Source: an uncultured Saprospiraceae bacterium (GTDB taxonomy: Bacteria; Bacteroidota; Bacteroidia; Chitinophagales; Saprospiraceae). Taken from it: a stretch of DNA of 64,000 nt. Of the stretch, positions 1 to 64,000 are shown one piece after another. The notes beneath the pieces were generated by a model. That model made no database searches. It worked only from the letters and a program-made list of their open reading frames with translations, and was not told where the DNA came from. The stretch lies in assembly GCA_905480605.1 (NCBI GenBank), contig CAJQRD010000002.1, positions 1 through 64,000 on the forward strand. Reading direction: 5' to 3'. The position numbers were made by a program, and so were the translations under genes. Numbering within the stretch: the first letter of the stretch is position 1; every line of letters begins with the position of its first letter.

Positions 1-624
1 GTCCTGGAACATCTAGGATATACTTTCACGAATGATGTAGATCAATTAAAAAGGCAGTTGGACAAAAACAACATTTGCTTTATGCATGCACCACTATTCC
101 ATCCTGCCATGAAATTTGTAGCACCTATTCGACGAGCGTTAGGCGTTAAAACATTCTTCAATATGTTGGGACCTTTAGTCAATCCCGCTAAACCAACCCA
201 TCAAGCTGTGGGCGTATTTAATTTGGAATTAACAAGACTCTACAATTACTTGTTGAAAGAATCAGGAACTCAATATTCAATAGTTTATGCCTTGGATGGA
301 TACGACGAAGTTTCATTGACAAGTCAGTCTTTGGCCATTGATTCATCAGGAGAAAAGATTTTAAACGCTGAGGATTTTGGGGTTGACAAATTACAACCTA
401 ACGAAATATATGGTGGCAAAAGCATTAAAGAAGCTGCAGATATTCTGGTTAGTGTGCTTGATAATAAATCTACCAAAGCACAGAAAAATGTAGTATTAGC
501 AAACTCTGCATTGGCTATCAAGTGTTTTGAAAAAGATAAGTCTTTGTTGGATTGTGTTGAGATTGCGAGGGAGAGTATTGAGTCTAGGAGTGCATTTGAT
601 GTTTTAGGCAGAGTAGTAAAGTAG
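1..624 (+). CDS. trpD: Anthranilate phosphoribosyltransferase, C-terminal part
   Basis: Transfers phosphoribosyl from PRPP to anthranilate, the second step of tryptophan synthesis in the cytoplasm. The frame is open from base 1 (it begins VLEHLGY), so the true start lies upstream of the window; a TTG at 58 is not the start. Family-typical segments are visible: HAPLFHPAMKFVAPIRR, then the LGPLVNPAKP block and the QAVGVF strand. About 207 residues of the usual ~330 are present. The N-terminal GTGGD PRPP loop is off the window. It is the first visible gene of a trpDCFBA run, with trpC 166 bp downstream across a repeat-filled gap. Identification is firm. Confidence 0.95.
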   Translation, partial: VLEHLGYTFTNDVDQLKRQLDKNNICFMHAPLFHPAMKFVAPIRRALGVKTFFNMLGPLVNPAKPTHQAVGVFNLELTRLYNYLLKESGTQYSIVYALDGYDEVSLTSQSLAIDSSGEKILNAEDFGVDKLQPNEIYGGKSIKEAADILVSVLDNKSTKAQKNVVLANSALAIKCFEKDKSLLDCVEIARESIESRSAFDVLGRVVK

Positions 625-665
625 GACTTGATTAATGATTAATAAGTAATGGTTAATAATTATGA

Positions 666-701
<36 letters not shown>

Positions 702-772
702 GTTCTAATTATTACTTTATAATTAATATTGAATGATTGAGAAAATGTATAACTGAGCTAACAAAGTTCTAA

Positions 773-788
773 GCATTAGAGCATTAAA
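773..788. repeat. Two octamers GCATTAGA/GCATTAAA just before trpC
   Basis: Two head-to-tail octamers end 2 bp before the trpC ATG. They match the last units of the longer octamer array before trpF (1650-1713), including the shared GAGCATTAAAAAATGA junction. Confidence 0.75.
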
Positions 789-790
789 AA

Positions 791-1591
791 ATGAATATTT
801 TAGATAACATAGTATTGCAAAAAGAGATTGAAATTGAGAATGCCAAACAGCGATACTCAATCAAAGACTTGCAACTTACTGACTTATATAAACGTTCTTG
901 TATTTCTTTATCTGAATCATTGAGAGATGGACAATCGTTGGGAATTATCGCAGAATATAAAAGAAAATCACCCTCTAAAGGTCTTATCAATATTCATCAT
1001 AATACAGTTAAGGATGTTGCTATTGCATATCATAACGCTGGAGCTTCAGCTATGTCTATTCTGACTGACAAGATTTTCTTTGGAGCAGAGGAAGAAGATA
1101 TACTGATCGCACGGGCATACAGTCAACTACCAATATTGAGAAAGGAATTCATTATAGACGCTTACCAAGTTTATGAAGCCAAGGCAATGGGAGCTGATCT
1201 TATTTTATTAATTGGTGCCATATTATCAAAAAAAGAATCTAAGGAATTGAGTAAGGTGGCGCATGATCTAGGTATGGAGGTGTTATATGAGATTCATGAA
1301 GAAAAAGAAATTGAATTAATTCCTGACGATGTTGAAATGGTAGGTATAAATAATCGAGATCTTAAATATTTTAAAGTAGACTTTGAAAGATCGATGAGAA
1401 TGTTTGATCAACTGCCAAAAGATCAATTGAAGATTGCCGAAAGTGGTATTTCTGATTATAATACAGTCATAGATTTGAAAAGGAAAGGCTTTAATGGTTT
1501 TTTGATAGGTGAAACATTTATGAAAACGAAAACACCAGGGGTAACATGTGGTAAGTTTATACAAAAAGTGTTGGAGGAGGATTATTTATGA
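791..1591 (+). CDS. trpC: Indole-3-glycerol phosphate synthase
   Basis: Closes the ring of CdRP to indole-3-glycerol phosphate, the fourth step of tryptophan synthesis. It is a single-domain (beta/alpha)8 barrel of 266 residues, the normal size for an unfused TrpC. Visible signature parts are EYKRKSPSKG (about residues 55-64, with the substrate-binding Lys), the KEFIIDAYQ strand near 117, GINNRDL near 187, AESGIS near 216 and FLIGE near 238. The ATG at 791 is immediately preceded by an octamer repeat pair and no Shine-Dalgarno sequence is evident, as usual for Bacteroidota. It sits between trpD and trpF, so the pathway order is conserved. Confidence 0.97.
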   Translation: MNILDNIVLQKEIEIENAKQRYSIKDLQLTDLYKRSCISLSESLRDGQSLGIIAEYKRKSPSKGLINIHHNTVKDVAIAYHNAGASAMSILTDKIFFGAEEEDILIARAYSQLPILRKEFIIDAYQVYEAKAMGADLILLIGAILSKKESKELSKVAHDLGMEVLYEIHEEKEIELIPDDVEMVGINNRDLKYFKVDFERSMRMFDQLPKDQLKIAESGISDYNTVIDLKRKGFNGFLIGETFMKTKTPGVTCGKFIQKVLEEDYL

Positions 1592-1605
1592 GTTAAACAT
1601 TAAGG

Positions 1606-1632
1606 ATTATGGATTATGGATTATGGATTATG
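1606..1632. repeat. Tandem heptamer ATTATGG, nearly four copies
   Basis: Three perfect copies and one partial copy of ATTATGG follow the trpC stop. An octamer array follows in the same gap, so two repeat families share one intergenic region. Confidence 0.85.
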
Positions 1633-1649
1633 TGTAATAAATAATTAAG

Positions 1650-1713
1650 TCATTAGGTCATTAGATCATTAGATCATTAGATCAATAGAGCGCTAGAGCG
1701 TTAGAGCATTAAA
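1650..1713. repeat. Tandem octamer array (TCATTAGA to GCGTTAGA), eight units
   Basis: Eight consecutive 8-bp units: TCATTAGG, TCATTAGA three times, TCAATAGA, GCGCTAGA, GCGTTAGA, GCATTAAA. The array ends 7 bp before the trpF ATG. The final unit runs into an extra ATG (1716) that opens a two-codon mini-ORF overlapping the trpF start. Confidence 0.9.
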
Positions 1714-1720
1714 AAATGAT

Positions 1721-2323
1721 ATGAAAGTAAAAGTATGCGGTATAAAACACGAAGAAAATTTACTGGCGATTGCCACTTTAAAAGTTGATTGGATAGGATT
1801 AAATTTTTATTCAAAGAGTAAGCGATTTGTTGAAACAGAATTAAAATTTGCTGATATATCAATTCCTAAGGTTGGTGTTTTTGTGAATGCAACACTTGAG
1901 TATATTAGAGAAATGGTTGGACAATATGGTTTGAGTTATGTGCAGTTGCATGGAAAAGAGTCAGAACATTATTGTCAAGAAGCTCAATCAATTTGTCCAG
2001 TGATAAAAGTATTCTCAATTGATGAAAAATTTGACTTTCAGTTGACATCCCCTTTTGATTTTTGTGATTATTTTTTATTTGATACTAAATGTGAAGCGTA
2101 TGGTGGCAGTGGTTATAAATTTGATTGGAATAAGTTGACTAAATACGAGGGTGATATTCCATTCTTATTGGCCGGTGGAATTGGACCTGATGATTTGAAT
2201 GAAATCAAATCAATTTCACATGCACAACTAGTGGGAGTTGATATCAATTCAAAATTTGAAATTGAGCCAGGTTTAAAAAATGTAAAAATGGTCAGTAACT
2301 TTATTCAAGAATTAAAAAAATGA
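1721..2323 (+). CDS. trpF: Phosphoribosylanthranilate isomerase
   Basis: Amadori rearrangement of phosphoribosylanthranilate to CdRP, the third step of the pathway. At 200 residues it has the standard length. The catalytic Cys is in KVCGIK (Cys6) and the catalytic Asp in LFDTK (near 119). Phosphate-binding loops are seen in LLAGGIGPDDL (near 146) and in the C-terminal GVDINSKFE segment. The RF(V) element after LNFYSKS also fits the family. The start is the ATG at 1721. An in-frame-independent ATG five bases upstream (1716) is part of the repeat-derived sequence and ends after two codons. The stop is only 3 bp from the trpB ATG, implying co-translation. Confidence 0.96.
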   Translation: MKVKVCGIKHEENLLAIATLKVDWIGLNFYSKSKRFVETELKFADISIPKVGVFVNATLEYIREMVGQYGLSYVQLHGKESEHYCQEAQSICPVIKVFSIDEKFDFQLTSPFDFCDYFLFDTKCEAYGGSGYKFDWNKLTKYEGDIPFLLAGGIGPDDLNEIKSISHAQLVGVDINSKFEIEPGLKNVKMVSNFIQELKK

Positions 2324-2326
2324 CAC

Positions 2327-3524
2327 ATGAGTAGTCAAGCAAAATATAAAGTAGATGCAAAAGGTTTTTATGGTGATTTTGGAGGAGCGTTTATACCTGA
2401 AATGCTGCATGCCAATATAGCCAATCTACAAGAAAGATATTTAGACATTATTAATGATCCCAAGTTTAAAAAAGATTATGATGCTTTACTTAAGGACTAT
2501 GTAGGACGTCCTACCCCACTTTATTTTGCAGATAGACTTTCAAAAAAAATACAATACAAATATATATCTGAAACGAGAAGATTTGTGTCACACTGGTGCA
2601 CATAAAATCAACAACACCATTGGACAAATACTATTGGCTGAACGCCTTGGAAAAACAAGGATCATTGCCGAAACAGGTGCAGGTCAGCATGGCGTGGCCA
2701 CAGCAACTGTCTGTGCATTACGTGGCATTGAATGCATTGTGTATATGGGAGAAGTCGATATTAAAAGACAAGCACCTAATGTTGCCAGAATGAAAATGCT
2801 AGGTGCAGAGGTTAGACCAGCGAAAAGTGGCAGTCGTACGTTAAAAGATGCAACGAATGAAGCCATCAGAGATTGGATCGACAACCCCATTGATACACAT
2901 TATATTATAGGTTCTGTTGTTGGCCCACATCCTTATCCGGATATGGTAGCAAGGTTTCAAGCCATCATTAGTAAAGAAATAAGAATGCAATTGAAAGAGC
3001 AAACTGGTCAAGAGATACCTGATCACATCATCGCTTGCGTTGGAGGTGGCTCAAATGCAGCAGGTGCTTTATATCACTTTCTAAATGAAGACGACGTAAA
3101 CTTTATCTTGGTCGAAGCTGCTGGAAAAGGAATAGATACTGATCATTCAGCTGCGACAAGTGTCCTTGGGACTCATGGAGTTATTCATGGCAGCATGACA
3201 CTTTTAATGCAAGATGAAGATGGGCAAATAATTGAACCGTACTCAATTTCGGCCGGACTCGACTATCCAGGAATTGGACCTTTACACGCACATTTGATTA
3301 AAACGGGTCGTGCTGAAGTTCACAGCGCAACAGATGCAGAGGCATTGAAAGCAGCATTTGAACTGACAAGGACTGAAGGTATCATTCCCGCCTTAGAGAC
3401 TGCTCATGCATTTGCTATTTTGAATGAAAGAAAATTTGAGAATGACGATGTGGTTGTTATTAATCTATCTGGACGTGGGGATAAGGATTTGGCAACTTAT
3501 ATATCTCATTTGGATAGATATTGA
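2327..3524 (+). CDS. trpB: Tryptophan synthase beta chain, interrupted by a frameshift
   Basis: Condenses indole with serine to tryptophan using PLP, in complex with TrpA. The N-terminal frame begins [20 protein letters not shown] and runs to 2605. The rest of the protein is in the +2 frame and runs to 3524. The break is at an A8 run (2542-2549): removing one A restores [14 protein letters not shown], exactly the family sequence. The PLP lysine is in HTGAHKINN, the phosphate-binding loop is GGGSNAAG, and the C-terminal [10 protein letters not shown] is present. Apart from this indel the gene looks intact and under selection, so it is either a read or assembly error, transcriptional slippage, or a very recent mutation. 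trpA follows after 176 bp of repeats. Confidence 0.93.
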
Positions 3525-3549
3525 GATTAAGAAAAGATATGACACCTTT

Positions 3550-3674
3550 CCACTGATAGGGTGAGAGTTATAGAACAGGTTCAAGACAATACCGGCAGTT
3601 CCGAAATAGGTCGCAGACCACTCCACTGGTAGAGTAAGAGTACTGGAATAGGACGCAGATCTTTCAACTGGTAG
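3550..3674. repeat. Imperfect direct repeats between trpB and trpA
   Basis: Three copies of a CCACTGGTAG-like core start at 3550, 3623 and 3665. The last two are 42 bp apart and each follows CGCAGAYC. Linking segments such as GAACAGG/GAATAGG also repeat. A further diverged copy (CGCAGAT...ACTGGTA) is at about 63369-63393, before the MutS-like gene. The sequence does not form an obvious long hairpin. Confidence 0.7.
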
Positions 3675-3700
3675 GCAGTATTAATTAATTAAAAAAGGCA

Positions 3701-4477
3701 ATGACAAATAATAAGATAAATAGAGTTTTTGAAGATAAAAATCATAAGGTACTCAATATCTATTTTACAGCGGGGTACCCTAATTTAAATGACACAGGGA
3801 CAATCATTAAAAAACTTGCAAGCGCAAAAGTTGATATCATTGAACTTGGAATCCCCTACTCTGACCCACTGGCTGATGGATTGACAATTCAAGAAAGCAG
3901 TCAAAAAGCATTGTCTAATGGAATAAGCTTAAGTATGGTATTTGATCAAGTTGAAGAGATTAAGAATGATCATAAGACGGCTATTGTAATGATGGGTTAT
4001 TACAACCAGTTTCTACAATACGGCATTGACAAATTAATTAAAAGAATTGGAGATTCGGGTGTAGATGGCTTAATTATTCCAGATCTTCCCATGGACCATT
4101 ACCAGACACATTACAACTCTAAATTCGAAGAAGCTGGCATTGCCATCTCCTTTTTGATTACACCTGAGACATCTGATGAACGTATTAAGGAAGCAGACAG
4201 ACTGACTTCTGGTTTTTTGTATGTAGTAGCGCAATCTAGTATTACAGGTGGAGTTAAAGATGTGTCAGATCAACAAAAAAAATACTTTGAACGCATCCAA
4301 AATATGAGTTTGAAAAGTCCGAAATTGATTGGTTTTGGCATTCACAATAAAGAGACATTTGATAATGCTTGTCAATATGCAGAGGGCGCTATAATTGGCA
4401 GTGCCTTTATTAGAAATCTAAAAGAGCATGGAACTGATAGGGTGAATGATTTTGTTGATAAGATTGTAAACTGCTAA
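3701..4477 (+). CDS. trpA: Tryptophan synthase alpha chain
   Basis: Cleaves indole-3-glycerol phosphate to indole and glyceraldehyde-3-phosphate and channels indole to TrpB. It has 258 residues and the expected TIM barrel. The catalytic pair is visible as Glu48 in DIIELGIPYSDP and Asp59 in PLADG, matching Glu49/Asp60 of the enteric enzyme. The VGFGIH-equivalent is IGFGIHNKE and the phosphate site is EGAIIGSAFIR near the C-terminus. It is the last gene of the visible trp run. arfB begins 52 bp later and is probably read through, because no terminator is seen between them. Confidence 0.97.
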   Translation: MTNNKINRVFEDKNHKVLNIYFTAGYPNLNDTGTIIKKLASAKVDIIELGIPYSDPLADGLTIQESSQKALSNGISLSMVFDQVEEIKNDHKTAIVMMGYYNQFLQYGIDKLIKRIGDSGVDGLIIPDLPMDHYQTHYNSKFEEAGIAISFLITPETSDERIKEADRLTSGFLYVVAQSSITGGVKDVSDQQKKYFERIQNMSLKSPKLIGFGIHNKETFDNACQYAEGAIIGSAFIRNLKEHGTDRVNDFVDKIVNC

Positions 4478-4529
4478 GAACAATTACCTGATCTTTGGCG
4501 TTTTGCATTTTTGTATTATTAAATTTGAA

Positions 4530-4949
4530 ATGAACTCAACACAAAATCTTCTTACTCAAGCTGAAAAAGAGCTGATATTCACAACTTCAAGATCTGGAGG
4601 AAGTGGTGGTCAACACGTTAACAAAGTTGAAACGAAAGTTACTTTGAAATGGCAGGTTGAAAATTCAGCATATTTAGATGAAGTTCAAGTCAAGTTAATT
4701 CTAGAAAAACTTTCTAACTCGATAAACAAAGATGGCTTTCTTGTTTTGTACCATCAAACAGAAAGATCACAAATACTCAATAAATCTCATGTCATCGACA
4801 AGTGGAAAGAACTTATTACAGATGCATTAAAAGTGCCTAAAGTAAGAAAACCAACTAGGGTTCCTAAAGCTGTCAAGGCAAAAATAAAAAGAGATAAAAA
4901 GAAACGCAGTGAAGTTAAGAAAATGCGAGGAAAAATTAATCTTGAATAA
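4530..4949 (+). CDS. arfB: Ribosome-rescue peptidyl-tRNA hydrolase (ArfB/YaeJ family)
   Basis: Hydrolyses peptidyl-tRNA on stalled ribosomes. It carries the release-factor GGQ motif near its N-terminus (SGGSGGQHVNK, GGQ at about 26-28). It is a single-domain protein with no codon-recognition domain and has the typical lysine/arginine-rich C-terminal tail (KRDKKKRSEVKKMRGK) that enters the mRNA channel. The ATG at 4530 is chosen (139 residues). An in-frame TTG at 4503 would add nine hydrophobic residues with no family counterpart. Small size and tail separate it from RF1/RF2, which is also present in this window (prfB). Confidence 0.93.
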   Translation: MNSTQNLLTQAEKELIFTTSRSGGSGGQHVNKVETKVTLKWQVENSAYLDEVQVKLILEKLSNSINKDGFLVLYHQTERSQILNKSHVIDKWKELITDALKVPKVRKPTRVPKAVKAKIKRDKKKRSEVKKMRGKINLE

Positions 4950-4975
4950 GCATTAGGAATATTGCATTATCTTCG
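4942..4975 (+). promoter_or_regulatory. Candidate Bacteroidota promoter before the serine hydrolase
   Basis: TATCTTCG at 4968-4975 fits the Bacteroidota -7 box (TAnnTTYG). A TTG at 4942-4944 lies 23 bp upstream as a possible -33 box. Transcription would begin at about the ATG at 4980, giving a leaderless or nearly leaderless message. This is a sequence match only. Confidence 0.35.
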
Positions 4976-4979
4976 CTTC

Positions 4980-6314
4980 ATGAAAAAAATCCTCTCGTTT
5001 CTGCTATTGTTTTCTGTCGGAATATTAGCAGGTGGTTATTATTCTCAAAAAGATAAATTACCAATTCTTACTGGATATGCAGCTAAGAAAGCTTGCTCGT
5101 GTCGTTTTATTGGAAATAGAGATTTAGAGTCTATAATGAATTATGACCTTGCCAATGCTCCATTAAATCTTGCCACAGTAAATATTTATGAAGAAGAACA
5201 AACAGTTGAAGCCAGTGTATTTGGATTGGGAACTTCTAAAGCCATTTATACGAAAAAACTGGGCTGCCAATTGGTACATTCAAAACAGAATTTTGAATTA
5301 AGCTCAAAGAAAAAAACTAACAATAATAATGATGAAGGTATATCAACTGGATTCACGATAACTGAAAGCAAGAATAAATTTTCTGATGAAACTTTTAAAC
5401 CAATTGTTAACCTCGCATTTGACAAGGAAGGAGAATGGTTGAAACAAACAAGAGCTTTGGTTATCATTCAAAATGATTCATTGATAGCAGAACATTATGC
5501 ATCAGGTTTTGACAAAGACTCAAAATTACTTGGATGGTCGATGACAAAAAGCTTATGTAATGCGCTTGTAGGTATATTGGTTAAACAAGGAAAACTGCAC
5601 CTCAATAAAACTGCACTTTTTGAAGAATGGTTAGATGATAAAAGAAGAAACATCAGCTTGACCAATCTCTTACAAATGACTCCTGGATTAGAGTGGGATG
5701 AAAATTATAAAAAAATATCTCCTGCTACCCAAATGTTATTCGAGCAGGACAATATGGGGGATTATGCTGCAAGTTACAAATCAGAATTTGAGTCTGGAAG
5801 TCACTGGGAATACTCAAGTGGAACTACAAATATTATTGGCAAGCTCATTCGGGATCAGTTTGATTCACATGAAGATTATTTAGATTTTCCTTATGTATCA
5901 TTACTTGATAAATTGGGAATTAACTCATTTGTTATGGAGACAGATGCATCTGGGCATTACGTTTTATCATCATATTGCTATGGTACACCCAGAGACTGGG
6001 CCAAGCTTGGTTTATTGTATTTGAATGATGGCATTGTGAATGGTGATACAATTCTGACAAAAGAATGGATTGATTTCTCAACCACACCAACTGACGCCTC
6101 TCCTGAAGGTAAATATGGTGCACAGATTTGGTTAAATACCAACCACAATACTTTAAAAGATTTGCCTTCAGACCTCTACAGTTTCAATGGATTTGAAGGG
6201 CAGTATGTTTATATGATCCCAGAAAAGAATGCAGTGATTGTACGTATGGGGCTGTCGAAAGGACCGCATTTTGATCTCAATGCAATGATGAAGATGATTT
6301 ATGATGCTTTGTAA
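4980..6314 (+). CDS. Beta-lactamase-family serine hydrolase, exported
   Basis: A penicillin-binding-protein-like/class C beta-lactamase-fold hydrolase; the substrate cannot be told from sequence. The N-terminus (MKKILSFLLLFSVGILAGGYY) is a signal peptide or anchor. The catalytic SxxK is SMTK (Ser187, Lys190) in WSMTKSLCNALVGIL, and the second motif is YSS (about 278-280) in WEYSSGTTN. The family's C-terminal part with EGQYVYMIPEKN is present. The ATG at 4980 is preferred over the TTG at 4962 because the signal peptide starts there. Members are usually esterases or D-aminopeptidases, not resistance enzymes. It lies 30 bp after arfB. Confidence 0.85.
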   Translation: MKKILSFLLLFSVGILAGGYYSQKDKLPILTGYAAKKACSCRFIGNRDLESIMNYDLANAPLNLATVNIYEEEQTVEASVFGLGTSKAIYTKKLGCQLVHSKQNFELSSKKKTNNNNDEGISTGFTITESKNKFSDETFKPIVNLAFDKEGEWLKQTRALVIIQNDSLIAEHYASGFDKDSKLLGWSMTKSLCNALVGILVKQGKLHLNKTALFEEWLDDKRRNISLTNLLQMTPGLEWDENYKKISPATQMLFEQDNMGDYAASYKSEFESGSHWEYSSGTTNIIGKLIRDQFDSHEDYLDFPYVSLLDKLGINSFVMETDASGHYVLSSYCYGTPRDWAKLGLLYLNDGIVNGDTILTKEWIDFSTTPTDASPEGKYGAQIWLNTNHNTLKDLPSDLYSFNGFEGQYVYMIPEKNAVIVRMGLSKGPHFDLNAMMKMIYDAL

Positions 6315-6322
6315 TCTTTAAA

Positions 6323-6370
6323 ATTATGGGTTATGGCTTATGGGTCATGGATTATGGATTATGGATTATA
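6323..6370. repeat. Degenerate ATTATGG heptamer array
   Basis: Six heptamers in a row: ATTATGG, GTTATGG, CTTATGG, GTCATGG, ATTATGG, ATTATGG, then a partial copy. The period is the same as at 666 and 1606 but with drifted first bases. Confidence 0.85.
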
Positions 6371-6458
6371 ATATAAATGTTAAAAATATTATTAACCTTC
6401 GAAGCAAAGTTTTGCTCTTAAATTTCATATAAATAAGTATCAAAGATAACTTAATGAA

Positions 6459-6752
6459 ATGCTTACTTTCGTAAAAGACATAAAAATTAACAACCCAATA
6501 CTTAGCAGCTCCGCTTCTGATATAATACTTAACAATGTTTACTTACAAAAGATTTACAATAGTATAATACTGAAGCATGTCCTACTTATCACTGCCTTTT
6601 CCGTAAGCTGGTTAATAACAGATACTTTTGGTAACATTCAAAAAAACGGTGTCGATCAAATCGAAAATCTAGAAATAGATCTATCAATCCTACCCAAGGG
6701 CAATTATTCAATCAGGTTAATGGGTGAGGTACATGACTTTGAAATGTCCTAA
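6459..6752 (+). pseudogene. Small ORF resembling a detached T9SS type A sorting domain
   Basis: A 97-residue ORF whose C-terminal half (LITDTFGNIQKNG, then LEIDLSILPKGNYSIRL) follows the pattern of T9SS type A C-terminal domains: a short strand, D-x-x-G-K/N, then I-D-L-S-x-L-x-x-G-x-Y-x-I-R-L. The N-terminal half (NNPILSSSASDIILNN) looks like a worn form of the usual YPNPASD start. There is no signal peptide and no cargo domain, so it cannot be exported as it stands. The best reading is the 3' remnant of a decayed secreted-protein gene. A genuine small protein cannot be excluded. No RBS or promoter is evident. Confidence 0.4.
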
Positions 6753-7188
6753 AATTCATTAGGAGACTTCATATTTAAATTTGCAAAAAATCAGATCAAA
6801 TTACATATGTAATTTTTTTCAATTTGATAAAATACTGAGTGCTTTGATCAATCATCAAAATGAAGTTAACTCTTACAATAACCTGCATCACAATATCCTA
6901 ACTCTTGCGAAACCTACTAAAAACAGTTCTACAATTCAAGAAATAATTTAGAGTATACAAGAGTAATTTAGCCCAATTTAAGAATGCAAACGCCTCAATT
7001 CTTTTAAATAAATCTATCAAAAGCAAAAATTAAAAAATGTAAAAACCGTTTGTCATTTTGCTATTCATATTTTACTTAAAATTACCAAAACATAATACAC
7101 CCCATTCGGGGGATTAATTTTACAATTATAAATACTATATTTACTAAGTTCAAATACGCTTTTATTCATTTATTAAACCCCTTTAAAA
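6753..7188. other. Gene-free AT-rich stretch before the TonB receptor
   Basis: About 436 bp without a supportable ORF. The only structure seen is a small hairpin at 7100-7111 (CCCC, ATTC loop, GGGG) about 80 bp before the receptor ATG. It could be part of a 5' leader. No clear -33/-7 pair was found. Confidence 0.4.
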
Positions 7189-9614
7189 ATGACAAACAAG
7201 CAATCACTCTACCTTAAATTATTATTCTTTTTAGTTATATTTAGCCAGGACAGTTTCAGCCAAACTAGTGTATCTGGAAATGTTGTAGACGATAATAGTC
7301 AAGCTCTTTCTTACGCCAATGTACTTGTTCTGAGCCCAATAGATTCATCATTAATCAAAGGTGATCTCACAGATGACAATGGTAATTTTCACATCAAAGA
7401 AATAGAACAAGGTTCATATTTGATATCTATCAGTTATTTGGGTTATAATACATATTTTTCAGAATCTTTAACTGTTACTGATAATCAAGAAATAGCTTTA
7501 GGTAATATTATTCTTTCGGAAGGTGTCAGCCTTGAGGAAGTGCAAGTAACAGCAAAGAAGGCATTGTTCGAACAAAAAATAGATCGTCTTGTCGTTAATG
7601 TAGCAAGTTCATTAACTGCGGCAGGTGGAACAGCACTTGAAGTTTTGGAAAAATCACCAGGTGTTATTGTTAACAGACAAAGTAACTCGATTTCAATGGT
7701 TGGCAAAGATGGCCTTTCAGTTATGATCAATGGTAAACTCAGTTATCAACCCATCGAGAGCATCATTCAAATGCTGGCAGGAATGCCTTCAGATAATATT
7801 GAAACTATAGAATTAATCACTACCCCACCAGCAAATTTAGATGCAGAAGGCAATGCTGGATTTATAAATATTATCTTAAAAAGCAGAACGGATTTAGGAC
7901 TCAATGGTAATTGGTCGGCATCTCTCGGTTATGGAAAAGGCGAAACAGCTTCTGCCAGTGTAAACCTAAATTATCGTAAAGACAAATTTAATATTTTCAC
8001 AAATTATAGCTATACATTACAATCCCAGGATCAAAAATTCACCAATTACAGAAAAGTGTTTTTTGAAAACACAACTACAGAAAACGACATCACTACCAAT
8101 CGTGAACCAGCTGAGAATAATCATAACTTGAGATTAGGCATGGATTATGAATTGTCAGACAATACTGTGGTGGGGTTATTATTTGGTGCCTATAATAATA
8201 GGTGGACAATGGATGCTAAAACTTTAGTGAAACAAAGATCAACAATGTTTTAGACTCTAAAATAAATTTAACAAATGATGAGGTGAATCAATGGCAACAC
8301 TTTATGTCAAATATTAATCTCGAACAAAAAATAGGTGACGCTGGCAAACTAAATTTCAATTTGGATTATTTACTATATGATGACAATAATCCAAATAACT
8401 ATTTGACTAATTTTCTAGATGCAGATGATCAACTTTTAAAAACTGAACAAACAAGAAGTTCTAAATTTACACCCATAAACATCAAGGTTGGGCAAGTTGA
8501 TTATAGCAATAGTTTTGATGGAGGTTTAAACTACTCCGCAGGATTTAAAATAGCCAAGTCAGAATTCACAAATACCGTTAGTGCAGAAACACTCAACGAT
8601 AATGTTTGGGAATTTGAAGATCAATTCACGAATAAAAGTGATCTTAAAGAAAACATCATAGCTGGATTTGCTACAGTAGATTTCAAGATTAATGAAAACA
8701 ATACTTTTAAAGCTGGCTTGAGATATGAATACACTGATTCCAAATTGAATACCGACAAAGAAGGCAGTGTTGTAGACAGGCAATTTGGTCAATTTTTTCC
8801 CAGTATCTTTTATTCTAGAAAAATCAATGATGCGCAATCTTTTAACTTGTCCTACAGCAGAAGAATTACAAGACCTACTTTTAATGACATGGCCCCTTTT
8901 GCCATTTTCTTAGATCCTAATACTTTCTTTTTTGGCAATGCCAGTCTGCAACCTGCGACAGCTAATAATATAAAAGCAGATTACCGACTAAATTCATATA
9001 TGTTATCCATTCAATATAGCAGGGAAGATAGTACAATTGCCAGATTCCAAGATCGGGTAAATTTAAGCAGTAACCAACAAGCCTATGAACCAATCAATTT
9101 GTCAAATTCAGAAAACATCTCTGCAAATTTATCGATTCCGATTTATATTGGAAACAACTGGACAATGCAAAATAACATCCTAGTTCTTTATTCACAAGCG
9201 GAATCATATTACGATGATGTTTTGGTCAAGTTAAGCAATACAAATTACAATATAAGTACTACTCAAACTCTCCTATTAAATAATGACTACTCTATAGAGC
9301 TAAATGCATTCTACAATTCTCCTTCGATTTCAGGAAGATCAAAAAATGAATCTTTTTATGCTGTAAATTTTGGTGCTCAAAAACGATTTAAAGATGGCAG
9401 TTCATTAAGATTTAATGTCCGTGATATTTTTGATAGCCTAGAATTTAGAGGCGGAACAGATTTATCTGATCAAGGCTTTGTTACAGATGGCGTATTTGAT
9501 TTTGTAAACCGGACTTTCTCCATAAGTTACTCTAGAAGTTTTGGAAACTCTAAGCTTAAGGCTTCTAGGGATAGAGTTACTGGGAGTGAAGATGAGAGGA
9601 AGAGGGTTAATTGA
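7189..9614 (+). CDS. TonB-dependent outer-membrane receptor (OMP_b-brl_3 type), frameshifted
   Basis: A TonB-dependent receptor-like protein of about 808 residues once one lost base is restored; the ligand is unknown. Order: signal peptide (to FSQ, residues ~1-25), carboxypeptidase-regulatory-like beta-sandwich (about 26-115, VSGNVVDDN... to LGNIIL), plug-like domain (about 120-230, with VEVLEKSPGV-type LEVLEKSPGVIV and the GFINIILK end), then a beta-barrel ending with the strand RTFSISYSRSFG. The first frame stops at 8253; the second is open from 8220 and begins NFSETKINNVLDS. Adding one A to AAAA at 8218-8221 joins them as AKNFSETK. It may be an indel error or a true lesion. A GC-rich repeat cluster follows. 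Confidence 0.85.
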
Positions 9615-9622
9615 TGTTTTAC

Positions 9623-9722
9623 GTTTGACGATCGCTGCGCTACGCTTGCTTGACGGTCGCTGCGCTTAACGGGTGTTCGCTTTGCTCGCCTTTACAGGCC
9701 GTTCGCTTCGCTCTCTTTGCAA
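9623..9722. repeat. GC-rich TTCGCTTTGCTC-type repeat cluster
   Basis: Several short units of the form GGTCGCTGCGCT, TGTTCGCTTTGCTC and CGTTCGCTTCGCTCTC sit directly downstream of the TonB receptor. Base composition is much richer in GC than the surroundings. Related clusters are at 33213-33256 and 42477-42560, each also directly after a plus-strand gene. Confidence 0.8.
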
Positions 9723-9779
9723 TCTGTGTTAAGTAAAAGATAGTAGGATTAATACTGAATGGATGATTAAGTAATTGAA

Positions 9780-9845
9780 TCATTAAGCATTGTTGACATT
9801 GAAGCATTGTTGAAATTGAATTAATAGAGAATTAGAGCATTTTGA
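9780..9845. repeat. Octamer-like GCATTGTTGAAATTGA / TTAGAGCATT repeats
   Basis: A variant of the GCATTAGA family: AAGCATTGTTGACATTG followed by AAGCATTGTTGAAATTG, then GAATTAGAGCATTTT, ending about 30 bp before the monooxygenase ATG. The TGTTGACATTGAAG segment recurs at about 63407-63420. Confidence 0.65.
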
Positions 9846-9872
9846 TAATATAAAAATTTGTATTTTTCAGAT

Positions 9873-11153
9873 ATGGAAAATTTGGACGTAAAAATATGTA
9901 TCATAGGAGCTGGGTGTTCTGGTCTTACGGCTATAAAAAATTTGACTCAGGCGGGATTTAATAATGTAACTTGTTTTGAGCAAAATCCTTGGATTGGTGG
10001 TAATTGGAAATATACTGCAGAAACCAGTCACTCAAGTGTTTGTTCAACTACTCATATTATCAGTTCAAAAACTATGTCTGCTTATACAGACTTTCCAATG
10101 CCTGACAATTATGCGGACTACCCTTCTCATGAAGAAGTGCTTGCCTATTTTGAATCTTATGCCGATAAATTTGATTTGAAGAAATTTATACACTTTGATA
10201 CTAAAGTTGAAGTTGTAACTAAATTAGACGATGATCAATGGGAGATTAAAACGCAGGATAATACATTGTATACTTTTGACAAACTAATTATTGCAAATGG
10301 TCATCATTCACACCCTAGGCATCCTGACTTTAAAGAAGACTTTAATGGAGAGTATATCCATTCGCATAGTTTTAAAAACAATGTCCCATTTATAGATAAA
10401 AAAGTATTGGTTATCGGTGCAGGAAACTCGGGTTGTGACTGCGCGGTTGAAACCAGTCGAGTGGCACAAAAGGTAGATATTAGCTTACGCACTCCCCAAT
10501 ATATTGTACCTAAGTTTTTTCTGGGGAAGCCATCAGATACATTTAATGAAAAGACGCTTTTTCTTCCAATGTTTGTGCGTAACATTTTATTAAAAGCCTC
10601 CTTAAGATTTCAAATAGGAAAATACAGTGATTATGGATTGCCTATTCCAGAACATGGTATATTAAACGCACATCCTACTATGAATTCAGAATTGCTCTAT
10701 AAAATCAGACATGGCAAAGTAAATCCCAAGCCTGCTATTGAAAAAATTACAAATAAAACAGTCTATTTTGTAGATGGCCGTCACGAAGTTTATGACAGTA
10801 TAATTGCTGCCACAGGATATAAAATTACTACACCATTTTTCGATTCCAAATTTTTAGATTATTCCGATGCTGATCGTGTACCATTATATTTAAGAATCTT
10901 TCATCCTGTACATAATAGTTTATTTTTTATTGGGTTGTTTCAACCTCAGGGTGCTATATGGCCTGCTAGTGACTTACAGGCCCAATTGCTGACAAAACAT
11001 TTGAAAGGTAAATATGAAATTCCTCATAATGTATTAGAGTTGGCACATAAAGAATCGGATGATATTGATCGTATGTTTATGAAACGGAAAAGGCATACTA
11101 TTGAGGTCGACTTTCATAAGTTTGCCCGCCAGTTGAGAAAGGCAATTGGTTAA
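9873..11153 (+). CDS. Flavin-containing monooxygenase family protein
   Basis: An FAD/NADPH-dependent monooxygenase of the FMO/Baeyer-Villiger group; the substrate is unknown. The FAD Rossmann motif is GAGCSG (about 12-17) in VKICIIGAGCSGL, followed by the EQNPWIGGNW segment. The family fingerprint FxGxxxHS is present as FNGEYIHSHSFKN (about 157-169). The NADPH Rossmann motif is VIGAGNSGCD (about 180-190), and the ATGY motif is AATGYKI. The length, 426 residues, fits a single-chain FMO. The ATG at 9873 (MENLDVKIC) is preferred over TTG 9858, giving the normal short lead before the first strand. It stands alone between repeats and the propeller gene, and no partner is obvious. Confidence 0.88.
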   Translation: MENLDVKICIIGAGCSGLTAIKNLTQAGFNNVTCFEQNPWIGGNWKYTAETSHSSVCSTTHIISSKTMSAYTDFPMPDNYADYPSHEEVLAYFESYADKFDLKKFIHFDTKVEVVTKLDDDQWEIKTQDNTLYTFDKLIIANGHHSHPRHPDFKEDFNGEYIHSHSFKNNVPFIDKKVLVIGAGNSGCDCAVETSRVAQKVDISLRTPQYIVPKFFLGKPSDTFNEKTLFLPMFVRNILLKASLRFQIGKYSDYGLPIPEHGILNAHPTMNSELLYKIRHGKVNPKPAIEKITNKTVYFVDGRHEVYDSIIAATGYKITTPFFDSKFLDYSDADRVPLYLRIFHPVHNSLFFIGLFQPQGAIWPASDLQAQLLTKHLKGKYEIPHNVLELAHKESDDIDRMFMKRKRHTIEVDFHKFARQLRKAIG

Positions 11154-11285
11154 ATTATAACTCATCTATACATTTACTAATTTCGAAATTTAACTTTGAA
11201 TATTTTCACCCTTCACATTAAAATGATTGTTGTTAATTTCAAATAATAAAAAATTACTACCTTAACCTGACAAATTAATACAAAC

Positions 11286-14200
11286 ATGAAATACATACTT
11301 TACCTAATATTGACTTTAGTTTATATACAAACTGCTGACGCACAATTCAATCCAGAACTTATTGATGCCGTTGAGTGGAGAGAAATTGGTCCATATCGAG
11401 GTGGCCGATCATGCGCTGTCACTGGTGTTCCTGGAAAACCAAACTTGTTTTATTTCGGATCTACGGGCGGTGGTATTTGGAAAACTACAGATGGTGCCCG
11501 CTCATGGGAAAATATATCTGATGGATTTTTCGGTGGATCTATAGGATCAATTGCAGTATCTACATCTGACCAAAATGTAATGTATGTTGGAGGAGGTGAA
11601 AAAACAGTTCGAGGAAATGTATCATCTGGATATGGTATTTGGAAATCAGAAGATGGTGGTAAAACATGGAATCAAAAAGGATTGAAAAACTCAAGACATA
11701 TTGCAAGAATAAGAGTCAATCCTAATGATCATAATATTGTTTTTGCTGCAGTTATGGGAAACTTGTATAAAGACACTCCAGAAAGGGGTATTTTTAAGAG
11801 TGTTGATGGAGGAGAAACATGGAACAAGGTGCTGTTTGCAAACAACAAAGCCGGCGCTGTTGATTTAATTATGGATCCAAATAATTCCAGAGTGATGTAT
11901 GCGAGTACATGGAACATCAGAAGAACACCTTATAGCTTATCAAGTGGAGGTGAAGGGTCAGCACTTTGGAAAAGTACAGATTCCGGAGACACCTGGACAA
12001 ACATCAGTGGTAACAAAGGGCTACCAGAAGGAACTTGGGGTATTTCAGGAATTACAGTCTCACCAGTAAATTCGGAAAGAATCTGGGCAATAATTGAAAA
12101 CGACAAAGGTGGCGTTTACCGTTCTGATGACGGTGGAGAAAAATGGACGAAGGTTAACGAAAGCAGATCACTAAGACAACGAGCTTGGTATTATACCAGA
12201 ATATATGCAGATCCACAAGATATTGATGTGGTTTATGTTGTTAATGTTTCATACCATAAATCAAAAGATGGAGGCAAAACATTCCAATCTAAAAGAGCAC
12301 CACATGGTGATCATCATGACCTATGGATTGCACCAGAAAATCCAAACCGTATGATAATAGGTGATGACGGAGGAGCACAAGTGACTTATGATGGCGGAGA
12401 TACTTGGTCGACATATCACAATCAACCAACAGCTCAGTTTTATAGAGTTACAACAGACAATCATTTTCCATATCGTATATATGCTGCACAACAAGATAAC
12501 AGTACAATTAGAATTGCTAGTCGAACAAATGGTGGAGATATCAATGACAGCCACTGGGAAAGTACTGCTGGAGGAGAGTCAGCACACATTGCTATCGACC
12601 CCAATAATAATAACATTGTCTATGGTGGAAGCTATGATGGTTATCTGACACGAATTAATCATGACAATGGTAGTCGTCGTGCTGTAAATGTATGGCCTGA
12701 CAATCCAATGGGACATGGTGCTGAAGATTTTAAATATAGGTTTCAATGGAACTTTCCTATTTTCTTTTCAAAGCATGATCCCAAGAAATTATACACGGCA
12801 TCCAATCATTTGCATGTGACAACTAATGAAGGACAATCATGGACAACTATTAGCCCAGACCTTACAAGAAATGATACAACAAAATTAGGATCATCGGGTG
12901 GACCAATTACACAAGACAATACAAGTGTAGAGTATTACTGTACAATATTTGCTGCTCAGGAATCACCCATTAAAGAAGGGTTAATTTGGGTTGGCTCTGA
13001 TGATGGGCTGGTTCACTTGACTCAAGATGGAGGACAAAACTGGACAAATGTAACACCAAAGGGAATGCCAGAATGGATGATGATCAATTGCATAGAACCA
13101 GACCCTCACGATGAAGCACGTTGCTATATCGCCGGCACAAAATATAAAAGTGGTGATTTCCAACCTTATATTTATAAAACTGAAAACTATGGCAAAACAT
13201 GGACAAAAATCACTACAGGCATTGATAAGGAGCATTTCACAAGAGCGATTCGTGTTGATCTGAAAAATCCTGGATTACTTTATGCTGGAACAGAAACTGG
13301 AATTTATTTATCAAACAATGATGGCAAGAATTGGTCTTCTATGCAACTTAACTTGCCTATCGTACCAATAACTGACATCGCATTAAAAGATGACGATCTT
13401 ATTGTGGCTACACAAGGTAGAGGTCTTTGGGTAATTGATGACTTAGAAATAATCAAACAAAGTATGACAAGTTCTTCGTCAACCACGAAATTATTTAAAC
13501 CATCTGACACATATCGTATTGATGGTAGGCAAAATAAGAATCCCAAAGGTGCTGGTAAAAATCATTACTCAGGTGTGATGACTTATTTCTATTTAAATGA
13601 CTATGATGAAAAAAAAGATACTATCTCTATTAGTTATATGACTACAAGCGGTGATACTATAAATTCATATTCAACCCATACAGAAGAAAAATCACTCAAA
13701 ATTAAAGATCTAAAAAAGGGTTCAAATTCACACAACTGGAATTTAAGATACCCTGAAGCTAAAAAGTTTGAGGGCATGATATTTTGGTGGGGATCTCTTG
13801 CTGGATCAAAAGTCAATCCTGGTGAATACACCGTGTCACTTAATATAAATGGTAAGGTTGAAAATCAGAATTTCAAAGTTTTGAAGGACCCAAGACTTAA
13901 CATTTCTGATGAAGATTATCAAGAGCAAACTGATTTTATAAATTCAGTTAATGACAAAGTTACAGAAGCGCACGAAGCCATTATCGAAATGCGTAAACTT
14001 AAAGATCAAATAAAAGCATTTCAAAAAAATCATAAAATTGAAATTATTGACCTAAAGATTTCGGATATTGACTCTACCCTTTCTCTCATCGAAAAGGAAT
14101 TGTATCAAACCAAAAATAAAAGTGGACAAGATCCTCTTAACTTTCCAATCAAATTAACCAATAAGCTAGCGCACCTAAATTCACTTGTTCAAATTGGAGA

Positions 14201-14354
14201 TGGAAAACCAACAGAACAAATGTACAGTGTTCGTGATGAGTTGACATCAATGATTGATGAGCAACTTAACAAGTATTATGAAGTAAGAAAAACAGAGATT
14301 ACTAAATTAAATGAACTTATAAAACAAGAGATTACTGATTTTATTAAGTATTAA
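11286..14354 (+). CDS. Secreted Asp-box (BNR/VPS10-like) beta-propeller protein
   Basis: A large exported protein often annotated as a BNR-repeat glycosyl hydrolase or sortilin-like; no catalytic activity is shown by the sequence. Residues 1-19 are a signal peptide ending TADAQ. Asp-box motifs (SxDxGxTW) recur along residues ~60-700: TTDGARSW, SEDGGKTW, SVDGGETW, STDSGDTW, SDDGGEKW, TYDGGDTW, TQDGGQNW, SNNDGKNW, indicating one or two seven-to-ten-bladed propellers. Next comes an FnIII-like region (about 760-880), then a helical, charged tail (about 880-1022). No T9SS sorting domain is seen, so it is probably periplasmic. It is monocistronic: 130 bp from the monooxygenase gene and closed by a strong terminator. 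Confidence 0.85.
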   Translation: MKYILYLILTLVYIQTADAQFNPELIDAVEWREIGPYRGGRSCAVTGVPGKPNLFYFGSTGGGIWKTTDGARSWENISDGFFGGSIGSIAVSTSDQNVMYVGGGEKTVRGNVSSGYGIWKSEDGGKTWNQKGLKNSRHIARIRVNPNDHNIVFAAVMGNLYKDTPERGIFKSVDGGETWNKVLFANNKAGAVDLIMDPNNSRVMYASTWNIRRTPYSLSSGGEGSALWKSTDSGDTWTNISGNKGLPEGTWGISGITVSPVNSERIWAIIENDKGGVYRSDDGGEKWTKVNESRSLRQRAWYYTRIYADPQDIDVVYVVNVSYHKSKDGGKTFQSKRAPHGDHHDLWIAPENPNRMIIGDDGGAQVTYDGGDTWSTYHNQPTAQFYRVTTDNHFPYRIYAAQQDNSTIRIASRTNGGDINDSHWESTAGGESAHIAIDPNNNNIVYGGSYDGYLTRINHDNGSRRAVNVWPDNPMGHGAEDFKYRFQWNFPIFFSKHDPKKLYTASNHLHVTTNEGQSWTTISPDLTRNDTTKLGSSGGPITQDNTSVEYYCTIFAAQESPIKEGLIWVGSDDGLVHLTQDGGQNWTNVTPKGMPEWMMINCIEPDPHDEARCYIAGTKYKSGDFQPYIYKTENYGKTWTKITTGIDKEHFTRAIRVDLKNPGLLYAGTETGIYLSNNDGKNWSSMQLNLPIVPITDIALKDDDLIVATQGRGLWVIDDLEIIKQSMTSSSSTTKLFKPSDTYRIDGRQNKNPKGAGKNHYSGVMTYFYLNDYDEKKDTISISYMTTSGDTINSYSTHTEEKSLKIKDLKKGSNSHNWNLRYPEAKKFEGMIFWWGSLAGSKVNPGEYTVSLNINGKVENQNFKVLKDPRLNISDEDYQEQTDFINSVNDKVTEAHEAIIEMRKLKDQIKAFQKNHKIEIIDLKISDIDSTLSLIEKELYQTKNKSGQDPLNFPIKLTNKLAHLNSLVQIGDGKPTEQMYSVRDELTSMIDEQLNKYYEVRKTEITKLNELIKQEITDFIKY

Positions 14355-14398
14355 TATATTAGTAATAGCAAATTTTAATAGTCAATTTTAAAAAAATC

Positions 14399-14428
14399 AA
14401 AAGGAGGTATGATGCATACCTCCTTTTT
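14399..14428 (+). terminator. Strong intrinsic terminator after the Asp-box protein
   Basis: A perfect 13-bp stem: AAAAGGAGGTATG (14399-14411), ATG loop, CATACCTCCTTTT (14415-14427), continuing into a T tract. It is symmetric enough to work in both directions, so it may also end the decayed minus-strand gene at 14548. Confidence 0.9.
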
Positions 14429-14547
14429 ACTTTTTAAATATTCACTTAATTCAATGAATTTATTTATTCAAGATTCACCACCAAGTTTGTAAAAAATGCA
14501 ACTAGAATATTAATATAATTTAATAATAACTAAATACAAGCCTGTGG

Positions 14548-15102
14548 CTACCTCAACTCATTTGCTTGAGTTTCATAAAAGTGAAACATAACATCAAACC
14601 CACTGAAGTGTATCTTTTTATTATCATTCAGGACTTGATTCTTAGTATGAATCCATCTTGCCAAATCACGAACTTCCTGGGTATCGTAAACCCAATAAAC
14701 AGTTTGATCAATCACACCATTGAAATCACCGAGATCATTTAAAACAATATCATCAACTTTTAACGCGTCCCCGCTTGTAAACTTAAATACTATATTGTCA
14801 AAGTTTTTATTCTCAACTAAATTTAGAAATATTTTATCTTTCATTTGAAAGAATTCTGAAATTCCATATTTTCATTTACCCATTCCGACAAACTGTACAT
14901 TACCTAGATAATTAACAAGCGGCTCTAAATCATCAGACTCTAAATTATTAGGATTTAGGGTATCAAAGTTATGAGCATAAATTGAATTTTAATCATCTAC
15001 AACCAATTGTTCAGTATTACTTATTGTCCATTCAATTTTAGGGGCAGGTGTGACTTCTTATACCTTTGAACAGGAAAAAATACCAAATAAGACAAATTTC
15101 AA
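14548..15102 (-). pseudogene. Decayed erythromycin-esterase-like lipoprotein gene
   Basis: Read on the minus strand in one frame, the region 15102 to 14548 gives a lipoprotein-type leader (LKFVLFGIFSCSK, lipobox Cys), then the N-terminal part of an erythromycin-esterase/succinoglycan-biosynthesis-family protein. Family landmarks are FVGMGK then KYGISEFFQMKDKIF (the usual VGLGEATHGxxEFFxxKHR block), WVYDTQEVRDLARWI, and HFSGFDV. There are three in-frame stops: just after the leader, near DD, and in the LGEATHG block, where a stop replaces the catalytic-region Glu. The frame ends at 14548, about 200 residues short. No start ATG remains. A 98-residue ORF (14548-14844) survives by chance. It is clearly a pseudogene, and the ancestral enzyme's substrate is unknown. 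Confidence 0.8.
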
Positions 15103-15289
15103 AGACGTTATTCATTTAAATCTCAACATCAATAGAGTTATACCTAAAAATACAAATTCTATCAATTTTAACAGAATTATTTTAATGATTCAATTAATTA
15201 GTAAAAACAACACTATGTATAAAAAATGATATTACTATTGCATTAACAAAAAGAGATAAGTGTGTATAGTATTTAATTACAATTGGTTT

Positions 15290-15682
15290 ATGACAGAAAT
15301 TAAAGATAGAGAGGACATTGAAAAACTTGTAGACTCATTTTACAACAAGGCCACAATTGATTCTATTATTGGTCATATATTTCAAAACCATATGACAAAA
15401 ACACTTGAAAAACACAAGCCTATTATTTGTGATTTTTGGGAATCTGTATTATTAGATAATGGAAACTATAAGGGCAATCCTATAAAGAAACACATCGAAT
15501 TAAGTAAGAGGACACCACTTGGCAATTTTCACTTTAAACAGTGGTTCAAATTATGGGAAGAAACTGTAAACGAATTGTTTATCGGAGATATTGCAGATCA
15601 AGCAAAAGCCAAAGCTAATTTAATGAAAGAGCTTATGCTAATAAAAATAAGGCAAAGTGAGAATCCGAATTTTATCCAATAA
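15290..15682 (+). CDS. Group III truncated haemoglobin
   Basis: A small haem protein that binds O2 or NO; its role in Bacteroidota is unsettled. Beginning MTEIKDREDIEKLVDSFYNK, it has 130 residues, as usual for the trHb3 (P-type) group. The proximal-His F-helix segment is HIELSKRTPLGNFHF, preceded by the CD/E Phe and Trp residues (IFQNHM, FWESVLL) and followed by HFKQWFKLW. The GTG at 15260 would add ten unrelated residues, so the ATG at 15290 is preferred. It converges with the DUF389 gene across only 18 bp, with no terminator between them. Confidence 0.88.
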   Translation: MTEIKDREDIEKLVDSFYNKATIDSIIGHIFQNHMTKTLEKHKPIICDFWESVLLDNGNYKGNPIKKHIELSKRTPLGNFHFKQWFKLWEETVNELFIGDIADQAKAKANLMKELMLIKIRQSENPNFIQ

Positions 15683-15700
15683 AGTAAAATTGGGTATACG

Positions 15701-17110
15701 CTACTCCTGGATTATCTTTAAAGTATCTAAGCCATATTCTAACTTAAGAAATTCTTTCAACTGCTCTGTTTTCATATAAATTGGATTTCTCCATTTTACA
15801 ACTACCGTAGGAATTGCTCTTAAGTCATTTTCACCACTGGTATTATAATGCACCGTAGCCAACCCCAACTCTTTAACTTCCGGCATTAAGATCTGAAGTT
15901 TTTTATTGATACCTATAAACTTAAGACTGTCCCTCATTAAATTATCTTTATTGGATTTCAAATAGGCAACCAGCTCACTTTGCTTTTTCCGTTCATCCTT
16001 CATTTCATCCAATTGAACGTTAAGTTTATCTCCAACCTCTAAAATTTCTGATTCCAGTTGTTTGACTTTTTCCAATTTAATTTCAGTTGTGGGAATGATC
16101 TTTATAGACATATTCACAAGTCCTAAACTGTCAAGTGCCGACTCGTATTGATCTAGATTTTTATCATTAATAGCTTCACCATAAACCTTCAAAAGTAGAA
16201 GTTTTGATCCATCAGATTGCTCTCTTATTTTATAATCATCTAAGTATATTCTATTACTTCCAATATAATTATCAATAAAAATTTCTACTTGACTTTTTGC
16301 CGAATAATCACTGTAAACTTCGATAAAAATAAAAAAGCTAGGTATGATCATTATCAAACTAAAGATCCCTACGAAAATCATATTCTTACGTCTGTCACTT
16401 TTAGTTTCATAAACCTTGAAAGGAAATTTCATAACACGCAAAAGTACATAAGTTGCAAAAGCAACGAAGAAGGAATTTAAGAAGAAAAGATAAAAGGCCT
16501 TTAAAGCCAAATCATAATGTCCGTTAGCCAACCCAAAGCCTGTGACACAAAGTGGTGGCATCAACGCTGTAGCTATAGCCACACCTGGCATAGTGGTCGA
16601 GACATCTTTTCTTGCAATTGAAATTATACCTGCAATGCCTCCAAAGACAGCTATCAATACATCAAGGAAAGTAGGCGTTGTACGAGATTGTATTTCTTGC
16701 GTAAATTCATCCAAAGGCGTTAACCAAAAGTATACAGTAGACGATACAAGTGCGATTAAAATAGCAGCACCAAAATGCATCAGCGCATCATACAAGCCAT
16801 CTCTATCATTAATTGCAACAGAAGTCCCAATACCTAAAATTGGCGCCATAAGAGGAGAAATAAGCATTGCACCGATAATGACAGCTTGAGAATCTAAATT
16901 CAATCCAATTGATGCGATCATTATACTACACATCAGCATCCAAGCATTGGCGCCACCCATAGATTGCTTAGATTTTATTTCTCTGATTGCAGCATGTTTA
17001 TCAACACCATGATCTAAATGTATGAATTCATTAAACAGCTCAAAGAAGTATTTTTTTACATCAGTTAAGTTTATTTGTTTGCTGTCTGAATTGTTGTTAT
17101 CGTTTTCCAT
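15701..17110 (-). CDS. DUF389 family membrane protein
   Basis: Function unknown. Residues ~50-240 hold about six membrane helices with the DUF389 hallmarks: GGANAWMLMCSIMIASIGL, then DSQAVIIGAMLISPLMAPILGIG, and a later MPGVAIATALMPPLCVTGFGLA. These duplicated G-A-M-L-I-S-P and A-T-A-L-M-P-P segments suggest an inverted-repeat transporter-like fold. A further helix near residue 250 is followed by a soluble tail with a coiled coil (about 330-390, EKVKQLESEILEVGD). At 469 residues it is in the usual range for Bacteroidota members with a C-terminal extension. It lies 58 bp downstream of the patatin gene on the same strand, probably in one transcript. Confidence 0.85.
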   Translation of the reverse strand: MENDNNNSDSKQINLTDVKKYFFELFNEFIHLDHGVDKHAAIREIKSKQSMGGANAWMLMCSIMIASIGLNLDSQAVIIGAMLISPLMAPILGIGTSVAINDRDGLYDALMHFGAAILIALVSSTVYFWLTPLDEFTQEIQSRTTPTFLDVLIAVFGGIAGIISIARKDVSTTMPGVAIATALMPPLCVTGFGLANGHYDLALKAFYLFFLNSFFVAFATYVLLRVMKFPFKVYETKSDRRKNMIFVGIFSLIMIIPSFFIFIEVYSDYSAKSQVEIFIDNYIGSNRIYLDDYKIREQSDGSKLLLLKVYGEAINDKNLDQYESALDSLGLVNMSIKIIPTTEIKLEKVKQLESEILEVGDKLNVQLDEMKDERKKQSELVAYLKSNKDNLMRDSLKFIGINKKLQILMPEVKELGLATVHYNTSGENDLRAIPTVVVKWRNPIYMKTEQLKEFLKLEYGLDTLKIIQE

Positions 17111-17168
17111 AACTTAATTTAAATCATCTTAATGATAATAAAATAAAAAAATCATTAATGTAATTGAA

Positions 17169-18026
17169 TTATTCAATTTGCTGTATTATTGCTTGCTGTG
17201 TTATTGCATTAAAAACCTCGACAGTATCCTTATAACCCAATTGATATTTATCTTGGAATGAGGGAGATCTAAATCCAAGCGGATTACCTAGTTTGGAAGT
17301 AGGTGAAATTATCAGTTCTTCATCAAAACTTATATTTGTTTGTTTAATGGCAGGAATATAATAAGGGACATGCATAACCTTAATGGTAATCACCAAATCA
17401 AAATGTTTATCACTTAAATTTGTGTAATAAGGTTGATTATCACCAATACCACCATCAGCATACTTGTCATCATTTATAAAAACAGGTTTAAAAAAAGGAA
17501 GTCGAGAACTGGCCATTACATAATCAACTAATTTGCCCTCTTCTATAGACTTAAAATCATGATATTCCTGCCTTAACTTACTTACATTATAAGTTGTAAA
17601 GATAAGTTCCCTTTTCGATTGTCTAATTATCGATTCATCCAAATACTCATCAAAGAAAGCGATAAATGGATTGATGTTTACACCATCTTCCAACAAAGAA
17701 GCCTTTGCCAATTTGTAGTAGTAATTTAAGGCATTTTGATCAATACCTTGAAATATTTCTCGTTTTTTTATTTCTGTCCATAATTCAAAGCATTCACTCT
17801 CAGAGTATTGAGATATTGCTGCAGCATTTATGGACCCAATTGAACAACCAGAAATTGAAACGACGTTATCCCATAAAGGTGTTTCTTGAATTGCTTTGAT
17901 GGCTCCAATTTGGTATACACCTCTGGTTCCGCCGCCAGTTAAAACCAATTTAATACGTTTGTATTCTGAAAGTTCTTTTTCCAATATAATTATTTTATTA
18001 ATCTGATTTACCTGGTGCCATCCCAC
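17169..18026 (-). CDS. Patatin-like phospholipase
   Basis: A Ser-Asp dyad lipid acyl hydrolase. The oxyanion loop is LTGGGTRGVYQIGAI, the nucleophile elbow is GCSIG (GxSxG, about residues 60-64), and the catalytic Asp is in YADGGIGDNQP (DGG). No membrane segment or signal peptide is seen, so it is cytosolic or membrane-peripheral. The start is uncertain: GTG at 18026 overlaps the prfB 3' end by 19 bp, while a TTG at about 17984 begins closer to the conserved domain. Overlap with prfB implies translational coupling. 285 residues is compact but complete for bacterial patatins. Confidence 0.88.
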   Translation of the reverse strand: MGWHQVNQINKIIILEKELSEYKRIKLVLTGGGTRGVYQIGAIKAIQETPLWDNVVSISGCSIGSINAAAISQYSESECFELWTEIKKREIFQGIDQNALNYYYKLAKASLLEDGVNINPFIAFFDEYLDESIIRQSKRELIFTTYNVSKLRQEYHDFKSIEEGKLVDYVMASSRLPFFKPVFINDDKYADGGIGDNQPYYTNLSDKHFDLVITIKVMHVPYYIPAIKQTNISFDEELIISPTSKLGNPLGFRSPSFQDKYQLGYKDTVEVFNAITQQAIIQQIE

Positions 18027-19091
18027 ATTAAAAAGGCTTTCAAAAAGCCTTCTATATCACCTGAAAGAACAGCATCTGTATTTCTGTTTTCAAAATTTGT
18101 TCTGTGATCTTTCACACGCCTGTCATCAAGTACATATGATCTGATTTGACTACCCCATTCATTTTTCATTTTGGTGGCTTCAGTAGCGCTTTTGGCTACA
18201 CGCTTTTCTTCGAGGGCTCTTTCATACAATCGAGATTTAAGCATTTCAACTGCCTTTTCTCTATTCATATGTTGGGATCTTTCTGCTTGACATTCAACAA
18301 CAACTCCAGAAGGTAAATGTCGCACACGTACTGCTGACTCTGTCTTATTAACGTGTTGTCCACCAGCGCCACTGGCCCTAAAAGTATCCCAGTCCAAATC
18401 TGCTGGATTTACATCAATCTCAATACTATTATCGACTACAGGATGCACAAACACTGAGGCGAACGATGTCATTCTTTTTCCTTGCGAATTAAATGGGCTT
18501 ACCCTTACCAAACGATGAACCCCATTTTCTCCCTTCATCATTCCATAAGCATACTCCCCTCCGATTTCTATTTCAACAGATTTTACTCCAGCTACATCAC
18601 CGTTAACCCTATTCAGTTCTTTGACCTTATACCCTGCTTTCTCGCCATACATAACATACATTCTATATAGCATTTCTGCCCAATCGCATGCTTCCGTACC
18701 CCCAGCTCCTGCATTAATTTCTAAAAGGCAAGATAGTACATCCTCTTCTTGGTCTAATGTGGATCTAAATTCAGTGTCATCGACAATTTCTAATGCCTTG
18801 AGATAATGGGCATCAACTTCTTCTTCAGAAGATTCACCTTCAGATTGAAACTCGACAAAAATTTCGAGTTCCTCCATCGCATCTTTAATGCCTTTAAATT
18901 TGTCAACCCATAATTTATTTTCACGCAATTCTTTCATTACAGTTTGCGCTAGTTTTGGATCATTCCAAAACTCAGGATCATTAGTTCGTTGTTCTTTGTC
19001 TCTTATTACATTCAATCGTTGATCGACGTCAAAGATAGCTCCTTAACGACGCCACACGATCTTGTAAAGCTTTATGTTGCTCTATAGTCAT
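18008..19091 (-). CDS. prfB: Peptide chain release factor 2, with programmed +1 frameshift
   Basis: Releases peptides at UGA/UAA. The gene begins with ATG at 19091 (MTIEQHKALQ). After 20 codons it reaches CTT TGA C (stop at 19031-19029) preceded by AGGAGC, the classical RF2 slippery site; reading resumes one base on as Asp-Val-Asp-Gln-Arg-Leu-Asn. The second part runs to 18008. Domain signs are the RF2 specificity tripeptide region SPFNSQGKRMTSFASVFV, the GGQ loop in RASGAGGQHVNKTESAVR, and the C-terminal helices. Total length is about 360 residues, typical. The FKBP gene ends 12 bp upstream, so it is co-transcribed. Low RF2 levels should raise frameshifting and so RF2 output. Confidence 0.96.
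19028..19043 (-). promoter_or_regulatory. prfB: RF2 autoregulatory +1 frameshift site
   Basis: On the minus strand, AGGAGC TAT CTT TGA C: an internal Shine-Dalgarno-like element (19043-19038), the slippery CTT codon (19034-19032), the in-frame TGA (19031-19029) and the following C. Spacing matches the well-studied enterobacterial site. Confidence 0.93.
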
Positions 19092-19103
19092 TTCGTCCTT
19101 GGT

Positions 19104-19988
19104 TTATTTTATTGTTGGCTTTTGGATATCTTCTACTTTTACCCAAAAGAATAAATTTGATCTAGGTGGAATAGCTGAACTTCCAGCTTTTCCATATGCC
19201 ATTGGATATGGAATATCAATAATGGCCGTCGCTCCTTTTGCTACACTTGGTATTCCAATATCCCAGCCTTGGATTACAGATCCTCTTCCAAGTACAAATG
19301 AGTAAGGCTTTCCTACTTTAAAAGAACTGTCAAAGCTTTTTCCATCATCGAAAAATCCGTAATAGTTTACAGACACTGCGTCCTCATATTTTGGCAGTTC
19401 ACCTTTACTGGTATTTACAATAGCCACTTTTACATTGTGATCTTTTTCGATAAGGCTGTTTTGATACTTCCCAGCTTTATAGTCGTCAAATGCAGTTTTC
19501 GCTTCTGCAAAAGATTCCTCTCTTAATTTTTTTTGAGCTGCACCAATTCGATCCATATAGACTTCCTGATTCTCAATATTCAAAACCTTAACGCGGTATT
19601 CTAAGTTTTCTGAATGTAAAAATTTCTCTGGTGGTGTTTTTAAAGAGTCGACTGGGACGTAGACAGTTGCACTATCTCCTATAACCATTTCCTGAATCAA
19701 ACCCAACAAAGGATTACGTCTTGAATCTTCGTGCAAATGATCAGGAACTCGAACTGTAGGTTTAATTCCTGCTTTTCTGGAGTCTGATAATATTTCATTA
19801 AAATCATCAACAATTTGAAAATCTATAGTTACAATTTGATCTTTCTTTGCTTTTTGGCCTGCAATATTTGTATGGTTCTTATAAATATAACCATTGGGCA
19901 ATCTCAATTGATTGTCCACAAGTTTATTGGTTTCTTGTTTACATGAAACAAAAGCGATCAAACAAATTATCAATAACCGATTTATCAT
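19104..19988 (-). CDS. FKBP-type peptidyl-prolyl isomerase lipoprotein, two FKBP-like domains
   Basis: Exported lipoprotein: MINRLLIICLIAFVSCKQ has a lipobox ending at Cys16. Residues ~45-150 form a first, degenerate FKBP-like domain (GDSATVYVPVDSL is the strand next to the active site). Residues ~195-290 form a standard FKBP domain with VNYYGFFDDGKSFDSSF, VIQGWDIGIPSVAKG and YGKAGSSAIPPRSNLFFWV. This layout resembles GldI-type and Mip-like periplasmic foldases of Bacteroidota. Its stop is 12 bp from the prfB start, and its own start overlaps the nrnA stop by 4 bp, so nrnA-fkp-prfB-patatin-DUF389 form one operon. The isomerase role is from family knowledge; the substrate is unknown. Confidence 0.9.
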   Translation of the reverse strand: MINRLLIICLIAFVSCKQETNKLVDNQLRLPNGYIYKNHTNIAGQKAKKDQIVTIDFQIVDDFNEILSDSRKAGIKPTVRVPDHLHEDSRRNPLLGLIQEMVIGDSATVYVPVDSLKTPPEKFLHSENLEYRVKVLNIENQEVYMDRIGAAQKKLREESFAEAKTAFDDYKAGKYQNSLIEKDHNVKVAIVNTSKGELPKYEDAVSVNYYGFFDDGKSFDSSFKVGKPYSFVLGRGSVIQGWDIGIPSVAKGATAIIDIPYPMAYGKAGSSAIPPRSNLFFWVKVEDIQKPTIK

Positions 19989-21010
19989 AATTCTCTTTTT
20001 GCTACGTAGTCTGGAAGTACTTTTTTAAATCTAGCAACGATATCTTCAAGTTTAGCATAAGCTGCACCACCTGACGCGTTTTTATGACCCCCACCATTGA
20101 AGTGCTTTCTAGCCATATCTTGAACTGAAATGTCTCCTTTTGATCTCAATGACAGTTTTACAATAGTAGGTTGTTCTCTTATAAATGCTGCAACACTAAT
20201 TCCATCCAACATTAAGATATAATTGACAATTCCTTCAGTATCTCCTCTTTGAATTTCAAAATCGAGGTAATCCTGTTTTGTTAAAGCAACAAGACCAGCT
20301 CTATATTCAGGAATAATCTCCATTCTGTTTGCCAATGCATGACCCAAAAGTCTTAATTGTTTTTCAGTATATGTATTGAAAATATTATCCTGCAAAGTGT
20401 AATCATCAACACCTCTATCTTTTAAATCAGCCGCAACTCTGTAAGTCATCGAATTGGTACTGTATTTAAAAGACCCAGTATCGGTAATCAAACCAGTAAA
20501 CAACGCTTCACCTATACTATTGTCAATTCTCTTTCCCTCGCCCAAATCCATAATAAATCTATGAATCAATTCACAAGTTGAACTTGCTGCTGTATCTGAA
20601 AAGATATAATCAGCAAATGGTTCTGGATCTAAATGGTGGTCGATGAGTATCTTTTTTGCTTTGGCTTCATCAACAATAAGCCCAAGACGATCAATCCGAT
20701 CAAGGGCATTAAAGTCAAGGCAAAATATAATTTCAGCGCTTTTTATGGCTTCAACGGCTTTATCCCTTGCCAAATCATAGACTATACAATCATCAATACC
20801 GTCTAAATAGGCGAAATTAAATGGATACTCGCTCGGTAATATCACTTTAGCTACGTGATTGAACTTCTCCAGGAAGAACTTTAATGCCAAACTTGAGCCC
20901 AATGCATCGCCATCAGGATTTCTATGTGTAAGGATAGTTACGGCTCTTGGAGTCGATAATAATGCCTTAATTTCTATAATTTCTTTCTCTGTCAAATTCA
21001 TCGTAGGCAA
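19985..21010 (-). CDS. nrnA: DHH-family oligoribonuclease / pAp phosphatase (NrnA-like)
   Basis: Degrades nano-RNAs and dephosphorylates pAp using manganese. Motifs in order: HRNPDGDALGSS (about 31-42), CLDFNALDRI (near 105), the DHH signature LIDHHLDP (near 133), FTGLITDTGSF (near 180), and the DHHA1 motif GGGHKNASGG (near 315). The length, 341 residues, is standard. MPTMNL (21010) or the ATG three codons later could be the start; the family has a short lead before the first helix, so either fits. The upstream 105-bp gap, shared with divergent ndk, carries CACTTTTGCC near the start, a weak -7-like box. Confidence 0.92.
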   Translation of the reverse strand: MPTMNLTEKEIIEIKALLSTPRAVTILTHRNPDGDALGSSLALKFFLEKFNHVAKVILPSEYPFNFAYLDGIDDCIVYDLARDKAVEAIKSAEIIFCLDFNALDRIDRLGLIVDEAKAKKILIDHHLDPEPFADYIFSDTAASSTCELIHRFIMDLGEGKRIDNSIGEALFTGLITDTGSFKYSTNSMTYRVAADLKDRGVDDYTLQDNIFNTYTEKQLRLLGHALANRMEIIPEYRAGLVALTKQDYLDFEIQRGDTEGIVNYILMLDGISVAAFIREQPTIVKLSLRSKGDISVQDMARKHFNGGGHKNASGGAAYAKLEDIVARFKKVLPDYVAKREL

Positions 21011-21062
21011 AAGTGACTAAAAATATACAAAAGTTCAAGGAAATAACATTGTTAAATCAAGC

Positions 21063-21089
21063 ATTGTGCATCTCATTTTCATACATTTG
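21063..21089 (+). promoter_or_regulatory. Candidate ndk promoter
   Basis: TACATTTG at 21082-21089 is an exact match to the Bacteroidota -7 box TAnnTTTG, 27 bp before the ndk ATG. ATTG at 21063-21066 is a possible -33 element, though the 15-bp gap is short. Confidence 0.45.
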
Positions 21090-21115
21090 CACCTCGAAAA
21101 AAAAACAAATAAACG

Positions 21116-21538
21116 ATGGCAAGTAATATTACTTTTACTATGATCAAACCGGGTGCTGTTAGAAATGGGCATATCGGAGCAATTTTGAATGAAATCAACA
21201 AAGGTGGATTTAAGATTGTAGCAATGAAATACACTAAATTAAGTGCAGAAAAAGCTGGAGAATTCTATGCTGTGCATAAAGAAAGACCATTCTATGGTGA
21301 ATTGGTTGAATTTATGTCTTCTGGACCTATAGTGGCTGCTGTTTTACAAAAAGACAACGCAGTTGAAGACTTTAGAACTTTAATTGGTGCTACCAATCCA
21401 GCAGATGCTGCTGAAGGGACAATCAGACAATTATTTGCAACAAGTATCGGCGAAAATGCTGTTCATGGTTCAGATTCTGACGAAAATGCTCAAATTGAAG
21501 CTAATTTTCACTTTGCAGGAACAGAAATGTTCTCTTAA
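21116..21538 (+). CDS. ndk: Nucleoside-diphosphate kinase
   Basis: Transfers gamma-phosphate between nucleoside di- and triphosphates through a phospho-histidine. The active site is NAVHGSDS with the catalytic His at about 117. The N-terminal [12 protein letters not shown] strand-loop, the [17 protein letters not shown] helix and the [11 protein letters not shown] segment are all family-typical. 140 residues is standard. It is the first gene on the plus strand after the nrnA divergence and is monocistronic, followed 17 bp later by an intrinsic terminator. Confidence 0.97.
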
Positions 21539-21555
21539 GAGAATCAAGATTTATA

Positions 21556-21596
21556 AAAAGGCCTTCTGCATTTTATATGTAGAGGGTCTTTTTTTT
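21556..21596 (+). terminator. Intrinsic terminator after ndk
   Basis: Stem AAAAGGCCTTCTGCA (21556-21570) pairs with TGTAGAGGGTCTTTT (21578-21592), using three G-U pairs, with a 7-base loop, followed by a run of Ts. Confidence 0.85.
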
Positions 21597-21616
21597 GTAA
21601 AATATGAGCTTCATAT

Positions 21617-21845
21617 CCCTTTCAGAGAGGTATCCCTGAAAGAGAGGGTTCCCCTTCTTATATTTAACTCAATGATTTAGGATACTTTTAGAGTTTATTG
21701 CTAAATACTAAATCTAGGGAGGGGGCTCTGCAAGAGAGGGGTCTCCTTCTTAGTCCAAACATCAATGAATTCAGTGCTTTCAATAAACAATAACAAATAT
21801 TTATTGCTGGGGAGGGGTCTCTGGCAGGGAGGGGTCTCCTTCATG
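21617..21845. repeat. Three copies of a GA-rich element between ndk and mutS2
   Basis: Copies at about 21617-21660, 21715-21752 and 21808-21845 share GAGAGGGGTCTCCTTCTT-like ends preceded by a GGGAGGGG(T)CTCTG half. The first copy also has a CTTTCAG/CTGAAAG inverted repeat. The last copy ends 10 bp from the mutS2 stop. Two longer spacers between them are AT-rich. Small ORFs here are incidental. Confidence 0.75.
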
Positions 21846-21854
21846 AAAGAAGTC

Positions 21855-24236
21855 CTAAAACGAAATAAACGTCACACCAGCTCCACCAAAATCATCTTTC
21901 GGGTGCCATATTTTTTTAATGTCTTTATATTCCTTTGCCTTGGACCATAATACTTTTCTTAATATTCCAGATCCTTTTCCGTGTAAAATTTTCAATTGAG
22001 ATGCACTTGTTAACAATGAATTATCTAAAAACTCTTGTATAGCATCTATGGCATCTTGCTTGGTATAGCCTCTAATATCCAGCTTTGACTCTAAGGCAGC
22101 TGGATTATAAACCGTATCCATTGTAATGCTTTTCGATTTAGTTTCTATAGGCATATTAGACATTATCAACTCAGACCTAGGTACTTCAAATTGCAATAGA
22201 CCCATTTCCAATTTCACACGCTTCTCGTCAAAAGAAATAACCTTTCCTGGTTCTCCACCAGATCTCAATTTTACATACTGACCAACGGCAAGCTCTTTGA
22301 CTTTTTCCACTTCCTTTTTAAAAACTTCATTTGATAATCCAGAAATTTCATCTCTTGTAGATACTTTAGTAGCCTTCACTTGCTTAATAGCATCCTTCGC
22401 TTTTTCGAGATTTTTATCTTGCTTCATTTCCTTCAACAATTTGTGCATTTCCTTTTCTGCATCGGAAATATTCAAATATGTTTTTTCTCTGGCCTCTAAC
22501 TTCAACCTCTTCCTTCTGATATCAAGTTCATCCTTCATTTGCTCATAATTTCGTATGAGCTTATTGAGACGATGTTGTTCATCATATGTCTTCAAAAGTT
22601 CTTCGTCTAGTTGTTTTTTTTCATCTTGAAGATCAATGAGTAATCGATCAACAGTTTCACTATCCTTACCAGCTTTTGTTTTCGCATAATTCAGAATTTC
22701 TTTACCCAAACCAATTTTATTGGCTATTTCAAATGCAAATGAAGAACCTGGTTGCCCTGTCTTTAATATATAAGTTGGCTGCAAAGCTTCCTTGTCAAAA
22801 AGCATCGCTCCATTCAGAATATTTTTAGACTTGTAAGCATAGTTTTTAATATTGGAATAATGGGTTGTTATTAATGCAAAACTCTTTTTCTTCACCAATT
22901 TATCCAAGACTCCTTCAGCAATAGCACCACCCATTTTGGGGTCTGATCCACTTCCGAATTCATCCATCAAAACCAAACTTTTCTTATCAGACTTTTCTAT
23001 GAATGTTTTCATATGAATAAGCCTAGAACTGTATGTACTCAAGTCACCTTCAAGGGATTGTTGATCTCCAATATCTATCATTATCTTACTGTAAATATAG
23101 AATGTAGAGTCATCATCAACAGGCACCAACATTCCTGATTGAAGCATTAATTGGTTTAAGCCTAACGCTTTGAGTGTAACTGACTTACCTCCTGCATTGG
23201 GACCACTAATCACCAAAATACGTTTGAGCTCATCTAAATGTAAATCAAATGGAATTGTTTTCTTTTGTTGCTCACTGTTCATCATGTACAACAACGGATG
23301 ATATGCTGATTTTAAAATGAAGCTTGGCTTTTCACTTAGGTTAGGTCTAACTCCTTCATATGTTCGAGCAAACAAAGCTTTTGCTCTGATTAAATCATAC
23401 CTTACAATAATACGCTGCCACAATAAAAAATCATCCAAGTGAGGTCTTAAGTAATTACTGAGTTCTTTTAAAAGTCTGTATACTTCTTGCTTTTTTTGTA
23501 CTTCCAATTCAAATAAATCATTATTGATATCCATTACTTCAGCGGGCTCAATAAAGATAGTTTTACCAGTGCCAGATTCATCGTGAATTATACCTTTGAC
23601 CTTTCTCTTATTCTCGGCATTTACACTCAATACTCTCCTACTGTTTTTAAAACTCTCTATGGAGTCACTCAACATTCCATCCTTTTTATACTTGGATATA
23701 ACAGATTTAAAAACTTGTTCAAGCTCCCTTTCTTTTGAAACTATTGAACTGAATATTTTCTTTAATTGAGGAGACGCAGATGGTTTGATTTTACCATCGT
23801 CCGTAAATATTTTATCAAACCTTTTAATAAGATCTTCATCAATTGAAATTTGAGAAGCGATTTCAAACAATAATGGAAAATGTTCCTTGTTGTCCTTATC
23901 ATTGAAAAAGGCTACAATCTGATAAATAGATTGGATGTGGATAAAAAGCTTAACGTATGAATCTATCTCTAATACATAATCAATAGTTCTCAGCAATCTT
24001 AACTCATCCACTATAGATTCATAATGAACAATCGGAAAGTTCAATTGGAGATCCAACACTTTTAGAAACTCAACAACTTCATCAAGCATTCTTTCAATGC
24101 GAATTTTATGATTGAATACTTTCATACTCATTATCATATCATATGCTGGCCTTCCCATACAATATGTAGATAAACGTTCTAGAATTTTATCAAACTCTAA
24201 TTTTTCAAAAATATCAGAAGGATACAAATACATCAC
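21855..24236 (-). CDS. mutS2: Endonuclease MutS2
   Basis: A MutS-family ATPase that lacks the mismatch-recognition domain; in other bacteria it acts on branched DNA or collided ribosomes. Residues ~1-300 are the lever/clamp region. The Walker A is GPNAGGKSVTLKALG (near 340), the Walker B is SLVLMDEFGSGSDP, and the ST(H)Y motif is ALITTHYSNIK. A charged coiled-coil follows (about 520-620), then a KOW-like segment (VGQYVKLRSGGEPGKVISF) and a C-terminal Smr nuclease domain with LDIRGYTKQDA and LHGKGSGIL. At 793 residues it is full length. A second MutS-like gene with membrane helices starts at 63453. Confidence 0.95.
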   Translation of the reverse strand: MMYLYPSDIFEKLEFDKILERLSTYCMGRPAYDMIMSMKVFNHKIRIERMLDEVVEFLKVLDLQLNFPIVHYESIVDELRLLRTIDYVLEIDSYVKLFIHIQSIYQIVAFFNDKDNKEHFPLLFEIASQISIDEDLIKRFDKIFTDDGKIKPSASPQLKKIFSSIVSKERELEQVFKSVISKYKKDGMLSDSIESFKNSRRVLSVNAENKRKVKGIIHDESGTGKTIFIEPAEVMDINNDLFELEVQKKQEVYRLLKELSNYLRPHLDDFLLWQRIIVRYDLIRAKALFARTYEGVRPNLSEKPSFILKSAYHPLLYMMNSEQQKKTIPFDLHLDELKRILVISGPNAGGKSVTLKALGLNQLMLQSGMLVPVDDDSTFYIYSKIMIDIGDQQSLEGDLSTYSSRLIHMKTFIEKSDKKSLVLMDEFGSGSDPKMGGAIAEGVLDKLVKKKSFALITTHYSNIKNYAYKSKNILNGAMLFDKEALQPTYILKTGQPGSSFAFEIANKIGLGKEILNYAKTKAGKDSETVDRLLIDLQDEKKQLDEELLKTYDEQHRLNKLIRNYEQMKDELDIRRKRLKLEAREKTYLNISDAEKEMHKLLKEMKQDKNLEKAKDAIKQVKATKVSTRDEISGLSNEVFKKEVEKVKELAVGQYVKLRSGGEPGKVISFDEKRVKLEMGLLQFEVPRSELIMSNMPIETKSKSITMDTVYNPAALESKLDIRGYTKQDAIDAIQEFLDNSLLTSASQLKILHGKGSGILRKVLWSKAKEYKDIKKIWHPKDDFGGAGVTFISF

Positions 24237-24298
24237 TATTACAATCTATTTTTTACCATTAAATGTTCAATGTGATATTAAAACCTCATCAAACACTG

Positions 24299-24306
24299 CA
24301 AAAGTA
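24299..24306 (-). promoter_or_regulatory. Candidate mutS2 -7 box
   Basis: On the minus strand TACTTTTG (followed by C) is an exact TAnnTTTG box about 62 bp before the mutS2 start. The same TACTTTTGC appears before obgE. The -33 partner is unclear. Confidence 0.4.
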
Positions 24307-24766
24307 ACAATACTCATCACAATTAAGTTTAGAAAATTGTACTTAGCTCCTTTTCGGAATTATATATTTTAGTAGTGTTCCAATTTATCTAAAGAATCAA
24401 AACAAAACCTTTATTATCAAAACTTTCATCTTACAAGAAACCAACATTAAGGTTTAAATTATTAGTTAATTTTAATAATTTAAAAATTCCATGCAGCATT
24501 TTTTGAACCTCATTCATAATAATAGAGAATATTATAGAAGATTAAATATGTTTGTATCAACGCCAATATTATATATGTCTATAATTAGGGAATATTTGAT
24601 CTTATTTGTAGATTCTAAAAGAAATAACTTAAAAAAATTAGTCGAAGACAACCCTTTCGATTTAAAAAGCATATAATTATTTAGAGTCCTAAATAAAAAT
24701 GTTAACTTTCTATAGAAAATCTCTTTAAACAAAAACATAATATGAATTAATCCTTAACCTAAAACT
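24307..24766. other. Gene-poor AT-rich gap before the giant secreted protein
   Basis: About 460 bp (530 bp counted from the mutS2 start) with only two overlapping, opposite-strand ORFs of 61 and 68 codons of low-complexity AT-rich composition, neither recognisable. It probably contains the promoter and leader of the giant gene, but no clear -33/-7 pair was found. Confidence 0.4.
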
Positions 24767-27700
24767 GTGAAAAGACTTTTATCTACATTATTAATTCTAA
24801 CAGCTTTCTCCACCAACCTTATTTCTCAATGTGATTCAGGTTCAGAACCAGAATGTGAATGTGGTACCGCAGAATTGCTTTGTTCGATCAACGAACTAGA
24901 TGGCTTTAGTTTTAGTATGTCAGATTTTCAACATCCAGGTGATGGACCTAACCCACTTTGTAATGGTGATGGGGTTCCTAATAATCCCACTTGGTTTTCA
25001 TTTATTGCATGGTGTGAAGAATTAACACTTACTGTGGAGTTATCAAATTGCACCTCAGTAGCTGGCGTATCTGGTGCTCAAGTCGCTGTTTATGAAGATT
25101 GTAGTTCATTTTCTCCAATAGATTGTATTACTGACGATTGTTTTAATGAAGATGACAAAGTTCTCGATTTGGATGGCTTAGTAATTGGTGAGGTTTACCA
25201 CTTTATGATAGATGGTTGCCTTGGTTCAGCTTGTGATGTTGACATATCTGTAGATGGTGCATGTACTGAAGAGATTGAAGATTGGACTGATGGGATTACA
25301 GGGCCGACTGAAGCATGTAGTGGTGATGTGATTGATTACAGCACCGATGATTTGGATGGTGCTACATCATATGTATGGACTATTGAAGGAGTTGAAGAAG
25401 CCGTTACTTCGGATCCAAGTAATGAAATTACCTGGGGCTCTGAAGGGACATATGAACTATGTGTGGATGCTTTTAATGAATGCCTTGACGTAAGTGAAGA
25501 TCCCGCAGAATACTGTATTACAGTTACAATTTTAGAACCCGATGCTGGAACAATAACTGCAACACCAAATCCATTATGTCCTGGAGAAACTAGCACATTT
25601 GAAGTCACAGCTTTCAATGATGACTCTGAATTGGAGGAAGTAATTATTGTAGTTGATCCTAATGGTGAAGTTTTGGAAGTCATCATAAGTGGAAGCACTG
25701 GATCAGTCACATATGATGAATGTGGAGATGTCACAATTTACAGCTTAAATTATGCAGATTTTGAAATGCTAAGCATTCCGTCTGTAGGTGGCACTTATAG
25801 CGGAACAGATTGTTCAAATCAATGTTGTGATGAAACATCTTTGGTTATTAGTTTTGAAGACGATGAAGATCCTGTCTTTACAAACCCACCCGCTGACTTA
25901 ACTTTGATTTGTTTTGACATAGTTCCTCCAATGGAAGATTTAGATGTGACTGACAATTGTGCAAGTGATGCCTTGGTTACTGGCGTTGAATCTGGAACAG
26001 CAGATCTTTGTGATGGCGGTGTTATTGAAAGAGAGTGGACATTTTCAGATGACTGTGGAAATGAAATTACTCATTTACAGACAATCACAATCGACCCCAT
26101 TGAACTTCCAGAATATATAAGTCCACCGGGCGATGAAGAAATTATCTGTTCTGGTACAATTCCACCGCCAATAGATTTAATGTACACTAACAATGGTGCT
26201 GGCGGTTGTTTGATCGAGGGCCTCGTTATTCCAGTTGTAAACGGAGTTTTTAGTATTTGTGGTTCAACAATTACTTATGAATGGGACTTCACAGATATAT
26301 GCGGAAATAACTTAAATCATGTACAAACAATAGAGATTCTTCCTGCTGAAGAGCCAGAGTTTTTGAACCCACCAGCCAGTATTGTTATCGAATGTGATGG
26401 CGTAATTCCAAATGCCATTGATTTAGAATATTCAAATGGTGATTCTGGGACTTGCCTAGATCAGGGATTTATCACACCAACTATAGATGGGAACTTCGAG
26501 CAATGTGGAACGACAATAACGTATGAATGGGATTATACTGATGCTTGTGGATTCAATATTAACCATATTCAAACGATAGAAATTCTTCCTGCGATTGAAG
26601 CATCGTTTATCAACCCACCACCTGATATTACATTAACCTGTGATGAATACAATAGCTACACTTTTGATGATTTAGATTACTCAAACAGTCAACCATCTCC
26701 ATGTGAAATTATGGGAACTGTTTCTCCAGTTATAAATGATAACACTACTGAATGCGGAGGCACCGTTGAAGCATTTTATGAATTTGAAGATGATTGTCAA
26801 CGCACCATCGATTATACCCAAATCATTACAGTAGAACCACCAGCCGCAGCAGATTTCCTATCTATGCCGTTAGACATAACTGTAGATTGTGATGCTATTC
26901 CAGATCCTGCAGATCCACTAGCCTATTCTAACGGAGAAGTTGGACTTTGCTTAGTTGAAGGCATTTTTGACCCAACTATTGAAGAAGATATCGATGAGTG
27001 TGGTGGTACGATAACCAATACTTGGGAGTATGAAGATGATTGTAATCCACCCTTGGAGTATGTACAAACAATAACTGTTAATCCAGCTCCAGAACCAATG
27101 TTTGAAAGTTCACCTTCCGACTTAGATTTAACATGTGAAGAATTTAATCAATTTGAACCTGAAATATTATCTTATACAAATAACGAAGGCGGCATTTGCT
27201 TAATAGAAGGAGAAGTTGAAGCAACAAGTATTGGTGTCATAACAGAATGTGGAGGAGCTATTATTTTTGAATGGGAATTTACTGATTTCTGTGGAAGAAC
27301 CATTTTTGAAAATCAAATTATAAATGTAAATCCAGCTCCAGAGTCTGAGTTTATAAATGTTCCTTCAGACATGACAGTTGATTGCTCGGAAGCAAGTGAA
27401 GATTTACCATTTTTAGAATATGACAATGACGCTGATGGTACGTGTCTCATTACTGGCTTTGTAGAAGCCATTCCTTCAGGAGTCGTCAATGAATGTGGCG
27501 GAATATTGATTTATGACTGGACTTTTACTGATAATTGCGGAAGGCAAATTACAGCATCTCAAGAGGTAACCTTCCTACCAGCAGATGAACCAGAATTTAT
27601 TGATCCGCCTGAAGATGTTACTGTTGATTGTGATGATGATATTCCAGATGAAGAACTTTTGGAATATGATAACGACTTAGATTCTCCTTGTGAAATAAAT

Positions 27701-30700
27701 GGTGAGGTCAATCCCACTGTAGAAGTAGATGATAACATTTATACCTACACTTGGACATTTACGAATGCCTGTACCGGAAATACTATTGAACATATACAAA
27801 TAATTGAAAAAAGATTGCCTGTTGAATTTGAAGAAGATGAATTTGAATTTCAAATTTGCATTGGAGTTGAGTTTGATTTAAGTACACTTACTATTGTAGA
27901 TATAAACGATACCGATCCTACTATTACATTCCATGATGAATTGCCAGCTGATAGTGGCAATGAAATTGATCCAATAGTTATTTTAGAAGGTGAAGAACAG
28001 GAATTTTACATCTTGGGTCTAAATGATTTTGATTGTTTTGATGTTGCAACAATTGTAGGAATTGCAGATGAATTATCTCAGGCTGGAGAAGATATAGTAG
28101 ACGAATTTTGTATAGGAACAGAGTTATTAGACCTATATTCATTTCTTGAATCACCAGCTGACTTAGATGGAGAATTCACTTTGATTGATGGTCCAAGCGA
28201 TCTTGATTTTGCTTTTGCTGATGAGATAAATGTTTCTAATGCAGAACCAGGCATTTATATATTCAACTATTTTGTTGAATCCCAAAACTCTTGCCCAAGT
28301 GATGAATCAGAAATGACGATTGAATTGTTAGAACCTGTGTTAATCGAATTACTTTCAATTGCATGTAGCCCTGATGGTTTATCATACACCGTTACTATTT
28401 CAAACAATAATTATGATTTAGATATTTCTGATGGCACAATAAGCAGTCAAGCCCCAGATGAGGTTACAATTATAAATATTCCTATTACCCAAGATTTAGA
28501 AATTGAAGTAGAAGACAATTCTACCAGATGTGAAGCAGAATATACGTTCTTACATCCAGACTGTTCTTGTCCTAGTGTTGCTGCACCAAATGTCGTTTCT
28601 AATTTACAAATATGTGAAGGAGAGCCAATAGTATCTTTAGAAGTTACTGTTGATATTGATGTCATTGCAAACTGGTTTGACACACCTGTAGGCGGTAATC
28701 TTTTACAAGCTAATAGTTTATCTTATTTGCCTTCTGTTAGTGCCCCTGGTATTTATACTTTTTATGTTGAAGGAGAAAGTACAATTCAAGCAGGTTGTGT
28801 AAGTGCCGTACGTACACCTATTCAATTGGAGATTATTCCTAAACCCATTTTGTCAGACATTTCAATAAATATTTGTGATGACAATCAAACAGGTTTGGTA
28901 ATTATATTTGCTTCAGATATTGAAAATATTCTATTTGGCAACATACCCAATCTTACTGCAAACTATTATTCCTCACTTGATAATCTTAACAATCAATCCA
29001 ATCCTATTATATTTCCGTTTATTACTACTGAAATCGATACGCAAACTATATATTATTCAGCTGCTAATTCAGCCAATTGTGTCACTGAGGGAAGTATAAT
29101 TATAAATGCACAGGCAATTCCAATAATTAGTGCATTGTTCAATGATGAAACTTGTCTAGGCGCTGGCGATGGATTTATTGACATTGACGTTATTACACCA
29201 AATCCTCCGCATCAATTGGTTTATAATGGAGATACTTTGACTTCAAATTTGATTTCAAACCTTGGTGCAGGAACATATAATATAGTAGCCATTGATTCGC
29301 TTGGATGTTCAAATTATAGCGAAGTTATAATAAACAGTGGAATTGAATTGGCATTTGAATCATTAGAAGTCATTTGCAATGATAACAATACAAGTTCTTA
29401 TGCCAATGATGATTTTTATACAGTAAGTTTTATAGTTCAAAACTCCAACAATGTTAGTGGCAATTACAATCTCTCAATACTAAATCAAGGCATATCTGAA
29501 GAATATGCATATGGTGAAATTGTAAACCTTGAATTGACCGCAGATAATATATTGACAACTATCATTGCTACTGATTTGGTTTTAAATTGTTTTGTTGAGC
29601 AGAGCATCGGTGAACTAACTCCTTGTTCTTCTGATTGTCTATTGTCTTTAAATATTATAAGTTCAATTTGCTTTGATAATGGAACCCCATTTGATCCTAA
29701 CGACGATCTTTATGAAATCACTGTCAATGTTTCAGCAATAAATGGAAACCCAAACAATACATATAATTTGTTGGTTGACAATGTTCCTGTATCAACATTT
29801 GACTATGACGAAGAGGCTACATTTACATTGCCAGCAGAAAACCCACCTCCAGCTCTATTGTTTGTAGATAGTCAAAATAGCAATTGCTTTGTTTCTTCAC
29901 TTATATCTACACTACCCCCATGTTCCGATTCATGTTTAATTGAAGCAGAAATTGTTGATATCACATGCTCGGATGCTGGCACTTTGCAAGATGAATTAGA
30001 TGATTTATTCACATATACAATTGTTATCACGGGTACAAATGCTTCTTTAGTATATATTGAAACTATTTCTTCGACAACATATAATTATGGTGAGATTATT
30101 ACTGTCTCAGATAATCTAATCACATCAGGAGATATAAATTTAGATTTTGCTGACTCCGAAGATAGTGATTGTATGACATCTCTAACCATTACTCCCCCAG
30201 CTCCATGTTCTCAACCTTGTACAATCATAATGAATGATTTAACAATTTCTGATTGTGATGACAATGGAACCAATATGGACGAATCAGATGATTTTTACAA
30301 TGTAAATTTTTCTATTGAAAGTACTGAAGGAGAAGTATCGAATGTTCTCGTTACCGATAACCTTGGCAATACATATGGTCCTTTCAATTATGACCAAAAT
30401 ATATTTATAGGTCCATTCCCTGCTAATGGCATGGATGTTTTTCTTACAATTTCAGATCCACTAAATGGTACATGTTTTCTAGAACAGGCCATCAATCAAG
30501 TTTCATGTTCTTCTGCTTGTGCAATAGATATTGAAATCGTTTCTATTGAATGTACAAACAATGGGACACAAACAACCAATGATGATGATCTATTTAATGT
30601 AGAATTTATTGTAACTGGAGGTAATGTTTCTGTCAGTGGATATATTACCAACCTTGGTGTCAATGGCAATTATTCAGAAAGTAATACACTTAATGATTTA

Positions 30701-33208
30701 CCAATTTCGTCAGGAAGTATCTCATTAGAAGTTACTGATTTTGAAAATTCAGATTGCTCCTCTATAGTTCAAATTGACCCTCCATCTCCGTGTTCTCAAC
30801 CTTGTAACATAGCATTGGCTTACATTGATATTTTGGATTGTGACGACAATACTACCAATACAGATGAATCAGATGATTTTTATTCAGTAGCCTTCAAAGT
30901 AAGAGCTCTTGATGGTGATGTTTCAAATTTTATAATCACAGATAACTTAGGTAATAATTTTGGTCCTTTTGAATACGAAACAGATATTGAATTAGGTCCA
31001 TTCGATGCCAATGGTGCTGAGATCATTTTGACATTCACTGACCCTACCAATGGAACCTGCTTTGTTCAAGAAACAATTTCGCAGGACGCCTGTTCGAATG
31101 CTTGTCAAATTAATGCTCAAATAGTGAGTATCACCTGTAACGACAATGGAACAACAAATACAAATGATGATGATGTTTTCAATGCAACAATAATAGTTAC
31201 AGGGATAAACATTGGCTCACAATTCACAATTGACCCCCTATCTTTAAATGCCAATTACGATGAAGAGATCGAAACAGGACCTTTCCAAATATCAAATGGA
31301 AACATATCGCTGACAATTTATGATCAAACTGCAGGACCAGTTGAATGTTTGACTTCAATTGAAATTTTCGCTCCAGCAGCTTGTTCTGATCCTTGTGAGG
31401 TTGAACTTGCAAGTATTGAAATATCAGATTGTGATGACAATGGAACAGGAAACACTTCTGATGATGACTTTTATTCTCTAAGCTTTGAAGTAAGCGGTAT
31501 AAATGGTCAAGGGGCAACATTTGATATTCGAGATGATCTAGGCAACGTATATGGTCCTTTCATTTACAACACAATCAGTCTTATAGACCAAATTATTGCA
31601 GATGGTTCAGAAACAACTTATACTCTTGAGGACTCAGTAAATGGAGCTTGTGCCTTAAATTTTATAGCAAGCCAAAATGCCTGTTCGGACTGTAATAGAA
31701 GTATTGAAATATCAGCCTCAAATACAATTTTAGACTGTAATCAAATACCAATACAAATTGAAGTAAATTCAGACATATCAGAAATTGTTTCTGTAGAGTG
31801 GACTGGTCCAAATTTTAATAATTCAAACTTTAATGTACAGGTTATAGAAGCTGGTACATATAATATTATCGCAACTTTTATTGATGGCTGTACGGCAAGT
31901 GAAGAAGTAACTATTACATTGGATGAAGATACACCAATTGCCATAGTCAATGACGATTCTGTAATTAACTGTGACGTTCCAACAGCGACTCTCGATGGCA
32001 GTCAAAGTATAATGACATCTAATACTATAATCTCATGGGCAGACGAAAACGGAAATGAAATTTCTTCAGATTTAATAACCACTGTGTCAACAGGAGGGGT
32101 CTATACTTTGACTCTAACTGACGTCATTAGCAATTGCACTTCTAATCCAGGAATAGTAAATGTGAGAGTCTTTGACAATGTTCCGACTGCCATTATTTTA
32201 GCTAACCCTGGAAATGTGTTTGATTGTTTTATCGAATCAATAAGTCTGAGTACAGAACAAGAAGCTAATGTTATTTACAGTTGGTTGATAAATAACCAAT
32301 TGGTTGATGATCTAACAACCACAATCACAGACATTGCAGATGTAGCTTTGATTGCACTTGACACATTATCTCAATGTGAAACGCAAACTTCAATTGAGAT
32401 TAATGACTTGACAGAATTTCCTATTATTTTATTAAATGATTACAATTCAATCGGATGTAATGGAGAAGAAACATGTATTGAAGTAACCAGTCTACAATCA
32501 ATAGAACCTTATGAATATAAATGGTTTGATGAAGACGGCAATTTAATTTTAGAAGATGAAGCTATTTTATGTACGAATATTCCAGGTAATTATTCTATAG
32601 AATTAACAGATCCAATTAATGGGTGTGTCAATGAAAGTACATTTACTATTATATCTTCAGTCTCTCCTGAAATTAATCTTCAGCCGGAAATTGTATTGGA
32701 ACTGGCTACTAATTTCCAATTACAACCTATAGTTAATATCAGTACAGAAAATATCGAATTAATAAGTTGGCAAGGCGATGTACTACTAAGTTGTACTGAT
32801 TGTTTGGATCCTTTTATATTGGACTATAAAGATGGTGATATTGTTCGTCTTACAATTATCTCAATTGATGGGTGTGAAGAAACTGTTGAAACACGCATCA
32901 ATATCATTGAGAACTTACCAGAGGCAAAATATTACATTCCAAATGTTTTCTCAATTTCTGATTTTGACAATAGGTTTACTATTTATACAAATGGAGAAAT
33001 AGACATAATTGACAACTTGTATATATATGACAGATGGGGAGAATTAATTTTTAAAAATAAAAACTTTGAACCCAACAATTCAAGTATTGGCTGGGATGGT
33101 ACTTTTAACAATAGAGCTGTAGAAGAAGGTGTCTATATCTATTTGTTTAAATTCTTAATTAATGGAAGAGAGGAAGTTGTAGCAGGAGATATTACTTTGT
33201 TGAGGTAG
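24767..33208 (+). CDS. Giant repetitive secreted protein with T9SS type B (CHU_C) C-terminus
   Basis: A 2813-residue cell-surface or secreted protein, likely an adhesin or gliding-type surface filament. It has a GTG start with signal peptide KRLLSTLLILTAFSTNLISQ. Residues ~20-170 form a globular Cys-rich domain. Next come a PKD-like region (about 175-365), eight HYR-like repeats of ~82 residues (366-1015; each with NPP, DxTxxC, Y(S/T)N, ECGGxxxxxWxFxDxC, QxIxVxPA) and further Ig-like modules. Eight ~97-residue repeats follow (1525-2309), each opening with a CDDNGTxxxxDDDFY loop and closing with CSxxC. The end (about 2722-2813) is a CHU_C/type B sorting domain: YYIPNVFS, IYDRWGELIF, WDGTFNN, GVYIYLFKF. 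Composition is very acidic and nearly Lys-free until the end, which fits extracellular Ca2+ binding. Confidence 0.9.
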   Translation: MKRLLSTLLILTAFSTNLISQCDSGSEPECECGTAELLCSINELDGFSFSMSDFQHPGDGPNPLCNGDGVPNNPTWFSFIAWCEELTLTVELSNCTSVAGVSGAQVAVYEDCSSFSPIDCITDDCFNEDDKVLDLDGLVIGEVYHFMIDGCLGSACDVDISVDGACTEEIEDWTDGITGPTEACSGDVIDYSTDDLDGATSYVWTIEGVEEAVTSDPSNEITWGSEGTYELCVDAFNECLDVSEDPAEYCITVTILEPDAGTITATPNPLCPGETSTFEVTAFNDDSELEEVIIVVDPNGEVLEVIISGSTGSVTYDECGDVTIYSLNYADFEMLSIPSVGGTYSGTDCSNQCCDETSLVISFEDDEDPVFTNPPADLTLICFDIVPPMEDLDVTDNCASDALVTGVESGTADLCDGGVIEREWTFSDDCGNEITHLQTITIDPIELPEYISPPGDEEIICSGTIPPPIDLMYTNNGAGGCLIEGLVIPVVNGVFSICGSTITYEWDFTDICGNNLNHVQTIEILPAEEPEFLNPPASIVIECDGVIPNAIDLEYSNGDSGTCLDQGFITPTIDGNFEQCGTTITYEWDYTDACGFNINHIQTIEILPAIEASFINPPPDITLTCDEYNSYTFDDLDYSNSQPSPCEIMGTVSPVINDNTTECGGTVEAFYEFEDDCQRTIDYTQIITVEPPAAADFLSMPLDITVDCDAIPDPADPLAYSNGEVGLCLVEGIFDPTIEEDIDECGGTITNTWEYEDDCNPPLEYVQTITVNPAPEPMFESSPSDLDLTCEEFNQFEPEILSYTNNEGGICLIEGEVEATSIGVITECGGAIIFEWEFTDFCGRTIFENQIINVNPAPESEFINVPSDMTVDCSEASEDLPFLEYDNDADGTCLITGFVEAIPSGVVNECGGILIYDWTFTDNCGRQITASQEVTFLPADEPEFIDPPEDVTVDCDDDIPDEELLEYDNDLDSPCEINGEVNPTVEVDDNIYTYTWTFTNACTGNTIEHIQIIEKRLPVEFEEDEFEFQICIGVEFDLSTLTIVDINDTDPTITFHDELPADSGNEIDPIVILEGEEQEFYILGLNDFDCFDVATIVGIADELSQAGEDIVDEFCIGTELLDLYSFLESPADLDGEFTLIDGPSDLDFAFADEINVSNAEPGIYIFNYFVESQNSCPSDESEMTIELLEPVLIELLSIACSPDGLSYTVTISNNNYDLDISDGTISSQAPDEVTIINIPITQDLEIEVEDNSTRCEAEYTFLHPDCSCPSVAAPNVVSNLQICEGEPIVSLEVTVDIDVIANWFDTPVGGNLLQANSLSYLPSVSAPGIYTFYVEGESTIQAGCVSAVRTPIQLEIIPKPILSDISINICDDNQTGLVIIFASDIENILFGNIPNLTANYYSSLDNLNNQSNPIIFPFITTEIDTQTIYYSAANSANCVTEGSIIINAQAIPIISALFNDETCLGAGDGFIDIDVITPNPPHQLVYNGDTLTSNLISNLGAGTYNIVAIDSLGCSNYSEVIINSGIELAFESLEVICNDNNTSSYANDDFYTVSFIVQNSNNVSGNYNLSILNQGISEEYAYGEIVNLELTADNILTTIIATDLVLNCFVEQSIGELTPCSSDCLLSLNIISSICFDNGTPFDPNDDLYEITVNVSAINGNPNNTYNLLVDNVPVSTFDYDEEATFTLPAENPPPALLFVDSQNSNCFVSSLISTLPPCSDSCLIEAEIVDITCSDAGTLQDELDDLFTYTIVITGTNASLVYIETISSTTYNYGEIITVSDNLITSGDINLDFADSEDSDCMTSLTITPPAPCSQPCTIIMNDLTISDCDDNGTNMDESDDFYNVNFSIESTEGEVSNVLVTDNLGNTYGPFNYDQNIFIGPFPANGMDVFLTISDPLNGTCFLEQAINQVSCSSACAIDIEIVSIECTNNGTQTTNDDDLFNVEFIVTGGNVSVSGYITNLGVNGNYSESNTLNDLPISSGSISLEVTDFENSDCSSIVQIDPPSPCSQPCNIALAYIDILDCDDNTTNTDESDDFYSVAFKVRALDGDVSNFIITDNLGNNFGPFEYETDIELGPFDANGAEIILTFTDPTNGTCFVQETISQDACSNACQINAQIVSITCNDNGTTNTNDDDVFNATIIVTGINIGSQFTIDPLSLNANYDEEIETGPFQISNGNISLTIYDQTAGPVECLTSIEIFAPAACSDPCEVELASIEISDCDDNGTGNTSDDDFYSLSFEVSGINGQGATFDIRDDLGNVYGPFIYNTISLIDQIIADGSETTYTLEDSVNGACALNFIASQNACSDCNRSIEISASNTILDCNQIPIQIEVNSDISEIVSVEWTGPNFNNSNFNVQVIEAGTYNIIATFIDGCTASEEVTITLDEDTPIAIVNDDSVINCDVPTATLDGSQSIMTSNTIISWADENGNEISSDLITTVSTGGVYTLTLTDVISNCTSNPGIVNVRVFDNVPTAIILANPGNVFDCFIESISLSTEQEANVIYSWLINNQLVDDLTTTITDIADVALIALDTLSQCETQTSIEINDLTEFPIILLNDYNSIGCNGEETCIEVTSLQSIEPYEYKWFDEDGNLILEDEAILCTNIPGNYSIELTDPINGCVNESTFTIISSVSPEINLQPEIVLELATNFQLQPIVNISTENIELISWQGDVLLSCTDCLDPFILDYKDGDIVRLTIISIDGCEETVETRINIIENLPEAKYYIPNVFSISDFDNRFTIYTNGEIDIIDNLYIYDRWGELIFKNKNFEPNNSSIGWDGTFNNRAVEEGVYIYLFKFLINGREEVVAGDITLLR

Positions 33209-33212
33209 AAGG

Positions 33213-33256
33213 TAACGGTCGTTCGCTTTGCTCTCTTGATGGGCGCTTCGCTTTTG
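33213..33256. repeat. GC-rich TTCGCTTTGCTC-type repeat
   Basis: ACGGTCGTTCGCTTTGCTC then GGGCGCTTCGCTTT, directly after the giant gene. Same family as 9623-9722 and 42477-42560. Confidence 0.75.
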
Positions 33257-33346
33257 GTAAAACTTTTAGATAGAATTCAGATGAAAGTTCATACAAAATA
33301 TTAATTCCAGTTAATTCAATATCTTTACAGCTGAACAATTAAAAGA

Positions 33347-34429
33347 ATGGCAGGAAATAGTTTTGGAGATGTTTTTAAAATTCACACTTTTGGGGAATCT
33401 CATGGCAAAGGAATTGGTGTAGTCATAGATGGTTGTCCTTCTGGGGTAAAGATTGATGAATCATTTATGTTAGATGAGCTAACACGTCGTCGTCCGGGCC
33501 AATCAAGAGTTACAACACAACGTCAAGAAACTGATGAATTTGAAATTCAATCTGGTGTCTTTGAGGGCGTAACTACAGGGACACCAATAAGTATTTATAT
33601 AAAGAACAAAGATCAAAAAAGCAAAGACTATACTCATATTGCAAATACATTTAGGCCATCTCATGCTGACATGACATACAACATAAAATATGGTGTTAGG
33701 GATTATAGAGGTGGAGGCAGATCATCTGCAAGAGAAACAGCCGCAAGAGTAGCCGCAGGAGCCATTGCCAAATTATTACTTAAGCAATCAAATATAACTA
33801 TAGAAGCAGGAGTTACTCAAGTAGGAAACATTAAAGTAAACTCATCTATTGAGCAATTAGACTTTACCAAATCAGAAGAAAATATAATTCGGTGTCCAGA
33901 TCCTATTAAGGCAAAAGAGATGGAAGAATTGATCATGGATATCAAAAATAAAGGTGATACGATTGGAGGCATCGTAGCTTGCAGAATCAATAATTGTCCT
34001 GGAGGGTTAGGTGACCCCGTTTTTGATAAATTACATGCAGATCTTGGTAAAGCTATGTTAAGTATCAATGCTGTAAAAGGATTCGATTATGGCTCTGGAT
34101 TTGACTCAGTTGCAATGCTTGGTTCTGAGCACAATGATGCTTGGATAAGTGAAGGTGACCATCCAAAAACAAAGACAAACTTTTCTGGAGGTATACAAGG
34201 TGGCATAAGTAACGGAATGCCTATATACTTTAAAGTAGCATTCAAGCCTGTAGCCACAATAATGCGCGATCAAGAATCGCTTGATAAAGAAGGTCAAATG
34301 GTAATCGTCAAAGGCAAAGGTAGACATGATCCTTGTGTTGTGCCAAGAGCCGTCCCTATCGTTGAAGCTATGGCAGCATTGGTTATTGCAGATCATTTGC
34401 TTAAGCAAAAATCTTACTCAAGAAATTAA
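33347..34429 (+). CDS. aroC: Chorismate synthase
   Basis: Last common step of aromatic biosynthesis, EPSP to chorismate, needing reduced FMN. The N-terminal signature [21 protein letters not shown] contains the conserved active-site His19. [15 protein letters not shown] and [18 protein letters not shown] are the FMN/EPSP-binding blocks, and the C-terminal [18 protein letters not shown] contains the second conserved His and Arg. Length 360, normal. It feeds chorismate to the trp genes at the window start, though it is not in the same operon. A DUF6090-like gene follows 11 bp later on the same strand. Confidence 0.97.
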
Positions 34430-34440
34430 GAGTATAATAA

Positions 34441-34989
34441 ATGTCAAGAATAAAGAACTTCAAAAAAGTATTTTATGAGTTATTTATACTCACGCTTGGA
34501 ATTTTAATCGCATTGCTTATTAATGGTTGGAAGGAAGATTATAACAATGCCAAATATCTAAAAAAAACCTTTGTTTCTATAAATGAAGAAATTAAAGAAA
34601 ATATTAGAGAAATCGAATTAATAATTCCGTTTCAAGACAGTCTGGAAAGTTCAATTTATCTCAATCTAAATGACTCAATATCAATTTCAGATATTATTAT
34701 AGATTTTGGTGGTTTTAAATCACCTGTCATCAAAGCATCTGGTTGGAAGTCTATTGTCAATAAAAATATCCACCTCATTGATTACTCAATAATATCTAAG
34801 CTGTCTGAAATAGAAGAGGTTAATAAAGAAATCAAATATAAAACACAAAAACTAATAGAATTTATCTACGAAAATGCAGAAGTTGGTGCAGGGCAAAGAA
34901 AGCAGACATTTTCTATTATGATACTTGATTTAATAATTTCAGAGGAAGAATTAATCTCTATTATGCATGATTTTCTTAAGGCCAAGTAA
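34441..34989 (+). CDS. Small membrane-anchored protein, DUF6090-like
   Basis: Unknown function. One N-terminal membrane helix (about 12-29, FYELFILTLGILIALLINGW) is followed by a W-K-E-D box and a mostly helical, acidic soluble part with likely coiled-coil character (SINEEIKENIREIELI; SEIEEVNKEIKYKTQKL). The pattern of an E/ILTLGILIAL.INxWxE(D/N) helix near the N-terminus matches a common Bacteroidota family (DUF6090). It is co-directional with aroC after an 11-bp gap, and convergent with tamB across 46 bp. The family assignment is by resemblance only. Confidence 0.6.
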   Translation: MSRIKNFKKVFYELFILTLGILIALLINGWKEDYNNAKYLKKTFVSINEEIKENIREIELIIPFQDSLESSIYLNLNDSISISDIIIDFGGFKSPVIKASGWKSIVNKNIHLIDYSIISKLSEIEEVNKEIKYKTQKLIEFIYENAEVGAGQRKQTFSIMILDLIISEEELISIMHDFLKAK

Positions 34990-35007
34990 ATGTATAGTCT
35001 GGCCTTG

Positions 35008-35036
35008 TAGAGCATTGAAGCATTAGAGAATTGAAT
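35008..35036. repeat. GCATTGAAGCATTAGA octamer-type repeat
   Basis: TAGAGCATTGAAGCATTAGAG in the 46-bp gap between two convergent genes. It belongs to the same family as the arrays before trpC and trpF. Confidence 0.65.
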
Positions 35037-38000
35037 TACTCCCCTTTCAGCTTACCTAAGTCCTCTGTAAAAGCTTTTTTCAACTCCAACATAGAACCAA
35101 ATTCTTTTCGGTAGTTAAGACCAACACCAAATTTTTGCTCATTCCTTCCTTCAATGTCTTTATCCCATTTACCATATGCCCGCAATTTTAATTTACGATC
35201 AGCAGTCAGATAATACTCCAAAACAAAATCATGAATAAAATAATTTTCAACACTTAGGTTGTTAATATAACTTGTACCATAGTCAAAACCCCATTTGTCA
35301 TTTTGGAATCTAGGTTTGAAATGAACTTCGATTTCATCTGGCAAATAATTTTGGCTATCGGGGCTGCTGTCTAACAAATCTGTAGATTTAGAAACTCCAA
35401 ATTCAAAGTCCAAACCAGAAATAAATCCATTATCAGTCAATGCTTCTTGAAGAAATCCAGATAAAAAATTTGAGAGCTGACTTGAAAGCATTTCAGTCAA
35501 AGTATTATATGTGGTACCGACCACACTTCGGGATAAATTACTGTTACCTCCTGATGATGATGAAGGTAAGAAACTTCTAAACATTACTAAGCCAGCTACT
35601 TGTTCATTAAGTTCAGCATCATTTTGACGCAACGTTCTCATTTTACTATCAGCAAAAGAACGCAACTCCCCTTGAAGTTCAGGAAATTCCATATCAAAAG
35701 TAATAATCGGTTTATAGAGTGTCCCTCCAATCATCAATTTCAAATCAACAACAGTACGTTTCTTTGCATCTTGTGCTACTTGAGGTCTGTCCTGCAAATA
35801 CTCCGCAAGGAATACATTTACAGGTACACTCAAATCATCATAGGATGCTTTGATATTGAGATTTGCATTTATTGGATCTCCAGTCCAAGTTATTTGTCCA
35901 CCAGGCTTTACTTTGAATGGCTTCGAAACTACATTAAATGCAGTAAATAAATAATCACCACTAGCGACTTCATAGCCACCATAAATATTAAAACTTCCAT
36001 CTCGGGAAATAGTAATTCTCATATTACCATCTCCATTTCCTTTTATAATATCATTCGTACGTTCATCAAAAATCATATTGACTTGAGCGTCTTGTGTCAA
36101 CGTCAAGTTCATTTCTACATCTACACCTTCTAACTTAATTTCAGCCTCAACAACTTCTTCAACTTTTTTACGTTTAATATCTTCTCGTTTGAAAAATGTG
36201 ATAAAATCCTGACTTACATCTGACTGTGTATCTTCTATTGGGATGTTAAGAATAGTACCTGTTCCTGTAACTGCATTAATGATAATATCAGTACTAGAAA
36301 AAGGTCCAAAGTAATCAATATTCATTTGACCTAAACCCGTGCCGTAGTAAGATGGATTGTCAATCTTATCAGTATCCAAAGCCAAGAAATATTCTGATTT
36401 CATATTCAGATCAGTACTAAATTCACCAAACAAATAATGATTCAAACCCCCAGTCATAATGGCTTGATTCCCCAGCCTATCAAATAAACGAACATTTGTC
36501 AAATCAATAAAGCGCTCAGAAAAAGTAAACGTCTCAGAACCCAATTGAATCAAGTTTCCTAAATAATCTATTTTAGTTTTTCCATTTATCACGGTTGCAG
36601 ATCCATCTAATTTTATATCATTCAAAGAACCAAACATTTGTGCATCGATATTGGCAAAACCTGCAGTCTCTGAAATACCATCATCAATGATAAATTCAAA
36701 AGTACTCATGACCAGATTTCTTGCTTTAACTGTACCGTCAAGGGCTTTAGATTCTTTGTCCAGACTTGCATTCACCAACAAAAGCAATTCATCTTCTACC
36801 CTATTAAGGTTGATAGTAGCATTTGTCTTTCCTGAATCATCATCAAGCCTAATTCCCAATGCACCATAATCAACACCGTTAAGTGTAAATTCAGGTATCT
36901 GAATATCCGCCACAATTTGTGGTTTGTCAAATATATTTGCGACACGTCCAAATACCGTTCCTTCGCCTGCAAAATCAATCTTATTATAATTTATTATTCC
37001 ATTGATAAGAAGAAAGTCAAAATTATTTAAATTTAACTCTATGCCTTTATTGTTGTAGTCTTCTATAAAAATTGTTCTGTATCCATCAGATAAAACAAAG
37101 TCACTGATGTCAATAAATTTATTGCCATATACAATTCTGTTGGCGTTATCAATTTCCCAATCCTTACTGAACATTTGAAGGTTTTGATTAATTAAATTGA
37201 TTACCAAATTCTCTCCCTCTGGTACAATTTTAATTCCTATATCAATTGAACCAACTGAATCTACAACATTACTGGTTTTAATTTGAATAAGTACCTCATC
37301 TTTCTTCATTTTTGATATAATCTCCAATGGTTCATAAGACTTGCCAGATGTTGCAATCTCTTCTAAATTTAATAGTAAGTTCGAAACATTATTATCATTT
37401 GTCAAATCAAGTCCAACATTATTAAAAACATAGTCCTTGTAAAAAGAAGAATCAATTGAAAAGTGTGTTTCTAGTTTTTGATTTAATAAATCGGAATCAC
37501 CATAAATACTAAAACCTTTAAATTGAAGATCGTTTAAGTTTGCCAATTCCAAATAGTCTTTGGTATCAAAAACATCTATCTTATAGTTGAAATCCTGAGC
37601 ATTGGTTAAATTTTGCTTCAAACTAACAATGTTCATTTTTGATGCCCATAACGGGTGATTATTATAAATATAATTTGAAACGGCTCCTCCTAATTGCGCA
37701 AAATCAAAAGTACCATCTAATGATGCATTTAATATATCAGATGTAAGCAATAGGTTACGTGACCCTGTTTGTCCCGGGGCAGAACTTAAATACAATTTAC
37801 CAAAATCAAAAGGTTTATCCTTAAAGACAACATCTAAATTTTTTACATCGACAGAACCAATTAAATCGGTCAAAGACGAGCCTTCAACGCTCATGTCGAA
37901 ATTACCTTGAATTTTAGAATAATCCTTTGACAGGTTTAATTTGATTAAATCAATATTCGTGATTTCAGAAGTAAAGTCAGATTTAATATAATTATCGGTA

Positions 38001-39868
38001 ATGTTTATTTGTCCTGAGAAGTCTACATCTATATTAGGATCTTTAATCGTAAAGTCCCCGTCAAATAAATTCTCCTCTAAAATACCTTCCAAGACAACAT
38101 TACTGTAGCTATAACCCCTAAAATCAAATCTTTCCACTTCAGCAATTAGATCTGTTTTAACCGTTTCTAAAGTCAAACCTTTTCCATTCTCTATCTTTGC
38201 TTTCACAGTCGCAAAACCCAAATTAGGGTTATCTGTCCATTCACTCAAATTGAAATCATTCAAGAAAACTTCTCCACTATACTTCGCTTCATTCACTCCT
38301 CCTCGTGTGTCTAACCTTGTATCTAGTATAACACTTCCAAGTCGACTTTCAAGATTTCCATAAATTACAAAATCATTGAAAAAACCTTCTATGTCTCCAG
38401 TAAACGAAATCGGATCCAGCTTGTAAAATTGCTCTGGTGGTTTAAACCCCGGTATTATCCGTTTTAAATTATTTAATGAAGTGTTTAATTCATCAACGTA
38501 TAAATTGATAAGTGCCGCAGAAGAATTTGTTAAATTATTGGTACTTAAAGAACCTGAGAGCTCAATTAGATTATCGATTGATAAAAACATATTATCTGCA
38601 TAAAGATCATCTACTGTGCCTTGAAGTTTTCCGGTTAATCTAAATTTCCTTTTACCATTCAACTTAAAAAAGGGGCTGTTTTTCAGGTCGGGAAAAAAGT
38701 AAATCAAATCTTGAAAAGTCACTTCAGATCCTGTCATATCAGCATCAATTTCAATCGCCTGAGCAAAAGAACCAAAGTCACTTAACTTGTTATATTTAAA
38801 TTCTATATAGTCACTAATGGTACTTTTCTGGGTATTTAGATCAAGCCCCGACAACAATAATTGAGTATCATTAAAACGCAAACTGTCTATGGCTAATTTT
38901 TTAATTTCAAAGCCTTTTTTTTCTTTCAAACTTAATCGATTAATTCTGCCGACGATATCGTTATTGCCATTTACTTCAAAATTCTGAGATACCAGATAAA
39001 GGTCAGTTACTTCGATATCGTTCACATCCAAACTGCTTTCCTTATTCTTTGCCTTTGACAAATCATGTTTCTTAAAGAAACCTTCATTTATTTCCAGATT
39101 TTCAACAGCCAGATAGAAATTACTTTCTGAAGGGACATTTGGCTCTTCTTTATCTTCTACAGGTACGCTTTTATCTTTTTTAACTTTCGCCAAACCGTTA
39201 TACATTCTAAAGACCGGTCTAAATAAAGATAAACTTTCAATTATAATTGAATCTTGTGCTAGGTTAATTTCTTTAACTCCAACATGACCTTCATTCAAGG
39301 AAATAAAAATACTACTACTATCTTGTACATTTTCAAATCCGATTTGTAAGTTTCTTAAGTTTAAATTTCGGATATCTAAAATTATTGGGCTTCCTTCTGT
39401 TTTTGTTGAATCACCCTCTGACACAAAGTTTTTAAGGAATTGCTTTAAATTATCTTCTGAGCTATTCGCTTTTTTTATAATTTTAAACTTAGCATCAAAT
39501 AAGTTTATATCTTCAATATGCGCTTCACTGTTGATTAAGCTTAATATATTTTCCTTTAAGGTGGATGATGCTTCGCCAATAAATGCCAATGTATCAGTTG
39601 GATTATTAGGACTAGAAATATAAAGATCTTTTAAAAGCAATCCCCTGAAAATAGAAAAATCAAGATCTCCTACACTGACTGTGCTTTGGGTTTTTTCGGA
39701 TAAATTTTTACAAATTCTACCTGCAATCCAGTTTTGGACAAACCCAATGTGAAGTATCAGAGGTGAAAGAATAATCAATAGCAAAAGCAAAAGTAAAATC
39801 CTTTTCAGATACTTTGACCATTTGTTCCCTTTTGGAAGCACTTCAGCTTTTTGTTCCTCTTTACTCAA
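35036..39868 (-). CDS. tamB: TamB-like translocation and assembly module protein
   Basis: A long periplasm-spanning bridge protein (AsmA/TamB group), thought to help outer-membrane protein or phospholipid transport. An N-terminal cytoplasmic stub and one membrane helix (about 22-45, RILLLLLLLIILSPLILHIG) precede ~1200 residues of repetitive beta-strand sequence. The C-terminal DUF490/TamB domain contains AFNVVSKPFKVKPGGQITWTGDP, LMIGGTLYKPIITFDMEFP and the final barrel-like strands (WGFDYGTSYINN, KFGVGLNYRKEFG). Bacteroidota versions are about 1500-1700 residues, so 1610 is normal. No TamA/BamA-like partner is next to it in this window. folP lies 100 bp upstream on the same strand. Confidence 0.88.
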   Translation of the reverse strand: MSKEEQKAEVLPKGNKWSKYLKRILLLLLLLIILSPLILHIGFVQNWIAGRICKNLSEKTQSTVSVGDLDFSIFRGLLLKDLYISSPNNPTDTLAFIGEASSTLKENILSLINSEAHIEDINLFDAKFKIIKKANSSEDNLKQFLKNFVSEGDSTKTEGSPIILDIRNLNLRNLQIGFENVQDSSSIFISLNEGHVGVKEINLAQDSIIIESLSLFRPVFRMYNGLAKVKKDKSVPVEDKEEPNVPSESNFYLAVENLEINEGFFKKHDLSKAKNKESSLDVNDIEVTDLYLVSQNFEVNGNNDIVGRINRLSLKEKKGFEIKKLAIDSLRFNDTQLLLSGLDLNTQKSTISDYIEFKYNKLSDFGSFAQAIEIDADMTGSEVTFQDLIYFFPDLKNSPFFKLNGKRKFRLTGKLQGTVDDLYADNMFLSIDNLIELSGSLSTNNLTNSSAALINLYVDELNTSLNNLKRIIPGFKPPEQFYKLDPISFTGDIEGFFNDFVIYGNLESRLGSVILDTRLDTRGGVNEAKYSGEVFLNDFNLSEWTDNPNLGFATVKAKIENGKGLTLETVKTDLIAEVERFDFRGYSYSNVVLEGILEENLFDGDFTIKDPNIDVDFSGQINITDNYIKSDFTSEITNIDLIKLNLSKDYSKIQGNFDMSVEGSSLTDLIGSVDVKNLDVVFKDKPFDFGKLYLSSAPGQTGSRNLLLTSDILNASLDGTFDFAQLGGAVSNYIYNNHPLWASKMNIVSLKQNLTNAQDFNYKIDVFDTKDYLELANLNDLQFKGFSIYGDSDLLNQKLETHFSIDSSFYKDYVFNNVGLDLTNDNNVSNLLLNLEEIATSGKSYEPLEIISKMKKDEVLIQIKTSNVVDSVGSIDIGIKIVPEGENLVINLINQNLQMFSKDWEIDNANRIVYGNKFIDISDFVLSDGYRTIFIEDYNNKGIELNLNNFDFLLINGIINYNKIDFAGEGTVFGRVANIFDKPQIVADIQIPEFTLNGVDYGALGIRLDDDSGKTNATINLNRVEDELLLLVNASLDKESKALDGTVKARNLVMSTFEFIIDDGISETAGFANIDAQMFGSLNDIKLDGSATVINGKTKIDYLGNLIQLGSETFTFSERFIDLTNVRLFDRLGNQAIMTGGLNHYLFGEFSTDLNMKSEYFLALDTDKIDNPSYYGTGLGQMNIDYFGPFSSTDIIINAVTGTGTILNIPIEDTQSDVSQDFITFFKREDIKRKKVEEVVEAEIKLEGVDVEMNLTLTQDAQVNMIFDERTNDIIKGNGDGNMRITISRDGSFNIYGGYEVASGDYLFTAFNVVSKPFKVKPGGQITWTGDPINANLNIKASYDDLSVPVNVFLAEYLQDRPQVAQDAKKRTVVDLKLMIGGTLYKPIITFDMEFPELQGELRSFADSKMRTLRQNDAELNEQVAGLVMFRSFLPSSSSGGNSNLSRSVVGTTYNTLTEMLSSQLSNFLSGFLQEALTDNGFISGLDFEFGVSKSTDLLDSSPDSQNYLPDEIEVHFKPRFQNDKWGFDYGTSYINNLSVENYFIHDFVLEYYLTADRKLKLRAYGKWDKDIEGRNEQKFGVGLNYRKEFGSMLELKKAFTEDLGKLKGE

Positions 39869-39967
39869 TTAGTAATTTCTTTAGATATATAACTCCAAAA
39901 ATGCAGTTTTGATAAGACTATTTTTAATGTTTAATTATTAATTAACACTCTAACAAAATAGACCTTT

Positions 39968-40798
39968 TTAATTAGACTTTATTTTCTCGTACAAGGTAAT
40001 GGTTTCTACAGCTTCTTTCACATCATGAGCCCTTAAAATCTTAGCCCCATTTATCAAGGCACACATATGCAATGCTGTTGTTCCATTTAATGCATCTTTA
40101 GCATCATTATCCAAAACCTTGTAAATCATTGACTTCCTACTTATTCCTGCCAATACTGGCAGATCATAAATATTAAAAAGGTTGATATTTTTTAAGAGTT
40201 CAAAATTGTGATCAACTGTCTTTCCAAATCCAAATCCAGGATCTAAAATCAATTGATTGATGTTTTTTTCCTTTAATTTATAAATGGCTTTAGCGAAAAA
40301 ATCAAGTACATCACCAGAAACATTCACGTACCTTGGGTCATTTTGCATTTTTTCTGGTATACCTTGCATATGCATCAAAACATAGGGTAAACCCTGGTAC
40401 GAGACAGAATTGAATAAATTAGAATCTTGAGAACTTGCCGTAATATCATTCACAATAAAGGAGGTTATAGTGGCTACCTTATCAACAACTTTGCTCCGAT
40501 AAGTATCAACACTCAATATGATTTTTGGAAACTGATTGGTAACTTCTTTAACAATTGGAAGTATACGTTTCAATTCTTCATCAACAGAAATTAACTTGGC
40601 ACTAGGCCTGGATGAAAATCCGCCGATATCAATAATCTGGGCACCATCATCAATCATTGATTTTACTTGACTTAAAGCTTCCTCAATAGAATTGTATTTT
40701 CCACCATCAAAAAAAGAGTCGGGTGTAACATTCAAAATACCCATGACTTTTGGCGATGATAAATTCAGCAATTTTCCACCTACATTTAAATGATTCAT
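39968..40798 (-). CDS. folP: Dihydropteroate synthase
   Basis: Joins pABA to the pterin diphosphate in folate synthesis. Signatures: MGILNVTPDSFFDGGKY (about 19-35), DIGGFSSRPSA (near 60), SVDTYRSKV, NDITAS, DPGFGFGKTVDHN and LAGISRKSMI, all pterin or pABA loop residues. Length 276, standard. It is possibly transcribed with tamB; the gap between them is 99 bp and AT-rich. Upstream is a 392-bp gap shared with the divergent M23 peptidase gene. Confidence 0.96.
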   Translation of the reverse strand: MNHLNVGGKLLNLSSPKVMGILNVTPDSFFDGGKYNSIEEALSQVKSMIDDGAQIIDIGGFSSRPSAKLISVDEELKRILPIVKEVTNQFPKIILSVDTYRSKVVDKVATITSFIVNDITASSQDSNLFNSVSYQGLPYVLMHMQGIPEKMQNDPRYVNVSGDVLDFFAKAIYKLKEKNINQLILDPGFGFGKTVDHNFELLKNINLFNIYDLPVLAGISRKSMIYKVLDNDAKDALNGTTALHMCALINGAKILRAHDVKEAVETITLYEKIKSN

Positions 40799-41190
40799 AT
40801 CTTTAAGTCCTTACACATGAGTTCAGCAATTTGAACGTAAAATTAAGTAAGTAAGGCTTTTTATCACTAAATGAGAGTCTCTAAATTCAATTTCCACCTA
40901 AACATTTTCTATATTTTTAACATAATTATTTTCATAATATCAATTAATATGATATTTTTCTTGCAAAAGTTTAAACACACTATTCTTTCACGATAAGAAA
41001 AAAATCGTTTGACTTCCAAAATGTTAAAAATTATGCATTTGTATAATATGATGGAATAAATTTGGTTATAGTAATTGTGGATGTTAATTTCACATCAATC
41101 AAGATTTACTCATATGTTTGATTCTTGCTATATATCACCTATTTTTGGCAAGATTTTGACTGTTAAATAGATAGAAAACTGAACTATAAT
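40799..41190. other. Divergent intergenic region folP / M23 peptidase
   Basis: About 390 bp, AT-rich, no ORF supported. TTTG at 41008-41011 with TATGCATTTG ending at 41041 vaguely resembles a promoter for the M23 gene, but TA and TTTG are four bases apart, not two. A short ACGAT/ATCGT inverted repeat sits at about 40990-41007. Confidence 0.3.
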
Positions 41191-42468
41191 TTGAAAAAGA
41201 AAGAGTCTTTAGCTATCAATATTAGCATATGCATATGTTTAATCTTATCTGGAATATTCCTATTTAATAGGTGTAATAATGTCCCTCAGATCAACACTAA
41301 CAATTTGGTCTCTATGATATTACCGGAAAAGAAGTATGGTTTCGAAAAAGACAGTTTTCATTTTGAAACGCATAAGCTCAACAGCAATCAAACTCTAGGA
41401 GACCTTTTACTTTATGAAGGAATTGCATGGGACTCTATCCTCAAACTAGATAAGATATCCAACGAAAAATACAGTATCAGACGATTTAGAGCACGAAAGC
41501 CATTTACTTTAGTCAAAAAAGACTCCTGTTCAGCGCCTTGTTGTCTCGTCTACGAACCCAACAAACTAACTTATATTAAATATCAGTTAGATGATGAAAT
41601 TACTGTTAATATTATAAAGAAGAATTTTGAAGTATGTGAAGAACAAGCTTCTGGAGAAATAGAGTCGTCATTATGGATGGCTATGAAAGGAAGCGGATTG
41701 GGTTATGAAATTATTGACAAAATGGAAGATGCATTGGCATCTAGTGTCGATTTTTACCATGCTCAAAAAGGTGATCAATTCAAATTGATATTTGAACGCA
41801 AATACGTTGATGGCAAACCGGTTGAGTTCGGCGAAATATTAGCTGCTGCTTACAAAAATGAAATGGGTGAGCAATATTCAGTGTATTACGAAAATGAAAA
41901 CTACGAAGGATTTTACGATTTATTAGGCCAACCTACTAAAAAGACTTTCTTAAGAGCTCCATTAAAATATTCCAGGATTTCTTCCAAATTTAACCCTAGA
42001 AGATTTCATCCAATTAAAAAAAGAACCATTCCTCACCTTGGAACTGATTATGCCGCACCAATTGGAACACCAATATATTCAGTAGCTGATGGGATTGTTG
42101 AAACTGTTGGCTATTCTAAAAATAATGGTAAGTATGTAAAAATCAGGCATGATGATATATACAAAACACAATACTTACACATGCACCGATTCTCAACAGG
42201 TATCAAAAAAGGTGCACGAGTTAAACAAGGTCAGCAAATTGGTGAGGTTGGAAAAACAGGATTAGCAACAGGTCCACATGTTTGTTTTCGTTTTTGGAAA
42301 CATGGCCGTCAAGTCAATCACCTAAGAGAAAATTTCCCTCCTAAAGATCCACTTCCAGAATCAGAAATGGAAGAATTTTTCAGACAAAGAGACATCTTAT
42401 TAAATAGGCTTGCAGAAGTTCCTTATCCGGATGAAAAACGGAAGAAAGGGCTGATTGCCGAACGATAG
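41191..42468 (+). CDS. M23 (LytM-type) metallopeptidase, membrane-anchored
   Basis: A peptidoglycan endopeptidase or regulator. An N-terminal hydrophobic helix (about 7-27, LAINISICICLILSGIFLF) anchors it. A middle domain (about 60-250) is of the type seen before LytM domains. The C-terminal M23 domain (about 275-400) has HLGTDYAAPIG (zinc His and Asp, HxxxD), TQYLHMHRFS (HxH) and GPHVCFRFW (last zinc His), so it looks catalytically intact. The start is a TTG at 41191, since no in-frame ATG precedes the helix. It is divergent from folP. A GC-rich repeat follows its stop. Confidence 0.9.
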   Translation: MKKKESLAINISICICLILSGIFLFNRCNNVPQINTNNLVSMILPEKKYGFEKDSFHFETHKLNSNQTLGDLLLYEGIAWDSILKLDKISNEKYSIRRFRARKPFTLVKKDSCSAPCCLVYEPNKLTYIKYQLDDEITVNIIKKNFEVCEEQASGEIESSLWMAMKGSGLGYEIIDKMEDALASSVDFYHAQKGDQFKLIFERKYVDGKPVEFGEILAAAYKNEMGEQYSVYYENENYEGFYDLLGQPTKKTFLRAPLKYSRISSKFNPRRFHPIKKRTIPHLGTDYAAPIGTPIYSVADGIVETVGYSKNNGKYVKIRHDDIYKTQYLHMHRFSTGIKKGARVKQGQQIGEVGKTGLATGPHVCFRFWKHGRQVNHLRENFPPKDPLPESEMEEFFRQRDILLNRLAEVPYPDEKRKKGLIAER

Positions 42469-42476
42469 ATTTTATT

Positions 42477-42560
42477 ACGGGCGCATCGCTTCGTGATCGT
42501 TCACTTTGTTCTCTTTACGGTCGATTTACTTTACCCTTTTATGTGCGGCTTCGCTTATGT
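42477..42560. repeat. GC-rich TTCGCTTTGCTC-type repeat cluster
   Basis: GGGCGCATCGCTTCGTGA, TCGTTCACTTTGTTCTCTTT, ACGGTCGATTTACTTTAC and GCGGCTTCGCTTATG in series, a more worn version of the clusters at 9623 and 33213. Again it follows a plus-strand gene. Confidence 0.7.
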
Positions 42561-42632
42561 TATTTTGGTGTTTTGACTTATATTTTAATTGTGAAACAGT
42601 GTTATATATTATGGCATAAAACGATTATAAAA

Positions 42633-43688
42633 TCAACCTTTTTTCAAAGTAAACCCAAAGGTAGAACCCTGATTTAGTGTCGACCTAACCGTAATCCCTT
42701 GTCCATGGGCTTCTAAAATATGCTTGACTATTGAAAGCCCTAAGCCTGATCCTCCGATATCTCTTGCTCTGCTTTTATCGGCTCTGTAGAATCTATCAAA
42801 AAGAAACCTAAGGTGCTTATTCTCTATTCCAATACCGTTATCTGAAACCTCTACCAATATAAGTTCATCCATATCATAGAAGCTTATTTTAGTTTTGCCA
42901 TTTTCAGTCCCATACTTGATTGAATTACTTATTAAATTTACAAGTACTTGTCTTATTTTTTCTCTATCTGCTGATACTTTAAATTCACCATCTGCCCCTG
43001 ATTTGAAAAGAACTTTTATACCTTTTTCTGAAGCTAGCACCTCGATTTCATCCATAACTTCTATTGCCAACATCTTTAAGTTAAAGGACTCAATATCTAA
43101 ATTACTGGCTTCGGCTTCTAATAAGTTAATCATTTCTAAATCCTCTACGATAAATTGTAATCGTTCGGCATTTTTTGCGGCTCTTAAAAGGTACTTCGAG
43201 TTAATTTTTTCATCATATAATCCTCCATCTAAAAGTGTGTGCAAGAATCCTTGTATGGCAAATAGCGGAGTTTTCAATTCATGTGATATATCACCTACAA
43301 AATTCTTTCTATAACTTTCCAACTCTTTTAAGCCAGAGATTTCTTTCTCTCTTTCAATCGCCCAATTAGAGACTCTTTCATTGACTTGCTCAAGGGTCGT
43401 TTCTTTGCCTTCATTGATATTTGACAAGGAGTCTTTCGATGTACTGATGATTTTATATATCAGTTTTATTTTCCGAAAAACAAATGATTCGAATAAAAAC
43501 CTGATAAGAAAATAACTGATTACAAAAGATAATACTCCGTAAAACAAAATATATGAAAAACTCAGTTTAATCGAACTCTTATTTATAAAAAGAATAGCAG
43601 ACAAGATAAAAACGTGTGTTATCCATACCGCAACAGTAATATAGAGTGAAATTTGCTTGACGCTTAGATTTTTAAAAAGAGATTTCAA
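42633..43688 (-). CDS. Sensor histidine kinase (PhoR-like)
   Basis: Membrane sensor of a two-component pair. Two membrane helices (about 12-35 and 43-66) have almost no periplasmic loop, so the signal is probably sensed in the membrane or cytoplasm. A linker leads to the HisKA domain with GDISHELKTPLFAIQGF (phospho-acceptor His136). The HATPase_c domain has the N-box LVNLISNSIKYG, the G1 box VEVSDNGIGI, the FDRFYRADKSRARDIGGSGLGLSIVK G2/F box and a terminal GSTFGFTL. Length 351. The response regulator gene ends 33 bp upstream. Bacteroidota PhoR-like kinases share this layout; the phosphate link is inference only. Confidence 0.9.
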   Translation of the reverse strand: MKSLFKNLSVKQISLYITVAVWITHVFILSAILFINKSSIKLSFSYILFYGVLSFVISYFLIRFLFESFVFRKIKLIYKIISTSKDSLSNINEGKETTLEQVNERVSNWAIEREKEISGLKELESYRKNFVGDISHELKTPLFAIQGFLHTLLDGGLYDEKINSKYLLRAAKNAERLQFIVEDLEMINLLEAEASNLDIESFNLKMLAIEVMDEIEVLASEKGIKVLFKSGADGEFKVSADREKIRQVLVNLISNSIKYGTENGKTKISFYDMDELILVEVSDNGIGIENKHLRFLFDRFYRADKSRARDIGGSGLGLSIVKHILEAHGQGITVRSTLNQGSTFGFTLKKG

Positions 43689-43721
43689 TAGAATTCAACT
43701 TAAAAAGTTTCAATAATATAT

Positions 43722-44405
43722 TTAGAAATTAAACTTATACCCAATACCTTTTAGGGTTATAATTGTTTCATTACCAATCTTTTCTCGTAATTTTCGGATA
43801 TGCACATCGATTGTTCTATCACCAACAATAACTTCCCTACCCCATACTTTTTGAAGGATCTCTGCTCTTTTAAATACTTTCCCTGGCTTCGAGACAAGTA
43901 ATGCTAACAATTCAAATTCTTTTTTGGCTAAGGCAATGGTCTTCGAGTTTTTTGTGACCGTAAATGATTCTGGGTCAATCGTCATATCGTCAAAAGTCAA
44001 AATTTGAGGCTCATCATTTTGATCTGGGCCCAATCGCCTCAACAAAGCTCTTACTCTACTCTTTAATACATTTGGTTTAATTGGTTTATTGATAAAATCA
44101 TCACCACCAGAATCCAAAGCAGAGATTTGAGTAAACGACTCGGATCTTGCTGTTAAAAATGCAATAATTACATCTTTCATACCAGCTTCATTTCTTAACT
44201 TCTCACACATTTCTATACCATCCATTTTGGGCATCATAATATCTAACAATATCAAATTCGGTTTGAATACCAATGCTTTTTCATATCCCTCAACGCCATC
44301 AAATGCTGTTTCCAGTTCATATCCTTCTTTGGCCAAATTGTATTCGAGGAACTCTACAATATCTTGCTCGTCCTCAACAATTAATATTCTTGGCGCTGTT
44401 TCCAT
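43722..44405 (-). CDS. OmpR/PhoB-family response regulator
   Basis: Receiver domain (residues ~6-120) with acidic pair EDE at 11-13, phospho-acceptor Asp55 in LLDIMMPKMDG, conserved Thr in FLTARSE and Lys107 in FINKPIK. A winged-helix DNA-binding domain (about 135-227) contains LAKKEFELLALLVSKPGKVFKR and the recognition helix RTIDVHIRKLREKIG. It is the partner of the kinase just downstream. The 119-bp gap upstream contains TGACCTGAGGTTA and TGACCTCCAAAGTCA, two related half-palindromes that could be its own operators, though that is speculative. Confidence 0.93.
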   Translation of the reverse strand: METAPRILIVEDEQDIVEFLEYNLAKEGYELETAFDGVEGYEKALVFKPNLILLDIMMPKMDGIEMCEKLRNEAGMKDVIIAFLTARSESFTQISALDSGGDDFINKPIKPNVLKSRVRALLRRLGPDQNDEPQILTFDDMTIDPESFTVTKNSKTIALAKKEFELLALLVSKPGKVFKRAEILQKVWGREVIVGDRTIDVHIRKLREKIGNETIITLKGIGYKFNF

Positions 44406-44525
44406 TGTCTTAAGTTTTAATAAAGGTGAATAATCAAAATGAGAAAAAAAATGACCTGAGGTTATCTTTATGTTAACTTAATGTAATCATAAAGTTTGAC
44501 CTCCAAAGTCATCAGAGTATCTCAA

Positions 44526-44885
44526 TTATTTCTTCTTCTCATTTTTATAAGGTCTTTTAACCTTTATACTATCATTTATTTTTAAAATTATATCACTAAC
44601 AACTTTATGAAATTGCAAATAGTTTTTATGATCTTTTTTCAAAACTTTAATATCTTTCTCGTAAAGGCGCATTTCTACATTATGAATAGTTTCTATTTGG
44701 TCATTGTATAAATCTCGCAGGCTATCTGCACGCGTTTCGTCCAAACGACGAATTGACTCAGCTGCGATGTATAAATCTTTTGTGACATCAACTAACTTCT
44801 CTTGGGAATAATTCAATTGTGACTTTTGTTCACAGCTGAACAAAAACATAAACAAAAAACAAAAAACAATATTACTCAAGCTCAT
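44526..44885 (-). CDS. Small lipoprotein, DUF4296-like
   Basis: Function unknown. MSLSNIVFCFLFMFLFSCEQ is a lipoprotein signal with Cys18. The rest is helical and charged: KLVDVTKDLYIAAESIRRLDETRADSLRDLY resembles DUF4296 (K-x-x-x-V/L-x-D-L-Y/H-x-A-E). It ends in a basic tail (KRPYKNEKKK). 119 residues is usual for the family. Its ATG directly abuts the stop of the SixA-like gene, so the two are co-translated. The next gene downstream is the response regulator, 120 bp away. Confidence 0.65.
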   Translation of the reverse strand: MSLSNIVFCFLFMFLFSCEQKSQLNYSQEKLVDVTKDLYIAAESIRRLDETRADSLRDLYNDQIETIHNVEMRLYEKDIKVLKKDHKNYLQFHKVVSDIILKINDSIKVKRPYKNEKKK

Positions 44886-45368
44886 TTAAATAGTTTTAGG
44901 GAAGTATACATTTTTTATAATTGTATTATCATAATGAAACTCAGACCAATTGTCAACTGTAGATTCTAAATGTATTACACCACATGTTGGAACATTTTCA
45001 ATAAACTCTCCATTAAATAAATTAGCAAAATAAGTGATTGTTGGATTATGACTAAAAAAAGCAGGAAACTTCACTTCGTCACCTAAGTTATTAATTATGT
45101 GAAGCCAATCCCCTTCATCACCAAAATAAAGGTCTGTCTCTTTAGATAGTTTTATTTCAAATTCTTTTTGGAAAAAGTCTGCAGTAGTAAATGCTCTTAG
45201 TGCTGTACTGCTAAACAAATGAGATAAGTTCATCTTTTTCATTTTGCAGTAACTTGCCATTATGGGCGCATCCCGCAATCCACGTTTATTCAAAGGTCTT
45301 TCCTCATCTTTGAGATTTGGAAATGCCCAGGATGATTTTGCGTGTCGAACTAATAATACTTCTTTCAT
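44886..45368 (-). CDS. Histidine phosphatase family protein (SixA-like)
   Basis: The phospho-histidine catalytic motif is LLVRHAKSSW (RHA at 8-10) and the second active-site His is in FFSHNPTIT (near 109). The 160-residue size and the RHAKS start match the SixA branch, which dephosphorylates His-containing phosphotransfer proteins or small phosphoesters. Glu/Asp residues of the second half (DLYFGDEGDWLHII) are as expected. No export signal. It is the first gene of a leftward group that continues into the lipoprotein and possibly the two-component pair, a suggestive setting for a phospho-histidine phosphatase. Confidence 0.88.
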   Translation of the reverse strand: MKEVLLVRHAKSSWAFPNLKDEERPLNKRGLRDAPIMASYCKMKKMNLSHLFSSTALRAFTTADFFQKEFEIKLSKETDLYFGDEGDWLHIINNLGDEVKFPAFFSHNPTITYFANLFNGEFIENVPTCGVIHLESTVDNWSEFHYDNTIIKNVYFPKTI

Positions 45369-45675
45369 TTACCCACTTTAATATTTAATTAATTGGTTGA
45401 AAATCATGTGTAAACCCCTAAAGACATCACTAAAGGACTAATTAAGTAATTCTTTATCATTAATATGGTCGAAATCTAAATGAAATTGCTTTTTTCTTAA
45501 AAAAATGTATAAAATCATAGTATCTTTATCGGATTACGCTTGATTTTAAGTAAGATATTAGATTTATTCTATATATGAACAGAGATTATCAACATCTCTT
45601 TAAATAAAATATAACAGGTGGTAAGATAAGTAAACTATTCAATTTCAAGATACACGTAGCTAATACTGATTTAAT
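45369..45675. other. Divergent intergenic region upstream of the SixA-like gene
   Basis: About 300 bp of AT-rich sequence with no supported ORF. A small inverted repeat AGAGAT/ATCTCT (45581-45599) is the only structure noticed. It presumably holds promoters for both divergent genes. Confidence 0.3.
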
Positions 45676-46995
45676 TTGAAAACTACTGAGAGAAAACAAA
45701 AAGTAAAAGTAAAAGACATAATCGATGAACTTGATTTAGAAGGAATCAAATCATTTATAACGCAATATGCTAAAAATGACAGTTCATTTGAAATTGCTTT
45801 TAAATCTCACTTCATCTCTAGAATTAGAACAGGAGCTGATGAGAGCACTAAGTACAAACGTATCTTAGATGAAATCATAAAACCTAAAAATACCTACAAT
45901 CAAAAAATAGGGTTAACTCTTAAAAAAACAATTTCAATAGTTATTAAAGATTTGGCTTTACAAATGACAGACTGCCTAAGTACTGATAATTATGTCGAAG
46001 CTTACTGTCTTATAAAAGAATGCTTAGAAAAAATTGAATACCTACAACATAGATATTTCATAAAAGATTCTTCTATCGAACGATGTAGAATACAATTCTT
46101 AGAAGGTCTTGAGTTAATATTAGATATGGAATTAGCTCCAGCATTTAGATCTAAAATTGAAAAAGAGTTACAGATCCTTTGTCAAAAATCTTACTTCTTT
46201 CCTCAAGAAAACAACTTGATTGAACTTCTTAACAAGAAGAATGTTTTTGTTGAGGAAGACAAAGAATTTTTAAGTCAGAGTTTATACACCAAACTTAAAA
46301 CTGCACCAGATCAAGAAAATTTGGTTGGAACAATTTTACAATTGTCACACCCATTTAATCATTTAGCTAAAAAGGCAGCTTTAACTTTTGGAACTGTCAA
46401 AATATTTACCGCGCTTAAAGCTTTAATCAAGGAAGGAAAATTTGAATATGTTGACTTTTATATAGAAAACAAATCTCTTAACCTTAATATCAATAGAAAA
46501 ATATTAAGTGTCCTAAAGCTTATAGAGAAACAAGAATTCGAGGCCATTTCAACAGAATTGATTGGTATATCTTCAAACTCTATTTCGATATTGGAATTAC
46601 GTGCCATTCTTGATGAATTGCCAGATTTGTATCTAAAAAAAGAATTCAAGCGAATTCAGAAGTGGGTCGACAGCTTACAATTCGGTTTAAAGACAAACTT
46701 GTATTATCGTGCAGGATATCATAATGATTTAATAGACATCTTGGAAAGTAAAAATGATGTTGAATGGATCAAAGTTTATGACAGTGGATTACTACAAAAT
46801 GGGTTTGGTGAGGAAATCGCCACTTTATATCAAACTACGATGGAGGACTATTTGGCAAATCACCTAGGCACAAAAGCCAAAGAGTATGTCGTTAAAATAC
46901 AACAGCATCTTTATAAAAATGGTCATCATAAGATTGCCGAAAATTTACTGGATCATGTTGCTAAAAAATATTCATACCGAATTTCATTAAATTAA
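45676..46995 (+). CDS. Unrecognised helical protein
   Basis: I do not recognise this 439-residue protein with confidence. It is predicted almost wholly alpha-helical and soluble, with no signal peptide or membrane helix. It opens with KVKDIIDELDLEGIKSFITQYAKNDSSFEIAFKSHF, a layout reminiscent of the helical region that follows SWIM zinc fingers in some bacterial proteins, but no CxC...CxH zinc motif is present. The C-terminal half looks like TPR/HEAT-type helices (AGYHNDLIDILESKNDVEW; KIAENLLDHVAKKYS). The start is TTG at 45676; no in-frame ATG lies upstream. The pgmB-like gene begins 3 bp after its stop, so the two are co-translated. Confidence 0.75.
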   Translation: MKTTERKQKVKVKDIIDELDLEGIKSFITQYAKNDSSFEIAFKSHFISRIRTGADESTKYKRILDEIIKPKNTYNQKIGLTLKKTISIVIKDLALQMTDCLSTDNYVEAYCLIKECLEKIEYLQHRYFIKDSSIERCRIQFLEGLELILDMELAPAFRSKIEKELQILCQKSYFFPQENNLIELLNKKNVFVEEDKEFLSQSLYTKLKTAPDQENLVGTILQLSHPFNHLAKKAALTFGTVKIFTALKALIKEGKFEYVDFYIENKSLNLNINRKILSVLKLIEKQEFEAISTELIGISSNSISILELRAILDELPDLYLKKEFKRIQKWVDSLQFGLKTNLYYRAGYHNDLIDILESKNDVEWIKVYDSGLLQNGFGEEIATLYQTTMEDYLANHLGTKAKEYVVKIQQHLYKNGHHKIAENLLDHVAKKYSYRISLN

Positions 46996-46998
46996 ATT

Positions 46999-47652
46999 AT
47001 GATTCAAGCATGTATTTTTGACCTCGATGGAGTCTTAGTTGACACCGTCGGTCTACATTTTGAATCGTGGCAAAAATTAGCTTCAAGTCTCGGTTATGAG
47101 CTGCCTCTTCATTTGAAAAATAAATTTAGAGGAGCCAGTAGGATGAAATCATTAGGTTATATTCTAGATGAATTCTCAATTCATGCTAATGAAAATGATA
47201 AAGCTAAGTTTTGTCATCTTAAAAATAAATGGTATCAAGAAAGTCTAGCAAATATCAATGAAGATATTATGCTAGAAGGTGCTAAATCATTATTGTTAGA
47301 GTTGTCAAAATCCAATATTAAAGTAGCTCTAGCGTCGGCAAGTAAGAATGCAAAACTGATCATAAAAAAGCTTAAGTTGGATAACTTATTCGATGCTATG
47401 GTGGACGCTAATGATGTTACTCTAACAAAACCAAATCCTGAGGTTTTTCTATCAGCTGCTAAGAAAATAAATTGCAAACCATCAGATTGTATTGTTTTTG
47501 AAGACAGCCCATTAGGTGTGACAGCTGCCCAAGCAGGAGGTTTCAAGAGTATTGGAATTGGAGAGGAAATAGACATTTCAACGGTTGATTCCCATTTTCA
47601 TAGTCTAGAAGGAATATCTTGGTCAGATCTTGCACGGCATTTTGAGAAATAA
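46999..47652 (+). CDS. pgmB: HAD-family beta-phosphoglucomutase-like enzyme
   Basis: Haloacid-dehalogenase superfamily with a C1 cap. The nucleophile Asp8 and acid/base Asp10 are in FDLDGVLVDT. The cap has FRGASRMKSLGYIL, which matches the substrate-binding R-G-x-S-R-x-x-S-L block of beta-phosphoglucomutase. Motif II is the Ser in ALASASKN, motif III is the Lys in LTKPNPEVF, and motif IV is VFEDSPLGVTAAQAGG. 217 residues is typical. Isomerising beta-glucose-1-phosphate to glucose-6-phosphate is the likely role, though no maltose/trehalose phosphorylase is adjacent. It is coupled to the upstream unknown gene. Confidence 0.88.
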   Translation: MIQACIFDLDGVLVDTVGLHFESWQKLASSLGYELPLHLKNKFRGASRMKSLGYILDEFSIHANENDKAKFCHLKNKWYQESLANINEDIMLEGAKSLLLELSKSNIKVALASASKNAKLIIKKLKLDNLFDAMVDANDVTLTKPNPEVFLSAAKKINCKPSDCIVFEDSPLGVTAAQAGGFKSIGIGEEIDISTVDSHFHSLEGISWSDLARHFEK

Positions 47653-47846
47653 GTAGCACATTATTCATTTACTTTAAATTTGAAAAGTTCAACTCACTAT
47701 TCATAGAATGTTATTCTTAGTCAAATTAGATTTCGATCCAATTGTTGAGGTTATTCTGTTAATGATTCATTAAATTTGTGTTTACCTCGTCTAATTGATT
47801 GTTAAAATGCGTTATTGACTTTGGATTATCTATACAAATACAACAA

Positions 47847-49646
47847 ATGAAAAAGACTTTTACATTATTTTTTGCACTATACTTAAGTTTATCATTTAGT
47901 CAAGAAAAGGAAAATCAAACCAAGGTAGACTTGGTACTTGAGAGAGTTTCTGGCTTTTCTGCAAATGATCGTATTGAGGACATCACAGTTAAAGACGATA
48001 TGGTTTATTTTGGAGGCAAAGATGGTGTCTCAAGTTACAACAATAGCTCATCGACACTATCAGAACTATTGAATAAGAGATATGCTGTCGCTGTAAAAGT
48101 ATCAAGAAAAGGAAAAGTATTTTCAGCATTTAAAAACAACAAGATATATTCCGATAATGAATTGCTTTATACATTAACAGATGCCAAGGTCATTATAAAT
48201 GACATTGAATTATTTAATGGAAGGATTTGGATAGCTACTAATAATGGCGTCTACGTAGTTACAGCTTCGGCAGGAAAACTTGTAGATCATTTTACTGTAA
48301 ACAATTCAAAATTAAAATCCAACCAAATCAACTTTGTTCAATACTTTAAAAAGTTAGATAACCTTTGGCTAGGTACTGATTTAGGCGTAAATGAAGTAAA
48401 ATCAAATGGCAGTTGGGCAAAAACAGATTACAACAAAGAAAGATTTATTGCTGTAACAGAAAGCATTGATGGTTTATGGCTCTTATCAGAAGATGAATTG
48501 CATTTGGTATATGAAGATTATGGCAAAGCCAGATTTCAAGATCAAGGATTAAAAGAAGGATTATTTCAAGGTCAAGTAAATGATTTAACTTTAGACAAAG
48601 ATGATAATTTGTATGTGGCTTCAGATGTATTGACAAGATATAATCCATACACAGACAAATTGGACAAATATGGTGAAAACCTTGGATTGGTAGCCAGCAA
48701 GTGTATAGCATTAGCAAGTGATGATTTTGGAGCTTTATGGTTGGGAACAGAAGATGCTGGATTATATAGAATATACAAGGACTCAATTGACATCAATGAG
48801 ATGATAATTACAACGATTCTTGAAAATCCTATCAGTTGCCCAGGAGCAATGAACGGAAGTTTGAGAGTAGAGGTTTCTGGAGGTGCAGCACCATACAAAT
48901 ACTATTGGGAAAGAGTAAGATTAAAAGGTCAGTCTAATCCTAAAAATCTGAAATCTGGGAATTACAAAGTAACAGTAGAAGATGATTTTGGAACGAGACA
49001 AACAGCTGTAATAAAAATTTACGACCCACAAAAATTGAAATTCAATATTGTTACAACAGCGCCAATTTCTACTATTGGAAAGAAAGATGGCTATGCACAA
49101 ATAGAAGCAGAAGGTGGAACACCACCCTATCAGTATGAATGGGGTAATGGTGAAAAAGGACCAATTGCTAAAAAATTAAATTTTGGATTTACGTATTTGA
49201 CTATAACTGATTCCAACGGATGTGATATCAATGAAAATATAAAAATAGGAAGACCGAAGATTATGCCTGACCTTGATATTGCAAAGGTAAAAGTTGGACA
49301 AACGTTGGCGTTAAATAAATTATTCTTTGCTGCGGATAGTAGTGCGATGAAAGAAGAATCATTTGCTGTGATGGAAGAAGTTTTTGATTTTTTACAAGCC
49401 AACCCAGAGGTAGAAGTTGAAATTGGTGGACACACCAACAATATACCTCCACATGAATATTGCGATAAATTATCTAAAAGCAGAGCTCAATCTGTTGCCA
49501 CATATTTATATGATAAAGGATTATCAGAAAAGAAAATAGCTTTTCGTGGATATGGTAAAAGAAAACCAATCGCAAATAATAGATCAGCCGCAGGTCGAAA
49601 AAAGAATCAGCGTGTTGAGATTAAAATATTGAAAATAAAGAGTTAG
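47847..49646 (+). CDS. Outer-membrane OmpA-family protein with propeller and SprB-type repeats
   Basis: Residues 1-19 are a signal peptide (MKKTFTLFFALYLSLSFSQ). Residues ~20-310 are seven-bladed-propeller-like, with blade motifs such as IWIATNNGVYVV, LWLGTDLGVNEV and ALWLGTEDAGLYRI (two-component-regulator propeller type). Two SprB-like Ig repeats follow (about 325-400 and 405-475), with the NGSLRVEVSGGAAPYKYYW and GYAQIEAEGGTPPYQYEW cores. A C-terminal OmpA peptidoglycan-binding domain (about 490-599) has VEIGGHTNN, LSKSRAQSVATYL and NRSAAGRKKNQRVEI. It probably tethers a surface propeller to the wall. The ATG at 47847 is chosen over 47799 because the signal peptide begins there. Confidence 0.87.
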   Translation: MKKTFTLFFALYLSLSFSQEKENQTKVDLVLERVSGFSANDRIEDITVKDDMVYFGGKDGVSSYNNSSSTLSELLNKRYAVAVKVSRKGKVFSAFKNNKIYSDNELLYTLTDAKVIINDIELFNGRIWIATNNGVYVVTASAGKLVDHFTVNNSKLKSNQINFVQYFKKLDNLWLGTDLGVNEVKSNGSWAKTDYNKERFIAVTESIDGLWLLSEDELHLVYEDYGKARFQDQGLKEGLFQGQVNDLTLDKDDNLYVASDVLTRYNPYTDKLDKYGENLGLVASKCIALASDDFGALWLGTEDAGLYRIYKDSIDINEMIITTILENPISCPGAMNGSLRVEVSGGAAPYKYYWERVRLKGQSNPKNLKSGNYKVTVEDDFGTRQTAVIKIYDPQKLKFNIVTTAPISTIGKKDGYAQIEAEGGTPPYQYEWGNGEKGPIAKKLNFGFTYLTITDSNGCDINENIKIGRPKIMPDLDIAKVKVGQTLALNKLFFAADSSAMKEESFAVMEEVFDFLQANPEVEVEIGGHTNNIPPHEYCDKLSKSRAQSVATYLYDKGLSEKKIAFRGYGKRKPIANNRSAAGRKKNQRVEIKILKIKS

Positions 49647-49750
49647 ACAATTGATAACTTTGTCATACATATAAAAGGTTTTAGCAAATGAATTGCATTT
49701 TATAAAAGGTTTTTTCTGGCCAGAATTTTGCCAGTAAATTGAATTTTACA

Positions 49751-50610
49751 TTACTCTAAGAAGCCTTCATCAATCATCCATTCGTAACATCTATCTATCC
49801 ATTTATCTGATGCAAGATTTTGAGTTCGTAAGCCAAAACCATGTCCTCCTTTTGAATACATATGCAATGCTGAAGATTTACCTGCCGACAACCAATTGCT
49901 ATAAAGATCAATACTCATCGGAGCCAATCCCAGTGGATCATCAGATGCACAAACTACCAACATTGGAGGTGCATTTTCGGGAACACTATAATCATCCATA
50001 ATAGTCATCCAAGCATAAACGGGTACTATAAAGCTTGGCATCTGTATCTTATCAGCCTTGAAGGCTACTCCCAAAGCCACAGCAGCACCAGCAGAAAAGC
50101 CCATGAATCCAATTTTATTTTTATTAATTTCAAGTTCATAAGAATGATTTCTCACATAATTTACAGCTTCTAAACCATCAGCCACTGCAAAATTTAAAAG
50201 CGATTTAGCCTTCTTTATAATATTTTCATTGGAATCATTAAAAGCTTTTGCTGCATCACCATTATAAGGAACCAGCCTATACTTCAAAACAAAAACTGTA
50301 ACACCTTTTTTTACCAACCATTTCGCAACCCAATTGCCTTCGCTATCAATACTATGAGCATACATCCACCTCCAGGACCGATTATTATACTTACACCAGT
50401 ATTGATTTCTTTTCTCGGCTTATACACAATCATAGTTGGTTGGGATACATTTGTTATGACACGCGTGTCCCAATCCGTAGAATGGTAATCTTCTTCATCA
50501 CCAATCCATTTGATTTCCTCAGTGTTATCATAAGGCAATTTGATGATTTGTTGAGCTTCCATTTTTATAGAAAGATTGAATAGTATGGCTATAAGTAATA
50601 ATAATTTCAT
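49751..50610 (-). CDS. Exported alpha/beta hydrolase (BD-FAE/esterase type), frameshifted
   Basis: A secreted esterase-like alpha/beta hydrolase of about 285 residues after repair. The first frame (from 50610) gives signal peptide MKLLLLIAILFNLSIKMEAQ and the oxyanion segment VSIIIGPGGG. The second (to 49751) continues MYAHSIDSEGNWVAKWLVKKGV, nucleophile GFSAGAAVAL (GxSxG), Asp in VVCASDDPLG and His in KGGHGFGLR. The two frames overlap at about 50311-50365; adding one base in the G-rich GGAGGTGG at about 50367-50374 restores the usual GPGGGGMYAHS. Everything else is intact, so it is either an indel error or a fresh lesion. The neighbour is the OmpA protein, convergent. Confidence 0.82.
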
Positions 50611-50798
50611 TGAAGATGTTTAATTTTAGTTGTAAATTAAGAAAAAGAGAGATTTGACTGGTCACTTCACTTGCTCAAAAAAAAGCGCACAACAGCTATC
50701 AAATTAAGCCCTCATCTTTGCGGATAAACACATTTATAAACCAAACAATAATTTCTGAAATCTCTATTTTAAGATCTAAATAGCTTTAATTAAATGCA

Positions 50799-51152
50799 CT
50801 AAGCATTAAAACTGGTGCCACAACCACAAGTTTCCTTAGCATTTGGATTGTTGAATACAAAACCTCGGTTGTTAAGGCCATCTAACCAATCCACTTCCAT
50901 CCCTAGAAGATACAAACCGTGAGACTTCTCCATATAAACAGTAATACCATTTATATCAAAAACATCATCATTGTCGTTTTTTTCATCAAATCCCAGAACA
51001 TAGGAAAATCCAGAACATCCTCCGCCTTTGATACCAATACGCAATCCATAACCCTCTGGAACTGATTTCTCAGCATAAAGACGTTTTAACTGTATAATAG
51101 CACCATCTGTTAAAGAAACAGGTGAAGCTTTTGTAGCTGTTGTATTTTCCAT
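50799..51152 (-). CDS. HesB/IscA-family iron-sulphur assembly protein
   Basis: An A-type carrier that delivers Fe-S clusters. The three conserved cysteines are visible: Cys46 in KGGGCSGFSY and Cys109/Cys111 in ETCGCGTSF. 117 residues, with a slightly extended N-terminus (MENTTATKASPVSLTDGAI). IscA, ErpA and SufA cannot be told apart by sequence alone. It is monocistronic, 188 bp upstream of the hydrolase gene on the same strand. The upstream gap (51153-51288) has an ACTTTGATGC segment just before the start. Confidence 0.92.
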   Translation of the reverse strand: MENTTATKASPVSLTDGAIIQLKRLYAEKSVPEGYGLRIGIKGGGCSGFSYVLGFDEKNDNDDVFDINGITVYMEKSHGLYLLGMEVDWLDGLNNRGFVFNNPNAKETCGCGTSFNA

Positions 51153-51321
51153 AGCATCAAAGTTTGTACAAATTTAAACAATCAATTGGTAATTGTCTAG
51201 AATCCTTAACGCAGAAGCCATTTATAAAGTTTACAAAATCAAAAAATTAGAAAAAAATAATATCAAGACTCATATTAAATTCATTTAAATGTATTTTAGC
51301 TTTATTATTAAAACATACTTG

Positions 51322-51849
51322 ATGGAGATCTTTTTAGAAATATTAAAATTTACTATTCCTGGCCTAATTGTATTTGCTGCCACGTACTTTATTCTTAAAC
51401 AGTATATAAGCAGCCAATATGACCTCAAAGCACTAGAATTAAGAAGTAAATACTCAAAGGATGCTATTCCTTTGAAACTTCAAGCTTATGAGAGATTGTT
51501 ACTTTTTTGTGAACGAATCAGTATTCCCAATCTAATATTTAGATTAAAAACGAATGCAATGACTTCAATTGAACTGAGAAATGCAATGATAATATCTGTT
51601 CAAAAAGAATATGAACACAACATGGCACAACAACTCTACACAAGCCAGAAGCTATGGGATATATTGAGCTTGGCGAAAAACGATGTCATATCAATGATTT
51701 CCCAAGAAGCCACAACAATAGGCCCTCAAGAAAACGCCAATCAACTTTCTTCTCAATTGTTAAATAAATTGCAAGTTGGTGGGAGAAGCCCAATTGATGT
51801 TTCAATAAATGCTATTAAAGAAGAAGCCAAAATAATTTTGAATGTTTAA
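51322..51849 (+). CDS. Membrane-anchored protein of unknown function (DUF7935-like)
   Basis: One N-terminal membrane helix (about 3-25, FLEILKFTIPGLIVFAATYFIL) is followed by the motif KYSKDAIPLKLQAYERLLLFCERI and a long helical soluble part (VQKEYEHNMAQQLYTS). I recall this arrangement, with P-L-x-L-Q-A-Y-E-R-L, as widespread in Bacteroidota without known function. ATG 51322 gives 176 residues; the ATG at 51289 would add eleven residues before the helix. Its end overlaps the next gene by 8 bp, so it is translated with the 5'-nucleotidase pair. Confidence 0.7.
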   Translation: MEIFLEILKFTIPGLIVFAATYFILKQYISSQYDLKALELRSKYSKDAIPLKLQAYERLLLFCERISIPNLIFRLKTNAMTSIELRNAMIISVQKEYEHNMAQQLYTSQKLWDILSLAKNDVISMISQEATTIGPQENANQLSSQLLNKLQVGGRSPIDVSINAIKEEAKIILNV

Positions 51850-52588
51850 ATACCGTATTCTTTTATTCTTGATGATTGGATTATTGTCAAGTTGCATATC
51901 CACAAAGCAACATATTGCTGATACAGACATAACATATGTAAGAGCCAATGAAGATGTCAACGTTGGAAGCAAAGCTATTGATGATATGATATCTCCCTAC
52001 CGAGACCAAATGGAAGATGAGATGAATATTGAATTGGGTGAGATGCCAGTAACATTAAAGAAAGGAAAACTCAATAGTAGCATGGGCAATTGGTTTTGCG
52101 ATGCCCTATTGGTAATGTCTAATAAATATTCAGATAAACCTGTTGATTTTGCTCTTCAAAACTATGGTGGACTTAGAATACCATCTATAAGCAAGGGCAT
52201 AGTAACAAAGAGACATATTTTTGAATTGATGCCATTTGACAACAAACTTGTTGTACTCGAAATCGACGGTAAAACAGTACAGATGATGGCCGATAATATG
52301 GCAGACCATGGTGGAGCTCCAGTAAGTTTAGGTCTATCTTTTACCATTGAAGAAGACAAAGCTATTGATGTTATGGTCAATGGGAAACCTATAAAAAGCA
52401 ATTCGACATACAGAGTTGGTTTGCCAGATTATGTTGCCAATGGAGGAGATGACTCTTGGTTTTTAAAGGAAATTCCTCAATTCGATACAGGCGTTTATAT
52501 TAGAGAAGTTATGATAGAGTATCTTATGGATTTAAAAGCTGCCGGAAAACCTATTACCGTGGATAAAACAAAACGCATCACATCATGA
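51842..52588 (+). CDS. 5'-nucleotidase C-terminal domain lipoprotein
   Basis: A stand-alone version of the substrate-binding domain of UshA/CD73-type 5'-nucleotidases. MFKYRILLFLMIGLLSSCIS is a lipoprotein signal with Cys18. Domain marks are GNWFCDALL, DFALQNYGGLRIPSISKGIVT, ELMPFDNKLVVLEIDG and YVANGGDDSWF. 248 residues, with no metallophosphatase domain; that domain is the next gene, which starts 4 bp before this stop. The two halves are therefore probably made together and act together in the periplasm to hydrolyse nucleotides. The order is C-terminal half first. Confidence 0.9.
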   Translation: MFKYRILLFLMIGLLSSCISTKQHIADTDITYVRANEDVNVGSKAIDDMISPYRDQMEDEMNIELGEMPVTLKKGKLNSSMGNWFCDALLVMSNKYSDKPVDFALQNYGGLRIPSISKGIVTKRHIFELMPFDNKLVVLEIDGKTVQMMADNMADHGGAPVSLGLSFTIEEDKAIDVMVNGKPIKSNSTYRVGLPDYVANGGDDSWFLKEIPQFDTGVYIREVMIEYLMDLKAAGKPITVDKTKRITS

Positions 52589-53505
52589 GTACAAGAAGAA
52601 AATTTATACACCAAAGTATTTCAGGTAGTTTCTTAATGGCAACTTCAAGCTTCCCATTGACGGCTTTTATTGGTGATGACAATATTACACCTTTGACGAT
52701 TTTACATACCAATGACGTGCACAGTAGAATCGATCCTTTCCCAATGGATGGATCTCGGAATCAAGGCTTAGGAGGTGCAGAGAGAAGAGCTCAAATGATA
52801 AAAGACGTCAGAGCTAAAGAAAAAAACGTTTTACTGTTTGATAGTGGCGATATCTTTCAGGGTACCCCCTACTTTAATTTTTTCGGAGGAGAAATAGAGA
52901 TGAAACTGATGACTCAAATGAAATATGATTGCGCCACGATGGGTAATCATGATTTTGATGGGGGTATTGATGGTTTTAATAAGCAAATGGTACATGCAGA
53001 TTTTCCCTTTGTTGTAAGTAATTATGATTTTAGAAATACAATCCTTAACGGTAAAATCGAAAAGTATAAAATATTTGAAGTAGATGAAATTAAAATTGGT
53101 GTTATAGGAGCAGGCATAGAACTCAACAGTTTGGTGCCAGAATCTCTTTATAAAGAAACTCAATATTTAGATCCAATTGCCAATGCTCAAAAATATGCAG
53201 CACTTCTTAAAAATGAAATGGACTGTGATTATGTAGTTTGTCTTTCTCACCTTGGTTATAAATATAATGACAATAAGGTATCAGATATTCATTTGGCGCA
53301 GAACACTGAAGATATAGATTTAATTTTAGGAGGTCATACCCATACTTTTATGCGAAAAGCAGATATTAGAAGAAATAAAAAAGGAAATGAAGTAATAGTC
53401 AGCCAAGCAGGTTGGGCTGGAATTCTTCTTGGACAAATAAATATTCATTTTGAAAAGAATAAAAAGAATGTTTGTCTAAGTTGCAAAAATACATTAATCA
53501 AATAG
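52585..53505 (+). CDS. 5'-nucleotidase metallophosphatase domain, Tat-type leader
   Basis: Calcineurin-like phosphoesterase half of a 5'-nucleotidase. The leader MSTRRKFIHQSISGSFLMATSS has an RR pair like a Tat signal. Metal ligands are visible: ILHTNDVHSRID (D-x-H), LFDSGDIFQG (GD), MGNHDFDGG (GNHD), LSHLGYKYN (H) and LGGHTHTF (GHTH). At 306 residues it is the catalytic domain only; the substrate domain is the gene before it, overlapped by 4 bp (ATGA). It ends a three-gene operon. Downstream is the AT-rich region before dnaA. Confidence 0.92.
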   Translation: MSTRRKFIHQSISGSFLMATSSFPLTAFIGDDNITPLTILHTNDVHSRIDPFPMDGSRNQGLGGAERRAQMIKDVRAKEKNVLLFDSGDIFQGTPYFNFFGGEIEMKLMTQMKYDCATMGNHDFDGGIDGFNKQMVHADFPFVVSNYDFRNTILNGKIEKYKIFEVDEIKIGVIGAGIELNSLVPESLYKETQYLDPIANAQKYAALLKNEMDCDYVVCLSHLGYKYNDNKVSDIHLAQNTEDIDLILGGHTHTFMRKADIRRNKKGNEVIVSQAGWAGILLGQINIHFEKNKKNVCLSCKNTLIK

Positions 53506-53839
53506 TGGTTTTGTTAAAAACCTTGGTTTCATTGTATATGAATTGATTATAAATATTATTAAAAAAAATCTATAATTAAATGTTATCCATATATATACAT
53601 ATTACTAATATTTATATTATATTTTATATTATATAATACGGTAACCCATTTTGTATCTTTTATCATTTTTTTGAAAAAAACATTTTACCATTGTTGTAAT
53701 ACACCGATTATTTTTCCAATATTTGTCTCCTACAAAACCGTATTGCTTGAAAGATTTAGCGGGAAGTAAACTTTTCCAAAAATCAGAGACTTAATCGGAA
53801 ATTTTTTATTTATTCAAAATTGCTAAAACACATAGCTTG
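53506..53839. other. Possible oriC region upstream of dnaA
   Basis: 334 bp between the phosphoesterase gene and dnaA with no supported ORF. An extreme A+T stretch (about 53520-53640) contains TTATCCATA at 53583-53591, one mismatch from the DnaA box TTATCCACA. Only one near-match was seen, so origin function is a position-based guess. Confidence 0.35.
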
Positions 53840-55219
53840 ATGATAGAATCACACGCATCAATCTGGGACGGTTGTGTCTCTATTATAAAATCTAACTTAA
53901 CTGAAAAAAGTTTTAATACATGGTTTAAGCCTATTAAGTCTATAAAGTTTGAAAGAAATATTTTAACTATTCAAGTTCCAAATAAATTTTTCTACGATTA
54001 TATTGAAGAGCACTACTTAACGACTTTAAAGAAAACCATTTACCAAGTATTAGGACCAAAGGGACAATTAGAATATACATTCTTACTTGATCACACAGGT
54101 AAGCCTAAATTTAATGAAAGGTCTTTTTCTTCGAAAGACATTAAAAATCCTTTCGTTATTCCAGGATTGAAGAAAACCAAGATTCAATCAAATCTAATTA
54201 CAAAATATACTTTCGAAAATTATATCGAAGGAGATTGCAACAGACTAGGAAGGTCTGCTGGTTTATCTATTTGCAAAAAACCAGGTGGAACAGCATTCAA
54301 TCCCTTAGTAATATATGGTGATGTTGGATTAGGTAAAACCCACTTGGCACATGCCATTGGAAATGAGATCATCAAAAACTTCGGCAACCACAACGTACTT
54401 TATTTAACAACTGAATCATTTACAAATCAAATAGTGAGTGCCATAAAAAATGGTACTATGGAAGATTTGATCAATTACTACCAATTGATAGATACTTTGA
54501 TCATTGATGATATTCAATTCTTATCAGGAAGAGAGAAAACACAAGATATTTTCTTCAATATATTCAACCAATTACAACAAACAGGCAAGCAGATTATTTT
54601 AACTTCTGACCGTCCTCCGAAAGATCTTCAAGGTATCAGTGAAAGATTGATCAATAGATTCAAATGGGGGTTGACTGCAGATATCAAATCTCCTGACTTT
54701 GAAACGCGTTTGGCAATTGTAGAACATAAAATGGGTGAGGATGTCAGTTCTGTGCCAAAAAATGTAATGGAATACATTTGCTTTAATATTAAAAATAATA
54801 TCCGCGAACTTGAAGGTGTTATGATTTCATTATTAGCACAATCAAGTCTCAATAACCGCACAATTGATATTGAATTGGCAAAAGAAATCATTCAAAAATT
54901 TGTTACTCAAGTTAACAAAGGAATCACAGTTGAAAATATAGCTAAATTGGTAGCTGATCATTTCCAAGTACCAATCGAAACTTTAAGCAGCAAGACTAGA
55001 AAACGCCAAGTTGTAATAGCGAGACAATTGTCAATGTACTTGGCCAAAAATTATACAAAGAGTTCACTAAAAACTATTGGTGATAATTTTGGTGGGAAAG
55101 ATCACAGCACTGTTATTTATTCTATAAATACTGTCAGAGATCTGATAGATACAGATTCAATATTTAAAGATACAGTTGCAGAGCTGGAAAAGAAAGTCGA
55201 ACTTAGTTTAATGAGTTAA
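53840..55219 (+). CDS. dnaA: Chromosomal replication initiator DnaA
   Basis: An AAA+ ATPase that opens oriC. Domain I (about 1-80) has the W-x-x-C/F pattern SFNTWFKPIK and a short linker. Domain III has Walker A GDVGLGKTHLAHA (near 160), Walker B LIIDDIQFLSG, and sensor motif LTSDRPPKDLQGI. Domain IV has the box-recognition signature GGKDHSTVIYS (near 432). 459 residues from ATG 53840, normal. A TTG one codon upstream is not needed. It is preceded by an AT-rich gap that might be oriC. A T9SS cargo gene follows 10 bp later, an unusual partner in the same direction. Confidence 0.97.
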   Translation: MIESHASIWDGCVSIIKSNLTEKSFNTWFKPIKSIKFERNILTIQVPNKFFYDYIEEHYLTTLKKTIYQVLGPKGQLEYTFLLDHTGKPKFNERSFSSKDIKNPFVIPGLKKTKIQSNLITKYTFENYIEGDCNRLGRSAGLSICKKPGGTAFNPLVIYGDVGLGKTHLAHAIGNEIIKNFGNHNVLYLTTESFTNQIVSAIKNGTMEDLINYYQLIDTLIIDDIQFLSGREKTQDIFFNIFNQLQQTGKQIILTSDRPPKDLQGISERLINRFKWGLTADIKSPDFETRLAIVEHKMGEDVSSVPKNVMEYICFNIKNNIRELEGVMISLLAQSSLNNRTIDIELAKEIIQKFVTQVNKGITVENIAKLVADHFQVPIETLSSKTRKRQVVIARQLSMYLAKNYTKSSLKTIGDNFGGKDHSTVIYSINTVRDLIDTDSIFKDTVAELEKKVELSLMS

Positions 55220-55229
55220 AAAAATTAAA

Positions 55230-56411
55230 ATGAATCAAAAATATGCCTTTGGTGTTAAAGTCATGTTTTTGTTTTTATTCTTAAATTTTCAAATGACTGG
55301 GCAAGATAGAACCCTGGCTTTCGAAAACGACTATAACATACGTCCCATTTCTGAGATAAATGCTCAAGGTTATGGAGACGCTTATCCATGGATTAGTAAT
55401 GATGGCCTTAGACTATATTACACAGCCCAAAGTATAAACGACAACAAAAGTTGCATTTGGTCAACATCCAGAAGTGATATCTTCAGTTCTTTCGATAATT
55501 TTCATAAGTTAAATATCAACGACAATTCTGTAGACAATTTATCTTCATGGTTAAGCCATGATGAATTGACTATTGCTTTTGTTCAACGCAAAAGAAACGG
55601 TAATCATTTTACTTCCATCTTGATGGCTGATCGCACAAGCATCATGGACTCATTTAACAAACCAACGAGATTAAATATTAAAGGACCCATAAAGGGCACT
55701 TTGCTAAGTCCTAGTTTTACAGCAGATCTTTCTGAACTTATATTGTTCAACGAGTATAAATCACAAAAATTTCTTTTGGTTTTTGAAAGGATAAGCGAGG
55801 ATACATACACATTCAAGCATAAAATAAATATCCCTAAAAAGTACACTATAAAAACAGGTAAACTGAGCAATGATGGTCTCAATTACTACTTATCATTGGA
55901 GCATAGAAAAACAAATCCTAAAATATATCTGTTGACAAGAGATAATGTCAAAGATAAATTTGACAAGCTTGTTCCCATTTCCAATATAACCATAAATGCC
56001 AAAAGTGATCGAAACCATCAACCATACTTTTCAAATAATGGCAAATTTGTTGTTTTCACAAGATCAGCAGAAAATGAATGGAAGCACAATGAGATTTTTA
56101 TTGGACAATTAGATATCATCAATGAAAGTGCTGTCGAAATCACAAAGGAATCAGAAAAGGTAGATAACCTCATTGATCTCACAATCTACCCTAATCCAAG
56201 TTCAGATTTTGTTTCAATATCTAATCCAGGTCAACGTAATATCAAAGCCTTTATTTATGATACCCAAGGAAAACTGATCGATGTAGTTGATAATGAAAAA
56301 GTACAGCATTACATTGATGTTTCTCAATATGATGCAGGTTCTTATATTTTCAGAATACAAGACTTACAATCTCTTCAAGCAAGAACTTTTAGGGTTTTGG
56401 TTATTGAATAG
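55230..56411 (+). CDS. Secreted PD40-repeat protein with T9SS type A sorting domain
   Basis: MNQKYAFGVKVMFLFLFLNFQMTGQ is a signal peptide. Residues ~35-290 hold TolB/PD40-like strand repeats (AYPWISNDGLRLYYTA, SSWLSHDELTIAFV, LSPSFTADLSELILF, KLSNDGLNYYLS, HQPYFSNNGKFVVFTR), a propeller without enzymatic motifs. The last ~80 residues are a T9SS type A sorting domain: LTIYPNPSSDFVSI, AFIYDTQGKLI, YDAGSYIFRI. It is therefore exported across the outer membrane and cleaved or anchored. It starts 10 bp after dnaA, so it may be read through from it, though a separate promoter is possible. Confidence 0.87.
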   Translation: MNQKYAFGVKVMFLFLFLNFQMTGQDRTLAFENDYNIRPISEINAQGYGDAYPWISNDGLRLYYTAQSINDNKSCIWSTSRSDIFSSFDNFHKLNINDNSVDNLSSWLSHDELTIAFVQRKRNGNHFTSILMADRTSIMDSFNKPTRLNIKGPIKGTLLSPSFTADLSELILFNEYKSQKFLLVFERISEDTYTFKHKINIPKKYTIKTGKLSNDGLNYYLSLEHRKTNPKIYLLTRDNVKDKFDKLVPISNITINAKSDRNHQPYFSNNGKFVVFTRSAENEWKHNEIFIGQLDIINESAVEITKESEKVDNLIDLTIYPNPSSDFVSISNPGQRNIKAFIYDTQGKLIDVVDNEKVQHYIDVSQYDAGSYIFRIQDLQSLQARTFRVLVIE

Positions 56412-56642
56412 AGGATATTGCTTTAATGTCAACAATGATTAAATGCTTTAATACAGATAATTAACATTGTTAAAAAACTGTACTGAGAGGAATAAACTGC
56501 TTTACGCCAAGGATTATTGTGCTCTAACTCAACAAAATTTCAATCTTAATATTTCTTAAAATATCTTTTAAAATATTTTTTCATAACACATACTAAATAC
56601 TATTTCTAATCTGTTTAAGTACCCAATCAAAACATATTAGAA

Positions 56643-57290
56643 ATGAAAGCCATATTATTTTCCCTTGCATGCCTCCTCGCTGTTTCATCTGTAAACGCAC
56701 AATTAAAATTTGGAGTAAGATCAAATGTTTTCACATCAACAAATAGTGAACAATCCATAACACTTCAAAACCTTGCCCCATTAGAAATTATTGACTTTAA
56801 ATATCAAAACAGCAATTCAGGTTACAGTGCTGGTGGTTTTGTGTATGGCTCAAACAAGTTTTTGTTCTTTATGACGGAACTGTTATACCAATCCAATACT
56901 TCGAACTTCAATTTGAGTTCTGATGAAAACAATTTACAAAGAGCAAGAAGCTCACGAGATTTCTCTGTTCAAAAGAAGTCTATATATGTACCTGTTGCCG
57001 CAGGATTGAGATTTGGAAACTTTAAGGTAGGATTGGGTCCAACATTCAACTTTGCCCTCAGTCAATCTGATGACATAGGAGATTTAGAAGCATTTCAAAT
57101 CAAAAAAGATCCATTTGAATCTGGATTTCAGTTCCTAGTAGGTTATAGTTTGTTTGATCGAATTCATTTTGACTTAAAACGAGAAATCAGTTTTAGCAAA
57201 GCTACAGACGGTATTACATATCATGACCGATCGATTGGGATGAAAAATAGTTTAAGTAAAGTTTCATTAAGTCTTGGTGTTCTTTTTTAA
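56643..57290 (+). CDS. Small outer-membrane beta-barrel protein (PorT/OMP_b-brl type)
   Basis: MKAILFSLACLLAVSSVNAQ is a signal peptide. The remaining ~195 residues alternate hydrophobic and polar strands with turn glycines and aromatic girdles: LKFGVRSNVF, YSAGGFVYGSNKFLFF, VPVAAGLRFGNFKVGLGPTFNF, FLVGYSLFDRIHFDLKR, SKVSLSLGVLF. The C-terminal residue is Phe, as in outer-membrane barrels. Eight or so strands fit the PorT-like family; the function is not shown. It is convergent with the obgE-linked gene across only 3 bp. Confidence 0.82.
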   Translation: MKAILFSLACLLAVSSVNAQLKFGVRSNVFTSTNSEQSITLQNLAPLEIIDFKYQNSNSGYSAGGFVYGSNKFLFFMTELLYQSNTSNFNLSSDENNLQRARSSRDFSVQKKSIYVPVAAGLRFGNFKVGLGPTFNFALSQSDDIGDLEAFQIKKDPFESGFQFLVGYSLFDRIHFDLKREISFSKATDGITYHDRSIGMKNSLSKVSLSLGVLF

Positions 57291-57293
57291 CAC

Positions 57294-57872
57294 CTAATTT
57301 GAAAGGTTTGAAATGCAGCGTTCTCTTAGGTTCCAAACTGTGTCAAAATCCAATTCAATTTCTTGGTTAGAAATCCAATCTTTTAAATATTGTTTATGGT
57401 AATGAACTTTAAACTGCCCAATTTGAGAAGGTTCGATTTCTAACTCTTCAATAATATCTGATTTGATATTTTCAAATGAACTGTTAGCATTGGTAAGGTC
57501 TAATGTTACATTCTTCCATCTTATGTAACTGTGGGCTTCTGGTATGTATTCTAAACCAGTATTTACCAATGCACCTTTTATCCCTGCTGTGTTACGAGAA
57601 TTCATTTTATAAAGACCAATCATCAACTTAAAATCAGGATAGTTATTTTCCATTGCAACAGATTTAAACAAACCATGTTTAGAACTGCACGTACCTCTAT
57701 TCTCCCTAAATAATTGCGTTAGATCTTTACGGCATGTCGTTCTGCCATAAGGTAAATGTCGAAGCCATTGTGAAAGACTTTCGAAATCAATGATATTATG
57801 TGACAAACAGTAATCGGACAATACACCATTCGATGTAATTGCATAGTGAATCAATGGTTTAGATTTCTTCAC
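57294..57872 (-). CDS. obgE-linked protein with transglutaminase-like Cys/His/Asp pattern
   Basis: I do not recognise a named family. At 192 residues it has a GTG start (57872) overlapping the obgE 3' end by 14 bp, so the two are translated together. It shows a Cys in [11 protein letters not shown], a His in [10 protein letters not shown] and an Asp in VTLDLTN, in the order and spacing expected of the papain-like/transglutaminase fold (G-x-C-x-x-x-A/H; H-x-W; D-x-T). No signal peptide. The short N-terminal segment ([14 protein letters not shown]) is unlike lysozyme or NlpC proteins. The function is unknown; catalysis is inferred only from the triad-like pattern. Confidence 0.6.
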
Positions 57873-58857
57873 TTATTTCTTTCCAGATTAAATCCTTCAA
57901 CTCTGTTAATCCAGTTTGAGCAACCGAAGAGATAAAAGTATAAGGAATATCAATATTGATTTCAGATTGAATAAGCTCCTTCAATTCTTCATCAAGCATG
58001 TCTGCTTTTGTAATGGCCAATAACCTAGGTTTATCCATCAACTCAGGATTGTAGGTATTCAATTCATTAAGAAGAATATTGTATTCCTTTGTTATATCCT
58101 CAGATTCAGCAGAAATCATAAATAGAAGTAGGGCATTTCGTTCAATGTGTCTTAAAAATCGAATTCCTAAACCTCGACCTTGACTAGCCCCTTCAATAAT
58201 TCCAGGAATATCTGCCATTACAAATGATTTAGAATCTCGGTAACTTACAATACCCAAATTCGGAACTAAAGTTGTAAATGCATAATTAGCTATTTTAGGT
58301 TTAGCAGCAGAAACAACAGAAAGCAAAGTTGATTTTCCAGCATTTGGAAATCCAACCAATCCTACATCAGCCAATATTTTCAATTCCAGGATCTTCCACT
58401 CTTCCCTACCGTCTTCACCAGGTTGAGAATATCGAGGAGATTGATTGGTCGAAGATTTAAAATTAGAATTACCCAATCCACCTCGCCCGCCAGGAGTTAA
58501 GATTACTTTCTCACCATCCTCAGTTATTTCGAATTCAATTTCACCCGTTTCTACGTCTCTGGCTACTGTCCCTAATGGCACATCTACTATAATATCATCA
58601 CCTTGCGCGCCAGATTTATTTTGACCACTTCCTGTACCACCTGGTTGTGCGATAATATGCTTACGATACTTTACAGGCAATAAGGTCCAAAGTTGCTTGT
58701 TCCCTCGCAGTATGATATGACCACCTCGACCACCATCACCACCATCAGGACCTCCTTTAGCAGTCATTTTATCTCTATAGAAATGTGAAGACCCTGGGCC
58801 ACCTCTGCCTGATCTACAACATATTTTTACATAATCTACAAAATTCTGATCTGCCAT
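57859..58857 (-). CDS. obgE: Obg GTPase
   Basis: A ribosome-assembly and stringent-response GTPase. The N-terminal glycine-rich Obg fold (about 1-158) has [23 protein letters not shown] and [13 protein letters not shown]. The G domain (about 160-330) has G1 GFPNAGKST (169-177), the switch [14 protein letters not shown]3 [16 protein letters not shown], and G4/G5 ITKAD and SSVAQTGL. At 332 residues it lacks the variable C-terminal tail, as in many Bacteroidota. A good TACTTTTG box sits 18 bp upstream of the ATG. Confidence 0.96.
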
Positions 58858-58875
58858 AACACTTTAAATAAGAGG

Positions 58876-58910
58876 CAAAAGTAGAGTTTTCAAGGGATAA
58901 TTGCATCAAA
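58876..58910 (-). promoter_or_regulatory. Candidate obgE promoter
   Basis: On the minus strand, TTTG (58910-58907), 23-bp spacer, TACTTTTG (58883-58876): a full Bacteroidota -33/-7 pair just before the obgE ATG at 58857. A perfect 18-bp palindrome lies immediately upstream. Confidence 0.5.
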
Positions 58911-58932
58911 AATGATAAAATGCATCAACCTT

Positions 58933-58971
58933 GCCGAGCTCTGACAGAGCGGAGCTCTGTCAGAGCTCGGC
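58933..58971. repeat. Perfect 18-bp inverted repeat with 3-base loop
   Basis: GCCGAGCTCTGACAGAGC (58933-58950), GGA, then the exact reverse complement (58954-58971). It lies between the divergent obgE and enoyl-CoA hydratase genes, has no T tract, and contains nested GAGCTC palindromes. It is GC-rich against its surroundings, like a REP-type or binding-site element. Confidence 0.92.
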
Positions 58972-59073
58972 TCTATCAAACAAAATACTTATAAATCCGT
59001 TGTACAATTGCATAGAAAATCAAAGAATTTGGCGTTTTTTTGAGCGACCTATTCAATTTTAAAGCTTACGCAC

Positions 59074-59841
59074 ATGGAAAAGACTAAACAAGGACATATT
59101 AATAGCGATATCAAAAATGGTTTGGCTACAATAGAATTTTACCATCCATCCCACAACTCTTTGCCTTCAATGCTTTTAGGACAACTGGCAAGTAAAATTA
59201 TGGAAGTTGGTCAAAATGATGAAGTCAAATTAATTCTACTTAAGAGTAAAGGAGAGCGTACATTCTGTGCAGGTGCAAGTTTTGACGAATTGGTTTCAAT
59301 CGACAATAAAGCAAATGGTAAAACTTTCTTTATGGGCTTTGCAAATGTTATCAACGCCATTAGAACATGTGGAAAGATAGTAATTGGCCGCGTACAAGGA
59401 AAAGCTGTTGGAGGTGGTGTTGGATTGGCTTCTGCAGTTGATTATTGTATGGCAACTAAATTTTCTTTGGTAAAGCTAAGTGAATTAGCCGTGGGTATAG
59501 GTCCTTTTGTAATAGGTCCAGCTGTAGAGAGAAAAATAGGTTTAGCAGCTTTCAGTCAAATGGCTATCAATGCTACAGAATGGCAGACTGCTGAATGGGC
59601 CAGAGATCGTGGATTGTATCAAGAGGTATTTGACAATGCAGAATTTATGGATGCCTACATCGAAAGATTCACCACTACTCTGCTCACAATGAACCCTACT
59701 GCCTTGAATAAACTGAAAGAAGTCTTTTGGGAAGGCACTGAAAATTGGGACACACTTTTAGAAACACGTGCAGAAATAAGTGGTGAATTGGTATTGTCTG
59801 ATTTTTCTAAAAAAACAATACAGAGTTTTCTCAAAAATTAA
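59074..59841 (+). CDS. Enoyl-CoA hydratase/isomerase family protein
   Basis: A crotonase-fold protein; the exact acyl substrate is unknown. The oxyanion-hole segments are ERTFCAGASFDEL (about residues 66-78) and VQGKAVGGGVGLASAVDYCMAT (about 108-129). The C-terminal helices (LTMNPTALNKLKEVFW) form the trimer domain. 255 residues is normal. Glu at the first catalytic position of hydratases (usually E in the third motif) is seen as SELAVGIGP, compatible with hydratase chemistry. It is the first gene of a rightward group (hydratase, deacetylase-like, priA). Confidence 0.87.
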   Translation: MEKTKQGHINSDIKNGLATIEFYHPSHNSLPSMLLGQLASKIMEVGQNDEVKLILLKSKGERTFCAGASFDELVSIDNKANGKTFFMGFANVINAIRTCGKIVIGRVQGKAVGGGVGLASAVDYCMATKFSLVKLSELAVGIGPFVIGPAVERKIGLAAFSQMAINATEWQTAEWARDRGLYQEVFDNAEFMDAYIERFTTTLLTMNPTALNKLKEVFWEGTENWDTLLETRAEISGELVLSDFSKKTIQSFLKN

Positions 59842-59892
59842 AAATCTACTTTTTGTAAAATTCTATTTTGATCATTAATATAAATACACCGG

Positions 59893-60795
59893 TTGTTAAA
59901 AATTGCTTTTTCTAAGATTTATAAATATTCACTTCCGGAAGGGCACAGGTTTCCTATGATGAAATATGAAGTCTTACCCGAACAGTTATTACACGAAGGA
60001 ACTGTTACAGATGACAATTTCTTCAGTCCTCAAAAACTGACTGATGATCAAATTTTACTGACACATGACAAAGAATATCTGGACAAACTAAATACATTAT
60101 CATTTAGTCGGAAGGAGGCTAGAAAAATAGGGTTTCCAATAAGAACCGATTTGATAGAACGCGGAAAATATATTTCACATGCTACTTATGAATGCGCACT
60201 TTTTGCATTGCAATATGGAGTGAGTATGAATATTGCTGGTGGTACACATCACGCATATGCTGGTCGAGGAGAAGGATTTTGTGTTTTCAACGATATGGCA
60301 ATAGCTTCAAACTTATTACTCGACAAAGGATTGGTTCAAAAAATCCTTTTTGTAGATCTCGATGTACACCAAGGAAATGGCAATGCTCATATTTTTAGAA
60401 ATGATGATCGTGTTTTTACGTTTAGTATGCATGGGGAAAAAAACTATCCACTTAGAAAAGAAGAATCAAATTTAGATATTGGTGTACCTGATAAAATTGA
60501 AGACGGACCTTACTTAAAATTATTAAAAGCCAGTTTACCTAAAATTATAGATGAAGTTCAACCAGAAATTGTATTTTATCAATCAGGTGTTGATATATTA
60601 ATCACAGATAAACTGGGAAGGCTGTCAATGACTATAAATGGATGTAAACAAAGAGATGAATTTGTATTTGAAACATGCAATAAAAACAACATCCCTGTGG
60701 TTGTCTCTATGGGTGGTGGTTATTCAGAAAGACTGTCTGATATCATTGAAGCACATGCCAATACATACAGGACGGCACAATCTATTTTCTTTTAG
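59893..60795 (+). CDS. Histone deacetylase family (acetoin-utilisation type) protein
   Basis: A zinc hydrolase of the arginase/deacetylase fold; bacterial members deacetylate small molecules or proteins. The catalytic His pair is in GGTHHAYAGRG, followed by GEGFCVFNDMAIA. The metal Asp/His motif is FVDLDVHQGNG and the later aromatic/zinc Asp is in FYQSGVDI. GGGYS closes the domain. 300 residues, class IV-like size. The start is a TTG at 59893 and no ATG fits better. It lies 51 bp after the enoyl-CoA hydratase gene and 9 bp before priA, so all three are probably co-transcribed. Confidence 0.88.
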   Translation: MLKIAFSKIYKYSLPEGHRFPMMKYEVLPEQLLHEGTVTDDNFFSPQKLTDDQILLTHDKEYLDKLNTLSFSRKEARKIGFPIRTDLIERGKYISHATYECALFALQYGVSMNIAGGTHHAYAGRGEGFCVFNDMAIASNLLLDKGLVQKILFVDLDVHQGNGNAHIFRNDDRVFTFSMHGEKNYPLRKEESNLDIGVPDKIEDGPYLKLLKASLPKIIDEVQPEIVFYQSGVDILITDKLGRLSMTINGCKQRDEFVFETCNKNNIPVVVSMGGGYSERLSDIIEAHANTYRTAQSIFF

Positions 60796-60804
60796 TATTT
60801 TGTA

Positions 60805-63255
60805 ATGGTGGAGAATTATAAATATATACGTGTCATCCTACCCTTAGCAGTTCCTAAGATTTACACCTACCGTGTAGAGGAGAAGCATTGGGATAAGATA
60901 CAATTCGGTGTTCGCGTCGAAGTACCGCTAAGGAACAAGTTATACTCTGCCATCTTAATAGATGAGATTGAAAAACCTGATACACTTCACAGGCTCAAAT
61001 CAATAAGATCATTTATTGATACACATCCCATTATTACACCACAACAATATGAATTATGGTCATGGATGGCAAGTTATTACATGACTACTATTGGGGAAGT
61101 CATGAATGTGGCAATGCCTTCTGGTCTTAAATTAAATAGTGAAACCAAACTGATTGCCACAGAGCATATTGACAATTCAGAATTTCAACTTACGGATAAG
61201 GAGTATATGCTTGCCGAAGCCATTTCAATCCAAGATGAAATAACTATTAGTCAAGCCCAAGAAATTCTTGATCAAAAAACAGTGTACCCTCTGATCAAAT
61301 CTCTCCTTGACAAAAATATTCTTTATATAAAAGAAGAGCTTAAGGAAAAATTCAAAGCTAAGAAGGTGGACTTTGTAAGACTATCAGATACATATGCAGA
61401 TAAAGGCACCAATATGGCTGAGGCGTTTAATCTTACTTTGCGAAGTGAAAAACAAACCAGAGCTATACTTGGATATGTTCAATTGTCAAAGCAACAAGAA
61501 TGGATACCTAAGTCAGAAATCAACAAACTAGCTAATGTAGATTCTACAACAATCAAAGCATTGGTTAAGAAAGGAATATTTGATATTGAAGCCAAAGAGG
61601 TTAGTCGGATTGCCAATGAACTTCTTGAAGAGAAAGAACTTCCCCCTTTAAGTGAAAACCAAATCAGAGCTATTGCCGAAATCGAGGAACTTCAAAAAAT
61701 AAAAGATCACGTTTTACTATTTGGAGTAACAGGAAGTGGTAAAACTAGAATATATATTGATCTTATAAAAAAGACAATTGCAGAAGGCAAACAAGTTTTG
61801 TATCTACTGCCTGAGATTGCATTGACAACTCAAATCGTTGACAGGTTACTTTATGTTTTTAAAGGAGATATCGGGGTCTACCACAGTAAAATGAGTAACA
61901 ATTTACGGGTAGAACTTTGGAATGCCTCACTTAACGGAAAAAGTTTAATACTTGGAGCACGTTCTAGTTTGTTTTTGCCTTTTAGCAACCTTGGTTTGAT
62001 CATAATTGATGAAGAACATGATCCATCCTTTAAGCAATCTGACCCTGCTCCAAGATATAATGCAAGGGATACTGCCATTTACTTATCACAAATTAACAAA
62101 GCTAAAGTTTTGCTTGGAACAGCAACACCTTCTTTGGAAACTTATAAGAATGCTATAGAAAGCAAATTTGGAATTGTAAAGCTCCTTGAGCGTCATGGAG
62201 AATCGGTATTGCCAGAAATTCAAGTCGTCGACCTTAAAGAACAATACAAGAAAGGGTACATGGACTCGATATTAAGCAAAGACCTTAAGGATGCAATTAA
62301 AAATGCTTTAGCCCAAAAAGAGCAAATCTTGTTGTTCCAAAACAGAAGAGGTTTCTCCCCTACTTTGCAATGTCAAGCTTGCGACTACAATGCTGGATGT
62401 CCCAATTGTGACGTCAGTTTAACTGTACATGATTACTTTAATGAATTGCGTTGTCACTATTGTGGCTACAAATCTAAATTGCCAAAAGATTGTCCGCAGT
62501 GCGGTTTTCCAGATTTGAATAAAAAAGGTTACGGTACGGAAAAGATAGAGCAAGAAATTCAAAAAATATTTCCTGCAGCCAATGTTGGACGAATGGATTT
62601 TGATACTGCAAAAACTAAAAATTCATACGAAAAGATATTCTCAGATTTCAAGCAACACAAAATCGATATTCTTGTAGGTACACAAATGATCACCAAGGGT
62701 TTGGATTTTGATAATATCTCAATTGTTGGAATTTTATCGGCAGACAAGATATTGTACTTTCCTGATTTTAAAGCCAACGAACGTGCTTTTCAATTGTTTA
62801 CGCAAGTGGCTGGTCGAGCAGGAAGAAGAGCCAAAAAGGGCAAGGTAATCATCCAAACCTTCAACCCAGAACATCCTGTGGTTATTGAAACACAGCGTTA
62901 TGATTATGCCAATTTCTACAAACGAGAATTGATAGAAAGAAAGAATTTTCTATATCCACCCTATTACAGGATAATTATAATTACGGTCAAACATAAACGG
63001 CCCGAAGTAGCCGAAAAAGCAGCTATAAAAATGGGTCAGCTATTGAAGACCAAATTGGGTAATCGCATCATGGGACCAAGTGTTCCAGGGATAGCTAGGT
63101 TGAGAGGATTGTATCAACAACAGATCATCATTAAGATGGAAAAAAACAAACAAGTTATCGAAGGTATCAAAGCCTATATCACAGAAGTAAAGAATGACGT
63201 TTTATTCGAAAAAGGAAGAAGTAGTGTAAGGATTGTTATAGATGTTGACCCTTGA
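60805..63255 (+). CDS. priA: Primosomal protein N' (replication restart helicase PriA)
   Basis: A 3'-to-5' DNA helicase that reloads replisomes. The N-terminal 3'-binding domain (about 1-100) is followed by a winged helix, then the helicase core: Walker A GVTGSGKTRIYI (near 309), motif II IIDEEHDPSF (DEEH), and motif III LLGTATPSLETY. The zinc-binding region (residues ~523-566) has the eight expected cysteines (CQAC, CPNC, CHYC, CPQC). Motif V/VI segments are GTQMITKGLDF and QVAGRAGRR. 816 residues, full length. It is the last gene of its group; a repeat-filled gap separates it from the MutS-like gene. Confidence 0.96.
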   Translation: MVENYKYIRVILPLAVPKIYTYRVEEKHWDKIQFGVRVEVPLRNKLYSAILIDEIEKPDTLHRLKSIRSFIDTHPIITPQQYELWSWMASYYMTTIGEVMNVAMPSGLKLNSETKLIATEHIDNSEFQLTDKEYMLAEAISIQDEITISQAQEILDQKTVYPLIKSLLDKNILYIKEELKEKFKAKKVDFVRLSDTYADKGTNMAEAFNLTLRSEKQTRAILGYVQLSKQQEWIPKSEINKLANVDSTTIKALVKKGIFDIEAKEVSRIANELLEEKELPPLSENQIRAIAEIEELQKIKDHVLLFGVTGSGKTRIYIDLIKKTIAEGKQVLYLLPEIALTTQIVDRLLYVFKGDIGVYHSKMSNNLRVELWNASLNGKSLILGARSSLFLPFSNLGLIIIDEEHDPSFKQSDPAPRYNARDTAIYLSQINKAKVLLGTATPSLETYKNAIESKFGIVKLLERHGESVLPEIQVVDLKEQYKKGYMDSILSKDLKDAIKNALAQKEQILLFQNRRGFSPTLQCQACDYNAGCPNCDVSLTVHDYFNELRCHYCGYKSKLPKDCPQCGFPDLNKKGYGTEKIEQEIQKIFPAANVGRMDFDTAKTKNSYEKIFSDFKQHKIDILVGTQMITKGLDFDNISIVGILSADKILYFPDFKANERAFQLFTQVAGRAGRRAKKGKVIIQTFNPEHPVVIETQRYDYANFYKRELIERKNFLYPPYYRIIIITVKHKRPEVAEKAAIKMGQLLKTKLGNRIMGPSVPGIARLRGLYQQQIIIKMEKNKQVIEGIKAYITEVKNDVLFEKGRSSVRIVIDVDP

Positions 63256-63268
63256 TTTTAATTAATAT

Positions 63269-63440
63269 TTAATAATGAATAGTTAATGATTAATAATTAT
63301 AAATAATGGGCGAGAATGAAAATTGGGTTAAGAGATTAGAGTTATGAGTTATGAATTAATTTAAAAATCGCAGATAAAGTCAACGACTGGTAAAACATTG
63401 AAGTACTGTTGACATTGAAGAAATGAAGCATTAGAAATAA
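63269..63440. repeat. Mixed repeats before the MutS-like gene
   Basis: AATAATTATAAATAATGG-type segments, a CGCAGAT...ACTGGTA copy of the trpB-trpA unit (about 63369-63393), and TGTTGACATTGAAG with GAAGCATTAGAA like those at 9790 and 35008. Three repeat families meet in one 197-bp gap. Confidence 0.65.
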
Positions 63441-63452
63441 GAAAAAAAGTAG

Positions 63453-64000
63453 ATGATTGAAATTTATATAGAGAAAAAAGAGGTTGCTGAAAATCAAAAA
63501 AATCATTTTGCAACACGGGTTAAGTTATTAAGTTATGTAAGGCTTGCAGTCATCGCTCTTATAGTTGTATTGCTTTATCACCATGATAAATTTAGTGGCC
63601 TTGTATTAACTGGATTTATTTTGGTATTACTGGTTGTTTTTGGGTTTCTGGTCAAACTATTTACCAACCAGAAGTTTAATCGCGATTTACATAGCACCAT
63701 TTCATTGATAAATGAGCGTGAAATAAACTACTTAGAAAATTCAGTATTAGATTTTGATGATGGTCAAAACTACTTGGATACAACACATCTATTCAGTTAT
63801 GACTTAGATTTGTATGGCAAATCATCTTTATTCCAACATCTAAACCGAACACATTCTTATATTGGGAACAAGTCGCTTTCGGATGCTCTGGTTTCTGAAG
63901 CTAACAAGGAAGAAGTCTTAAAAAAACAAGAAGCCATAAGTGAACTTTCCTCTAAATTAAAGTGGAGACAAAATTTCCTAGCACTTGCTGAGTTACAAGA
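63453..64000 (+). CDS. Membrane-anchored MutS-like protein, N-terminal part
   Basis: The gene runs off the right end; 182 residues are visible from ATG 63453. Two membrane helices (residues ~29-47, VRLAVIALIVVLLYHH, and ~50-70, FSGLVLTGFILVLLVVFGFLV) come first. Then come DFDDGQNYLDTTHLFSYDLD and LFQHLNRTHSYIGNKSLSDALV, which match the core-domain opening of MutS-family proteins (the HxxxxDLxxxG...L...LNRT...G...L connection). The ATPase domain is beyond the window. This is a known but little-studied Bacteroidota form (MutS-like with N-terminal transmembrane helices). It is not the canonical mismatch-recognition MutS because it lacks the N-terminal mismatch domain. Confidence 0.8.
   Translation, partial: MIEIYIEKKEVAENQKNHFATRVKLLSYVRLAVIALIVVLLYHHDKFSGLVLTGFILVLLVVFGFLVKLFTNQKFNRDLHSTISLINEREINYLENSVLDFDDGQNYLDTTHLFSYDLDLYGKSSLFQHLNRTHSYIGNKSLSDALVSEANKEEVLKKQEAISELSSKLKWRQNFLALAELQ

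Follow-up and report, generated by a model that had tools for sequence, protein, structure and literature searches.

A widespread, unnamed family of acidic four-cysteine modules with a predicted FN3-like fold in a giant protein of an uncultured Saprospiraceae bacterium

Adhesin stalks locked by isopeptide bonds exist. In region II (RII) of the giant adhesin MpAFP (PMC4083281), tandem Ig-like repeats of ~100 residues, which are identical copies of one another, form a rod stiffened by Ca2+ bound to acidic residues between the repeats. Type-B proteins of the type IX secretion system (T9SS), SprB being one of them, bind PorP-like proteins at the cell surface (PMC9143113), and ‘orphan’ type-B cargos with an identified shuttle are described in PMC12618676. 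Here we describe a giant protein encoded in a 64,000-nucleotide stretch of DNA from an uncultured Saprospiraceae bacterium (hereafter, the window). On balance, we think it probable that this protein is an orphan type-B T9SS surface adhesin, with a stalk that would include very acidic modules stapled by disulphides and perhaps made stiffer by Ca2+.

The protein is encoded by a single open frame (Table 1), and a 100% match to its 2813 residues was found on contig C2 of its own genome. Because the flanking ORFs are MutS2-like (on the opposite strand) and chorismate-synthase-like, both named from their translations, no obvious operon surrounds it. An earlier sequence-only reading had claimed a giant protein built from two different eight-copy repeat families, and this architecture was confirmed: eight HYR_4C-type modules are followed, after Ig-like modules, by eight acidic modules of ~97 residues spanning residues 1525–2309. 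Immediately upstream of the acidic array is a stretch judged SprB-like by eye, for which Pfam gave no match. The further Ig/PKD-like stretch scored 17.7 bits with Pfam DUF7933, under the cut-off, and the C-terminal domain scored 25.3 bits with the NCBIfam type-B sorting model TIGR04131, whose cut-off of 35 it does not reach. None of the domains identified is a ligand-binding one. A paralogue of 1598 residues, encoded on contig C14 of the same genome, has domains collinear with those of the window protein, among them four acidic modules and what BLAST indicates to be about two HYR modules; proteins of other genera show a largely collinear architecture with different array sizes. The segment at residues 171–363, comprising the PKD_6 domain and the part preceding the HYR array, occurs in 25 of 100 genomes of the family (own included, E <= 1e-8), not always in giant ORFs.

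Table 1. Features of the giant protein and their coordinates in the window
Feature	Residues	Coordinates	Strand	Basis
Giant secreted protein ORF		24767..33208	+	Single open frame, 2813 aa, GTG start
Probable Sec signal peptide	1-21	24767..24829	+	By eye; similar start in paralogue
PKD_6 domain	176-241	25292..25489	+	Pfam, 27.8 bits (cut-off 25)
Eight HYR_4C-type modules	364-1020	25856..27826	+	Pfam HYR_4C and alignment of copies
Ig_7 (CHU_C-associated) domain	1272-1358	28580..28840	+	Pfam, 41.9 bits (over cut-off)
SprB-like domain	about 1454-1523	29126..29335	+	By eye: C...DG...G-Y...D..GC pattern
Acidic module 1, type B1, 3 Cys		29339..29638	+	Profile and tree
Acidic module 2, type B2		29639..29935	+	Profile and tree
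Acidic module 3, type A		29936..30220	+	Profile and tree
Acidic module 4, type D		30221..30520	+	Profile and tree
Acidic module 5, type A		30521..30805	+	Profile and tree; predicted structure of 5-6
Acidic module 6, type D		30806..31105	+	Profile and tree; predicted structure
Acidic module 7, type A		31106..31396	+	Profile and tree; predicted structure
Acidic module 8, type D, array end CSDC		31397..31693	+	Profile and tree
Further Ig/PKD-like stretch		31694..32920	+	Segment BLAST: collinear with paralogue and with other-genus proteins
CHU_C type IX secretion signal domain	2724-2806	32936..33184	+	Pfam, 33.6 bits (cut-off 27)

Several other ORFs of the window and of the same genome were recorded alongside. 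A 1022-residue protein (11286–14354, + strand) gave Sortilin-Vps10, PSII_BNR, and BNR matches over cut-off, and a 1610-residue protein (35036–39868, − strand), perhaps an AsmA-like envelope protein, gave a sole match, to DUF748 at its N-terminus and under cut-off. A 615-residue ORF with SprB repeats (47799–49646, + strand; Pfam SprB over cut-off at 48828–48911) is also present, and SprB is matched 72 times in the genome as a whole at E <= 0.01. On contig C23 (positions 1–19000, locus L010), several adjacent large ORFs have ends that resemble the C-terminal domain of the window protein, or have its N-terminal domain.

The HYR array matches Pfam HYR_4C (PF23237) with 98 bits (E 3.7e-28, cut-off 27) in seven stretches, the best one of the seven being residues 373–442. 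Its eight copies of ~82 residues, with boundaries set by hand, are 30–55% identical. Mean identity is 42.1% at lag 1 and 35.4% at lag 2, and 40068 of the 40320 possible orderings reach the observed value for alternation, of which there is thus none in this array; the copies are most alike between neighbors, which fits duplication of single modules.

A profile made from the eight acidic copies recovers each of them at E <= 3.3e-28, which is circular for the window, and four more modules in the paralogue at E <= 2.6e-16, which is not. The acidic modules gave no usable sequence match in Pfam, NCBIfam, or the PDB. Scanned singly against Pfam at E up to 10, the eight copies yielded nothing better than E 0.05, with Ig_GEX2_N (0.052) and Big_8 (0.1) matched by one copy each; the pair of modules 5–6 reached 14.9 bits with Ig_GEX2_N (cut-off 27). 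The best PDB sequence matches, to phycoerythrin alpha chains (E 0.18 and 0.2), were taken as chance. Among the module pairs of ten relatives, one (from L098) exceeded the cut-off of DUF7601 (PF24547) with 30.6 bits over about 50 residues (cut-off 27), and two more scored 20.8 and 22.4 bits; DUF7601 was absent from the matches for the window copies or the window pair. Apart from this partial match, the libraries searched hold no named domain for the module, as the sequence-only reading had supposed, and no literature on it was found in open-licence PMC text, which is weak evidence of novelty.

The acidic module is nevertheless a widespread family, unnamed in the curated libraries searched. It was detected in at least 63 of the 100 genomes sampled from the same family (window profile), at least 6 of 295 genomes of a class sample, and at least 8 of 395 genomes of a phylum sample (broader profile, E <= 1e-5), the own genome being included in each; these counts are lower bounds because only part of the candidates was scored in some genomes. 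The window profile found none in the one other genome of the same genus. A DNA pattern for DNGTPxDxxDDx[FY] matched at least 117 stretches. Among the matches listed, the profile finds modules in 70 of the 117 stretches and in none of the other 47; 67 of those 70 are labelled Bacteroidota, several loci coming from a single genome, and the remaining three are weak or odd (Verrucomicrobiales, 4e-10; Phycisphaerae, 1e-3; Pirellulaceae, 2e-4). Also among the matches listed, 45 of the 67 comprise 35 labelled Saprospiraceae or Saprospirales and 10 from Lewinella, Neolewinella, Phaeodactylibacter, and Flavilitoribacter, all of which NCBI places in Saprospirales. No viral contig matched the acidic-loop motif. 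The longest array seen has 37 modules, and an open frame of 13103 residues (L079) carries the same modules.

The modules had been thought to close with CSxxC, and 443 of 553 internal modules do end in this way. The second Cys of the motif, however, opens the next module, because first-in-array modules carry it and array ends often lose it. In 86 of 115 first-in-array modules, a Cys (denoted Ca) lies 10–13 residues upstream of the next cysteine, C1. For 40 of these 86, there is no module hit within 130 residues and no Cys within 8 residues upstream, and many of the 40 come after an acidic DEDDGDG stretch of another domain; 43 have a further Cys at most 8 residues upstream and 13 a module hit at most 130 residues upstream, and these may follow a preceding, undetected module. 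The first modules of L142 and L140 come after signal-peptide-like sequence. At the other end, where the following domain does not begin with Cys, the module has often retained only the first member of the Cys pair (for example in L092, L060, and L066). The pair taken as the closing motif of one module is therefore two cysteines in two successive modules, and the true start of window modules 2–8 is one codon before the coordinates in Table 1, at the Cys. We also considered CSxC as a mark of the array end and dropped it: terminal modules have CSxC in only 19 of 97 cases (CSxxC, 9; CxC, 8; other, 61), mostly before one type of next domain, and the second Cys is better placed within that domain.

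With the boundary moved, the modules follow a four-Cys rule. Counted over modules with an adjacent Ca-bearing successor and with C1 found by regular expression (22 modules dropped for an unmatched C1, module 5 of L047 among them, 9 of these 22 lying at a frame edge), the 500 modules with Ca and C1 contain four Cys in 483 cases, six in 12, five in 4, and three in 1, an even number (4 or 6) thus being found in 495. The 34 modules without Ca have three Cys in 30 cases, two in 2 (module 1 of L195 and a truncated row of L070), and five in 2. Window module 1 (29339–29638, + strand) lacks the opening Cys and has three Cys, an odd number, like the first modules of this protein type. Some of the six-Cys modules (in L133, L185, L163, and L129) gain an additional pair, with one Cys beside the conserved Trp and the other after the FG-loop Asp.

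Structure prediction with AlphaFold2 gave high-confidence models for modules 5–6 (aligned with 70 other pairs from the window and relatives; pLDDT 94.9, pTM 0.71) and for module 7 alone (with 65 others; pLDDT 95.4, pTM 0.83). The module is predicted to be a seven-stranded FN3/Ig-like β-sandwich, the strands of module 7 comprising residues 2–12, 24–33, 39–43, 47–50, 54–61, 67–73, and 82–87. A Foldseek search with the predicted models gave nothing at E <= 1e-3. In VIA-align, module 6 was led by the FN3 domain of growth hormone receptor (Z 8.6, 90 residues, 2.6 Å), and modules 5–6 matched FN3 domain pairs over about 145–165 residues (Z 7–8). For module 7 the best Z was 7.6, a level that the tool calls common; monobody and other FN3 chains were frequent (Z up to 7.5, 70–78 residues), and Brr2 and β-glucuronidase domains were also among the matches. 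YEATS and TRAP domains in the fold search were taken as generic β-sandwich matches. The strand list and the VIA-align matches, with middling Z, agree with the A-B-C-C′-E-F-G sandwich of FN3.

These models bear directly on the kinship with TSP3 or calcium-blade repeats proposed in the sequence-only reading. The loop CDDNGTxxxxDDDFY does look like the loops of those repeats and is highly conserved; in TSP3 and the calcium blade, the fold is made around bound Ca2+ and has no β-sandwich core. The two confident models are FN3/Ig-like sandwiches (pLDDT 95), no TSP3-type profile matched the protein at E up to 1 or the eight copies at E up to 10, and there is just one such loop per ~97 residues. We therefore give hardly any credence to the modules being coreless Ca2+-binding repeats of the TSP3 or calcium-blade type.

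The predicted fold also suggests how the four cysteines may be paired. Along the chain, the module would run from Ca through strand A to C1, then from the acidic loop (DNGTxxDxxDD) through five strands to C2, and would end with strand G and C3. In the FN3 topology, the N-terminus and the FG loop are at one pole, and the A–B loop and the C-terminus at the other; Ca would therefore be near C2, C1 near C3, and the acidic A–B loop where the following module is joined on. We thus propose that the disulphides Ca–C2 at the top pole and C1–C3 at the bottom pole staple the first strand to the last. Two double losses point in the same direction: module 1 of L195 lacks both Ca and C2, and module 5 of L047 lacks C1 and C3 and keeps Ca and C2. 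Other losses misfit the proposed pairs. Of the 29 first-in-array modules without Ca (one with masked upstream sequence), 28 keep C2, so that C2 does not need Ca as its partner; in about a dozen last-in-array modules, ten of which precede a CPxD start taken as HYR-like, C1 is kept and the C3 column holds no Cys; and module 4 of L047 has lost C1 and kept C3. Pairing from Cys co-occurrence across 689 modules was rejected as evidence, as it is confounded by truncated or misaligned hits (largest phi 0.47, for C2–C3, owed mostly to such hits), and only the two inspected double losses were used from it.

The acidic D/N loop noticed at first sight is real. Among the 689 modules, positions 13, 19, 22, and 23 of the loop are D, N, or E in 92, 89, 98, and 98%, respectively, and so is FG-loop position 76, preceding C2, in 93%; all five positions are mostly Asp. 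Such strong conservation makes Ca2+ binding by the loop plausible. The acidity could instead be a general trait of acid-rich exoproteins, with loops that bind no specific ion: the whole module is acidic, beyond the loop alone, with 13.8 D/E against 0.8 K/R on average (n = 689), and the eight window modules have 127 D/E and 3 K/R in total. Asp22 and Asp23 (97%) and Asp76 (92%) are, however, far more conserved than other acidic columns outside the loop, the next of which reaches 54%. We regard general acidity as a serious contender, albeit a rather unlikely one, and retain Ca2+ binding at the loop as a plausible reading.

Alternatively, the acidic module might be a divergent form of the SprB repeat, the repeat of a gliding adhesin, and no family of its own. 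SprB repeats occur in the same genome and presumably share the secretion route, the SprB-like stretch precedes the array, and a ...D..C motif is found near the end of both. Profile comparison with hhalign (15 SprB repeats cut by regular expression, against 144 modules) aligned no more than 20 columns, locally (probability 3%, P 0.015), and Pfam SprB was not among the matches for the eight copies, which makes a SprB origin improbable. Homology of the acidic array to the HYR copies was likewise rejected, as there is no profile similarity between them (P 0.25).

Across all eight acidic copies, mean identity rises from 29.7% between neighbors (lag 1) to 39.1% between copies two apart (lag 2), a difference reached by 1136 of 40320 orderings. 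The alternation comes from copies 3–8 only, in which pairs of the same parity are 37% or more identical (mean 43.5, n = 6; 40–43% among copies 3, 5, and 7, and 37–54% among 4, 6, and 8) and pairs of different parity at most 32% (mean 26.8, n = 9). Copies 1 and 2, with 21% and 30% identity to copies 3 and 4, show none. A tree built on 60 modules of 11 sources (modules of at least 85 residues, arrays of three or more; three of the nine modules of G363, by choice) contains clades A (17 rows, 100/98) and D (10 rows, 99/95), a clade of first modules, B1 (11 rows, 97/97), and a weak group of second modules (8 rows, 89/67). Odd placements are module 1 of the paralogue, outside B1; the second modules of G340, one inside B1 and the other outside both groups; and module 2 of G296, outside. 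Window modules 3, 5, and 7 and modules 4, 6, and 8 fall into separate clades, A and D, each shared with other genera, which is firmer evidence of the alternation than the ordering of six copies; the window array reads B1-B2-(A-D)x3. With modules assigned from their position and their membership in clades A and D, the paralogue, G345, G327, and G377 each show the order B1-B2-A-D one time and G340 shows it twice. Alternation and duplication of a two-module unit, both claimed for the whole array in the sequence-only reading, therefore stand for copies 3–8, where the periodicity is kept in alignment and tree, and fail for copies 1 and 2.

Chance has to be weighed as another source of the alternation. 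The ordering test on copies 3–8 is weak with six copies (38 of 720), copies 1 and 2 do not alternate, window modules 3, 5, and 7 form no clade of their own, which also counts against a simple late tripling, and a lag-2 excess at p < 0.05 is missing from 35 of 48 arrays. The excess is present in 13 of these 48 non-redundant arrays of at least five modules, the window's included, where 2.4 are expected (one-sided, uncorrected p), and in 7 at p < 0.01; the arrays are not independent because some share a genome or contig, such as L098 with L152. Against chance, clades A and D are separate and are shared with single A-D pairs elsewhere, and window modules 4 and 6 group together (98/90). Window module 3 groups with the A module of the paralogue (97/85) and module 8 with its D module (88/73), and these groupings, with that of 4 and 6, are as expected for units copied inside a conserved frame. 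Chance thus appears highly improbable as the source of the alternation, and duplication of A-D units is preferred. In G359, a B-A pair has been multiplied, with modules 3, 5, 7, 9, and 11 in one clade (100/99) and modules 4, 6, 8, 10, and 12 in a second (99/94). In two long arrays (L065 and L064, with 27 and 37 modules), identity peaks at lag 5 (61.7 and 56.1; lags 1–5 computed), which hints at a five-module duplication unit.

As to secretion, the CHU_C domain, taken together with the account of type-B proteins in PMC9143113, suggests type-B export by the T9SS and a PorP-like protein as surface anchor. PorP_SprF is matched 13 times in the genome, once with internal stops, and none of these matches is on contigs C2 or C14; with no such match on its own contig C2, the window protein would be an orphan cargo too. 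The giant cargo most likely sits on the cell surface and acts as a long adhesin, in which the HYR and acidic arrays would together make up the stalk. If both disulphides join the first and last strands of each acidic module, a pulling force is proposed to bypass the fold. The acidic A–B loop, at the bottom pole beside the linker, would face the acidic FG loop of the next module, and Ca2+ at this loop junction could stiffen the link. The array would grow as units, each of one module or several, are duplicated between end modules that are conserved and specific to their position. Tentatively, and with somewhat less than even confidence, we propose an undescribed FN3-like family in which two-pole disulphide staples and Ca2+ clamps at the junctions make force-bypassing rods, lengthened by unit copying.

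With the module in so many genomes of the family and no entry in the curated libraries searched, many giant exoproteins of that family are left without a domain label. The corrected boundary and the four-Cys rule make it possible to build a proper domain model and to express a single module, and the type-specific tree illustrates one way in which such arrays grow. If the reading of staples and Ca2+ is true, the module would be a disulphide counterpart to the Ca2+-stiffened or isopeptide-locked stalks of adhesins.

Compared with known systems, the acidic modules are like FN3/Ig-like domains in having seven predicted strands with FN3-type spacing, a head-to-tail tandem arrangement, and a length of ~97 residues, and unlike them in having four conserved Cys and an acidic A–B loop; no curated Pfam model of the FN3/Ig kind matched the window copies or the pair at E below 0.03. 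HYR_4C is likewise a tandem module with four Cys, present in the same protein. SprB-type gliding adhesins (PF13573) are also tandem-domain, type-B T9SS surface proteins of Bacteroidota, whereas the acidic module is not detectably a SprB repeat. The closest functional precedent, by analogy and with no homology claimed, is the RII stalk of MpAFP (PMC4083281), from which the acidic modules differ in diverging from one another and in carrying four Cys.
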